NCBI GenBank assembly: GCA_963682175.1
Contig: OY821772.1
Location: forward strand, 43,608,925 to 43,672,924
Direction of reading: 5' to 3'
Source of the DNA: Triglochin maritima
Taxonomy: Eukaryota; Streptophyta; Magnoliopsida; Alismatales; Juncaginaceae
DNA: 64,000 nucleotides
The notes below the pieces were generated by a model that was given only the letters and a program-made list of their open reading frames with translations, did no database searches and was not told the origin of the DNA. Shown one piece after another: positions 1 to 64,000 of the stretch; position 1 is the stretch's first letter, and each line of letters opens with the position of its first letter. The translations under genes and the position numbers were made by a program.

Positions 1-1411
1 AATTTATATAGAAATAAATTATACCTAAATTTTTAGAATTATTGGAAATCCAGGTTAAATCTATCATCAGAAGAAGAATTAGGCCACAAATTAGGATACA
101 TTCTGGGAAAATGAAACTTCTATGGAAGAGAAGCAAATGAAACGCTTTCATAAAAATTCTCGTAGAATCGAGAATGAAGTTTTCATTCTGGACATGCCAG
201 ATCATGAATTAGTAATGTGGTTAGAAATTCATAATAGAGTCCGACCACAACGACCGAATTTATTATCTTCATGCATAAGGATAATAAATTACCTAGTAGA
301 AAAGATTTCAAAATCATAACAAACCTTTTTTTTTCCTTTTCTACCTTTTGCCGGATTTACGGATTGTACCTTTTCAGTTAGTTCATGAGAATCTGATACC
401 CATATTTCAGGACCATACAAGCATGTTACATGAAATGCACTAAAACCTGAGTTAGGATCAAGTAAAAACTTGAACCTCGCGTCTAAAGGAAACGGAAGGA
501 GAGGTTTTGAGGCTTTTATGGGTTGGACACTTGGACTTAGGCTTTTGGGTTGGACCTAACCGCCTAAGGCCCACTTTTCAGAGATTTATTTAGGTTGGAT
601 GTTATTTAAAAAAAAATCATTTTTTTAGTGGGATGGCGGAACCAATGTTACACACATAATCGGATAAGCTTCTGATAGTGATATTAGAAGGATATAGAGA
701 AAATCAACGCTGCTTCGCTTATCTGTTATGTGTTTTTCAGAAATACTTTCAAACATATCTTATGAAATATGTGTTATATATGATTAAACTGATAAATTTT
801 AAATAAGTGTATGCATATATACATGCATAAATACTATATGCTATTGCATTATGTTAATATGTTATAATTGAATTATAACTATTAATAACAAAAGATTTTG
901 ATTAAAAAAACTCGACTTAAATTTTATCATCGATGATGAACGAGCTGAGTCAACGGATATCTCCACTCGACTTGTTTACGCTATTATATATCCACTCAAC
1001 GAATACGTGATAACCCATCTGCCCGCATGATCACCACCTCCCTTCCGTCGGTACAGAAGGATTAAAACGTTCTAGAGTCTGGAACTCTAGAGCGTTTTAA
1101 TAGTACCATTGACTTCTTCTATTTTTATACTTGAAAATCAAGAGAAGTCCAATTTCTTATATTTCTCTTAAAATTATATTCTCATTGTGACACGTAAATA
1201 TATTATTTTCCTCTACTTCAACATATTATATACCAATCGTGAAAATTGAAGTTTAATTGAAACTAGACTTCTGTGAACCAATGAAAAACAAGAGAACGTG
1301 GCTATTACCTTGAAGAAGATACTATACTACATAACACGTTGCTTCGGAAGAACAATTAATCAACTTATAAATTGAGCGTGCGTGACAACCTTTTTCCAAA
1401 TCAACCCTTAT
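1..1411. other. Intergenic, AT-rich, no recognisable gene
   Basis: No conserved protein was recognised here. A 65-codon open frame at 122-319 (plus strand) has no family signature I know and no visible neighbouring exon, so it is not called as a gene. The stretch 890-1000 has scattered CTCGACTT/GAGCTGAGTC words. They vaguely resemble the degenerate hAT-like repeats near 24.1 and 39.6 kb, but not well enough to call. Confidence 0.5.
1061..1101. repeat. Near-perfect hairpin (18-bp arms)
   Basis: ATTAAAACGTTCTAGAGT (1061-1078) pairs with the reverse complement of 1084-1101 at 17 of 18 positions, with a 5-nt loop between. It stands alone in AT-rich DNA. It could be the core of a tiny MITE or a chance palindrome; no target duplication was identified. 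Confidence 0.55.
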
Positions 1412-1414
1412 TTA

Positions 1415-1599
1415 GAGGGTGTTTGGTTGGTTGAAATGGAACGAGAATCTTATACTATGTTGGAATAGGTAGGTAATGTTCTAATTCCTAGGTATAAGTT
1501 GAAATAGATTTTAATTTTGGACCTAAAATAAACAAACCAAACACCAAAACATAATGAAATTCATTCCATTCCATTCCAGGTACCCAACCAAACACCCCT
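1415..1599. mobile_element. Tourist-like (PIF/Harbinger) MITE, 185 bp
   Basis: The left end reads GAGGGTGTTTGGTTGG and the right end is the inverted counterpart, CCAACCAAACACCCCT. The inverted similarity extends inward through GGAATGGAAT-type words. The element is flanked on both sides by TTA (1412-1414 and 1600-1602), the 3-bp target duplication typical of PIF/Harbinger elements. It has no coding capacity, so it is a non-autonomous miniature element. Confidence 0.75.
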
Positions 1600-1602
1600 T
1601 TA

Positions 1603-2191
1603 GTCTCGTTCTCGTTTAGTTAAACGTATTCATATAAGACTTTGATTTTTTTTAATCCCTTTCCAAGAGCTTAGCAGTTGGCACTGAGTGTGCATGCGAA
1701 GCAATTGAAAGATCAAATAAAAGTACAAGTATATTGGGTTATAAGGATACAAATCATACAATTCACCATAACTCTTTATTCATCAAATTCGGGCAAAAAA
1801 GCTTTTTTTTATCATCAATGTAATTTTATTTCTAAACCATAACTACTCTTGAATTTCAGCGAAAAGAGGTTTTACGTTTTCCGGACTGAAATTCATGTTG
1901 TTGTCGCATAGAAGAAATAGATAGTGTGGTTACTGTTTTTGTAACTTGGGTTTAGTTAATTAGTTAACATATAGATGCACATATAGTGACCATATATGAG
2001 ATGATCAAATATCCGAGTGATTTATCGACGACATGTAATATATGATCAAATAACTACATACTTAATTTAGATTTCATGTGAAAGATTCATAATTGTAGAC
2101 ATATATTCGTATTAAGATTCCGTCAAATTGAGCTTTACAAGATGCAGCTTAATTTACATTTCATGTCAATATTATATGAAATTGAGGAAGT
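1603..2191. other. Intergenic, 3' flank of the MYB gene
   Basis: AT-rich sequence downstream of the minus-strand MYB gene. No conserved frame or repeat structure was seen. Confidence 0.5.
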
Positions 2192-3161
2192 TTACTTCTC
2201 AACAGCCAAGAAGTCTATGAAAGGTACCCATGGCCGACCATATGCAATCTTCTCCGATTCATCTACTTCTCCTCCTTCCTCTTCACATGTGCTTGAACAA
2301 TCCTTTGACTTTGCTTCGACGGAATTGGAGTTCCTCACTTGTAGGAAATCGTAAAATTCGATCGACTTATCGGTATCTGACGAACATGATCGAAGAAGTA
2401 AAGAACACAACGTAATAATTTAAATAAAAATAAATAAGAGAAACACTTGTACCATGTACTATTAAGCAACCCAATTGTGTTGTTTCTTACCTCCAGACAT
2501 CTTTGGATAATGGCAATTGATGTTAAGACTGTTGTTGTAACATCTTCTATGATATGTCTCGATTAAGGACATTATCATTCTTGGATCCTCCTCAATTCTC
2601 CTTCTCTTATTCGCCGGAATTCTACTTTCCTCAATTAGATTGTCGTCTGATTTATTAGCGTAACACCATGATCTTTCTCTACAAGTCCTTGCCATGATCA
2701 CATGCCAGTGGTTCTTTACAGCGTTATCGGTTCGACCAGGGAAAAGCCGTGCAATTACGGCCCACCTATTTCCATGAAGCCTTTGCGACGCAACCAGTCG
2801 TTCCTCCTCCTCTTCCGTGAACGGACTCCGGTTGATCCTCGGATCCAATTGGTTGAACCATCTCAGCCTACAACTCTTCCCTGATCAATTTAATTATTCA
2901 CACAACATGCATGCATGCATGCCCACAAGTTATGTATCAATCATTCATCTAGCTAGTTTCGTATCGAAACAACTACACATGCATGTTTAATCAAACATTA
3001 ACACAAAAGGGAAGGTTAGCTTTGATTCATGATGATCGATGTTGACCTGATCTTCCTTGAAGCTTTTCAGCAATAGCATTCCAGTTATGAGGGCCATACT
3101 GCTTGACCAGCTCCTTGAGCTTCTCATCTTCTGAGGGTCTCCAGTGGCCTTTGCTACACAT
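2192..3161 (-). CDS. R2R3-MYB transcription factor, MYB52/54/56 subgroup
   Basis: Nuclear DNA-binding transcription factor. Three exons on the minus strand read 3161-3047, 2880-2491 and 2376-2192, with GT-AG introns of 166 and 114 bp. Together they give 230 codons (229 residues), close to the ~250 usual for this subgroup. Exon 1 starts [19 protein letters not shown] and carries R2. Exon 2 completes R2 ([17 protein letters not shown]) and holds all of R3 ([19 protein letters not shown], then [20 protein letters not shown]). The conserved tryptophans are present, except that R3 opens with Phe in place of its first Trp, as R2R3-MYBs usually do. Exon 3 supplies a short acidic region and ends [12 protein letters not shown], a conserved C-terminus in this subgroup. 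The start is the ATG directly before CSKGHW, as in family members. Arabidopsis relatives act in secondary-wall and organ-boundary programmes; the role here is inferred from family only. Which orthologue it is cannot be settled without a tree. Confidence 0.9.
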
Positions 3162-4305
3162 GTTGTGATCACAACTAAGAGCGAGTTGGTTGATTTGATC
3201 ACACTTTCTATAGGCAATCTTCTTGGTTTCAAGAGGAGATCGATAGGAAACCAGCTAAAAGCAAGGGAGGAATGTTGAGAATACAGAAGGTACTTATAAT
3301 GAACTAAATTAAACTTGCGGAGACCTTAATTAATTTCCTTCTTTTCTTGTGGTAGACATAATAAATGGACAATTAACCGACATGTAGTTATATATATACC
3401 ACACAAGAGTATTTTGGGGGATAATTTTTTTTGTAAGTGAAGAATTAAAGGTTGCACCAGTGGTCGGGGTCTATGAAAGATGAGAGAGGGATAGGTTGCT
3501 TGACGGGTGGAATTCTGTTCTCCTTTCAAAATTTCCCCTCTTTTCAGACCTACATATCTTCTATCAAAGATGATATATTAATTAATTAGTAATAAACATT
3601 AATTTGTAGATATTAGTAGATGGTAACCTTTTCTTATAAATATATATCATGTACTTACAAGAAAAACATAGAAATATATGTGCATGCATGATATAATTAC
3701 ATAGAGACATCCCAATTAGATTAATTCTTATGCATGTACAGACTCATGCCTGAAAACAGAAATTCCATCAAAGGCGAACCACCTTTCATGGACACAAGAA
3801 GTCACGGGGTTCAAAATGTTTTTGCAAACTTTAGTCTTTCATATATTTTTCGTTGAGCTATGAAACAAGCAAAACTCAAACTTTTAAAAACTTGGAAGAA
3901 ATTAACGTTGTACTTATTCTCAAAAAACATTTTATTAGTTTAAAAAATTGACAAGGGTATTGTACTGTTGCATCAAAGTCAAAATAAAGTTGGCCCATAT
4001 GTTTTTTAATCTCTATAAATATTTCTCTCAGATATAGTCATATACATTTATTTATATGCAACTGACCAGAAAACTTTGATTGCTGCGTATATACTTAGGT
4101 TGTATATTGTGCCATAAGGTTAAATTAGAGTAAAAATATAAAGCATTCTTAGTTTTATTGATGATGCATGACAGGAAAAAAACTATTTATTTCGGAGTTT
4201 TAGAATTATTCGTGTATATTGTCCAGTCAGTCAACATTGTTTCTAACCCTCCTGTCTAGGGGTATCTTTTGTGATGTTGTTTAGTTTCTCCAGAGAATAT
4301 GACGC

Positions 4306-4383
4306 ACTCTTTACGTATTGGAAACTGAGAAGAATGAATATGCGCCCAACTCTTTACGTATTGGAAACTGAGAAGAATGAATC
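4306..4383. repeat. Short tandem duplication (~35 bp, offset 43 bp)
   Basis: The sequence beginning ACTCTTTACGTATTGGAAAC at 4306 recurs at 4349 with the same downstream GAGAAGAATGAAT. The copies are separated by a few bases. It looks recent because the copies are identical by eye. Confidence 0.8.
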
Positions 4384-4430
4384 CGTTCAGGGCATCCTGC
4401 CTTGGGCACACCATCCCGTTAAGGGAGGAC

Positions 4431-4483
4431 TGCCCGGGCGTTCTCCGGACGCCCGGGCTTAGAGCACCCGTTAAGGGTGCTCT
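4431..4483. repeat. Two adjacent GC-rich hairpins
   Basis: GCCCGGGCGT (4432-4441) is inverted at 4449-4458, and AGAGCACCC (4461-4469) is inverted at 4475-4483. The same GCCCGGGC and GGGTGCCC/GTTAAGGG words occur at 10460-10490 and 11090-11262. This is probably a remnant of the same GC-rich short-element family. Confidence 0.55.
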
Positions 4484-4712
4484 GGCAAAGACAGCTTATT
4501 ATCTTTTTACTTCCAACCCAAATAAGTATGTTTCAAATATTTTCTCCAGTAGATTTGGGAACTACTAAACGTCGCCCCAAAACTACTTAAATCGCCCCTT
4601 GAAATTACCAAATTGCCCTTAACAATATATTTAATACCCATATCGTCCCGTGTCTATAAATAAGACATATGGTCTTGTATATTCATAATTTATCAGTAAA
4701 AACACCACGAAA

Positions 4713-6892
4713 ATGTCTGGCGAGGGTGATACATCGGGTGAGGTAAGCCTGGCGCGGGGCAAATTTTGGGCCGAGCGTCTGCATTAGACGCCTCCCCCAT
4801 GGTGAGGGCGTCTGCGTAGAACGCCCTCCCCATGGCCTAGGCGTCTAACGCAGACGCCTACGCAATGGGAGAGGCGTCTTATGTAGACGTCCTCCCCATG
4901 GGTAAGGCGTCTGTAGTAGACGCCCTTCCCTTCGGTCAGGCGTCCTACGCAGACGCCTTACCGTTGGGGAAGGCGTTTAACACAGACGCCCCATCCATGG
5001 GGCAGGCGTCTAACACAGACGCCTTTTTTTTATTTTGATTTTGTTTTTTTAATTTCGAGTTTATTTTTTAAATTTTTTAATTTCGAATTTATTTTTTTAT
5101 TTTTTTAATTTTGATTTTATTTTTGTAGGTTCCAGATTTCGGTGGTGATGGAGTGGATTACAGTGAGTTATTTCAAACTACACAAATCTTTGCAACAATC
5201 GATGAAGCATGTAAATGGGCCAAACAAGTAGCTATCGGAGCTGGGTTTTTTTTGGTCGTGTCGTCGTACAAAACAAGATCAGATAGTCGGATGGATTGTT
5301 ATTTGAGATGCGACCGGCGAAATCAAATGGAGTCTCGGGATATGGATACTGCACTTCGAAGAAACACCAAAAGAAAGGGTTGCGGTTGCCGTTTCTTAAT
5401 AAAAGTGGTGGAGCGACGGGATCGTGATGGATGGGTTGTGGTTTTTAATAGTGGTCACGGACATCACAACCACAGACTGACAGTTTATCCAGAGGGTCAT
5501 CGTCAAATTAGTGGTCTAAGTTCTGGGGCGAAGAAGATTGTTCGTGATATGACAGAGGCGCAAGCAAAACCACGGAACATCTTGAAGGCAGTAAAAGAAA
5601 AATTCCCGGAGGACAATCCAAATCAAAGGCATATTTATAATTTCAGAGATTACATGAGGAGGACAAAATCTGAAGATCGGAATCCCGTCCAGCAGTTTCT
5701 CTACCAAGCAGTGCAGTGTGAGTACTTACATTGGATTATGGCGGATCCAGAAACTGATGTCGTCACTCACGCTTTTTTGGCACATCCGACGTCAGTCCAG
5801 TTGTTGCGGACATATCCTTTCGTTATCTGCATGGATTCGACTTACAAGACGAACAAGTATAAGATGCCTTTGTTCGAAATGATTGGGGTCACACCAGCAA
5901 ACATGAATTTCCTTATTGGATATGCGATTTTGATGGATGAATCTTACTCCAGTTATTTGTGGGTGATGGAGAAGTTGAGAGATCTGTTATTGGGGACTGT
6001 CAGCCCGACTGCAATAATAACAGACCGGGAGTTAGGCCTTATGCGACCAGTGAGCGAGGTAGTGGTCGATCTTCAGGTAGTGGGAGTAGAGGTCGTGGTC
6101 GTTCTTCCGGTAGTGGAAGCAAAGATCGTGGTCGATCTTCTGGTTCTTCGTCTGTGAGAGGAGGATCAGGTATACCATCCTTATATTTATTATTATTATA
6201 ATTTTGTTATTTATTTCAGTAAATATGTATCTTTTGTTATTATATCTAACTGTATTTTTTTTCATATTGTAGTGACTGGGCGGGCTGACGTAGACGACTT
6301 CCCATATGGAGATAGAATTCCAGGAATCATTATGCCATTCCTACACCAGTGGAATGATGTACGTGCTGATGGAAATTGTGGATTTCGATGTGTCGCCGAT
6401 GTTTTCCACGGTGGTGAAGACAATTGGCAACTCGCCCGTCGTTCGATTTCAAATGAGATAGCTGCGAACCCATCTTTTTATGAGCACGTATACTACGACG
6501 GTGTGGCGCAGGCTCGTCACCGGATTAATTGGGGCGGGGGACCTTGTGGCGAGAATCACTATATGGAGACGTGGACGGACTTGTTTCCCATTGCAAATTT
6601 TTACAAGTGTGCAGTTATGTTCTTCTCTCTCGGAAATGATGGTTCGTTGTACCCATGTCTTACAGTTCTACCTTGGGAGAGTCCGCCTACCGTGACGAGA
6701 CCGTGCAGAGAGTTGATTATTGCTCATTTAGGGAGTTACGCTCATTACATTCGTTTGGAATTGAATGAGGGATTCCCCGTACCTCCTATAGCGACTCTGT
6801 GGTATCAAATACGAGATGAGAGTGTTATTGGATGGGAGCTGGAGTACCAAAATAGGATAGCATATTGGCAACAATTATGTAATATGTTTTGA
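4713..6892 (+). pseudogene. MULE transposase-OTU fusion gene, broken by a 949-bp deletion (A1)
   Basis: Same gene as the intact copy in A2. Exon 1 is 4713-4742 (starts MSGEGDTSGE), exon 2 is 5129-6169, and exon 3 is 6273-6892 (OTU domain with DGNCGFR and SYAHYIRL). Exon 2 is 1,041 nt against 1,990 nt in A2, a difference of 949. The join is at GTGAG/CGAGG: GAG is present once where A2 has it at both edges of the missing segment. The deletion removes the region after the second catalytic Asp, including CxxH, the probable catalytic Glu and the SWIM-like finger. Because 949 is not a multiple of three, the frame shifts: translation reads V-rich nonsense and stops at 6157. The OTU exon itself is open and keeps its Cys and His, but is no longer in frame with the transposase. 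Confidence 0.88.
4774..5037. repeat. 33-bp hairpin array in intron 1 of the A1 transposase gene
   Basis: A GCGTCT core recurs at 4774, 4807, 4840, 4873, 4906, 4939, 4972 and 5005: eight units at exactly 33-bp spacing. Each unit has the form GGCGTCT-N5/6-AGACGCC (a hairpin), followed by a CCCCATGGGG-type spacer that is itself partly palindromic. The array lies just after the first splice donor (4743) and before the acceptor at 5128. Confidence 0.92.
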
Positions 6893-7251
6893 TATGTTTG
6901 TATAATTATGTAATATGTTTTGATATGTTTGTACATTATATAGTGTTGCTTTATTATGTAATATGTTTTGATATGTTTGCTTTATTTGCATTATATATAA
7001 TAGTACGAAAGGTTATCAAACACAAATACAAATAATAAGGGTACAACAGATAAGCAAAACACAAATACAAACAATAAGCGTACGACATGTTAGCAAAAAC
7101 AAACACAAATACAAATAATAAGCGTACAACAGATAAACAAATATAAATGCAAATACTAAGCGTACAACAGATAAGGAAACACAAATACTAAGCGTACAAC
7201 AGATAAACAAATATAAATGCAAATACTAAGAGTACGGTACAACAGATCAAC
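6893..7251. repeat. AT-rich tandem repeats between the convergent A1 genes
   Basis: Repeats of TTATGTAATATGTTTTGATA (6893-6975) are followed by ~40-50-bp units containing AAGCGTACAACAGATAA and CAAATACAAA (7010-7235). They lie between the 3' ends of the two convergent genes. The same arrays, inverted, are at 27730-28064 in A2. Confidence 0.8.
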
Positions 7252-9299
7252 CTACTCATCATCCGAATCATGGTCGGATATGCCTAACTGAGTATGCCAC
7301 GACTGTATGATCTCATCCAAATCTCCGCATGCAGCTCTGGCATCGTCTGGCAGCTCATCCCTCATCTGCAAGATTGGGTCTACAGCCCGTATCATCTTAC
7401 CCATCCACTGCACATAACAATAACATTAGCGTACATTAACAAATTATACGGTACAAATAAATTTAGATAAAATGAAAAAATTACCAGATCGCCACACGTC
7501 CTATCTGGTGGTCGATCTGCTCTCCGGGAGGCACCACGGACGATGATAGGATGTGAGTAACTACCGAACCAATCAAGATAACGTGCATCACACTCGGAGG
7601 GGTCGCGACTACGTCTGAAGTCGCCAAGGAACAATCGGCATGATCTCGGAAATGTCCGCCAAGTCGATTCCGCTGTAGAAGCGGGGAACCTGACGTCGTA
7701 CGTCGCTGCTGTCGCAGACCGCACCGCATGCTCTGGTGTCGGAATGTCAACCGGGATCACCTGAACATATCCTAACTGACGCAAGACCCGATCGGGCATA
7801 TAAGGCTCTATGATATCCCGATAACGAATAAGACCCATCAATAAAGTCCTCGGGACATCCGCTGCTGGGTCAGGACCATAGGGTAACCACTCCACCTAAA
7901 GTTTAACACATTAATAATAATACATCTTAAAATTAAATAAATGGTGTAAAGTTTGATACCTCTGATGCAGTCATCTGATCTAGCCGTGCGCGGATGGAAC
8001 GCAATCGTCCATCGCTCTTGTCCTCGCTCCGGACAGCCCACATACCCGAACGTGGATGACCCTCGTCGATAATCTTCCGCTCACGATGCGGGCGGAATGC
8101 AGGAAAGTACTCGTATATCCACGCCTGCAGCAGCGTAAGACAACCTGCAATCCCAGAACAATCCGCACGGCTAGCTATCCCAAGCTGACGGTACAGGTAT
8201 GCCAACGTCGCTGACCCCCACGAGTACTCACGAACGGTGTCCGGGTCCCTAGCCTCCAGTAGATCGCGTGGTCTGATCCGACAACCACTCTTGTCGACAA
8301 ACAAGACGGCTCCGAGCATCAAGAATAGGTACGCCGTCAACTGTGTATCATCGGCCCGCGGAGGTCGTGCCCGTCTGCATAGGTCCTCAAGGGAGTCGAT
8401 GCTGATACCACCACCACTCCATAAAGCTGTATCTCTCGCGCAAACCATCAGGTGTGACACCAAGCAACTCTGCCACATAACACCTCAGCTCAGACGTCGA
8501 CCCCTGAGCACTAACCAGACGACCATCCACAGGAATGCGCAGGATCTGGAAAACATCGTGAAGCATGATCGTCATCTCTCCGAAAGGCATGTGGAAAGTG
8601 TTGGTGTCAGGCTGCCACCGCTCCACAAACGCAGAAATCAAAGGCATGTCGAGATAAGGGAACATGCTGTACGGTAAGTGCCCCAAATGCGTGGCACTAA
8701 TCTCCTCTCTGATATCAGCACTCAGTGTAGACCGCCAACCCTGTAGTGCTGTACAGGCTCTGTGCCGATTCTGGCACTTCAGAACCTTCCGATCCTCTCC
8801 GTCCCAGATCCGTCTAGCAATGTGACCCCAGAAACTAGGAATGACGCTCCCATCTAAAGGACCACCAGGCGTCATACTGCTCACGATCCAAGAATCGTCC
8901 TGGACCCTCTTCTTCTTCTGAGCGCGGGGATCAACAGTGCACGAGCTCGAATCCCCGGTCGTAAACCTCCCACCCCTACCCTTCCGCACCATCCATCCGG
9001 CAGAAGTAGAAGTACCCGCTCGACCACGTCCTCCGCTATAATCCCCCTGCCTCTCCACCTCCGGCCGCACATCATACGGGCCATCATCGTCGCTCTCGTC
9101 GTCAAAACTATCCACATGCTCATCATCGAAGGAATCATCCTCCTCCTCACGACGACGTAATGCCTCCCTCTCCCTCCTGACCGAAGCAGATATCCCCCGT
9201 CTACGTGGATGACGCGGTGCTGAATCATCCTCTAAAGAACGGAAGGCGTGTAATGGTATCGACTTGCCTCTCCCTCCACTATGACCCGATGACTATTTA

Positions 9300-9530
9300 T
9301 TGAAATTTTAAATACAAATTTGTTAAATTTGTTAAACTAAATTATTATATTTATCAAAATTGTTAAACTAAATCAAAATTTGTTAAACTTAATTATCAAA
9401 ATTGTTAAACTAAATCAAAATTTGTTAAACTAAATTAAAACAATTGTTAAACTAAATCAAAATTTGTTAAAACTAAATATCACAAATGTTAAACTTAATA
9501 AGAATTTGTTAAATTAATTTTTTTGATTTA
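9300..9530. repeat. AT-rich tandem repeat in PMD intron 1 (A1)
   Basis: Many copies of a TTTGTTAAACTAAAT-type word (about 15-30 bp apart). The same repeat is inverted at 25450-25675 in A2. Confidence 0.75.
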
Positions 9531-9587
9531 TCACTATTTATTAAAGTAATTATGATATTTATTAATTAAAAAAACAAAAAAGGAGGA

Positions 9588-9790
9588 GGCGTCTGCGAGA
9601 GACGCCTCCCGCAAGGTGGAGGCGTCTGTCGGAGACGCCTCCTCTTACGGGGAGACGTCTTCGGAAGACGTCTCCCCCATCGGGGAGACGTCTTCCGAAG
9701 ACGTCTCCCGCTACGGGTCGGCATAGGGGGAGCGGCTTCCTCGGACGCCCGCCCCATGCGGGGGGCGTCTCCCTCGGACGCCGACGACTT
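9588..9790. repeat. 33-bp hairpin array in intron 1 of the A1 PMD gene
   Basis: GGCGTCT starts at 9588 and 9621 (33 bp apart). The following units change to GAGACGTCTTCC and AGCGGCTTCC variants. There are fewer units than in the A2 counterpart (25145-25400), so copies have been lost. It is the same class of GGCGTC/GACGCC hairpin as at 4774-5037. Confidence 0.8.
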
Positions 9791-10019
9791 TTTTTTTTAT
9801 TTTAAAAACAAATAAATAACGTAATGTTACCTCATACGGGTACACCGGGGGAACTGCTGGCTGCTTCCCTGGCCTCCGAGACATTCGTAATCTTGTGTAG
9901 TAGGTATAGGAAGAGAAAGTTTTGAAAAAAGAGTGAAATTGTGAGATATATAAGCAAAAATAGGAGGAAGGGCAATTTGGTAATTTCAAGGGACGATGTT
10001 TAGCAGTTCAGGTAGATTT

Positions 10020-10440
10020 TGATTATGCCTAGCTTTCCGTTTATGTCAGTTGATTCATAACAACTATAATTAATTGAAAACCCACCAAATCTACACCCAC
10101 CACTTATCTAATAAATTAAATCATAAGTCATATGGACTTGAGAAAGCAACCCGGTGATTGGTGTACACTCTACGAGACCCATCGATATTTAAATTTGTTG
10201 TAACGAGATCGTTACTTGTACACCTCTAATTTTCTACTTTGTTAAATGCACTGTTGTGGTACGTTTCTCAAGATTTTTCTCCTCTAATACTTGTGGTTCA
10301 GACCTAGCTAACACAAGACACTGATGAGTGTGTTTTCCCTACAATTGGTTCATCTGCACGTGGAAGTTTTTTTCATGTTTGTTGAGGACTTGAATGTGGC
10401 TATTATTTCAGTGTTTATTGTATCACGATGTATCAATAGA
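10020..10440. other. Intergenic, nothing recognised
   Basis: AT-rich sequence between the A1 element and the GC-rich repeat at 10444. No conserved frame was seen. Confidence 0.4.
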
Positions 10441-10443
10441 GTT

Positions 10444-11262
10444 AGAGCAGAAATAACAGCGCCCGGGCTACCCCGGGCGCCCTGCACTCTCTCCCCGTCA
10501 CGTCAGCTTCTCTCTGTGCCACATCAGCTCACCCAACCCACCCAAAAAACACTCTTACCCATGCCCGGACTACCCCCACCCACCCTACACTCTCTTTCCT
10601 CCACATCATTTCTTAATTAAACATTTTAATTTTCACACAACATTCAACAAATTACATTTTATATAATTCTAATATCATTACAATTCTATTTTAACTCACC
10701 CATATTGTTAATAATTACTATTAAATCACGAATTATTGTTAAATATTACGGACCTACCTCAGTGGAAGCATGATTAAAGTGCACGCATGATATTAAACCA
10801 TACTATTAAACCACATCGACAGGTCGTTCGGGGGTCTCGCTCCCCGGTGAGCGAGCGACATTCCACCTCGCCGGTGAGGTGGCGGGGGTAGCAAGGGGGC
10901 AGCGTCCCCTGGAAATTTTTTAGATTTTGAAATTGTTGGTTCTAGAAATTTCTTAATTTTAATCACTTACAAAAAATTATTACCCCACATTTATAACAAA
11001 TACCCAATCCATTAATAACAAAACATCCACTAAATAAATAAATAAATTTTAAAAAAAATCACCCAATGGGAGGGGAACACGTGTCCCCCACCTTTGGGCG
11101 CCCAGCCCGTTAACGGGGGTGCGCCCGGGCACGTGCCCAGGCGGGCGTCTCGGGCGGGCACCTGACGGGCGCCCAACCCGTTAACGGGAGTGCGCCCGGG
11201 CGCCCAACCAGGGCGCCCGGGCGGGGCACCCCCATTAAGGGTGCCCTTAGAGGGACAACCCT
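10444..11262. repeat. Candidate non-autonomous element with GC-rich compound inverted ends
   Basis: The left end has AGCGCCCGGGCTACCCCGGG (hairpin). The right part (11090-11262) has several copies of GGGCGCCC, CCCGTTAACGGG and GGGCACCC...GGGTGCCC. The interior is AT-rich, with a GC-rich island at 10820-10920 holding further hairpins (CTCGCTCCCCGGTGAGCGAG, CCACCTCGCCGGTGAGGTGG). Target duplication and exact ends could not be fixed, so this may be two or more nested short elements. Confidence 0.4.
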
Positions 11263-11580
11263 AGGGGTTTTTCTTTATGAAGTCAACAATATGTTTCCTA
11301 CCTCTCTCTACATACAGTTTCTACATATTTTGAAGAGTTTTTTTTAACCACCCTGACTTTTTTAAAATGCCACAAATCATAGGCAAGAATGACAGTGTAA
11401 GCCTATGTAAACGTCAAACTGTTGAATGTATCAACTTTTTTCTTTATTTATAGAACTATAATTTTCGTATTGCAACATGTACTGCTTATTTTGGTGTACC
11501 TCGTATAATATGCATGCTATAACGTCTTGGTTTTCCAAGGTATAAACGTTGACTTGTTGTAAGGTTTGAGACGATGAGTT

Positions 11581-11582
<2 letters not shown>

Positions 11583-11635
<53 letters not shown>
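11583..11635. repeat. (AT)n microsatellite
   Basis: An uninterrupted AT dinucleotide run of about 26 repeats. Confidence 0.98.
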
Positions 11636-11637
<2 letters not shown>

Positions 11638-13025
11638 TCTTATATATTCATGTTACTGCATGCAATATTTCAAATTTCTTCAGATAAGAGTTCGTAGACG
11701 TTTCCTTATGATAATGAAAAGAATGAAAATTTTATTTTCCTTAAAAGAAAAATTGCAAACTCACTTAGTTATGCATGCATGTATATGAGTATATGTATAC
11801 ATGCTAGATCATATATAAGAACATTATTCTATATTATATTTGATTTTTTTTGTTCAATGTGAACAACTTAAGGGACTTAGCTAGCTAGGTCTTTCCAAGC
11901 AGATGTCTTAACAAACTTCTTTTGTTGTGTTAAGACAAGAAGCCAATTAAACTCACAAAGACTAGAAGAATCTCATAAGACTGGTAACTGTCACTGCCTA
12001 CCCATCTTTTAGACTGGTTCAAGTCTCTTTCTACCACCACTGTATTGCATTTTCATTGCCAAGCACACCACTTTCCTCCATTATTTTATCTTCTCTTGGG
12101 AAAACAGAAATATAATCACAAGCATCAAAATAACGTCAAATCAGCACAATGTAGTCGTTGTAGAAAGTAGGTCGACGTCTAGCACTAAAAAGCTCTTGCT
12201 TCCATAGTATTCCTCGTTTCTCTTCTGTCGACTTGTTTCAATTGCCATTATCCATCTTTTTCTCATATAACACTTTGTAACTAATTAGAGCCGTTAACTA
12301 CAACGTTGTTTAGAAGAAGAAGAAGAAAACATCAAGCGTTATCATATGACTTTTTAGTTAGCAATACACTACAATTATGAGATTTTTCAGATCTTATAAC
12401 AGTCATTTTAGGAAAACTACTATATAAAATAGGTGAATAATTTGCTTGATCCAGAATCAGGTTTCTCCTCCTTGATGTTCTTCATGAACAATGATAAACT
12501 GATCAAAGCAACTTATTCAAGCGACACAAAGTAGTTTTTGTAAGCCATATATACTACAAAAAGGATGGATTTTAACTAGAAAGAATAATTAAATTAAGGA
12601 GAAGAAGTGGTCAAAGTAATGCAAGTAAATGCAACATGACAAGAGGTTTAGGGTTTGAATCGGCCGGTGATGTCTGTGTGTTGAAGGAATCCTTAACTTT
12701 CAAAGTGGAAAATGAATGGTAGGAAGCCCACATTGAGAAATTTTCTCCAGCAAGTTCTATTTTAGAAGTATACCAACTTCACCTAACAACGTATGCATTT
12801 CAACCTCATACTTTTCTAAATAGAACATTTATATATGAACCTTTTCCTGTTGAAATAACTACCCCAGTGGCCATTATGTTATTGAAGGGGTATATGATTA
12901 TATGAATAGTTTTCTCGTTGGAGGATATGTATCAATCAACTTTCCGAAAGTTGTGATTATAGACATCCAATCTCCTGCTTAGACTTTTATTTCCTTCTCT
13001 GACAAACTTGCAGAGTGTAGGTTAC
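11636..13025. other. Intergenic, nothing recognised
   Basis: AT-rich with no frame resembling a known family. It includes GAAGAAGAAGAAGAAAA (12315-12330) and ordinary low-complexity tracts. Confidence 0.4.
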
Positions 13026-13578
13026 TGTTAGAGAATCATCTCACGTCTTGGAAACGTGGACACTCACCTGGGTCATAATTTGTAGAGCTTCGTTGTCGGC
13101 TAATTTTGAATTGGATACTCACACTTTAATATAATATTAGAGTTAGTTGTGCCTAACGGCAGCTAGACACATCTATTTTTTGTTGTTCACATGTAAACAT
13201 GTAGAAAAATAATTCTGGTCATGCGTGCAGGGGAGTGTTAGAGAATAGTCTCACATCGTAGAAATGAGGATATTCTCCTAGGTCATAAGTTGTAAGGTCA
13301 CTCTACTAATTGTCAATCGGTTTTGAGTTGGATACTCATATTTTAACATTGTATCAGAACAGATTGGTCGACCTGTAGGGGCCCACTCCAACTCATATTG
13401 TACACGTATTGACACGAAGAGAAAAAAATCTCGATCACGCGTGCGGTGGAGTGTTGAGCAAATAGTCTCATATTGTTAAACATAAGTTGTGTGAACACTT
13501 TATAACATAATTGGATTAATTACCCTTCACCTAAATACTTAGGTTTTGAAAAAATAGTGGACCAACTAATATTTTAAG
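13026..13578 (+). mobile_element. Tandem TRIM array: three LTRs and two internal segments
   Basis: LTR 1 (13026-13132) and LTR 2 (13236-13348) both begin TGTTAGAGAAT and share GTCATAA..TTGTA and GAATTGGATACTCA-type words. LTR 3 (13452-~13578) begins TGTTGAGCAAATAGTCTCA and matches the LTR of the GAD-intron element. After LTR 2 comes TTGTATCAGAAC, close to the usual TGGTATCAGAGC primer site; the site after LTR 1 is more degenerate. Purine tracts (CAGGGGAG and GGTGGAG) precede LTRs 2 and 3. This is terminal-repeat-in-miniature structure with no coding capacity, in an LTR-internal-LTR-internal-LTR tandem. Confidence 0.7.
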
Positions 13579-14040
13579 ATTACTTATATTGTAAATAAGG
13601 CTAATAATGAAACGCAACACTAAGTTTGGAAAATTATATTAAAAAAGAGTACAAATCCAAAATGAAACGTCTCTAAGTTGCTTCAAAATGAACATTTTAC
13701 TAAGCTTTAATTGATTGGAATGCATGACCTATATTCATTTGACCCGTGTTGCGGTACAAAAGAAGTTGAGGCAAAGGAAAGGAACATCAACTTTAATTAA
13801 CATATAAACACATTTTCCTTTCACTAATTTACTTCTTAATTACCTCCTGAAAGCGACAATATAGTGGATACAATTCAAAATCTTATAGAAAAAAATAGTG
13901 ATGTTAGATGTCCTTTAAAAATAAGCAAAGTGCACATCAATTAAACTGTTTCTGAAATCTGGAGCAATCATGGCTAATGGCTATACTGTTTGTTATCGTC
14001 ACAAAAAAAGTTTGATTCACACCAAAAAATACAAAGCCGG
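13579..14040. other. Intergenic, nothing recognised
   Basis: AT-rich sequence between the TRIM array and the A-like MULE relic. No conserved frame was seen. Confidence 0.4.
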
Positions 14041-14049
14041 TTATTGTTC

Positions 14050-14400
14050 ATCGTCCGCAAATTACTTAAATCGTTCGCACCAATTGTCATTTTTCTCTTC
14101 ACTTACCATTAATACTTATTTTGTCTCGTCTCTTAAAAAAGATTTCTCTCTTAGTTTTCCTCACTATACCAGGACAGACACCAAGGAAATTTCTAACGAA
14201 TCGTCTGAATTCGGCAAATTAAAAAAAAAATTGGATGGGGCGTCTGCAAAAAACGCCCCTCTGCCATGGGGAAGGCGTCTAAGCCAGACCCCCTTTATTT
14301 TCTTTTTAATTTTTTTGATTTTATATGATGTGTTATTTCAAATTATTTCAGGTCTCGTTGCAACATTTTAGTGGTGATGAGGTGGAAGAAAAAAAAGACA
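14050..14400 (+). mobile_element. Degenerate 5' end of a family-A-like MULE
   Basis: TCGTCCGCAAATTACTTAAATCG (14050-14072) resembles the family A TIR. Two GGCGTCT hairpin units follow (14239 and 14274). A CAGGTCTCG..TTTAGTGGTGATGAGGTGGA segment (14350-14384) corresponds to the acceptor and start of transposase exon 2 in A1. No further transposase sequence is recognisable. Spacing of the two hairpins is 35 bp rather than 33. Confidence 0.55.
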
Positions 14401-16066
14401 AACGTAAATAAACGGGTAAACGAATCAATATCCGGAGTACAATAATAGGGTATCGAAACAAAAAAGTCTGCAAAGCGTGCTCTCTCTGCTCGCTCGCAGG
14501 GGTTGCCGCCCCCGCATTCGTACTCCGATTTTATTTTTCATGGTTATGTTGTTGTATGAACAAATGAGAGTATATTAGGAGTAGAAATAAGTAAAAAAGA
14601 GAGAATGTAAAATGATAATTGACATAGACGATTTAAGTAATTCGCAGACAACGTTTAGCAGTGGACTGAACAAGTGGTATCAGAATAAAATTGAACCTGT
14701 GAGAAAGACCAACTCTAAAGTGAAGGACAGAATCATAGATACAGAAACAACAATTTGTCACGAAACGAATGACAATTACGATCAAACTGCTCTTGATAAA
14801 AAGTGATGGAAAAAACGTCCAAGGGCCGGCGATTAATATATTACCACCGTTTGCAACAACTACAACTTTGATCAAAATAACAACAGTGTTGAAGATTTCA
14901 CTGAAAGTGATATGAGGATTTGTATGCTACTTAATGTGGATACATTGATGGGATTAGTGGTAACTTTTTAATTTTCTACTTGTGCTTGCAACTGAAGTAA
15001 AATCCTCAAGACAGCTCCTGTCTTTATGGAAAAGGATTCGGTCCTGTAGTTGTAGTAAAGATAATTCGGACATAATTTTTTTGCCAAGTTTGGTCTTTGA
15101 CATACGTAATATTCTTCTTCCAAAAGAAGTTCTTCCTCGAAATTCAAATTTGATGACTTGCTAAACGTGCTGATAACACAATTAACCATTCTTTAACATA
15201 AAAGGTTATTATGTTAATCCAAAGTGCCCTGGATGAAAAACACTCGTAGTTGCATTACTTTCAAAAAGATAGTTGTAACAGTCGACCATTCACATTGGAG
15301 ATGCTGAAGATCGTTGAAAAATTTACCTACTTTATATGGAAACAAAATTAAAATATAAAATATGTCCAACTTTGCATGAGAAGTACCGAGGAAGATTGGT
15401 TGTTAAGAAGTTAAGTAATGTACTAATCGTTTGTTAACACACAACATTTTTAAGCAAAAAGTTTCTATAGGACATAAATGGTTTGTCACGGTTGGGATTT
15501 AGGGCGATAAGGAACCACCAACGTCAACCTACCAGAAGTAGTTGCATTTTTCCTTTCAACAGCTCAACTGTGAACAAGAAACTTTTGAGTTGCAGCCTTA
15601 GGTTGTATTGACCAATACGTTAACGTTTGGCGTCAGTTGAAGTAGATGAGATGAAGCTCTTCAAGTTGATGGTTGATGGCCTCTTGTGTTCTATTTATTT
15701 GAAAACTATATATTCTGTGATTTGTTTGAAATGCACATCAAGTCCAACAAAGCCCACGACAAGCCAATATAAATATAATTCCAAAATAACCCAAATGAAA
15801 ATAGATTCATGGTGGTCATGATACTTTTAACTTTTAAAGACTTCTGGTCCATTCAAATTTGGTAAGCAAGTAAACTACACACTTTTCTACCCACTTTTCC
15901 TACATGGCGTTCCACGTATGAAAGAGGTAGTCTATGTGACGAGGCTGGGTATGACTTACGTGGACAAACGAAAATGGAGAAAAGAAGAAAAAAAACACAT
16001 TCCTCTCCTTTTCTTCGTACACTTACTTGCTCCGTTGCTCTGACTACCATCATTTTTCCTACCCGT
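14401..16066. other. Intergenic, nothing firm recognised
   Basis: Short open frames (14612-14806, 14982-15164, 15627-15821) carry no signature I recognise. A GC-rich hairpin-like stretch at 14475-14520 (GCTCGCTCGCAGGGGTTGCC) resembles the island at 10820-10920. Confidence 0.4.
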
Positions 16067-16198
16067 TTCTCTTTTGAGTAGTTATATACGGACGCGAGCG
16101 TCCGTGACGCGTCCTACGTGGAATAACACGTCAGCTGCCAGTTCAGCGTCCAGTCAACCAAAACTTCTGCGCGGGGAAATGTAAATTACGAATTGTTG

Positions 16199-16290
16199 GG
16201 TGCGACGGTTCATTTCCCTAAATCACGATTTGTTGAGTGCGACGGTTCATTTCCGTGCGACGGTTCATTTCCCTAAATCACGATTAGACG
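16199..16290. repeat. Subterminal tandem repeat of element B
   Basis: About three partial copies of GTGCGACGGTTCATTTCC followed by CTAAATCACGATT, 240-150 bp upstream of the Ulp1-like gene start. Confidence 0.75.
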
Positions 16291-16438
16291 GTTCGACTTC
16301 ACGTACATCAGTAGCGGCGGTACAGCATTCGAGTAACTTTCCCCATTTCACCCGGAGTTCCTTTCCATACGCTCAACCAAAACCTTCATTGCTCCAAAAC
16401 CTTTCCATTCCAGTAACGAAAACCAAGACAAGGCGAAA

Positions 16439-19400
16439 ATGGATCCTTCTCTACCTGAAACCTCCATTGCTCCTGAAATTGTAGCCGCGCAGGTGTTTTG
16501 TCAACCATGTTCTTTCTGGTTCATTTTAAGGTTCATTATTGGCCTCTAACAATTTTTTTGTGTGGTTTAAGGGAAGCACGTACTACTTCCGCGAAACCAA
16601 GTGCGGTTTCGCGGCCCTTCACAAGCAGTTCGACCGGATGAAGGAGGAGGAGAAAAATGTCTTCCAACGGACGCCTTTCGGTCACTTCCTCAGCTTTCCT
16701 CACGTCACAACTGACAACGAGATACTGGGTTGGTTCGTCGAACACTTCGACGCCAATGAAGTCGGTCTGAGAATAGCCACTGGGGTGGTCCCATTTACGG
16801 TAGAAGACGTCGCCCTTCTACTTGGACTAAGAGTACATGGGCAGAGAGTGGATATGGATGCCATGTACGTAGAGAAACGTGACGGGGTTAACCTCGACAA
16901 CACCCAGCTACTGGGTCATCTTACCGCCACGAGCAAGATGGGCGAGGAGGAGGAGCACGTCCGACTCCTTATTTCTATGATTTTCAATCATTTTTTGTTC
17001 TTCGATGGATCACTGCGAACTAAAGCGTGGTACACGAAACACCTTAAGAACCTCAAGCGCCTCAAGAGATATGCGTGGGCAAATGCGGTTCACACTTTCT
17101 TGGTTGAAGGCCTGGAGGAAGCCCAACGGGAACTCTCGAGGAGGAGATCGTCAGCGAACTTCTCTATGAAGCAGGGCTACGTGTCTGGTTGCGTTGCCGT
17201 ATTACAAGTAAGCATCTTGGTCCGGAATGAGTGTTGTGTCAGTCCGGAGTAGTGTCGGTTTATGTCCGGAATAAGTGTGTTGCCTGTCCGGAATAGTCCT
17301 GTATGTGTCCGGAATGACTGTCTTGCTTGTCCGGAATACGTCTTGTGTCTGTCCGGAATACGTCTTGTGTCTGTCCGGGATAAGTCTTGTGTCTGTCCGG
17401 AATAGTGTTGTCTCTGTCCGGAATAAGTCTTGTGTCTGTCCGGGATAAGTTTTGTGTCTGTCCTCAATAGTGTTGTCTCTGTCCGGAATAAGTGTCTTGA
17501 GGTTGTCCGGAATGAGTGTTGTCTCTGTCCGGAATAAGTGTGTTGTCTGTCCGGAATAAGTGTGTTGCCAGTCCGGAATAGTCCTGTATGTGTCCGGAAT
17601 GAGTGTCTTGTCTGTCCGGAATACGTCTTGTGTCTGTCCGGAATAAGTAATTTGTATGTCCGGAATACGTCTGCGTCTGTCCGGAATAAGAGTTGTGTCT
17701 GTCCGGAATAAGAGTTGTGTCTGTCCGGAATTAGTGTTTGGTCTTTCTGATTAACGTTATGAGACTGTCCTGGGGATGTTATGTTTCTGTTTTTTAACTC
17801 ATTCCTGTTTTCAGGTGTGGCTTTGCGAGAAGTTCAAATTGGGGGATCCCCGGTCAGCATTTCCACGGTTCAAGTGTTGGACCGAAATGTTTAGCAGACG
17901 CCAAATCCTTAGAAAATGGGAAGATCGAGGCATCAACTTGTCCCGGATATACTCGGGCCAATTTGAGTTGAAGGGCACCCCAAAACTCAGTGCACGGGAG
18001 CATTCACTGTTGTCAGAGGATCAATTTCCTCCTGCAGCAGCAACTCCCGCAGCGAAGGAAACACCTTCAACTCCTGCAGAAGCAACGGTCGCCTCGAAGG
18101 AAACACCTTCAACATCCACTCTACCAAGGATACAACTCAGTGAATGCAGCATTCCATGTGACCCACTGCTACAAGAGTTGGAACTTAGTGAGGTGAAGAC
18201 GAAATGGCTGCGAGCCGAAGCAGCACTTAGGGAGGCGACCGTTAAAATTAACAACCTGGAGGAAGAACTCCGGATCTCTCAAGAAGAGTGTCGTGAGCTG
18301 AGAGTCCGTGGGGAGGAGGAAGAGAGGGAAAAGAGGGAGGAGGAAGAGAGAAATAAGAGGGAGGCGGAGGAGAGGGAAGAGAGGGAGGAGGAAGAGAGAA
18401 ATAAGAGGGAGGCGGAGGAGAGGGAAGAGAGGGAGGAGGAAGAGAGAAATAAGAGGGAGGCGGAGGAGAGGGAAAAGAGGGAGGAGGAAGAGAGAAGTAA
18501 GAGGGAGGCGGAGGAGAGGGAGAAGAGAGAGGAGGAAGAGAGGGAGAAGAGAGAGGAGGAAGAAAGGAAGAAGAGGAACGAGGAAGAGAGGGAGAAGAGG
18601 GAGGAAGAGAAGAAGAAGAGGGAGGAGAATGAGAGGAATAAGAGGGAGGAGGATGAGAAGAAGAAGAGGGAGGAGGATGAGAAGCATAAGAGGGAGGAGG
18701 AAGAGAGGAAGAGGAGGGAGGAGGAAGAGAAGGGAGGAGGAGGATGAGAAGAAGAGGAGGGAGGAGGATGAGAGGAATAAGAGGGAGGAGGAAGAGAGGA
18801 GGAAGAGGAAGGAGGAAGAGAGAAAAAAGAGGAGGGAGGAGGAGGATGAGAGGAATAAGAGGGAGGAGGAAGAGAGGAAGACGAGGAAGGAGGAAGAGAG
18901 AAAAAAGCGGAGGGAGGAAGAAAGGAAGAAGAGGGAGGAGGAAGACAGGAAGAAGAGGAAGGAGGAAGAGGGAGAGAAGAGGACGGAGGAAGAGAGAAAA
19001 ATCGGAGGGAGGAAGAGGGAAAGAAGAGGAAGGAGGAAGAAAGGAAGGAGGAAGTTATGAGGAGACAGGAGGAAAGAAAGAGGAAGGCTGGGGTTGCGCT
19101 TCCGCTTTTGCACCCTCAAAAAATGCGGACCATTAAACCACGCTTGCGCACAGAACACATAGACGAAGCGCAAAGCAAATCTGGCCAAGATGAGGCACAG
19201 AAGATTGCCGCAGAAAAACAAGAAGAAATAAAGGAGGCCGAAGAAGCCACCACAAAAACAAAAGGGCCCGAAGAAGCCAGTGAAGAAACAGCGAAAGATG
19301 AACTGGCCGCCCATGTTTCGTCCACGAGGCCAGATGTGGATGAGACCGCCTTAAGAACGCTGACCAATGATGAGGTACATCGTTTATTGAATGCAACGGC

Positions 19401-20067
19401 TCCCGAGCGAGAAGCAAAAGATATTATCTGGAGGGGGGTTCTCAGCATTATCAGCAGGGGTGATCTCAAGGAAATAATTTCGCGAGGCACAGAAATCACC
19501 AACGAAACTCTTGACGGCCTAATTGAGGTACTCGTCAGAAGAGGAGGGCAAAAAAAGGTGGTCTGCTTATCAACCTTCGAATCGGAAATGATTGTGGAGG
19601 GACAGGGAGAAGATATAAAGAAAGATTATTTACTCCCAAAAATTGAAGGACTTAATGTGGAGGAAGTCGTCATCGCACAGCCATGCTGTTTGTCCGGCCA
19701 CTGGACTCTGTTCGTTGCCCACGGACCTCGATCAGAGTTCATTCAGTACAACAGCATCTCCCGCACGCTTAAAAGAGGTGAAAATCCTAACCGTTTAGTC
19801 GGAACTCATGAATGCACCACGTCTAAGATAGCGGGATTCTGGCGAGGGTTTTTGGCGGTCGAATGGCCACTGAGAGTTGACAGGAAGGGTAGCCAACGAC
19901 AGCTAGCGGGGAGTAACGACTGCGGGCCATACGTTTTGTACTGGATCAAGCGTTTGATGGAGAATGCTGATCCGACTCAGCCGAAGCAGAGCAAGGTTCT
20001 TCACCGTTTTAGAGGCGATTTGGCCAATTTCTTACTCGAAGACTCTGGGATGTGCGATCAACAATAA
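16439..20067 (+). CDS. Ulp1/C48 cysteine-protease-like gene of MULE B, with long E/K/R repeat
   Basis: Exon 1 is 16439-16492 (starts MDPSLPETSIAPEIVAAQ), exon 2 is 16572-17207 and exon 3 is 17815-20067. All junctions are GT-AG and in phase 0. Exon 2 resembles the N-terminal DUF1985-like region of plant transposon-borne Ulp1 proteins (NEVGLRIATGVVPFTVEDVA). Exon 3 has a coiled-coil of EEEERNKRE-type repeats (~18300-19060), then the protease domain. His is in SGHWTLFV and Cys in NDCGPYVLYW. The residue 17 after His, normally Asp in SENP/Ulp1, is Asn (QYNSI). Two opposite frame changes lie inside the repeat (around 18735 and 19010), so as written the frame is not continuous. They may be real lesions or sequence errors in low-complexity DNA. 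The expected role is SUMO/ubiquitin-like deconjugation; activity is uncertain. Ulp1-like genes in plant MULEs are a known phenomenon (Kaonashi-type elements). Confidence 0.7.
17208..17735. repeat. TCCGGA array, intron 2 of the Ulp1-like gene
   Basis: About two dozen copies of a ~20-24-bp unit of the form GTCCGGAATAAGTGTTGTGTCT fill most of this intron (17208-17814). The palindromic core TCCGGA is nearly invariant, whereas the flanks vary. Confidence 0.93.
18300..19060. repeat. Purine-rich coding repeat (GAGGAGGAAGAGAGG)n
   Basis: Almost pure G/A on the plus strand. One frame encodes E/K/R coiled-coil sequence, the next frame encodes R/G-rich sequence, and the complement is S/L-rich. Higher-order units (for example GAGGGAAGAGAGGGAGGAGG) recur. 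Only the E-rich frame is contiguous with the flanking exon sequence. Confidence 0.9.
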
Positions 20068-20214
20068 ACGACTCTGGATGTTTTAATTTTTTTTACAAAG
20101 TTATACATGTATACATATTAAAATTACATAGACTATTTGAATGATTTATCAATACAATGACATTTGGTGTTGGGTTAAATTATCAATACAAGGACATGTA
20201 TAAATTATCAATAC

Positions 20215-20700
20215 TCTTAAACCGGACAACAAATACACCTATTCCGGACAGCAAATACACTAATTCCGGACAACAAATACACTTATTCCGGACAGCAAAT
20301 ACACTTATTCCGGAAAAACTTAATGTTCCGTTTCTGGACAAAATTTATTCTTAAACCGGACAACAAATACACTTACTCCGAACAACAAATACACTTATTC
20401 CGGACAGCAAATACACTTATTCCGAACAACAAATACACATATTCCGGACAACAAATACACATATTCCGGACAGCAAATACACTTATTCCGGACAACAAAT
20501 ACACTTATTCCGGACAGCAAATACACTTATTCCGGACAAACTTTTTGTTCCGTTTCGGGACACACTTTATTCTTAAACCGGACAACAAATACACTTATTC
20601 CGGACAACAAATACACTTATTCTGGACAGCAAATACACTTATTCCGGACAAACTTTTTGTTCCGTTTCGGGACACACTTTATTCTTATTCCGTTTCGGAA
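20215..20700. repeat. CCGGACA array between the B genes
   Basis: A ~22-bp unit of the form CCGGACAACAAATACACTTATT is repeated about 18 times in two blocks. The blocks are separated by variants containing TTTTTGTTCCGTTTCGGGAC. It starts ~150 bp after the Ulp1-like stop and runs into the end of the transposase frame. Confidence 0.93.
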
Positions 20701-22766
20701 CTCATCCTTGATGTCGCAGTACATCATCTTCCCAATTTCTAACTGCACCTTCTTGAAGACACCCACCGTATACAACTCGCTCAATTGCCTCTCGAATGGA
20801 TATTTCGAAATCAATTGCGGAGTCTTATGCTGACAATCGAAATCAGACTGAGCTTCCTTCTCATACTTGTGGCGTAGTGCGAGTTCGTATTGTTGAACGA
20901 ACTGCTTAAGTGTCGTCCTTGATGTGAGGTACTTATCGAAGAAGGCGTTCATACCCTCACTTCTCTGGGTTGATGCCATTCCGGCGGAAAAACAATCCCG
21001 CGAAAATGCAGGTACCCAGTGCTCTCGAATTGCATAAATGGATCGGAGCCAATTATTGTCGTGCAACTCGAAATCATCTAGAAATCCCTGCCAATTCCGC
21101 TCGAATTCTGCCGGAGTCTTGGAATCGAATACACAGTTGTTGAGGTCAAACAACGTATGCTCCCGGTACTTCTTGGGCAGCTTCACAGGGGCCTTATTCA
21201 TTATGTGCCATATACAAAATCTGTGCCGCGCTTCAGGGAACACAGTCCTCACATCCGAAGCTATGGCGCCACATTGGTCTGTTATGATCGCCGGGGGGCT
21301 TGTATCTGCACACAACGCGATCAAGATAAAAACATATGTTAATCCGGACAGAAATAACGTAAACCGGACAGACGTCAAGGGTAAACCGGACGAGCAAAAG
21401 ACGTAAACCGGACAGACATAAGGGATAAACCGGACGAGCAAAAGACGTAAACCGGACAGGCGTCAAGGGTAAACCAGACAGACGTAAGGGATAAACCGGA
21501 CGCGCAAAAAACGTAAACCGGACAGACGTAAGGGATAAACCGGACGAGCAAAATACGTAAACCGGACAGACGTAAGGGATAAAACGGACGAGCAAAAGAC
21601 GTAAACCGGACAGACGTAAGGGATAAACAGGACGAGCAAAAGACGTAAACAGGACAGACGTAAGGGATAAACTGGACGAGCAAAATACGTAAACCGGACA
21701 GACGTAAAGGAGTAACCGGACGAGCAAAAGACGTAAAACGGACAGACGTAAGGGAGTAACCGGACAGGCACACAACGTAAAATGGACAAAGCCGGACAAA
21801 ATAAAACACGTACCGTTCATGCACGTCAACCATGTTTGGAACAACCAAATGTAATTTTGTGTCGTCTCGGAAGAGAGGAGTGCGCAACCGAGTAGGACGG
21901 ACTGGTAGTGGTGATTTACCCCCACAAATGGGGCAAAAGGCATGTCATACTTGTTTGTTATGTATGTTGTGTCGAAACATATTGCATCTCCAAAGTAAGA
22001 GTAAGCAGCTCGAGAACGACTGTCGGCCCAGAACACATTTCGTAGTCTGCCTTCGTCGTCCATATCCATTACGTAAAAGAAGCGGGAATCATTCTTCTGC
22101 ATCCTGATGAAATAATCTTGGATAGCTTGCGCATCTCCTGGTCCCATTTTGAGGTTTCTAACCTCGTTCACAACATTCCTGCGAAACATAATTTTTATGA
22201 CAAAGCTAAATGCGTAACTTCAACCAGGTTAAGTGGAGAATAAATAACCTTAGGTCCTGCTCGTTGAAAGACAATTTATCGTGACCTCCAGCTTCGACCA
22301 CAAAAGATTGCATGGTCTTGGCGGCAGATATACCGGCAGCATCATTGCACGAAATGCGTGCTCTGGCGGACTCCGGGACGGATCGTTTTTGTCGGAGGAA
22401 GCGCATCTGGTCTTCCGACAGCATGGCGTGATTATGTTCGAGATCTACGTAGTTAATTACGTAGCCTCTGGATGGATTACCGGAGATCCTAATCCGCGCA
22501 GTGCATTCGACCCTACCGGATAACCTATGTTTCGGTCTACCTTCACCTTGGTTTCCGGGAGCATTACCTTCCTTTGAGCAAGTAAGAGTGGCCCATATTA
22601 CAACACCATGACCGTAATGAGATTGCCTTATCTTCACACCAAAACCACAGGAATCGGCGTATGAAACGTAAAATGCTTTGGCTTCTTCGAAGGAAGGAAA
22701 ATTCATCATCACTTGAGGGACGTTGGAGGCATGAGCCGGCTGTGAGGACACATTTACGAGTGCCAT
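20617..22766 (-). CDS. FAR1-type MULE transposase of element B, C-terminally truncated
   Basis: Exon 1 is 22766-22249, exon 2 is 22178-21814 and exon 3 is 21305-20617. Phases agree at both junctions, giving about 523 residues. Exon 1 has a FAR1 DNA-binding domain (FPSFEEAKAFYVSYADSCGF; C/H pattern ending LEHNHAM). Exons 2 and 3 have the MULE transposase core: ICFDTTYITNKYDMPFAPF (first Asp), PPAIITDQCGA (second Asp), CIWHIMNK, and TQRSEGMNAFFDKYL (probable catalytic Glu). The start was chosen at MALVNVSS because the relic C gene begins MEVINVSS at the same place. The conserved sequence stops near KMMYCDIKD, and the tail encodes repeat sequence. No SWIM zinc finger follows, so the protein is shorter than the usual 650-850 residues. 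A further exon may have been lost where the repeat array now lies. Confidence 0.78.
21340..21810. repeat. CCGGACA array, intron 2 of the B transposase gene
   Basis: A ~43-bp unit with two CCGGAC cores ~21-22 bp apart (AAACCGGACAGACGTAAGGG then ATAAACCGGACGAGCAAAAG) is repeated about ten times. It occupies almost all of the 21306-21813 intron. Confidence 0.93.
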
Positions 22767-22969
22767 TACAGTACAACAAAAATGGAGGAAGGAGAGAAGA
22801 AGGAATGGTTCGTAGGATCGGAATAACCTAGACACTCATATTTGTATCTCCGTGACGCGCCAAACAATAAGAAAGAAGACGGAGGACGTGCTGATTTGAA
22901 AAGCATTAAATGCGATGGTGGACGCATCGGGAAAATAAAACAACAGCAACAAAAAATCAGGAGTAAGTA

Positions 22970-23105
22970 GTTCGTCTGTCCGGAATAAGTGTTCCGTCTG
23001 TCCGGAATAAGTATTCCAACTGTCCGGAATAAATAGTAACTGTGTCCGGAATAAGTTACGTGCTTGTCCAGAAACTAAAGAAAATGAATGATGTGTGTGT
23101 CCGGA
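22970..23105. repeat. TCCGGA array upstream of the B transposase
   Basis: Six TCCGGAATAAGT-type units in 22976-23060, plus TGTCCGG at 23097, lie between the transposase start and the right end of the element. This is the presumptive promoter region. Confidence 0.88.
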
Positions 23106-23393
23106 AAAAAATGAATTTAATAAAGAGAAGGGAAGAAATAGGAGGACGAATGTTGAGTGTAGGAGCGCCAACATGATGAAAGAATGGAGTGATTTGAGAC
23201 GCATTAATGAGGGATGGCGAGGGATGGCGAAATTTGTACGAAACGAGGAATAAACTAAACAAAGAAATTGTTTCTGGGGAGAGAGCGAACTCAGCCGCGT
23301 CTGCTGACTGGGTTGCCCACATCAGCCATTCTGCTGACTGGGTTTGCAGCGTCCGTGACGCGAAGCGTTCAACAAACATTTCCCTTCTCTTTT

Positions 23394-24878
23394 TTATCGT
23401 AATCTTTCTTTGTGGTTCAAATCCCTTTCTTTTAGGTTGTTGTTTTAGCTTGGAGTTTGAGGGGTTTTTTTTTCATCCTCTTTTACTTTACCATTACATT
23501 TCATCTTATCCGTTTGTGTTTTCTGTCCTATCCTTACTTATGTCAAACTCCTTTTTGTGGGGTTATTTTCTTTTAGTCAGAGTTGATGTTTTTTTACCTG
23601 TGGCTGGTCTTTTGGCTTTTGTTTTCTGGAGTTGAAATTCATTTGTTGTCTAATTATTTAGCTGTTGTTTTTTCTTTAGCTCCTCCTTTTTGCTTAAACC
23701 CCAATGGGTGTTCTTGGTTTTAAAGTGCCTCTTTTACTTTTCTGTAACAATAATTCGTTATGTCACCCTTCTTGCTTTTACCTCTATTTTTTCCCGTACT
23801 TGTTTGCTATCCCACCCGGCCACCCTTCCTTTTTTGTGGTCCAAAACTCCAAATGAAGTTTTATGTTTTCTTTCTTCTTATCAATTTGGCTTTTACCTTT
23901 ACATTTTCTTACCCGTTGGTGTACACTATCATGCTCTTAGTCAGTCATTTTGCTTTTACCTTTTCGTTTACTCACTCGTTTGTGTTTACTATCCTACCCT
24001 TTCTTTATTTTGAAGTCCATTTATTCATTTTTTGGTTACACTAAATGTAGGTGGTTTAAACGAGTCTAGTCGAGCGAAATTTCGAGTCAAAAGTACAATA
24101 TTATGTTATTACTAAATATAAAAAAATAATTATAAATAGAAAGATAAAAAAATTCGAGCCGAACTTCAATTTTTTCCGAGTTCAAACGACTCATTTATCG
24201 AACCAAGTCGGAAGATTTTTTTTGTTTTTCATCAAAATCATTTGTTTTCAAGTTAAACCAGATTCGAACGTTTTTTAAGTCGAATTCGAGTCGAATCAAA
24301 ATTTACAACCTTAACTAAGTGGAGTTTCTTTTCTTCCTTTTTTGCATGTAGACATTGTGGAGGTTCGTTCTGACTCTAGTTTCGACTTTTCCTTCTCCTA
24401 AAATAAGGTAAAGCAGTATCTGAAGAGCAGGCAACACATACAACTAGCACATGTTATTGCTTCTGCTTTCTTATTGTTGAGATAGTTCATTGCTTTTGCT
24501 TCTTTATTTATTTGGGATGAGATTACCTTTATTGTGTGATGGGTAAACCATTTATTCATTGCACCCTTGGGTATTTTTGGCAATTTTACCAGGGGGTTAG
24601 TTACTTGCTTGAAGTTGGTAGTTTAATACTTTAATTCGCGTTGTTGGGTATTGTTAGCGATTGTACGAGGGGATTTGTTATTTAATTGAATTGGGTTGTT
24701 TAATTGATCTACCTGATGATTTTTTTTTCCTATATTACATAGTTGAGATACTTTACTAGCCATCGATAGGTCTTTTACTAGGGGTCTCTAGGTGTGTACC
24801 TTTAGTTGAGTGGTATGGTACTTCTAGATCACGACTTATTTGTAATTTTACTTTTGAAATCAGTTACAAAATAGTAAA
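23394..24878. other. Intergenic; includes a degenerate hAT-like repeat at 24050-24310
   Basis: The first part (23390-24050) is T-rich on the plus strand; its open frames are hydrophobic by composition only. The 24050-24310 part (ACGAGTCTAGTCGAGCGAAA ... GAATTCGAGTCGAATC) is an inverted relative of the repeat at 39538-39823. Confidence 0.5.
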
Positions 24879-25033
24879 TAATTATTCTGAACTGCTAAAC
24901 ATCGCCCCAAAATTACTTAAATCGCCCCTTGAAATTACCAAATTGCCCTTCCTCCTATTTTTGCTTATATATCTCACAATTTCACTCTTTTTTCAAAACT
25001 TTCTCTTCCTATACCTACTACACAAGATTACGA

Positions 25034-27729
25034 ATGTCTCGGAGGCCAGGGAAGCAGCCAGCAGTTCCCCCGGTGTACCCGTATGAGGTAACATTACGTT
25101 ATTTATTTGTTTTAAAAAAAAAAAAAAAAAAAAAAAAAGTCGTCGGCGTCCGAGGGAGACGCCCCCCGCATGGGGCGGGCGTCCGAGGAAGCCGCTCCCC
25201 CTATGGGGGGAGCGGCTTCCGAGGACGCCCGACCCATGCGGGGGGCGTTTCCCTCGGACGCCGACCCGAAGCGGGAGACGTCTGCGGAAGACGTCTCCCC
25301 GATGGGGGAGACGTCTTCCGCAGACGTCTCCCCGTAGGAGGAGGCGTCTCCGACAGACGCCTCCACCTTGCGGGAGGCGTCTCTCGCAGACGCCTCCGCC
25401 TTTTTTGTTTTTTTAATTAATAAATATCATAATTACTTTAATAAATAGTGATAAATCAAAAAAATTAATTTAACAAATTCTTTTTAAGTTTAACATTTGT
25501 GATATTTAGTTTTAACAAATTTTGATTTAGTTTATATATTGTTTTAATTTAGTTTAACAAATTTTGATTTAGTTTAACAATTTTGATAATTAAGTTTAAC
25601 AAATTTTGATTTAGTTTAACAATTTTGATAAATATGATAATTTAGTTTAACAAATTTAACAAATTTGTATTTAAAATTTCAATAAATAGTCATCGGGTCA
25701 CAGTGGAGGGAGAGGCAAGTCGATACCATTACACGCCTTCCGTTCTTTAGAGGATGATTCAGCACCGCGTCATCCACGTAGACGGGGGATATCTGCTTCG
25801 GTCAGGAGGGAGAGGGAGGCATTACGTCGTCGTGAGGAGGAGGATGATTCCTTCGATGATGAGCATGTAGATAGTTTCGACGACGAGAGCGACGATGATG
25901 GCCCGTATGATGTGCGGCCGGAGGTGGAGAGGCAGGGGGATTATAGCGGAGGACGTGGTCGAGCGGGTACTTCTACTTCCGCCGGATGGATGGTGCGGAA
26001 GGGTAGGGGTGGGAGGTTTACGGCCGGGGATTCGAGCTCGTGCACTGTTGATCCCCGCGCTCAGAAGAAGAAGAGGGTCCAGGACGATTCTTGGATCGTG
26101 AGCAGTATGACGCCTGGTGGTCCTTTAGATGGGAGCGTCATTCCTAGTTTCTGGGGTCACATTGCTAGACGGATCTGGGACGGAGAGGATCGGAAGGTTC
26201 TGAAGTGCCAGAATCGGCACAGAGCCTGTACAGCACTACAGGGTTGGCGGTCTACACTGAGTGCTGATATCAGAGAGGAGATTAGTGCCACGCATTTGGG
26301 GCACTTACCGTACAGCATGTTCCCTTATCTCGACATGCCTTTGATTTCGGCGTTTGTGGAGCGGTGGCAGCCTGACACCAACACTTTCCACATGCCTTTC
26401 GGAGAGATGACGATCATGCTTCACGATGTTTTCCAGATCCTGCGACTTCCTGTGGATGGTCGTCTGGTTAGTGCTCAGGGGTCGACGTCTGAGCTGAGGT
26501 GTTATGTGGCAGAGTTGCTTGGTGTCACACCTGATGGTCTGGCGAGAGATACAGCTTTATGGAGTGGTGGTGGTGTCGGCATCGACTCCCTTGAGGACCT
26601 ATGCAGACGGGCACGACCTCCGCGGGCCGATGATACACAGTTGACGGCGTACCTATTCTTGATGCTCGGAGCCGTCTTGTTTGTCGACAAGAGTGGTTGT
26701 CGGATCAGACCACGCGATCTACTGGAGGCTAGGGACCCGGAGACCGTTCGTGAGTACTCGTGGGGGTCAGCGACGTTGGCATACCTGTACCGGCAGCTTG
26801 GGATAGCTAGCCGTGCGGATTGTTCTGGGATTGCAGGTTGTCTTACGCTGCTGCAGGCGTGGATATACGAGTACTTTCCTGCATTCCGCCCGCATCGTGA
26901 GCGGAAGATTATCGACGAGGGTCATCCACGTTCGGGTATGTGGGTTGTCCGGAGCGAGGACAAGAGCGATGGACGATTGCGTTCCATCCGCGCACGGCTA
27001 GATCATATGACTGCATCAGAGGTATCAAACTTTACACCATTTATTTAATTTTAAGATGTATTATTATTAATGTGTTAAACTTTAGGTGGAGTGGTTACCC
27101 TATGGTCCTGACCCAGCAGCGGATGTCCCGAGGACTTTATTGATGGGTCTTATTCGTTATCGGGATATCATAGAGCCTTATATGCCCGATCGGGTCTTGC
27201 GTCAGTTAGGATATGTTCAGGTGATCCCGGTTGACATCCCGACACCAGAGCATGCGGTGCGGTCTGCGACAGCAGCGACGTACGACGTCAGGTTCCCCGC
27301 TTCTACAGCGGAATCGACTTGGCGGACATTTCCGAGATCATGCCGATTGTTCCTTGGCGACTTCAGACGTAGTCGCGACCCCTCCGAGTGTGATGCACGT
27401 TATCTTGATTGGTTCGGTACTTACTCACATCCTATCATCGTCCGTGGTGCCTCCCGGAGAGCAGATCGACCACCAGATAGGACGTGTGGCGATCTGGTAA
27501 TTTTTTCATTTTATCTAAATTTATTTGTACCGTATAATTTGTTAATGTACGCTAATGTTAATGTTATGTGCAGTGGATGGGTAAGATGATACGGGCTGTA
27601 GACCCAATCTTGCAGATGAGGGATGAGCTGCCAGACGATGCCAGAGCTGCATGCGGAGATGTGGATCAGATCATACAGTCATGGCATACTCAGTTAGGCA
27701 TCTCCGACCATGATTCGGATGATGAGTAG
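25034..27729 (+). CDS. Plant-mobile-domain (PMD) protein carried by MULE A2
   Basis: Exons are 25034-25087, 25690-27021, 27086-27496 and 27574-27729. They give 18, 444, 137 and 52 codons (650 residues), all phase 0. The N-terminus is basic and acidic (RRRGISAS, EEEDDSFDDEHVDSFDDESD). The middle carries the PMD (aminotransferase-like) fold seen in MAIN/MAIL1-type proteins: LGHLPYSMFPYLDMPLISAF, VERWQPDTNTFHMPFGEMTI, then FQILRLPVDGRLVS. The C-terminus is acidic (ISDHDSDDE). Host PMD proteins act in the nucleus in silencing and genome stability. The function of the element-borne version is unknown; a role in counter-silencing or DNA binding is only a suggestion. The gene converges on the transposase gene, and intron 1 holds the 33-bp hairpin array. 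PMD genes inside transposons are known in plants. Confidence 0.87.
25145..25400. repeat. 33-bp hairpin array in intron 1 of the A2 PMD gene
   Basis: Cores start at about 25145, 25178, 25211, 25244, 25277, 25310, 25343 and 25376: eight units at 33-bp spacing. Sequence drifts from GGCGTCC to AGCGGCTTCC, GAGACGTCTTCC and back to GGCGTCT, yet the period is constant. Each unit is a GC-rich hairpin. The array follows the first splice donor and an A24-type run. Confidence 0.92.
25450..25675. repeat. AT-rich TTTGATTTAGTTTAACAAA repeats in PMD intron 1
   Basis: Short AT-rich words repeated up to the acceptor at 25689. Counterpart of 9300-9530. Confidence 0.75.
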
Positions 27730-28064
27730 GCTTAGTATTTGTGTTTGTTTATCTGTTGTACGCTTAGTATTTGTGTTTGCTTATCTGTGGTACGCTTAGT
27801 ATTTGCATTTATATTTGTTTATCTGTTGTACGCTTATTATTTATTATTTGTGTTTGTGTTTGCGAACATGTCGTACGCTTATTGTTTGTATTTGTGTTTT
27901 GCTTATCTGTTGTACCCTTATTATTTGTATTTGTGTTTGATAACCTTTCGTACTATTATATATAATGCAAATAAAGCAAACATATCAAAAACATATTACA
28001 TAATAAAGCAACACTATATAATGTACAAACATATCAAAACATATTACATAATTATACAAACATA
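27730..28064. repeat. AT-rich tandem repeats between the convergent A2 genes
   Basis: Units with GTTTATCTGTTGTACGCTTA and TTTGTATTTGTG (27735-27960), then CATATCAAAACATATTACAT repeats (27978-28080), fill the space between the two stop codons. The last repeat encroaches on the transposase 3' end. Confidence 0.85.
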
Positions 28065-31000
28065 TCAAAACATATTACATAATTGTTGCCAATATGCTAT
28101 CCTATGTTGGTACTCCAGCTCCCATCCAATAACACTCTCATCTCGTATTTGATACCACAGAGTCGCTATAGGAGGTACGGGGAATCCCTCATTCAATTCC
28201 AAACGAATGTAATGAGCGTAACTCCCTAAATGAGCAATAATCAACTCTCTGCACGGTCTCGTCACGGTAGGCGGACTCTCCCAAGGTAGAACTGTAAGAC
28301 ATGGGTACAACGAACCATCATTTCCGAGAGAGAAGAACATAACTGCACACTTGTAAAAATTTGCAATGGGAAACAAGTCCGTCCACGTCTCCATATAGTG
28401 ATTCTCGCCACAAGGTCCCCCGCCCCAATTAATCCGGTGACGAGCCTCCGCCACACCGTCGTAGTATACGTGCTCATAAAAAGATGGGTTCGCAGCTATC
28501 TCATTTGAAATCGAACGACGGGCGAGTTGCCAATTGTCTTCACCACCGTGGAAAACATCGGCGACACATCGAAATCCACAGTTTCCATCAGCACGTACAT
28601 CATTCCACTGGTGTAGGAATGGCATAATGATTCCTGGAATTCTATCTCCATATGGGAAGTCGTCTACGTCAGCCCGCCCAGTCACTACAATATGAACAAA
28701 AAATACAGTTACATATAATAACAAAAGATACATATTTACTGAAATAAATAACAAAATAATAATAATAATAAATGTAAGGATGGTATACCTGATCCTCCTC
28801 TCACTGACGAAGAACCAGAAGATCGACCACGACCTTTGCTTCCACTACCGGAAGAACGACCACGACCTCTACTCCCACTACCTGAAGATCGACCACTACC
28901 TCGCTCTGCATACTCAAACGCACTAGGGTCCCGTCGTGTCGACTTTCCCCTTGGTCGACCTCGTAGCTTTGTTTTTACTGCAGGCTCTTTCAAATTCGAA
29001 TGTTCGGGGTGTAGCTGCTCGAATAAAACCCGAGAGGCAGATCGAATTACGGTAGGGTCACTTCCTGCAATCTCATCAACCAGACTGCGAAAATGTTCGG
29101 CGTCTTGAGCTGCCTGAGACACAAACTCTGCGTTCCCGGCTCCTTCCCCAATGACAAGTGTCCTCCAGAACGAATGAATCTGCTCTAAGTAAATTCCGTT
29201 TTCTGATTCAAGACATCCACGGATGGTACATGCGCAAGGTATCCCATGAGAAGTCAGAAAAGCGCACTCGCAACGATATTCAACTTCATCATCTAACTGT
29301 TGCATTCTCTTCACCTCCTGACTCAGCAACTGCAAACAGTGATGCGAAACTCTACCATTTATGTGACGATATAGAGAATGTCCGAAATTAGTCAAATTTC
29401 GCCGTCTCGAGTCTTCAAGAAAGTTTCGAATATTCGTCAGCTGCATTTCAGTAGCCGCGTTGACGCGCTCGAAAAGAGTGTCCAGAGCTGCAGTCGATGT
29501 AGAAATCCACTCTTTTAGAGCCGAATGAGCACTTTCGACCCTACAATTCGTGGTGTTCCCAAAATGAAGGACTTTGTTCGTCCAATTCAGCACAAACTTT
29601 TCTTTATGCACTAACCACGTGGTGTCCAGATACTCCGTGATAGCCGGCCACGATCTATACAAATCTTTCAGAGCATACACAGCTCTATCATACTCGGCTT
29701 CTGAAGTAGAAAGCATGATCTTCCTCCATCTTCCACGCCTCAAAGTCTCTGCCATCTCCTTATTCTTGCCGAATACGTGGTACGCGTAATTCAATACGTC
29801 TTTGTTGATGTGCCATGTGCAGAGTAAATGAGCAGAGTCTGGAAAAACCTCTCTCACTGGTCGCATAAGGCCTAACTCCCGGTCTGTTATTATTGCAGTC
29901 GGGCTGACAGTCCCCAATAACAGATCTCTCAACTTCTCCATCACCCACAAATAACTGGAGTAAGATTCATCCATCAAAATCGCATATCCAATAAGGAAAT
30001 TCATGTTTGCTGGTGTGACCCCAATCATTTCGAACAAAGGCATCTTATACTTGTTCGTCTTGTAAGTCGAATCCATGCAGATAACGAAAGGATATGTCCG
30101 CAACAACTGGACTGACGTCGGATGTGCCAAAAAAGCGTGAGTGACGACATCAGTTTCTGGATCCGCCATAATCCAATGTAAGTACTCACACTGCACTGCT
30201 TGGTAGAGAAACTGCTGGACGGGATTCCGATCTTCAGATTTTGTCCTCCTCATGTAATCTCTGAAATTATAAATATGCCTTTGATTTGGATTGTCCTCCG
30301 GGAATTTTTCTTTTACTGCCTTCAAGATGTTCCGTGGTTTTGCTTGCGCCTCTGTCATATCACGAACAATCTTCTTCGCCCCAGAACTTAGACCACTAAT
30401 TTGACGATGACCCTCTGGATAAACTGCCAGTCTGTGGTTGTGATGTCCGTGAGCACTATTAAAAACCAAAACCCATCCATCACGATCTCGTCGCTCCACC
30501 ACTTTTATTAAGAAACGGCAACCGCAACCCTTTCTTTTGGTGTTTCTTCGAAGTGCAGTATCCATATCCCGAGACTCCATTTGATTTCGCCGGTCGCATC
30601 TCAAATAACAATCCATCCGACTATCTGATCTTGTTTTGTACGACGACACGACCAAAAAAAACCCAGCTCCGATAGCTACTTGTTTGGCCCATTTACATGC
30701 TTCATCGATTGTTGCAAAGATTTGTGTAGTTTGAAATAACTCACTGTAATCCACTCCATCACCACCGAAATCTGGAACCTACAAAAATAAAATCAAAATT
30801 AAAAAAAATTAAAAAATAAATTAGAAATTAAAAAATTTCAAAAATAATGTCGAAAATAAAAAAACAAAATCAAAATCAAAAAAAAAAAAAAATAGGCGTC
30901 TGTGTTACGCGCCTGCCCCATGGATGGGGCGTCTGTGTTAAACGCCTTCCCCAACGGTAAGGCGTCTGCGTAGGACGCCTGACCGAAGGGAAGGGCGTCT

Positions 31001-31205
31001 ACTACAGACGCCTTACCCATGGGGAGGACGTCTACATAAGACGCCTATCCCATGGGGGAGGCGTCTGCGTTAGACGCCTAGTCCATGGGGAGGGCGTCCT
31101 ACGCAGACGCCCTCACCATGGGGGAGGCGTCTAATGCAGACGCTCGGCCCAAAATTTGCCCCGCGCCAGGCTTACCTCACCCGATGCATCACCCTCGTTA
31201 GACAT
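28065..31205 (-). CDS. MULE transposase fused to an OTU cysteine-protease domain (A2, intact)
   Basis: Exons are 31205-31176, 30778-28789 and 28684-28065, with phases consistent, giving 879 residues. Residues ~20-130 form a FAR1/WRKY-GCM1-like zinc domain (CYLRCDR, GCGCRFLIK, GHHNHRL). The MULE core follows: D246 (CMDSTYKTNKYKMPLF), D309 (AIITDRELGL), CTWHINK ~330, and a probable catalytic Glu ~425 (RVESAHSALKEW). Next are a SWIM-like finger (CECAFLTSHGIPCAC, last ligand Cys), an AT-hook-like KLRGRPRGKS (~615) and an RG/SG-rich linker. The final ~205 residues are an OTU domain: ADGNCGFR (Asp and Cys of the active site) and SYAHYIRL (probable His). OTU enzymes cleave ubiquitin chains; cleavage here is inferred. 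It could instead mature the fusion or stabilise the transposase. The linker-OTU junction is an intron (28685-28788) whose removal keeps one reading frame. A1 is the deletion derivative. Confidence 0.9.
30895..31160. repeat. 33-bp hairpin array in intron 1 of the A2 transposase gene
   Basis: GGCGTCT starts at 30928, 30961 and 30994 and continues at the same period to about 31160. It is the same array as 4774-5037, inverted. It lies between exon 1 (10 codons) and exon 2. Confidence 0.92.
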
Positions 31206-31369
31206 TTTCGTGGTGTTTTTACTGATAAATTATGAATATACAAGACCATATGCCTTATTTATAGACACGGGACGATATGGGTATTAAATATATTGTTAAG
31301 GGCAATTTGGTAATTTCAAGGGGCGATTTAAGTAGTTTTGGGGCGACGTTTAGTAGTTCCCTAATTATT

Positions 31370-32565
31370 CTATCAAATTGCCCATGTTGTCGTAGAATAA
31401 CTGTTCAACCAAATTTCCTTGCATCCGGAAATCCGGGACACAATCAACCGATGTCTATTTATATCACAACGACAACATTCCCAAAGCCAAAAAAAGGAAT
31501 ATATCTTTGCAGACTATACTTAACGAACTACATGAAGCAAAATTTCATATCAATGAGACGCATTTGACCTTACGTCAATGGATGAATCGTTAGAAATGGC
31601 GAAACACATTCTTACGATTGTCATTTTAAGCAATTGAATGTGTGATAAAAAAAGCTATTTCGACTCATTTTTTGTTCTTTTTATGTCACTAGTTGGTCTT
31701 CAAATATTTTAGGTTTGGAGCTTCAATATATTTTGTATTTTGTTTAAATCACTTGAACGTAATTGTTGGTAACTACACAAGACATTGAAGGTATTGTCAT
31801 CTATTGATGTGAGTTTAAAAAAATGTATTTCCTAGCAAGTACCAAGACTAATAAGTATTCATAAAACATTGAGGACATCTCAATATATTGATGTGAGTAA
31901 TTTCATACCCTCCTAATTGAAAGGAATGTTAGTATCAATAAAAAATCAACAAGTAAAATTACAGTCAGGAATTGAACTTAAGTTTGCAAAAATATTCGGA
32001 AACAATGGACTGATGACATACAAGAATGAACGCAATATATTCAAAGTACCCACCATTTTACAATAAAACACTCGTTGTATCATAATAAAATACCTAAGAC
32101 ATTCAAAATCTAACCTTCATCACGTAGGCTCCCGCCTAGAGGTTTTGTATGTTATTGTGGTCTTTAAAACAACCACATTAAGGGTAATTTATTATGAGGT
32201 CATGGGTACTTTATTATAACATCGTGAGAAGTTTGAAGATTTTGGCATAAATATTTTATGTCACCACTCCATTTTTTCCTAATATTATTGTGTTACCAAT
32301 AACACAATACGTTTGTTTTATGATTGTTTTCTCATATTATAAGTAAGTGCAAACATACAGTGTGTGTTAACAAAATCCTTTCATGCTTGGGTAGTGTGGA
32401 ACTTGTGTTGGGTAAGTAATTAACTATGCAAAATATTGAGGGTATTTTCATCTATTAATGTGAGTATTTTCAAAACAATGTAAGTACAAAAAAAACAATA
32501 GGGGTATCTGAATATATTGATGTGGGTATTTTCAAAAAATGTAATTGTTTGGATTTTTTGGAATT
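31370..32565. other. Intergenic with dispersed short repeats
   Basis: No gene was recognised. A word of the form CATTGAGG...ATATTGATGTGAGTAATTT occurs at about 31786, 31868, 32432 and 32500, divergent between copies. Confidence 0.45.
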
Positions 32566-34271
32566 TCCAGAATTAGTTATGGGTCTGTCCGGAATACGTT
32601 GTGTGTCTGTCGGAATTAAGTTTTCAAGAGTAGTTTTTCTTTGAATACACACAATTAAACCGGACAGACACACGACTTAATCCGGATAGACACACGACTT
32701 ATTCCGGACAGACACACAACTTATTCTGGACACACAACTCCACAACTTAATTTGGACATACACACAACTTAATCTGGACATACACACAACTTAAACATGA
32801 CATACACCCAACATATTTCGGAGATACCACAACGTATTCTGGACAGACTCACAACTTAGTCCGGACATACCCACCACTTAATCCGAACAAACGCACAACT
32901 TAATCCGAACAAGCACATAAACTTGATCTGGACATAATCACAACGTATTTTGGACATACACACACCTTAATTTGGACAGCTACACCCCTTAAACTGGACA
33001 GACCCACACCTCAAACTGAACAGGGCCGAAAGTATATACGTATCGTTCATGCATGACAACCACGTTTGGAACAACCAAATGTAATTTTCAGTGGTCTCAA
33101 AAGACAGCAAAGCACACCCGAGAAAAACTGACTCGAAATGGTGATTAACTCCTACAAATTGGGCAAAGGGTATGTCGTAGTTGTTGGTAATGTAGGTTGT
33201 ATCGAAACATATTGCGTCTCCGAAGTATGAATAGGCAACTCTAGAACGACAGTCAACCCAGAACACGTATTGTAGTCTTACTTCGTCATCTATATCCATT
33301 ACATAGAAAAACATGGAATCAATCTTCTGCATCCTAATGAAATAGTTCTGAAGAGCTTGTGTATCGCCAGGTCTCATCTTCAAATTTCTGACTTCGTTTA
33401 CAACGTTCATGCACACAAGAATGTTTAAGACCATGCAAAATGTTTTACTTCAATTATGTCAGGCAGAAATAACACACATCTTAGGTCTCTTTTGTTGAAA
33501 GTCAATTTGTCATGACCTCCGACCTCGACCACAAAAGATTGCATAGTCTTAGCAGCCAATATCCCAACGATATACGTGCTCTGACGACATCAGGGACGGA
33601 TTGTTTTTGTCTGAGAAAATGCATTCAATCCTCCTCAAGCATGGCGTGGTTATGTTTAATATCAACATAGCTAATGTGGTACCCCATTGCTGGGTTTCCA
33701 GAGACCTTGATCCGAGCAGTGCACCAGACCCTACTGGATAACCTATGCTTTAGTTTCCCTTGTCCTTGGTTTGCTGGAGTCTGTCCCTCCTTGGAGCAAG
33801 TCAGTGTGGCCCGTATAACAACATCACGATCGTAATGAGATTGCATTATCTTAACACCAAAACCACAGGAATCGACATATGCTACGTAAAATGTTTTGGC
33901 GTCTTCGAAAGAATGAAAAAAAAATGCTCTTTCGAAACGTTTGAGGGTTGCTCCACTGATGAAGACACATTAATGACTTCCATTGGAGTACAAAGAGGAT
34001 GAGAGGAAAACCAAGAGAATGAAGAAATAAGATAATGCGCCAAAAGGGAGACGAAATGAAGAAGAAACTTCATCTGTTGTGTAGAAGCGCCAAAATGAGA
34101 GATGGACTAATTTGAGACGCATTTAATGTGATTTGAGACGCATTGGGAAAAAACAAAAGAAAACATGGGGGAAGAAAAATGTCGATTTCTTTTGTGTTGT
34201 TGACATGGACTGTACCAACTCAGCAGCATCCTCAAGGGACGTCCTAAACAACGGTCATTAATCATTTTCCC
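32566..34271 (-). mobile_element. Relic of a family-B MULE (right part)
   Basis: Degenerate TCCGGA/CCGGACA-type repeats (32575-33010) are followed by a decayed FAR1-type transposase on the minus strand. Next comes a terminal region whose outer end, reverse-complemented, starts GGGAAAATGATTAATGACCG, comparable with GGGAAATGTTTGTTGAACGC of element B. A left end and an Ulp1-like gene were not found, so the element is truncated. Confidence 0.75.
33030..33983 (-). pseudogene. Decayed FAR1-type transposase (B relic)
   Basis: The frame begins MEVINVSS at 33983, matching MALVNVSS of the B gene, but frameshifts interrupt it within ~30 codons. Further pieces are readable at 33846-33625 (FAR1 domain: ATLTCSKEGQTPANQGQGKL, DIKHNHAMLEED) and 33434-33045 (VVNEVRNLKMRPGDTQAL, ICFDTTYITNNYDIPFAQF). 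The third exon was not found. The exon order and intron position match the B gene. Confidence 0.8.
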
Positions 34272-34879
34272 ACAAAATAGACCCCTATAAATATTTTACT
34301 CAAACACCACCAATAATCTACCCAGCAACTTCTAATTCAGCCATGGACCGTTAGACTGATGTATTCATCACATGTAAGAATAAAAGGTAAATGGAATCCA
34401 ACAAAACCACGAGATATTAGACCATGACACAAACAAAATGACTAAAAAACAACACATGGATTTCAAATTTGAATTAAATAGAATTTACATTTTTTGTCTA
34501 CGTCTGCAACTAGTAGTGGGATGAGTATTGTCCACTTGTCAGGTGTTAATTCAAACAGCAAAAAAAAAAAGGATTGGGCGGCCAACGGGGCCAATTTTTT
34601 TCCTACTTGGCTATCCAGTCAGCCGCTGGTGGGAAAGCGTGTGGGATTTTGGATGGGCATCTGGGGATCGACGTGCAAGTCTGATTAGAATTATTTTTCC
34701 ATTTCTTTGAAGAAAATTGCATTGGACAACCCACGAATGTCTTTATTGATTATTTCAATGTCTACAAACACATAATTAAAAGCATCTCCTCGCAACAATT
34801 CAAAAGAAACATCAACAACTATATATATAAAAAAACATATAATAAAGATGAAGAAGCATGAAGATCAAACTTAATTTTC
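34272..34879. other. Intergenic, 3' flank of GAD
   Basis: AT-rich with no recognised gene. The part next to 34880 is the probable 3' UTR of the glutamate decarboxylase gene. Confidence 0.5.
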
Positions 34880-37800
34880 TTAACAAGGTTGGCAAACACC
34901 ATTCGCCTTGTTAGCCATGATAGACTTCTTCCAAACAGAAACGTACTTCTTTTGCACCATCCTCACTCTAACCTCCTCCTCTGCGCCATTCTCGCCACCA
35001 TTGGCCAGCGCCACCGTGACCGGCACCATCTTCGGGAGGGCATCAAGGTCGTGGAGCACCCTCTGTATGTTATCAACAAGGCGATTCGCAAGGTTGTGGC
35101 TGAAGTCTTCTCTTATGACGACACGCAACACTGTGACGTGTTGCGCGTTGGGCGGCATTGTGTACGCAGGTACTATCCAGCCGAAGCGGCGGAGGCGATC
35201 GGCCATCTCGAACTCGGTGTGGCCGCTGCTGTTTTTGAGGGAGAAGGCCACCAAGGGGACTCCAATGTCTTTGGAAACTATGTTGAAGCGTCCTGTGGCT
35301 TCTAAGCCTCGTTTTAGTGTCATTGCGTTCTCTTGGCAATTCTCCATCACGTTCTTGTACCCCTGAAGTGGTAATAATATCCAAAATTGATATATTGCTG
35401 TGTGTAAAGTTCAAATGTATATATGTCATTAAGTTGTCGTCGTCAATTTGTAGCATACCCTTTAAGTGTGAAACAAACATATACTTGTGTCGACAAACGA
35501 ATCATATACATGTTGTTAGGCATAACCAGAAGAGAATTAATCATGTAATTGGAGTGATAATATATAGTGAAATAACATGATTTGTGTTTCATACTAGAAA
35601 ACATGGATAAGTAGATAAGAATGGCCGGGCAAAAACAATACACTAGCTTATAAAAGCATTTTTAAAATATCAATTATGTATAAAATTCAACGATGTCATT
35701 TAATTACTATACTTTTTTTCTTTTCGTGTCAATTCACGTCTCATTTATTTCTCTCTCATGGGCCCTTTTCATGCATAATCATCATAATTAATTAAGCTTT
35801 TTTTTAACATATCAAGGCATGTTAGAATTAATAGATAAGCCTACGTTTCTGTAAAACATAAATATATAAAATTTCATACTCCATGTTAAATTAAAAAGCA
35901 ACAGTTCTGACCTCAAACCCCAGCCTTATGAGCTGATAGTACTGGGCAATGATTTGGCTCGACCCTACAATCAATTAATCATCGTTAATTAAAAGCACCG
36001 TCAAATTAAGTGATTGACCAAGATCTAATAGAAAAGGTCAAAGATACCTTTGGAGAAATTGAGGGTGAAGGTAGGCTGATCGGCACCAAGGTAGTTAATG
36101 TGGAAGACGAGCTCCTCCGGCAAGTCCTCCTTGTTCCGCCATATTGCCCACCCGATTCCGGCGTAGACGAGCCCATACTTGTGGCCGCTGACGTTGATGC
36201 TCCTCACCAACGGCAGCCGGAAATCCCACTCCAACTCCGGGTAGATGAATGGCGCAATGAAACCACCACTAGCAGCATCCACATGAATTGGTGTCTCCCA
36301 ACTACATGCATGACATGTAAAATCAAAGTTTGAGTTTTTGGGAAGAGATCAATGAAAACCAATTAATGCAAGTATAGTTTGTTGAGCAAATAGTCTCACA
36401 TTTCTAAACATAAGTTGTGTGCAACACTCTATAATAGAGTTGAATTCATTACTTTTCGCCTAAGTGTTTAGGTTTTGTTGAGGTAGTTGACCAACCAAAT
36501 TTCACATGATATCAGAGCGGGTCGATTGACTTATGAGGGTCCACTCCAACCTATAATGTTCACGAGTAGACACAGAGAAAATTATACCGGTCACACGTGG
36601 GGGGAGTGTTGTGGAAATAGTCACACATTGCTAAACACAAGTTGTGTGCAACACTGAATAGAGTTGGATTCATTACTCCTCACCTAAGTGCTTAAGTTTT
36701 ATTGAAGTAGTAAATCAATCAAATTTCACATAATTGAAGTTTGCTTATGTAATTTGTAACCCTAGATGCACAGTAAACTAACATTCGATACAAATTGCTC
36801 AAAATATGGTTCATAATACTATTGATCAGAATAGCTTTACATTCCCATTAGCCATTGAATCCTAAATCACTCGTTGTTTCTAAAATAGAAGACCACATTA
36901 CTGCATTATACAATGCCACAATGGCATACAATTTTGGGAGTTCCTTGCAATTACCTACTTTCATCGGCAGCAAATCTATGGGCTATCGTGTTTGACCAAG
37001 TCAAAGTTGAATTTGATTGCCAGATTACATACACCCTTTTGCGTCAAGTACACACTTTTATCTTTAGTTTATTCCCAAAGAGACATTTCCCGGAACTATC
37101 TGTATTCAAATATATATACCTTCCCATTTCAAAATAAAATCCAACTACACACGACCAAACGAAAAACATGAATACGAGAATGTGTTGGAGATCAATTAAA
37201 CTATATGTATGTATATACGTAGGTACGTACGTACCCTGTTAAATTGTTCTTTTCAACCAAGAGGTCGTTGAGAAGTTTGACGTCCTCGAACTCGCCATTA
37301 AGAGTGGATCCCAAGATGGCTGCAACACATATGGTGTTGTCATCAACCATTTGCACAGCCTTTGCGGGATCCATAACGTAGTATCCATCCTCCAAAGGAA
37401 CCTCCTTTAGCTCCACCTCGAAGTACCTCGCGAATTTCTTCCAGCAAACCTATGCATAATACATGTATGTATATATACATCTTTAAATTGAAGCTTTAAC
37501 TGTTGAGGGTATAATACGACATGTAACTCATTGTGCTGGGGGTTCATTCTCAGTCCTAGTTAATTTAGGATCATGAATCTACCAATTGAGCTAATTGTAG
37601 TTGGTATATCACAGAGACTCAAAATTAGTCTATCTAGATTATATCTAATATATCATTGCATATTGAAAGGTATTCGTGGGATATTTCAAAGTATTTAAGG
37701 GCATAAATGAAATTATCATTTTGATTAATTTATTTTGCAACAAAAACAACGGGTAATTAAAAAAACAAAGGGGAGCAAAAAAGGAATACTTGGACGTTTG

Positions 37801-38450
37801 CCCCGGTGACTATGTTAGGCTTATCACAAGGCTTATTTTGCGCTTTCATCTTATTCTGCCACCTCCTCTTGAATGCCAATCCGGCAAGCATGATCGCCTC
37901 CGACGACCCAACTGTCCCAACTCCAACAGCCGCCTCCTCCTCCTTCAAAGGTGCGTGGAAAAGGTGCGCAATCATGTTCACACACCGATTCTGCAACCAA
38001 AATTTAAACATTAACGCACATGGTTTGAAACCATACCAACAGATTTAGACATATTAACGTACGTGAACACGCTAATGAACATACTTGGAGCTCAGTTGTG
38101 ACCGGGTACTCATCCATGTCCACGTAGTTCTTGTTAACCCCGGCCATTATCAACTTGTCACATTCCGGTTCCATCCAAGTGGTTACGAACGACGCGAGGT
38201 TGAGCCTCGGGTTGCAGTCCAGCATAAGCTCGTCGTTGATGATCTGGTACGCCGTCTCTTTCGCAATCGAATTCTCCGGCATTTGGAACCTTACAACGAG
38301 AGGTTTTGGAAAACTCATCAGGTGTCCATAACAAGATGACATGTACATGTTTTTAATCAGAAGAATGTTAATACGGAACTAATTCAAAACTTACTTTGAT
38401 TGGGAGGAACGGAAGTAACGCAATCCAAAGGTGTAATCAGAGAGATCCAT
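34880..38450 (-). CDS. GAD: Glutamate decarboxylase (GAD)
   Basis: Cytosolic PLP enzyme converting L-glutamate to GABA and CO2. Seven minus-strand exons are 38450-38395, 38289-38085, 37990-37790, 37449-37235, 36301-36048, 35964-35912 and 35362-34880. Phases agree at every junction, giving 488 residues (family ~490-505). The start is [16 protein letters not shown]. Conserved blocks include [40 protein letters not shown], the PLP-lysine segment [15 protein letters not shown], and [20 protein letters not shown]. The C-terminal tail has [20 protein letters not shown], a basic Trp-containing stretch typical of the Ca2+/calmodulin-binding autoinhibitory domain of plant GADs. The start ATG is followed by residues matching the usual GAD N-terminus (FxxRYxRxS), which supports it. 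Intron 4 (36302-37234) contains a complete TRIM insertion. No lesion was seen, and the gene looks functional. Confidence 0.95.
36380..36730 (+). mobile_element. Complete TRIM retroelement in GAD intron 4 (351 bp)
   Basis: LTR 1 is 36380-36506 and LTR 2 is 36607-36730. Both start TGTTG and end TTTCACA. The 100-bp interior begins TGATATCAGAGC, 11 of 12 bases of the usual TGGTATCAGAGC initiator-Met-tRNA primer site, and ends with a purine tract GTGGGGGGAG. Flanks TAGTT (36375-36379) and TAATT (36731-36735) are a 5-bp duplication with one mismatch. It has no coding capacity. It is related to LTR 3 of the array at 13026-13578. Confidence 0.85.
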
Positions 38451-40557
38451 GATGATAATGTGGTGGTAATGATTAAAGAAGATATTAGCTTGGGATGTGA
38501 TGTTTTATGGTTTGATCAAGAGGACCGGAAGATTTATAGTGTTGGATTGCAGGGTTTGGTGTAGGAAGACTAACATGGGCAAATGGATTTGTTTATTCAA
38601 AGGATTCCACCTTTCTTCTTGTTCTCTAATCTCTATGGGTGGTTTCTTCCACTCCACATAAACTTTTGACCTCCACTCTTGTATAACAATATATATATTT
38701 CATTTCTGTTGGTTAATTATTTAATTAGGGGATTTTTGCATATGTCCATTCATTCTGGTCGTATTTACATCGACATCTTAAAAGCATTTGTTATTTACCA
38801 AGTGTTCCTTCCATTTACATTTTATTAATTGAATTCTTCCCCATTTTGATCCATGAAAATTAGTTATTAGGTATAAAAAAATTAAGAGAAAGTTATAATA
38901 AGATATTATATTTAGTATACCTACATCAAATTGAAAAATTGGAGAGTATAGATGCAAAGAAACCATAATGAGCACTTTTGCATTTATACCATCTATTTCG
39001 GCAAAATTTGCATCAAGATCTTCCCATTTGATATATTATCCTGGTGCCTTGTAATTTGAACCATATTTTCAATTATACTCTGATTTTGATATGGTAAAAC
39101 TAAGTATACTCTCTAATTATGCATTACAGTTTATTCTATTATATTTACTTTATATTTTTCTCCATTTTAAGTGATTATATAACCATACAAGTATATAACT
39201 ATTCCTGCACGTGATCTACACCATCATGTTTAGTGTCGGTTAACTGAGCCTATAATTTTCACAATGGAACCAAAATATCAGGTGCAAGTTGTAACACTAT
39301 ATTATTCTCAAAAGTAGTTAATATGACCAAAAGTTGAGAGTGACATGCAACAAATCCTATGAAATCCGAAACGTAAGATGTTTCTCAATTCAACCTTTTC
39401 TGATAGAATCTATCAATTCAAGTTGGGCGTACATGTACCTCCACCATCCAATTTAATTAGTTTTTAACTTGGTTTGGTAATTATTCGTATGGTCAAATGC
39501 AGGACAGATTTTTGAGAGTGTAATTATACCCTCTAACAGGGCGGTCAACTTTGGTCTGGCTCAATATCTCGATTCGAACTCGACTCGAAAAATGATCGAC
39601 TCTAGTTTAACTTGAAAATAAAGGATCTTGATGAAAAATCAAAAAATCTTCAAACTTAGTTCGGTAAACAAGTTGTTCGAATTCGAAAAAAATTGATATT
39701 CAGCTCTATAGCTTGCTCGAATTTTTTATTATTTCATTTATAATTATTTTTTTGTATTTGTTAATAACATAAGATAATCCTTATTGTTCGAAATTTCGCT
39801 CGACTATTCTCGTTTACGCCCCTACCCGTAAGATCACAAATTTCATAAATGGATACCCTATTAGAAAACATGCTAAAATTCTGTTTAATATCACCCTACC
39901 GATCAATATTAATTTCCCTGTTTCTTTTCCTATTTGGCTAATTTCAATGCTCAAACTTAAAGCTGGGAAAACGATAATTTGTTTGCCACCCAAAAATAGG
40001 ACTAGTCCTTTCAAGCTTTATGAAAATAATATCCTAATTATATTTTATTTCTAAAGAAGAGTCATGCTTTGACCTATAGTGACATTTCCTGTGGGGGAAA
40101 GGTGGTTTATCACAAAATTCAAAACCTAACAAGATCTTAAAGATAGAAACCATTTATTAATGCATTACCAGGATGAAAACCAGATGCTAAAATGTATACC
40201 ACCGTGGAATTCACTATTAACAAATGTCAAATAATTATCTTAAAACAATGACAAAGTATGTTTGAACATATGATGTGTAACCTCACGACCGGTCTTAAAG
40301 GAAGTGGACAGCACCTCTTGACGAAATTCCATGATTCCTTTTGGGACACATTCCTTCCCATCCAACTCTAGAAGTGCGTATACAGATTATTCTAATGAAA
40401 TGGGGCTGAAATACAAATCCTGATAACTTATTCTGTTATCGATATGTGTTTTTATTGAATGGTTAACCAATATATGAGATATCAAAATTATATACACCCT
40501 TATTTTGACTTCCCTTTGATACATGCATGAGTTGTTTATCGAAGCCGATAGCCTTCT
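38451..40557. other. GAD upstream region and intergenic DNA
   Basis: The first few hundred bases are the presumptive GAD promoter and 5' UTR. No other gene was seen. A hAT-like degenerate repeat is listed at 39538-39823. Confidence 0.5.
39538..39823. repeat. Degenerate hAT-like non-autonomous repeat
   Basis: Starts CAGGGCGGTCAAC and ends GTTTACGCCCCT, with CTCGACTCG and TTCGAAATTTCGCTCGAC words inside. Flanks CCCTCTAA/ACCCGTAA are at best a decayed 8-bp duplication. An inverted relative lies at 24050-24310. Confidence 0.5.
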
Positions 40558-40589
40558 TACCACTAGTGCAGAATAGACTTTACTCGTCG

Positions 40590-40915
40590 CCCAATAGACG
40601 TCGACCGTTATAACAGTCGACGTCTAGGAGGGAGAACATAGCATAGACGTCGGTTGTTACTACGACCGGCGTCTATGTGGTAATATAGACGTCGGCTATT
40701 GTATTACCGTGTTTATCCGACGTCTATGGGGTATAGACGTCGACAAATAGACGTCGAGTATTAGAATGCCCTGTGCAGCCGACGTCTATAAGGTATAGAC
40801 ATCGACCTATAGACGTCGGATGTTATACATGTTCGACGTCTATAATCAATGCATATAGATGTCGGGGTATAGACATCAGAGATGTATAACATCCAACGTC
40901 TATAGGTCTTAAAGA
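40590..40915. repeat. Left subterminal GACGTC array of the CACTA element
   Basis: About a dozen TAGACGTCG or CGACGTCTA words, often facing each other to form hairpins. Confidence 0.9.
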
Positions 40916-42439
40916 AAACGAACATACGTGTTTTCTGTTATTCATTTCAGACGAAAACCCACTCAAACCCTAGCCGTCCCGCGACCGAGTTGCACCGTCT
41001 CCGCCACCGCAACGACATCCCTTGTGCTCTCCTCCCCTTCTCCGTCCCTCTGCACTGTCTCCGTAGCCCGTCGCGACCACCGTCACCGCCCGACCTCCTC
41101 CTCCTCTGGTTCGTGCTCATACTGTTAATGTTCCTCGTAGTATGGTAGTGATAGTGATTAATGGTAGTAACTAACTTGTTGCATATATAAGAAATGACGA
41201 TGGTAATTTAGTATGGTCTCGAAGCCGTGATCTTGTGCATGTATCCTTTTTAGATGGTTAGCTCTAATGCATGTATTGTTAGATGATTGTGAGGATGATT
41301 TTAGCGGTAAAGTTTGTCGTTCGGTCGTTTTGGGTATTGGTTCAGAAACTTTTAGGTGATTGGGTATTTAATTTGTCACATTTTTATTTAGCTTTAGGTT
41401 TGAAAGAAAAAATGAGCATAGAAAGTATGAATTGGGTATGAATATTTGGGGGAAAATCAAAGGATTGACAAATTGATTCAATACGAATGTGGTGCTCTTG
41501 ATAAATTGGGTATGAAAATAGAAAGTATGAATTGACAAATTTGAATATGGTATGAAAATTTGAACACAAAATATCTTTAAATCATGTTTTCATTTTGGTC
41601 TCCATTTAGAGGTAGATGCTCTTTCTTTGTGCTTAACATGATATTTTGTGTTTAAAATATTTTTCTGTCAATCCAAGTAATTATTCTTAATACTTGCTTT
41701 TAATATTTAAAATGTTTATTGTCTTGCTTTTTTGAATTTTCAATATTATGATAATAACTCATTGACCCCTTTAAGTAACTTGGCCTTTAATAACCTAAAG
41801 CAAAAGATTGGACAATATTTGCTAAGTCATTCATCATATAGGATTTGCATTCATCGTATTTATTATAAATTTTACGATTTCTGGCGTAAGGTACGTAATA
41901 TCTTTCACTCATCATTCATTAGAAAGCACGCATTAGTTAGTAGGAATTGCATTGGAACAAGAGTGAGGTGAGTGTTTGTTTGGTTTGTTGTTTGTTAGAT
42001 TAAAGTATGAAAAATACTTAGGGGGTAGTCACCTATAGGAAATGAGGTGGGGGATTTCATCACATTTCTTTTGCCCAAAAACCACTTAATAAAAGAGTCT
42101 TAATAAAATCAATTAGATGTTGGCCCCTAGGATTTTCAGACGCATTAAGGAGAGGAAACCGTATAAGACCGTTATGGCCTGAATATAATCACCTTAATTT
42201 TAGAATGAATTAATTGCAAGTGTGTTGAATTTCAATTGTGTATGCTTGTATGTTTGTGCATGTATGGTTGTATGTTTGTGTTTGTGCATGTATGCTTGTG
42301 TGTTTGTGCTTGTATGTACATGTGGATGAAATTGTGAGTATTTGTGAACAAATTTATTGGTGAACGAATTTGGTGCAGTTGTATGTACACGAATACGATG
42401 ACTAAAAACAAGTTTGCAGGATTCTATTTTTTTGTCCAG

Positions 42440-42835
42440 GTTTAGGAATAGACGTCGGTTGTTTGTATTAGCTGACGTATATTCCTCTGAAGAAAGGTAT
42501 AGACATCGACTGTTAGTTCACCGACGTCTATACCTAAAGAATATACATCGGTTGTTAGTTCACCGACGTCTATACCTAAAGAATATACGTCGTCTGTTAT
42601 TTCACTGACGTCTATACTTAAAGAATAGACGTCAGTCTTAAATAACGACCGACGTATATTCGTAAAGAATAGACGTCGGTCCTTAAGGACGGCCGACGTC
42701 TATTCTTTAAGCATAGACGTCGGATATATTGAGTCTGATGTCTATGTATAGACGACGCACACATAGACGTCGGATCTGAAAGTGCTTATATCCGACGTAT
42801 ATAGCCTCGTACATCCGACGTATATTCTCTTTTCT
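42440..42835. repeat. Right subterminal GACGTC array of the CACTA element
   Basis: About twenty TAGACGTCGG/CCGACGTCTA or CCGACGTATA words. Three near-identical TTGTTAGTTCACCGACGTCT-type units occur at 42490-42615. Confidence 0.9.
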
Positions 42836-42847
42836 GTAGTAGTGTAC

Positions 42848-44515
42848 TAATGTTTAGGAAAATGACTATATTCATCTTAATTTGATTAATTTAATCAGGA
42901 AGAATGAGAACATATATGTTATTGAGGTGCATGTATGGGATGGTCGAGAAAAAGACGATTAATTAATTAGCTAGAGTTTTATTTTCTAGATGATATATGT
43001 GCAAGCTGGCATTGTTCAGATAATCGGATGAGTTGCAATGCGTGTCATATATTTATCAAGTAATATAGAAGTTGTACACATAAATATTTTCTATACATTT
43101 ATATTGCATATATGATATATCCTTGTACTCTTCTTTAATTACTCGTGACTGCATGCCCAGTTGTATACATTGGTAGAAATTAAACCAGACTTTCATTTAG
43201 CGAAAATTCCTAAATATTCTCCAAATATTTCAAATATCACTAGTACCCTTTTAAATTTCAACATATTTGAAGTATCCTCCTCATTAAAGTAGACTTTCAA
43301 TTATATCCTTGCAAGAAGAAGAAAATATTTTGAATTCTTTTTAATTTGTTCACTATATTTGATGTTTACGAATCACTTTCAAACTTCTAAAGTCCATTTT
43401 ATTCATACGAAGTAATACATACCAGTCAAAGTTAACGTTTAAATAGATTCTTAGAGGTTAATTGAAAATTGTGATTACATTAGAGAGTTCCTATGATATT
43501 TTGAATATAGGGTGCGTATTTAAAAAATCACCCCTTAAACAAGTTGTAGAGATTGAAGATAGATGTGAAGATTATAGATGAAGCAGCATAGATATATGTG
43601 GGTGCAAAAATTACAAACTTGCACGCAATTGTGAATTGTCCAGTACTGAAACCACGTCTTATATATCTTCTCCATATTTTTTGCATTCACAGATTTTAAA
43701 TACCAAAGACCTTGTTTTGTGGTAATGGTGGATTAACGTACTTAGTCTTTTGGGTTTCAGTACTGAACTGTAAACTTGGGCATTTAAGTGGAATACACGT
43801 TAAAAAGAGAAGTGCCGGAGGCACGACTGTATTTAATAATTTATTTTAGCTACTATAATTAAGTTTAACCAATGTACAAAGTATTCGCATCAACTCTTGC
43901 AAAAATTTCAGAAATCCAAAGAAGAAGATTCATTAACGTGATACTCCCAATCAAGTATGTCATAACCCATTTATCCGCATAATAGTTTCGTTTAGTTTAT
44001 TTCTAATTATTGATCGTAAACCTCAAGTGCATTATTTTGGGTAATTAAAAACAACTTCAAAGGAGCATATCCTATTGGATTTCCACCTTAATATTTTATC
44101 AACACTTTATCAAAGCTGCGATCATCATGTCACTATTTGGCAAGCCAACAGATTGTAATTAAATTTAATAATAATAAGTCCGTGCATGTTTTGCTTAGGG
44201 AAAAAGTTGATGCCTATAACTTGTAACTAAAAACTCTTAGCAAAAAACTTGTGAACAAAACTTTGTAGTACTGTTGCATACTATTCAAATGTCCATGCAT
44301 GTACGTAGCTTGAACTTAAATTCAACTTTTAGCTTTTTGCTCTCTTTGATTAATTTCCTAAGTTTCTGAAATCCCACGGCTATGAAAAACCAATTCCTCC
44401 AACTTCATTACTTTGTGCTACTCACCTAACACAGATGTAACACGGACCTCGAACAATGGACAAACCAATTGGCATGCACTAATGATATAAGTGAGGTGTT
44501 TTTCGGATAGGGAAC
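42848..44515. other. Intergenic, nothing recognised
   Basis: AT-rich DNA between the CACTA and copia elements. No conserved frame or clear repeat boundary was seen. Confidence 0.45.
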
Positions 44516-44520
44516 TGGAA

Positions 44521-44754
44521 TGTTAAAACAAAAGACCGTTGAAGATAATTTAAGATGGGAGTTTACCAAAGCAACCGAATGACATACCCAAGAAGAACGA
44601 TTGAAGTCTCTCAGTTAAACAATAAATAAAGTCAAACGGCTAGTAGTATCTGTATAAATACTCATGTAATCAAACAATCAAACAATACAATAATACACTA
44701 CTTTCTCTTCTTCCTCCCAAACCAAAACTTCTCATCATCGTCACAAATTCAACA
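44521..44754 (+). repeat. 5' LTR of the copia element
   Basis: Contains GTATAAATACTC near 44652, a plausible TATA box, followed by AATACAATAATACACTA. Confidence 0.93.
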
Positions 44755-44766
44755 TGGTATAAGAGC
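44755..44766 (+). promoter_or_regulatory. tRNA primer-binding site
   Basis: TGGTATAAGAGC directly after the LTR, one base off the usual plant TGGTATCAGAGC complementary to initiator Met-tRNA. Confidence 0.85.
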
Positions 44767-44883
44767 ACTGATCTATACGTCTCAGACCTTCCCAAAACTC
44801 ATCATAGGTCTTACATCATCCAAGGGGGTTGAAGGTCACCACACACCCACATCCTAACCCAAGGAGGAAGAGAACAAAACAGA

Positions 44884-47800
44884 ATGTCAGACGGCAACGG
44901 AAATCAAACCGAAGTGATGAATCCTCATCGCCTCGTCACGACACCACTAAACGAGACCAACTACTTGTCCTGGTCTCGCGCGGTCACGCTATCCCTCAGT
45001 GGCAGGGGGAAGCTTGGCCACATCACCGGGAAAACCCCAAAACCAGAAGAAGACGCGAATGAGAAAATTCAAGAGGAGTGGCAAGCCACGGATCACCAGG
45101 TGATGTCGTGGCTCATTGCCTCCATGCATGCAAACATCGCCGAAATCTTCATATATAAAGACAACGCAAAAGATTTGTGGGACTCTGTTCGAGATCACTA
45201 CAGAAAGGCAGAAAATTTTGCGCACATCTTCAAGATCAAGCAAGAAATCGCACAAACACAACAACACGGGACTTCAATCACAGAGTATCTCGGTACCCTC
45301 AAAAGACGGTGGGATGAGCTCAGAATATACGAACCACCCACCACAGACCCAAAAATCATCCAAAACCGGTAAGAACAAAATCAAATCTACCTATTTCTGG
45401 TGGGTTTAGATCCAAGCTACGAGACTATTCGGTCTCAAATACTCATGGCAACGGATCTCCCCAGTCTCCCACACATCACAAGTCTCATTCAGCGGGAAGA
45501 AACGCAGAGAAACACAATGAAAAATCAGAACAACAACGCGGACAACCAAGCCCTCATCGTCGGTCGGATCCAGCCTATTCGGATCCGGTAATGGTAATCC
45601 GGATTCTACCATTAACCCACTTCATTTAAAAAGCCTGGTGGGCCAGCTTAATGATCTTTTGCAGAAAACCCCTCATGCAACTGGTAATTCCTCAGGTAAA
45701 TTAAATTTTTCTGATTTTACTGTTTTCTCTGGATTAACCACTAAATTCAATAACAAATCTTGGATAATCGATACCGGAGCTACCGACCACATGACTGGAG
45801 ATCCAACAATACTTAGTAATATTAAAAATCTAAGTTTAGTAAATAAATTTGTAACAGTAGCAAATGGAAACAAGATACCAATCAAAGGAATCAGGAAGAT
45901 CAACTTACTTAACAACACCCTTAATGATGTTTTATATGTACCTAACCTAGATACTAATCTTATATCTGTAGCCAAAATCACCAGAAATCTCAATTGTAAT
46001 GTTATATTTGCTCCTAATGATGTTGTTTTTCAGGATCGTATCTCGGGGAGGATGATTGGTAAGGGCATCCTCACGAATGGTCTTTATGTTCTAGAAACAG
46101 ACGAAAAGGCACTTCATTCCCATACTCTAAACAACCATATTCTCTGGCACAAAAGGATGGGTCACCCATCATCAAGTATATTAAGATGTTTTTTTCCGTC
46201 CTTAAAAAATGAATTATTATGTGATGTATGTCATTTTGCTAAACAAACTCGATTACCTTTTCAAAATTCTAGCACCAAATCTCATATGGCTTTCGAACTA
46301 ATACATTCTGATATTTGGGGACCGACTCATGTTGAATCTTACAACGGTTTTTGGTATTTTATCAGTTTTATTGACGATTTTTCACAGGCAACCTGGGTTT
46401 ATCTTTTGAAAAAAAAAATCTGATGCTTACTCTATTTTTTGCGAATTCCTCCGTTTTATTGAAAACATGTTTGACGCAAAAATTCGATTTTTTAGATCTG
46501 ATAACGACTCTGAATATATTAGCAACCTATTTCAAAATCTTTTACAACAAAAATGTATCTTTCACCAAACCTCATGCGTTAATACACCACAACAAAATGG
46601 GATTTCAGAACGAAAAAACCGACATCTATTAAATGTCACTCGCTCCCTCCTTTTTCAAAACAATGTTCCTAAATCTTTTTTGTCCGATGCAATTCTCACT
46701 GCTACTTATATTATCAACCGACTTCCTAGTCCCACAACAAACAATAGAAAACCTTTAGAAATCTTGTATAATAAAGAAATTAATATCGACCATTTTAGAA
46801 TTTTTGGTTGTACATGTTTTGTCCACAAAAAACGGGAAGATAAACTTGATCACAACTCCATCAAATGTATTTTCTTAGGGTATTCCTTTAGGAAAAAATG
46901 TTACAAATGCTATGGCCCAGATAATAAAAAAACCTATGTCTCAAGAGATGTTACCTTCTTCGAAGGCCTCCCCTTCTTCAAAAATCTCAGTCCTAAAAAC
47001 GCTTCCGCCATCCCAGTACCTCACATCACCTACAATAACCTTCTACCCACAACACCACCAGCAATCCCAGAAGGAGGAGAAAACGAAGAAGGAGGAGAAA
47101 ACGAAGATGGAGGAGGAAATGAAAGCGAGGGAGGAGAAAACGAAGACGAAAGGAGAGATGAAGGAAGAGAAAATCCAAGGGGAGAAGAACCTCCAAGAAG
47201 ATCTACGCGTCCACCTCACCCTCCTATTAGATTCAATGATTATTATCTCTCACACACCACATACCCTATCCAAAACTTTCTATCATACCAACAAATCTCA
47301 CAAAAACATCAAGCCTTCCTAGGAACAATAGACACAAATAAAGAACCAACACATTACCATGAGGCTATAAACAACCAGAATTGGGTCAAAGCCATGAATG
47401 ATGAATTACGAGCCCTAAAAAATAACCACACCTGGACCCTCATTCCTCTCCAACCAGGTACCAAGCCTGTTGGATGTAGATGGATTTACAAGATTAAATA
47501 TCATAGTGATGGGAAAATAGAAAGATATAAGGCTAGACTCGTGGCCAAAGGTTACACTCAGACCTATGGTCTTGATTACCTAGAAACTTTTGCCCCTGTA
47601 GCCAAAATGAACACAGTCCATGTTCTTCTCTCCATCGCTGTAAATCAAGGATGGAATTTGTTTCAAATGGATGTCAAAAATGCATTCTTACAGGGAAATC
47701 TAGAAGAAGAAGTTTACATGATTCCACCACCTGACTACACCACTTGTCCCAACCAGGTATGCAAGCTTCACAAGTCTATATATGGACTAAAACAATCACC

Positions 47801-48868
47801 TCGTGTCTGGTACGCAGAACTTAGTTTCTCTCTCATTAATTATGGATTTATTAAAAGCTCTGCTGATGCATCCATGTTTACAAAACATAGTCATAACACT
47901 ACTATCATTGTACTTATCTATGTTGATGACATTATCGTAACTGGAAATAATAATCACCAAATAGCATTAGTTAAGAATATCTGAAATCAAAGTTTGACAT
48001 AAAAGACCTAGGATACTTAAAATACTTCTTAGGAATAGAAATTGCATACTCCAAGAAAGGGTTATTTCTCTCCCAACGAAAATACACCCTAGACCTACTT
48101 AAAGAAACCGGAAAAATAGGATCAAAACCCTCAACTACTCCTATAGAAATCAACAAAAAACTAGGACCGACAGATGAAACCCCTCTTTCTAATATTGGAC
48201 AATTTCAGAGATTAGTATGGAAACTTATTTATCTTACTATTACCCGACGAGACATTACATATGTTGTCAGTTTAATAAGTCAATTCATGCATGCTCCTCA
48301 CATACACCACTTATATTTGGTAAAAAGAATCCTATGTTATCTTAAAGGGAGACCCAGACAAGGACTCTGGATGAAACCTAACAACTCTAACTCGATAATT
48401 GGATATTCTGATGTAGACTGGGCTGGAAGTCATGATCGAAGATCAACCTCTGGGTTCTGCACATTCGTGGGAGGCAACTTGGTAACTTAACGAAGCAAAA
48501 AGCAAAATGTTGTCGCTAGATCTAGTGCAGAAGCAGAATACCGTGGAATTGAATCAACTACCAGCGAACTAATTTGGTTAAGTCAACTACTTAAAGATAT
48601 GAAGATCACAACTCAGAACCCCATGAAGATGTTTTGTGATAATAATGCAGCACGACACATCTCCATTAACCCAGTCTTCCATGAAAGGACTAAACACATT
48701 GAAGTCGATTGTCACTTTATTCTTGAAAAGATACAGTCAAAGCAAATAGAGGTCCCCTACATTCCAAGCAAAGATCAGCTGGCTGATATCTTCACCAAAG
48801 CTCTAGATCGCAAGACCTTCTCCAACATACTTCTCAAGTTAGGATCTATCAACCCTTTCCAGACCTAA
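44884..48868 (+). pseudogene. Decayed copia gag-pol
   Basis: Pieces in order: gag (44884-45372, LNETNYLSWSRAVTLSL), whose frame ends early and continues out of phase at 45400-45591; protease (WIIDTGATDHMTGD, ~45760); integrase zinc region and first Asp (HSDIWGP, ~46310); integrase remainder with the second Asp and Glu (RSDNDSEY, GISERKNRH); reverse transcriptase (MDVKNAFLQGNL, YVDDIIVTG); RNase H (GYSDVDWAGS, SSAEAEYR). Breaks are: stops and frame changes at ~45370 and ~45591, a 10-A run at 46409-46418 with a frame change, a frame change at ~47984, and a TAA at 48488-48490. No CCHC zinc knuckle was seen between gag and protease. Confidence 0.93.
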
Positions 48869-48870
48869 CT

Positions 48871-48880
48871 TGAGGGGGTG
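48871..48880 (+). promoter_or_regulatory. Polypurine tract
   Basis: TGAGGGGGTG immediately before the 3' LTR, directly after the last codons of RNase H. Confidence 0.85.
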
Positions 48881-49114
48881 TGTTAAAAGAAAAGACCGTT
48901 GAAGACAATTTAAGATGGAAGTTTACCAAAGCAACCGAATGGCATACCCAAGAAGAGCGATTGAAGTCTCCCAGTTAAACAATAAATAAAGCCAAACGAC
49001 TACTAGTATCTGTATAAATACTCATGTAATCAAACAATCAAACAATACAATAATACACTATTTTCTGTTCTTCCTCCCAAACCAAAACTTCTCATCATCG
49101 TCACAAATTCAACA
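48881..49114 (+). repeat. 3' LTR of the copia element
   Basis: Second 234-bp LTR, same ends as the 5' copy. Confidence 0.93.
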
Positions 49115-49292
49115 TGGAATTACTTTAAAATAAAGTAACAATGGCACTACTAATAGTAATGAGTAACCAAAAATTAAAGTGTGATTGTAATACCTTTTTT
49201 ACCCTTTAGGGTTCCACTGAGACTGTGAAGAATCAAAACTACTCTGACATGGATTCAGCGGGAGGAGGGGGAGACCCAGTGTTACATCATAA

Positions 49293-51338
49293 TGTTGGAT
49301 TTCATGTTTAATTGTACATATTTATTTTCGAAATTTTTATGCACAATAAGGATCAATTTACAATTTTCTATGATTTATTTCATGTATGCATCAATTTGTT
49401 TCAATAACTAGTTTCAAAACTTTATTAAAACAAATATGGGCTCCGAAATTCATACCTAGAAGTTCTCTAAAACTTCTTGAAGATTCGGAGACGTTGGGGC
49501 TGCTTCTCGCTGCGCCGGATGCCTCCGAGTATTCACCAAACCACAAGATCGGAGAGAGGGAAGCTAGTCTCTCAATCTCCGATAGGGTTTAGAATCCAAT
49601 TACTAACCCCTTTTTAATTCCCTTGAGAAGATTATCTCTTAAGAACTAAAACTAAACTTAAGAATTAAGGGAATTTCGTGGAGAATTATGGAGAGAGAAT
49701 TTTGCATAAGAAAATAATGAATGAATTTTTGGAGGTAATGAGATAAACTTGTATTTATAAGTTCTCTCCAAATTACCTATTCATGTGCAACCTCTTGCCC
49801 ATGATTTCATGCAAAATTCCATCTAACCATCCATTATTTAATAATAAATAATATTAGCCACGAATTAAATCAATTTTGGACCAATTCCATGCATGATCTA
49901 ATTAATTCTTAAATTAATTCTGCATTATCCGTCTGGATCGGTCGACCGTTTGGAGGTTCGGTCGACCGCTCGAACATGGTTTCGGTTGACCGTTCAATAA
50001 CTCGGTCGACCGTTCGTAACAGGAATTATTCCATCTCGATGTTCAGTCGACCGACCGATTACTTTCGGTCGACCGTTCGAACAGATGAAAATTCCCTGTT
50101 ATCGGTCGAGACAGGTCCGGTCGACCGTGCCCGATCGGTCGACCGTTTACTGCTAACCGGTCGACCGTTGGAGCACTGTTTTGCAGACTTGTCAAATTTC
50201 GGTTTAACCCCTACAAAATTTGACATTTCGGGATTAGTAGTAAATTCACAACTTATGTAACATATTATCCTATGCAATGATCAATCATTACACCCCATAA
50301 TATTTACATCACATATGAATTTTATTTAGATTCTAATTATGTTATAAATCACAACATAATTTTGATTTTGCTTGTTCACCCCATGTGTCATATTTTCTAC
50401 ATGAAACCCGACACATCTTATGAACTCAAAATCCCAATTTCTTGTTTCCCAGTTTTGCGGTGTGACCTATGGGAGGATCTAAACTAAGTTGGCAGTAATA
50501 TTAAGAGCTTAATATCACAAGTTATAAGCGGTATCTAGCTACACATTATAGCTCCCAATTAGTTAGATGTCTTAATTCCACTCGAACCAAAACCCGATCC
50601 ACTTAGTGATGGAGTGCACCACTTGTGTCCGTCCCTTGCCTCATGATATTAAGAATACACACAAAGTAGTATTGTGTCATCTTTGTATAAGTATTCATTT
50701 CTTGATCTCTTTAAGCTAGTTACAAATATGTAACTTAACTCAAATCACATTGTGCACATTATAACTTTGCTTTATCAAGGGGCCCACTAATATCATCACT
50801 CAATTAAGAGGGGCAATGATAGTCTTTTGACTAACTATCTTCTCCAACAAAAGTTGTACTTAACCAACTAATGCCTTTACACTACACTTATCGATAGTTC
50901 AAGACACTGATCTAATTAAGTATTCCTTAAGTGATCAGATATAAGTCTCATATCAAAGGACCAAAGACACATTAAAATATTAATGACACAGAAACACATT
51001 TCTATAATATTTTACTTATTAGGTCTATTCAGTATACAAAAGTACTATTTTCCTCTTTTGCATACCCGTGTTGTCACTCACTTGTAGAGCTACAATGATC
51101 TATGACCAAACACGACAATCTTAACCCGGTAATTAATGTCCCATGTAATTACCATGATTGCGAATATCTTTTGTTTTATGTAAACCAATATCTTTTAGAG
51201 CTCTACGGTTAAGGACCAAGAGCCTCTTCCTTAACACTTCTAAAAGACGAATAACATAAACAAGGAACAAAATGATTTCTCATTCAATTCATAATAATTG
51301 ACATTTAAAAGTAAAACTTTTAGAACACATTCCCTTCA
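49293..51338 (+). mobile_element. Solo LTR, copy 1 (2,046 bp)
   Basis: Begins TGTTGGATTTCATG and ends ACATTCCCTTCA (TG...CA). CATAA lies directly on both sides (49288-49292 and 51339-51343), a perfect 5-bp duplication. It is almost identical over its length to 54246-56314, except in the GGTCGACC array. No long open frame. The family is not identified; the length would suit a large-LTR element. Confidence 0.88.
49936..50170. repeat. GGTCGACC array in solo LTR copy 1
   Basis: Ten CGGTCGACCG-type palindromes (SalI-type core). GTCGAC starts at 49941, 49961, 49985 (variant), 50005, 50046, 50068, 50105 (variant), 50120, 50138 and 50160. Spacing is mostly 18-24 bp or about double that. Confidence 0.93.
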
Positions 51339-51756
51339 CATAACCCTTATTTAGCGAGTTAATTGTGTCTTGAGGTGATGTGATGGGTAGGTGTTGAGGT
51401 GTAGGGTGGAGACGTGTGGGTTTGGAGGTGTTGAAGTTATTTAAGCAGAATCCTCTCCTCTCCTCTCTTCTCACACTCTCTCTGCACAACTCATATCTCT
51501 GGTGTTGGAGTGATCGGCGAAAGAATGAAGAGTTCGGTGAAGACAACAGAGTCGGGTGATCGTTGCTAGGGGAGAAGTTTTCCGGAGAAGCTTGTTCGCG
51601 TGATGGTGATCGTTGTAGTTCTTCATAGGATTTTCAAACCTTAAAGGTATGCCAAGTTCCGTTTTAATACTCACTCGAGGTGTGTGAGTGGTTAATTTTG
51701 TTGATGGTGGCTGGTGGTCTCGTCGGAGTTGGTTGTGCAGCAGTGATGTTGCACTG

Positions 51757-52515
51757 TAACGGTCGACCAACATGTGCCTTGGTCGACCTGTTGTAATGTA
51801 ATTGGGAACGTTTCTCTCGCACCGGTCGAACGATGTCTTGTGGCGGTCGACCGGTTATGTTAGATTTCGCGGGAAGAAGACACATCTGTTAATTTTGGTC
51901 GAACGGGTCCCTTTTGTTGTTCGACCGGTTACACTGTAGGTAAGTAAGTTAAAGGGATAAACCATCTAAACGGTCAACCACCTTGTGATCAGTTCGAACG
52001 ATTGTACCTGTAGATAAGTCGTTTAGGGCCTAGACCTTCTAAACGGTCGACCGCCTAGTGATAAGTTCGACCGATAGCTTAAGTGAACTTATTGTTTGTT
52101 CGACCAGTTGTATGTTGGTTTGACCGGTGTTGCTTTAGAGAAAACATAGGAAATTCTTGGTTTCGGTCGACCGGATCCCCTCTGTCGTTCGACCGATGAG
52201 ATGATTTATTTAATGACATTTTAGTGTAGACCTTCTAAACAGTCGAGCGCCTATGACTTTTGGTTCGACCGTTAGGGGTCGAAATTGAAGAGTTGAAGAC
52301 TCTGATATTTTTGGTCGAACGAGACCCTTTTGTCGTTCGGCGGGTTGGTAGTTAAGTTGGTTGGACATGGGCATTGACTATCTAAATAGTCGACCACCCA
52401 TGACTTTGGTTCGATCGATTACTTCTTTTACGTTCGATCGGCGAGGTGATGGTTGAACCCATGCATATTCCTGTAGGGAGTCGGTCGACTGGTGTGCCTT
52501 GTGCGGTCGACCGTT
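51757..52515. repeat. Paired GGTCGACC/GTTCGACC array outside the LTRs
   Basis: About 23 sites. They come as pairs 20-23 bp apart (for example 51758/51780, 51970/51991, 52042/52063, 52312/52333). The pairs repeat roughly every 72-76 bp in the better-preserved part. Partners are often GGTCGACC then GTTCGACC. Confidence 0.85.
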
Positions 52516-53100
52516 GTTGCCCTGTTTGTGCTTTTATTTTTGTATGACTTGTGATCAGCTTTGGGGGCATCGGGTCACCGACCTTATTAGGGCAATGAAA
52601 TGGACAAGCCGGTCTGATAGCGATCTGTGTGGGAACGTGTGATTTGTGAGCAGCATGTCCATGTGTGGTGGAGGTTTTGCCGACGATGTTTTGGCAAGGG
52701 GTGTAGTAGCTTGTGTGAGCCACCCGTATTGTATATGCATTATATATTGTATTTGCATTATATATTGTAGTTTGTCCATGTGTGGCGGTGGGTGCCTTGT
52801 GTGCACGTGTGATTGGTGGGTTGAGACAGAGGTCCTTGGTGGCCAGTTGTGCCTTGTGAGCACGTATGTTGTGGGGAAGATGTTTTATTACTGCAGTTGT
52901 ATACCAGTATTGTTATCATACTTCATGCATTTTAGGGGAGTCTGGCATAAAAGGTTTCCTTATGGAAACTTAGACATAATTTCGTGTTTATATTTCAGAT
53001 CGTGAACGGCAGTAGGGGGTGGTGACCGAGGAGGAGCACGTTAGGGATCAGATCCTCTAGTTTTTGGGTCAGAAAGTAATAATGACTAATAGCGCGCCCA

Positions 53101-53190
53101 ACAAGCAACTCCTGCCAGACTTTGAGAAGGCGTTTGAAGTATTCACTGACGCCTCAGAGTTAGCCATTGGTGGAGTACTCACCCCGGGAG
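53101..53190 (+). mobile_element. Ty3-gypsy RNase H fragment
   Basis: LLPDFEKAFEVFTDASELAI is encoded at about 53109-53168, followed by GGVL and a stop at 53194. It matches the start of Ty3-gypsy RNase H (family form LPDFxKPFxVxTDAS). Nothing else of pol is readable nearby. Confidence 0.8.
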
Positions 53191-53472
53191 AGTGAGCTAG
53201 AAGAGAAGTTGGTGTACTTTTTCAACACGGCTGACCTTCAACAACTAACCTCCCGAAAGACATGCGAGAGTTGTATGGAGAGCTATTAGAGGCCGATTAT
53301 GTACTCATGACCAACTACAGCGTCGTGGATGGATGCTAGCCTCGAGTTGCGTTCTCTGTGGTTTTGACGTTGATATGATTACTTGTGTATGTTTACTCTA
53401 GCTTTTGACGTAATCATACTTTTAAAACTCTGTATTATATGGTGCACCTCTTGATGTATATATGGTTGGGAG

Positions 53473-53549
53473 TAGGGGTGAGCAACCGGTCCGACCTGGA
53501 CCGGACCGGACCCCGGACCGAAGACGGGACCGGTTCTTGCTCACCCCTA
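53473..53549. mobile_element. Very short hAT MITE (77 bp)
   Basis: TAGGGGTGAGCAACCGGTC and its inverted copy ending GCTCACCCCTA form almost the whole element. The centre is rich in CCGGACC. GTTGGGAG (53465-53472) and CTTGGGAG (53550-53557) are an 8-bp duplication with one mismatch. Confidence 0.85.
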
Positions 53550-54245
53550 CTTGGGAGCGTTTCCGCGTGATTTGATGTCTTTTGTATTTTTTTAAATTTA
53601 AATTTTCCGTTTTTCGGGAACGTTACGCTTAGTTATCGAAAGAGATTCAATTATACTTGCTTTCTTCTTTCATAATTTTCATAATTTTAAAACGATATGC
53701 GTATTGCGTACTGTCACTAACTTTTCCAAGTAAATTTTTCTGAATGTAAGTGCAATTTTTCTGAAAAATTTATCGTTCAACCAATAATCTTCCATTCAAT
53801 TGCACAATTAATATTTATTGTCGAAAACAACCTTCTAGTAGTTGCAATTGCAACTAGAAGTGTTAAAGCTGATCTTGGTAGTTAGTAAACCAAAGGGTAC
53901 TCGGTATTTTCTTTCTTCTTATTTTAGTGTAGAAGTACTAAGTCCTTCCAACTCAGAAAAGTCATCTCAACTAGTTACCTATGTTAATGATGTTTGAAGC
54001 TCGTCGTATAGTCCATCACATTTTAGGGGGAAAACGTATTATGATAATATCCCACTAAATAAACTAGTTTTTGCAAATCAAAGAAAATAAAGAATTACAT
54101 GATCTAAACACAAGATGCAAATGCTTAATTCTTCACTGATACGAGTGTGTAGTTCTTGAACTTTCATATCTATGTCAAAATGACATAACTCAACATGATG
54201 ATGATAAAAAAATGTCATGTCTTGAGCTCTTTCGCGTGGCAGACC

Positions 54246-56314
54246 TGTAGGATTTCATGTTTAATTATACATATATAATTTTCGAATTTTCATGTATAAT
54301 AAGGATCTATTACAATTTTCTTCGATTTATTTATGCATGCATCGGTTTGTTTTAACAAACTAGTTTCAAAAACTCTATTAAAACAAACATGAAGGAGCTC
54401 CGAAATTCTTACCTAGAAGTTCTCTAAAACTTCTCGAAGATTCGGAGACGGTTGGGATGCTCCTCGCTGCGCCGGATGCCTCCGAGTATTCACCAAACTC
54501 TAAACAAGATCGGAGAGAGGGAAGCTAGTCTCTCAATCTCCGATTGGGTTTAGAATCTAATTACTAACCCCTCTTTAGTTCCCTTTAGAAGATGACCTCT
54601 GAAGAACTAAAACTAAACTTAAGAATTAAGGAATTTTCGTGGAGAATTATGGAAAGAGATTTTGCATAAGAAAAATAATGAATTAATTAAGGAGGTAATG
54701 AGATAACCTTGTATTTATAGGTTCTCTCCAAATTACCTATTCATGTGCAACCTCTTGCCCATGATTCCATGCAAAATTCCATCTAACCATCCATTATTTA
54801 TTAATAAATAATATTAGCCACGAATTAAATCGATTATGGACCATGCATGATCTAATTAATTCTTAAATTAATTCTGCATAAAACCGTTTGACCGGTCGAC
54901 CGTCTGCGAGGTCCGGTCGACCGTTTAGACCTGGTTTCGGTCGACCGTTTAGACACTCGGTCGACCGTTCGCAACATTAAAATATTTCATCACAATGTTC
55001 GGTCGACCGACCGATAAATTCGGTCGACCGAAAGCGAACAGACGAAATCCCTGTTACGATGTACACACATCCGGTCGACCGTGCAATATTGCGGTCGACC
55101 GTCCCACATCCGGTCGACCGTTTACTGTTTAGCGGTCGACCGTTTGTGCACTGTGCTGCAGACTTGTCAAATTTCGGTTTAACCCCTACAAAATTTGACA
55201 TTTCGGGATTAGTAATAAATTCACAACTTATGTAACATATTATCCTATGTAATGATCAATCATTACACCCCATAATATTTACATCACATATGAATTTTAT
55301 TTAGATTCTAATTATGTTATAAATCACAACATAATTTTGATTTTGCTTGTTCACCCCATGTGTCATATTTTCTACATGAAACCCGACACATCTTATGAAC
55401 TCAAAATCCCAATTTCTTGTTTCCCAGTTTTGCGGTGTGACCTATGGGAGGATCTAAACTAAGTTGGCAGTAATATTAAGAGCTTAATATCACAAGTTAT
55501 AAGCGGTATCTAGCTACACATTATAGCTCCCAATTAGTTAGATGTCTTAATTCCACTCGAACCAAAACCCGATCCACTTAGTGATGGAGTGCACCACTTG
55601 TGTCCGTCCCTTGCCTCATGATATTAAGAATACACACAAAGTAGTATTGTGTCATCTTTGTATTAGTATTCATTTCTTGATCTCTTTAAGCTAGTTACAA
55701 ATATGTAACTTAACTCAAATCACATTGTGCACATTATAACTTTGCTTTATCAAGGGGCCCACTAATATCATCACTCAATTAAGAGGGGCAATGATAGTCT
55801 TTTGACTAACTATCTTCTCCAACAAAAGTTGTACTTAACCAACTAATGCCTTTACACTACATTTATCGATAGTTCAAGACACTGATCTAATTAAGTATTC
55901 CTTAAGTGATCAGATATAAGTCTCATATCAAAGGACCAAAGACACATTAAAATATTAATGACACAGAAACACATTTCTATAATATTTTACTTATTAGGTC
56001 TATTCAGTATACAAAAGTACTATTTTCCTCTTTTGCATACCCGTGTTGTCACTCACTTGTAGAGCTACAATGATCTATGACCAAACACGACAATCTTAAC
56101 CCGGTAATTAATGTCCCATGTAATTACCATGATTGCGAATATCTTTTGTTTTATGTAAACCAATATCTTTTAGAGCTCTACGGTTAAGGACCAAGAGCAT
56201 CTTCCTTAACACTTCTAAAAGATGAATAACATAAACAAGGAACAAAATGATTTCTCATTCAATTCATAATAATTGACATTTAAAAGTAAAAACTTTTAGA
56301 ACACATTCTCTTCA
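54246..56314 (+). mobile_element. Solo LTR, copy 2 (2,069 bp)
   Basis: Begins TGTAGGATTTCATG and ends ACATTCTCTTCA. It is flanked on both sides by AGACC (54241-54245 and 56315-56319). It is the same family as 49293-51338. The differing duplications show that the two copies inserted separately and are not the two ends of one element. Confidence 0.88.
54888..55145. repeat. GGTCGACC array in solo LTR copy 2
   Basis: About eleven CGGTCGACCG palindromes, mostly 17-26 bp apart. The sequence between sites differs from copy 1 much more than the flanking LTR does. Confidence 0.92.
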
Positions 56315-56319
56315 AGACC

Positions 56320-59300
56320 ATTAAGTATAAATTGTTCATCCATAATTGGAATTACAATTTCACACTAGGCACAAAGTACACTTCCTTTAGTAAATCATTG
56401 ATCTTTATATTTAAATGTATGCAATAATTGTTTTGATTGTTTCACCGAACTCATGGTATTGACAATGTTTTGGTCCCCATCATAATGGTTCTACGTTTTG
56501 GAAAATAAGTATAATAAAAATAGAAGAGAATCGACCAAAATAGGAAAAATAATGAATTGTTTCAAGAAAAATGTTGTAATTTATCAGTTCCTTGAAATTT
56601 TCAAAATTAAGAATTGGGGGGTGTTCCTCGTGATATTGGTTGCACCTTTAGAAAAAATACATACATTGAAGTGAGTAGAGAATTCATCAAAATAGAGAAA
56701 CGATATGAAGAATAATGAATTATCGAAGGGAAAATGTTATATTTTAATAGTTTCTTTAAAAAAATTCAAAACCAAGAAAGAAGATGGGGAGGGATGATAT
56801 CTAGTTATACCTTTTGTTACTACTACTTTATAAATCTCAAAAATTTCAGGGAAGAGATTGCCCTCATCCCATGCCCCCCTAGTTTCATCCCTGGTTTCAT
56901 GAGAAATTAGGAGGGAGAGTACGCAACATGATTGAGGGGGTAAAAAGTCATCTTCTTTTGAAAAACACATTTCAGGAAAAAGAATGTAGATTTATAATCC
57001 ATTATTTGGGATTTCCAAACACCCTTTTAGCCTTTTAGGTTTGAAAGACCATATTATCAGAACAACACTTTTTTTGCTTTAAAATACATTATTTCAGGTA
57101 TCCAAACAAGACCTAAACCAGGTTTTTGTGGGCCGACAACTGATAGCGTGTGATCTTCAATTAGAATATTGTATGAGGTCAGCAGATAGCTACACCTGGA
57201 TCCGAAGTTTCATCCCTCCAATTAAAACTTCTCTTAAATCTGTAGTTAATATACAACTCGATTCATGTTGACCAACACTGTCCCGACTTACACACGAACT
57301 CATGTCTAACCAACCATAGGTGTAGTGTAAAGTTTAACGAGGGTTTTGGAGACAATTAACCCAAGAAATTTGTCGGGAATTAGCCAAACTCAGACATTAT
57401 ATCTCTTAGCTCATCATTACCTTCAATTATTTGACTTAATTTTAACTCTAATCTTTGTTAGATTAGTTAATGACAACAACACGTAAGTTTAGTTAATTAT
57501 TCTAACTTTACCTACTCCGACACTATAAGCAAGGAGGTAGCCTCCATTGTTGAGTGAGGTTGGAAATTGGAGAGGATGAGAAACTCCCAGTGTAGGTTAT
57601 CTTAAATCCTATTCCATGTTTAATTTCTTACAAACTCACCTCGAACAAAAAATTAGATATAAGACACTCTTCAACAACATATGCTTAATATGCAACAAGA
57701 AAAGAGAGATTTGAACTTGTGACTTGAGACGGAGTCAACACCGACATATCCATCTTCTAATCTTCATTCTTCTTTTCCTTTTATTTTCCTTAGCATGTTT
57801 GTGTGTTCATTTGGCTACGATTGAAGCGTTTTCGTGTTAGTTTCTCCTAAGTCATGTTATTTTATTTTTATTTTTATTTCAAGTGAATTGTTCTTTATTT
57901 AAGATCCACTGTCATGTTTCTTTCTCTAGCTTTAAATTCTTATGTTACACTTCACAAGCTTAAATTCTTTATGGTTGTATACCAACCATGGATTCATATG
58001 AGCGTTGCACTTAAAATTCACATCTCATTGCACTTTGATCAATGCATTTTTTGTCATTTGTAGTGTCCATACTTATTGTATCTAAACCCTAAATTTCATT
58101 CATAATCTTTATTTGCTCATGCTTGATTTAACACATATTTGCACAAATCAATGTCTTTTGCTAAGATTTAAACGTATATTTTGCATGTTGACTAGTATTG
58201 AACAAAGTGGATGGATCGGTTGTGTCGAGTTGCCACTATAACTCGGGATCACCAAGCTCCAAACATGATATATAGTCAAGCACCCCACTCTCGGATTTTT
58301 AAGCGATCAACATGTTTCTTTTTCTCTTTTTTGTGGTCTAATGCTTTGACTTGAGAAGTTTGTAAATAAGAAGCCGCGACTCATTTGTTCCGTGACATTT
58401 TTCAATTTCCATGAGATTTTTGTGTTATTCCTTTTTTCCTAGCCACAAATACCTGAGCGATCCTCTCCCTGAAGGGAAATAAGACTTTAGTAATAGAATC
58501 TTACGACTTGTCGTTCAAAAAAGAAAAAGAAAATCATTTTGAAATTTGATTGGTCTACAGACTCAACAAAACTCAAACATTTAGTCATTTAGGAGAGGTA
58601 GTGAATTTAATTTTTTTTTATAAAATGTTACACTTATCTTGTGTTTAGGATGATGTAATTGACACTTAAGAAGTTTTTGGAAGTTTGAAACTTCACTTTC
58701 ATGACTTCCTTCTCATTTTAAAATGAAAATCCAAGAAGTCAATCTAAACACATGTTTTCATGGAACTCAAGTTCTAGATTTCTTTAAAGTCTTTCAAGCT
58801 ACCAATTATTCAGAAGTCATTCTGAAAGTTGAGTTTTCCGATTCTTTGAAGTTTTTTGGGTATTACTCGTATCATTGTAAATACGAAACTATTTCGTCAA
58901 CAATCACTTCTTTAGAGAAGAATTTGAGATTAAGGATTTTGGTCCCTTAGAATTCCTAGCTCATACGTTTGAGATATTTTAATTGTCACATCTGTCTTTC
59001 GAAGTGTCGTGTGTCATTTCGATGAGATACAAAATTCACTTGCATCGTGGAGAGTTGTTTTTTTAAAACACAGAAAAAATGTTTATCCGTTTGACCTGCA
59101 AACCACATGAATCTAGTTTATTCGTTGAGTTAGCAGACAAATCGAAGTCTCCCATCCAATTAAATGCATCTAACTATAATAATCCTCTTTAACCTCCCAT
59201 ATCATTTACAACCCTTCAAACAGGATGAGGACGTATGTAAGAGCACTTGATAGTAGACTCGGGCTAACTTGGTATTGTTGCCTTGTTAGGCTGAAGCTCA

Positions 59301-59367
59301 ATGAATCATTTCAACGGACGGACGACTTTTTTGGACAACTCAGGCACACAGTCTGATTCCTTCCAAT
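56320..59367. other. Intergenic, nothing recognised
   Basis: About 3 kb of AT-rich DNA with only short frames (56737-56970, 58723-58950), none with a recognisable family. Confidence 0.45.
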
Positions 59368-59375
59368 GCACTAAT

Positions 59376-59962
59376 CAAGGGTGCACATGGGTTGGATTAG
59401 AACCGAAAGTTGTACAAACCGAACTGATTGGGTCAGGGTTGAAACAACTTTTGTTTTGAACTCGTATCGGTTTGGTTTTGAAAATTTTAGAACCGACCAA
59501 ATCGGTTTGATTTTGGTTCCGTGGGTTGGGTCGAACTAAACCAACCCGAAAATGGTAAAATATATATGTATAGTGATAATAATTTTATATTTGTATCACC
59601 TATTTTGTATTTACTCTCTTACTCTTAACCTAAACCGTAAAATTTCTATTATGTTTGTGTATTAAGATTTAATTTTTTTATTTAAACTTATGTAGTTGTG
59701 TTAGTAAGGTGATATCGTCGTATAGGTATTGAAATATATGAAATTTATTTGCCGATCAGTATGAGTCCTATTACAACTTAAATAAGTGTCTTGGGTTAAA
59801 CCGAAACTGAATCGACCCAAACAGAACTTTTCTGATTCGGGTTGGTTCGGTTGTAAGTTTTTCATGATTTGGTTCGATTCAAGATAAACTAAAAAACAAT
59901 CAAATCGGGTTGGTTTTGGTTCTGATCCAGAACCGAACCACCACAACCCATGCACAACCCTA
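59376..59962. mobile_element. Non-autonomous hAT-like element (587 bp)
   Basis: The left end CAAGGGTGCACATGGGTTGG is inverted at the right end as CAACCCATGCACAACCCTA. The inner regions also mirror each other (GAACCGAAA, GGTTTGGTTTTG / GGTTGGTTTTGGTTC, GAACCGAACC). GCACTAAT (59368-59375) and GCACCAAT (59963-59970) are an 8-bp duplication with one mismatch. No transposase. Confidence 0.75.
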
Positions 59963-59970
59963 GCACCAAT

Positions 59971-61162
59971 CTTCTTTGGAGATTTTTGTGTTTACACCTT
60001 TTATCTTGATCGCCATCACAACTCCAATTGGCACTCAGAAGGAGGTAATGATACATACTGTACATTTTACGAGTTTACACTTCTTGATTTGATTTCGAAC
60101 ATAATAGGCTCTTTGCATGTTAACATCTTTTCTCAAATGCTCACCGCCAAGGGTGAGGGATATTACAAAATCTAGGTACCTTCTAGAAGTGGTAAGGGAA
60201 ATGAAACAAAATATGTGTGACCGTAGGATATTCCTTGGTGAACTAATCCACTACCTCAACTAAAGTCAGTACAATAAAATATGTTGATGATAACAAAAAG
60301 TGTAATGATGTACGTATAACGAAAGTGTTCAATTGAAGTTCTATAAAGTGGATTCATCAAGTTCAACTAAGATATAAATGTTTCTACGACTACGTATATT
60401 GATGTTACTATTACATTTGGAAACAAATAAGTCTTGTCATATGGTGGTGCTCTTGTGAAACAATTATGTGCTTATCTCATAGATGCGTCACATACGTATA
60501 ATGCACGCAAAAATACATGTGATACGATGGCAAAACAATAAAAATGATATATGTGTATGACTATCATGTTATTGATATCCAAACATTATTAACAGAAATT
60601 GCATATTATCTTATTTTAACAATTCATTGTAATAAAATCTTTACGAATTATCATAACTAAGGCACAAAAATCCACAAGAAAACTCGTACAATCTCCACAA
60701 GTTATACCGCAACGGAAGGAATTTGATACAAATACATTACAAACATAGGATGCAAATGCAAAGAATCTCATTTTTAGAATCTTATCTAATTTTACTATAA
60801 TAAAAAATAAATAAAGAATCTTATATTATCTATATCTGCAACTCAAAATCCAAGAAGCAACAGATTCACCAAGAGTTAAGTTCACGACATTCGAATCCGA
60901 TCGGATCCAATCCGGCTCAGCATTAAAGCCGGCGGTTTGTCCCCATCCCTCCCATACTTGTTCCACTCCCACACGTCACGATTGATTGAGCTTCCCAAGA
61001 CGAATCCATCCAACGGTTACGATCTAATCTCCTTTCCAATCCTCAATCTTAGCCGTCCATATCCGAGTCGTCGTCGGCCCCACTTCCTCCGGCGTTGATG
61101 CTATACATACATACATACATACATACATATGGAGCCCTAGTTGGTCGGGATCGAAACGGAAT
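59971..61162. other. Intergenic and NPF promoter/5' UTR
   Basis: No gene was recognised. The last ~250 bp become more GC-balanced and include the probable 5' UTR with a (TACA)n microsatellite at 61103-61130. Confidence 0.5.
61103..61130. repeat. (TACA)n microsatellite in the NPF leader
   Basis: About seven TACA units, ~33 bp before the start codon. Confidence 0.9.
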
Positions 61163-63349
61163 ATGGGTTCGCAGCAGAGGGAGGAGGAGGAGAGGTTGTT
61201 GCTCGAAGATGGGCTTCCGGAGGTACCGCTTTTGTTCGATTTCGAGGTCGATTTTGGGGGGGGGGGGTTTTTTGGCCAGAAATTGTCGAATTTGTTGTAA
61301 TGTGAAGTTGAGGGATTTGAATGATAATTGACGAGTTTTTTTGGTTGAAAAGTAGTAATTTTGTGGTTAGTTTGTAACGGAAAGGTATTGGAATTGGGAG
61401 CCGAAGTTGGATCTCTGGATTGGGATGTTTCCGTAGAACATGTAATCGAATGATTTGAATTGAAGTTGCGAAATTGCTATGAACTCGACTGACGATTGTG
61501 TTGGAATTAGCTGTATATCTAACATAGTGCGATTGAATTATCTTATCATGGTTTGCTTCATCTGAGATTCTGAAGTAAAAGTTTGATAAATTACCTCCTT
61601 TAAAAATCCATCCACTTAGGTTGGGGGAGTATTAGGGCAGAAAACAGTTTAGATACGGAGGGGATATCACTTTTGATATAACGAATACGGATATTGTTAT
61701 TTTTCGGTTCTTATAATACGTAATCATATTTGAGGTTAAACGGATACGAACAACAATAAGATACATATATGTATTGGATTATGTTTTTAGTTTATAAATT
61801 TAAGAATACGGATATGAATACGAACCAAATATTATCTTATACACTCTCATCTCTATCATTACCATATTCGATATCAAAATTAAACGGAATCTATGTTTAG
61901 TGACTATCCAATAAATAGATTCAAATATGTCGGTCGGAGTGGATGATTAGGGCATTCCTCCCTATATCATAATTGCGTACGTGAGTTTAGATTTGATATG
62001 TTGAAGTGTAACGTCTTGTTTCCTAGTTGTTCATCTAAAACGAGTTGTTGCCCTGGAGGTAAGGATCCAAATTTGAAGTATCATTTTGTTTTCTTGCTTA
62101 TAAGAGATCTTATAACTTATGCTCTGGAGTTGGACAATATTTGTGGCTTAGCCAGAACTAAGTCAAAGCCGGTGATGCTGATTGGGAGTATGTTTGTTTA
62201 TGGTTGCCTGGTACTGTGATAGGGATTATGGTCCAGCATGTTTGTGAACTTAGTTTTAGAGCGCTTACTTAATGGTTGAATTCAGTTATTCATCTTCTTT
62301 ATTCTTTAGCCTAAGTTTTGGGATTTGAAGGGGTTGGTCGACTCAAAAAAAAATCATTTTTAAATTTCTGTTTGACCATTACTGCTCGAGACTAGAGTAA
62401 GGGCAGTTAAACTTATTTTAGAGAAAAATCTCAACACTTCCCCACATGTTTAACTAAAATAATCTTTGGTCTTTCATATGACAACTATGTGGTGACTTGG
62501 ACAAACAACTATGTTGTCATATGGCTGTAACAATTTCACTGATGTTGTCTCCAAACGATCACTCACTTTTAAAACTTAAATACTTTGGAGGTGGTGTTAA
62601 ATTTTTTTATGAGGGTATTTATTGTGTAATCTATGCACGGCTGCTGTGCCTATACCTATTTGCAGTATATTGTAACCTCATTGACCAATCACTAACACAA
62701 AAAGAAATTGTATTGATTTGCTGAAAGTGTATTCTAAATGTGTGTTTTTATTTTTATTTTTGTGATCTACAGAACGAAAACAGAGGGCTGTATACAGGTG
62801 ATGGCTCGGTAGACATTAATGGCAATCCTGTCTTGAAAGAAGGCACAGGGAACTGGAGGGCTTGCCCTTTTATATTAGGTACGATTTCTTGCTTAGTTCA
62901 ATTCATTACATTAAAAAACTCAAGCTTGGTATTGCTTGGTTCTGAATGTGAAAATTGTTCCACAGGGAACGAATGCTGTGAACGTTTAGCCTACTATGGC
63001 ATATCAACAAACCTTGTAACTTATCTTACCAAAAAGCTTCATGAAGGAAATGTTTCTGCTGCAAGAAATGTCACTACTTGGCAAGGCACTTGCTACGTAA
63101 CGCCTCTTATTGGAGCAGTACTAGCAGATGCATACTGGGGAAGATACTGGACAATTGCAATTTTCTCTATAATTTATTTTATTGTAAGTATCATCTTGCT
63201 GTCTCTCTGTTACACTGAATGGGTCCATGTACATGCGATATCTCTAGTTTGTTATCAAAATTTCCCACCATCACCTTAAAGATACATCTTGTGAAAACTC
63301 CATATGGTTGGTGACTTGGTTCCTCTTCAAAATATTGGAAAGTGGATCT

Positions 63350-63385
<36 letters not shown>

Positions 63386-64000
63386 ATTGTTTTCGCATTT
63401 GTATTGCTTTATTTATTTAACTGCGATGTATGCAAAATGCAGGGCATGAGCACGCTAACCATGTCAGCATTCGTTCCTGCCTTCAAGCCTCCTTCTTGTA
63501 TAGGTTCTGTCTGCCCAGAAGCATCATTTGCACAGTATGCCGTGTTCTTTTTTGGTCTCTATCTCATTGCATTGGGGACTGGTGGTATTAAACCATGTGT
63601 GTCATCTTTTGGAGCCGATCAGTTTGATGATACAGATTCAGTTGAGAGGGTGAAGAAGGGATCCTTCTTCAATTGGTTTTACTTTTCAATCAATATTGGT
63701 GCCCTTATATCTAGCAGTGTTTTGGTGTACGTACAAGATAACTATGGATGGGCCCTAGGTTTTGGCATCCCTACAATATTCATGGGACTAGCCATTGGTA
63801 GTTTCTTCTCTGGCACCCCTCTTTATAGATTTCAGAAACCGGGAGGTAGCCCCCTTACCAGAGTTTGCCAGGTTGTGGCGGCATCTGTTAATAAATGGGA
63901 CGTGCAGACGCCTATTGACAGCTCTCTGCTGTATGAAGTGCAAGACAAAAACTCAGCAATCCAAGGTAGTCGGAAGTTGGAACATACCGAACAGCTCAAG
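61163..64000 (+). CDS. NPF8.3: NPF8.3/PTR2-like proton-coupled peptide transporter, 5' part
   Basis: Membrane transporter of the NRT1/PTR (POT/MFS) family. Arabidopsis NPF8.3 moves di- and tripeptides with protons. Exons are 61163-61222 (starts [20 protein letters not shown]), 62773-62878, 62966-63183 and 63443 to the window edge; phases agree. About 314 of an expected ~585 residues are present, so the gene is cut by the window and not truncated biologically. Motifs are the ExxER-type [71 protein letters not shown] and [13 protein letters not shown]. The N-terminus (MGS, acidic, LLLEDGL) and blocks such as [15 protein letters not shown] are closest to NPF8.3 among members I know. Long intron 1 (1.55 kb) is typical of regulated genes, but no element was identified. 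Intron 3 contains a 33-G run. Confidence 0.92.
63352..63384. repeat. Poly(G) run of 33 in NPF intron 3
   Basis: Uninterrupted G33. Length may be unreliable in the assembly. Confidence 0.95.

Follow-up and report, generated by a model that had tools for sequence, protein, structure and literature searches.

Genes for PMD proteins are a known component of plant Mutator-like elements (MULEs): the available part of the survey of Dupeyron et al. (2019, PMC6446971) tabulates them in MULE groups 42 and 45-50, and its table credits the VANDAL group with 'PMD and/or DUF in half the members'. In its excerpted text, PMC8616336 treats the PMD as a domain whose function is unknown. According to the same excerpt and that of PMC5418596, two Arabidopsis PMD proteins, MAIN and MAIL1, silence transposons, and the use of a captured PMD by a transposable element for anti-silencing has already appeared in print as speculation (PMC5418596). 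The targets of VANC21 and VANC6 are, in the extracts of PMC5735166 and PMC10398659, short motifs within tandem noncoding repeats that differ between families. Protease domains have also been reported in plant MULEs, namely the KIU or Ulp1-carrying elements (Hoen 2006 and van Leeuwen 2007, as cited in the excerpts of PMC2836005 and PMC13317346).

The window analysed here, the whole stretch of 64,000 nucleotides of Triglochin maritima DNA, contains an element (Table 1) that is, with near certainty, a complete MULE. MULE TSDs range from 8 to 11 bp. The two structural marks of a MULE that the initial annotation had noted for an apparently intact element at this position are present: TIRs, with arms of 62 nt that are 95% complementary, and a perfect 8-bp TSD. 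The 2 bases next to TAATTATT match as well, but a TSD of 10 bp is ruled out by the second copy of the element in the window, whose own TSD, GTAGATTT, fixes the length at 8 bp, and by the 36 perfect 8-bp TSDs recovered in a survey of 42 elements (40 genome copies and the two in the window). Of the 42, 38 allowed the TSD to be read, and in 36 of these 38 it was perfect; copies L026 and L048 have flanks without a matching TSD, and extension to 9 bp occurs at chance level (5 and 6 of 36 elements). The TSDs are 93% A+T as against 67% in the left flanks. They are nearly pure A/T, with A or T at positions 1, 2 and 7 in 36/36 and at position 8 in 35/36.

Table 1. Features of the element and of its second copy (window coordinates).
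Feature	Position	Strand	Remarks
Complete Mutator-like element	24887-31361		6475 bp; 8-bp TSD, TIRs, two genes on opposite strands
TSD, left, TAATTATT	24879..24886		8-bp length backed by 36/38 determinable elements
TSD, right, TAATTATT	31362..31369		matches left TSD
TIR, PMD side	24887..24950	+	matched arm 24889-24950
TIR, transposase side	31298..31361	-	matched arm 31298-31359
PMD exon 1	25034..25087	+	spliced frame
33-bp GC-rich tandem array, PMD intron 1	25140..25402		core GGCGTC-N7-GACGCC; proposed binding sites
PMD exon 2	25690..27021	+	
PMD exon 3	27086..27496	+	
PMD exon 4 + stop	27574..27729	+	
Transposase exon 3, C-terminal OTU-like domain	28065..28684	-	C709, H831
Transposase exon 2, MULE DDE transposase	28789..30778	-	D246, D309, E425; SWIM-like CxC motif near residue 513
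33-bp GC-rich tandem array, transposase intron 1	30894..31150		same core GGCGTC-N7-GACGCC; function inferred
Transposase exon 1	31176..31205	-	spliced frame; 1 junction-spanning alignment from 98 proteins
Second element copy	4557..10011	-	own TSD GTAGATTT; 949-bp transposase deletion, 1-bp PMD frameshift

Further copies were sought in the genome (1.063 Gb in 167 contigs) with the PMD-side 201 bp as query; 40 of 1319 first-look candidates were scored, a sample in which the youngest copies, provided that their PMD-side end is intact, are over-represented. All 40 matches, a lower bound on the number of such copies, were 100% identical over the 201 bp, on which ground we call the element young, and one copy, L037, matches the window element base for base over its full 6475 bp. 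With an intact frame defined as one with no frameshift, no internal stop and fewer than 60 missing bases, 18 of the 40 copies retain both frames and all five GT-AG introns. One further copy, L035, has both frames open and a changed donor in transposase intron 1; among the rest, 6 have only PMD intact, 5 only the transposase-OTU frame, and 10 neither. The second window copy keeps GT-AG in all five introns. Its deletion, which spans transposase residues 319 to about 635, and the PMD frameshift make it non-autonomous. The element at 24887-31361 is a member of an intact, very young and recently mobile MULE family with an unusual tail, and apparently autonomous. Scans of viral contigs with the transposase and PMD found no relatives, and a tRNA scan was empty.

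The transposase-OTU gene (minus strand, three exons, 879 codons) and the PMD gene (plus strand, four exons, 650 codons) both have GT-AG introns that splice in phase, in agreement with the frames first annotated. Pfam identifies the MULE transposase domain (PF10551, E 4.6e-24; PF00872, E 7.6e-7), and D246, D309 and E425, which we take to be the catalytic residues of the DDE transposase, are kept in 24/24 near-full copies. A Gly/Ser/Arg-rich linker separates this domain from the C-terminal tail, and the exon junction between the two falls in this variable linker; each transposase junction is crossed by one BLAST alignment among 98 transposase relatives. Pfam gives no OTU match for the tail, and its similarities are weak (otubain C65, E 0.31; OTUD5 in PDB, E 0.074). 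The tail does carry an Asp-Gly-Asn-Cys709 (DGNC) motif and His831; the Cys and His columns are invariant across 21 aligned rows, and C709 is kept in 23/24 and H831 in 24/24 near-full copies. Its structural model, with pLDDT <50 beyond residue 135, is too poor to place the catalytic His. The DGNC and His motifs and the weak fold matches support an OTU-like identity; no Ulp1 (C48) protease domain was found in either element protein (Pfam, E up to 0.1).

A transposase with an OTU-like tail on one polypeptide is the usual state in the family: the tail is C-terminal in 51/75 transposase relatives, Puccinia proteins included, and is therefore an old part of the transposase lineage rather than a recent host capture. 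Transcript support, in a distant relative, comes from P0188 (EukProt, named as the ORF of a TRINITY transcript, 30% identity), which has both parts on one polypeptide. The rust-fungus proteins P0215 and P0217 of Puccinia striiformis are MULE-type and end in the same OTU-like tail, which could reflect an ancient shared origin or a horizontal transfer between fungi and plants. The initial annotation had described two host-like domains; given this distribution and the PMD genes tabulated in several plant MULE groups (PMC6446971, available part), a reading of these domains as a striking capture is not supported, and the parts of the element are less new than it supposed. That annotation also proposed interference with ubiquitin-dependent turnover; for a protease joined to the transposase, a local action on the transposition complex or on neighbouring chromatin is more likely. 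The tail makes this element a natural example of a transposase that may carry its own deubiquitinase. Joint occurrence of the two genes elsewhere was also considered. A linkage in quinoa of the transposase-OTU protein P0121 with the PMD protein P0058 (both on contigs 1,881,557 long) was discarded as weak, many PMD matches lying on other quinoa scaffolds; the species overlap between the PMD and transposase match lists, judged by eye, is likewise weak.

The PMD domain occupies residues 232-572 of the second protein (PF10536, Pfam E 2e-61, 208.6 bits against a gathering cut-off of 34.9). Counting as junction-spanning only ungapped alignments with at least 6/16 identical residues, 87 BLAST alignments to 120 PMD relatives cross the exon 2/3 junction and 6 the exon 3/4 junction; the exon 1/2 junction is crossed by none among these relatives. 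Names such as MAIN-LIKE among the matches are automatic database labels that do not settle orthology. The most informative comparison is structural: the predicted fold of a PMD homologue matches the VANC21 chain as crystallised on its target DNA. The remaining VIA-align rows for the PMD model cover mostly C-terminal helices (484-537) and were set aside. By sequence there is no link between PMD and VANC21, a second PMD-like ORF likewise lacks a VANC21 match, and neither DUF1985 nor DUF287 is found in PMD exons 2 and 3 or in P0003 (Pfam, E up to 10). As a structural lead, the PMD may adopt a VANC-type DNA-binding fold and have candidate targets in the same element. The predicted match points to direct, DNA-binding anti-silencing, and it gives a concrete, testable hypothesis for the PMD, sequence-specific DNA binding. 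The counter-silencing role proposed at the outset is plausible.

A doubtful, though not negligible, reading of the same protein is that the element is an ordinary active plant MULE whose PMD mimics or blocks host MAIN/MAIL1-type proteins by dominant interference, with no binding to element DNA. It draws on the standing of MAIN and MAIL1 as PMD silencing factors and on the anti-silencing role proposed for MULE-captured PMD (excerpts of PMC5418596 and PMC8616336), whereas the protein that the predicted PMD fold resembles is an element-encoded anti-silencing factor whose crystal structure includes the DNA that it targets.

Between the two window copies the PMD gene has accumulated 11 synonymous and 10 replacement changes (dN/dS 0.28, p 0.004); the ratio for the PMD domain proper is not significant (0.38, p 0.15), and no constraint is seen in transposase-OTU (0.84, p 0.73). 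Among 24 near-full copies plus the reference, variants present in two or more sequences give pN/pS 0.35 for PMD (p 0.039) and 0.39 for transposase-OTU (p 0.048), while singletons cannot be told from neutral (0.86 and 0.71); the transposase-OTU ratios refer to the whole frame, its OTU part having too few changes by itself. Constraint on shared variants, together with singletons that look neutral, is what selection on source copies and drift of inserted ones would produce. These comparisons, whose p values are uncorrected, show some constraint on PMD.

The candidate targets are the GC-rich arrays in both first introns, whose 33-bp units carry two half-sites, GGCGTC and GACGCC, usually in inverted orientation with 7 bases between them. 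The window contains 22 occurrences of GRCGYC-N6-8-GRCGYC (10 in each element copy and 2 elsewhere), against 0-1 per shuffle in 20 shuffles. Within the element 21 of 23 GACGCC lie in the arrays; the 33 in the rest of the window comprise 19 in the arrays of the second copy, 1 elsewhere in that copy and 13 outside. The right array is 66-75 bp (about two units) longer in 9 of the 33 copies in which it was placed. A near-perfect hairpin (60-nt arms, 93%) lies in the left array at 25142-25265. In 7/40 copies an internal deletion starts, as a BLAST break, at element position 311-321 inside it, which suggests that this structure promotes breakage or leads to aborted gap repair.

Such breaks, located in the left array, would also suit a very improbable reading that takes the arrays for neutral minisatellites prone to hairpins and gives the retained PMD no silencing-related function. 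Nor is conservation of the core demonstrable with alignment-safe data. A first comparison (5/156 variable core positions against 54/364 for the rest) was set aside because misaligned repeat units can create such a contrast; equal-length ungapped arrays give 1/162 against 10/358 (p 0.19), and a union definition of the core 3/168 against 8/352 (p 1), so that these data do not establish purifying selection on the core. For this test the left array was flank-placed in 12/41 copies and the right in 33/41, 11 of the latter of equal length, giving 13 left and 12 right sequences with the reference. Against neutrality stand the depletion of PMD replacement changes and the presence of the same core in separate arrays within each element.

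A different MULE at 16539-23060, with a PMD ORF (E 2.2e-9) and a FAR1+MULE transposase, its ends not found, shows the same array design with another core: its units are about 22 bp and carry CCGGACA. The 49 CCGGACA of this element include 48 in four noncoding arrays, which occupy the PMD intron, the interval between the genes, a transposase intron and the region upstream of the transposase. The rest of the window has 8 more, including 3 in a related array at 32.6-33.0 kb. The array positions bear on an unlikely third reading, that PMD serves transposition as an accessory protein (mudrB-like) or as a cofactor of the transposase, with the arrays acting as subterminal sites for transposase binding or as promoter elements. 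The arrays of the element at 24887-31361 do lie 258-513 bp and 216-467 bp from its ends, inside both first introns, whereas the second PMD-bearing MULE has core arrays also between its genes and in a transposase intron. In the MULE stretches 24.8% of the sequence is tandem array, as against 1.1% in the remaining window, the bounds of the second MULE and of the related piece being approximate.

The second MULE also contains a Ulp1/C48-like ORF (E 9e-4, just under the Pfam cut-off). The related piece, at 32640-33919, holds a 22-bp array with 3 CCGGACA, and its stretch 33038-33919 is 77% identical to the transposase region 21808-22701. Elsewhere in the window are Copia-type retrotransposon pol ORFs at 45638-47984 (Pfam RVT_2, gag_pre-integrs, Pol_BBD) and two direct repeats of about 2 kb each (49293-51338 and 54246-56314) that are 93% identical.

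The explanation we tentatively favour, at somewhat short of even confidence, is that of a young, apparently autonomous MULE with a locally acting OTU deubiquitinase tail and a VANC-like, array-binding, anti-silencing PMD. The DDE transposase would excise and insert the element, and the OTU-like tail would deubiquitinate locally, in the transposase complex or on chromatin at the element ends. The PMD protein, as a VANC-like, sequence-specific DNA-binding anti-silencing factor, would recognise the half-site pairs (GGCGTC/GACGCC) in the 33-bp arrays of the two first introns and keep the element's own copies free of silencing marks. DNA binding, anti-silencing and deubiquitination are the functions that we infer. 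It is possible, though we would not yet lean towards it, that the PMD generally is a VANC-type DNA-binding domain widely used by plant MULEs against silencing at element-specific tandem arrays, that MAIN and MAIL1 share the fold, and that it is here paired with a transposase-borne deubiquitinase. If so, a single domain would serve transposons as an anti-silencing module and the host as a silencing module. The element suits such testing of the PMD, being young, multi-copy and intact, with obvious candidate target arrays.

Among described systems, the nearest by gene content are MULE groups 42 and 45-50, which share a MULE transposase, a PMD gene and, in most groups, TIRs; PMD is antisense to the transposase here as in groups 42 and 47-50. 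The C-terminal OTU-like tail sets the present element apart, 'OTU' having 0 occurrences in the available part of PMC6446971, as does its TSD of 8 bp against the 9 or 9-10 bp given there for those PMD groups with a stated length. The MULE-borne PMD recalls the PMD-C MULE fusions of grasses and Amborella (PMC5418596, excerpt), but in those the PMD is fused to the transposase, whereas here the fused part is the OTU-like domain and PMD has a gene of its own. KIU and Ulp1 MULEs also combine a MULE with a ubiquitin-like-protease domain; here, as far as the citing excerpts allow comparison, an OTU-like domain replaces Ulp1 and is fused to the transposase itself. A transposase with a C-terminal OTU or Ulp1 protease is found in Ginger1 transposons, which, unlike the present element, have a Gypsy-integrase-type transposase; the available part of PMC2836005 lists them from animals and mentions no PMD. 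With Arabidopsis VANDAL21 the element shares a transposase accompanied by a second protein whose predicted fold matches VANC21, and an element-specific short core within noncoding tandem repeats. It differs from VANDAL21 in its clear TIRs, OTU tail and different core, in having PMD rather than DUF1985/DUF287 by sequence, and in that anti-silencing is here a prediction.
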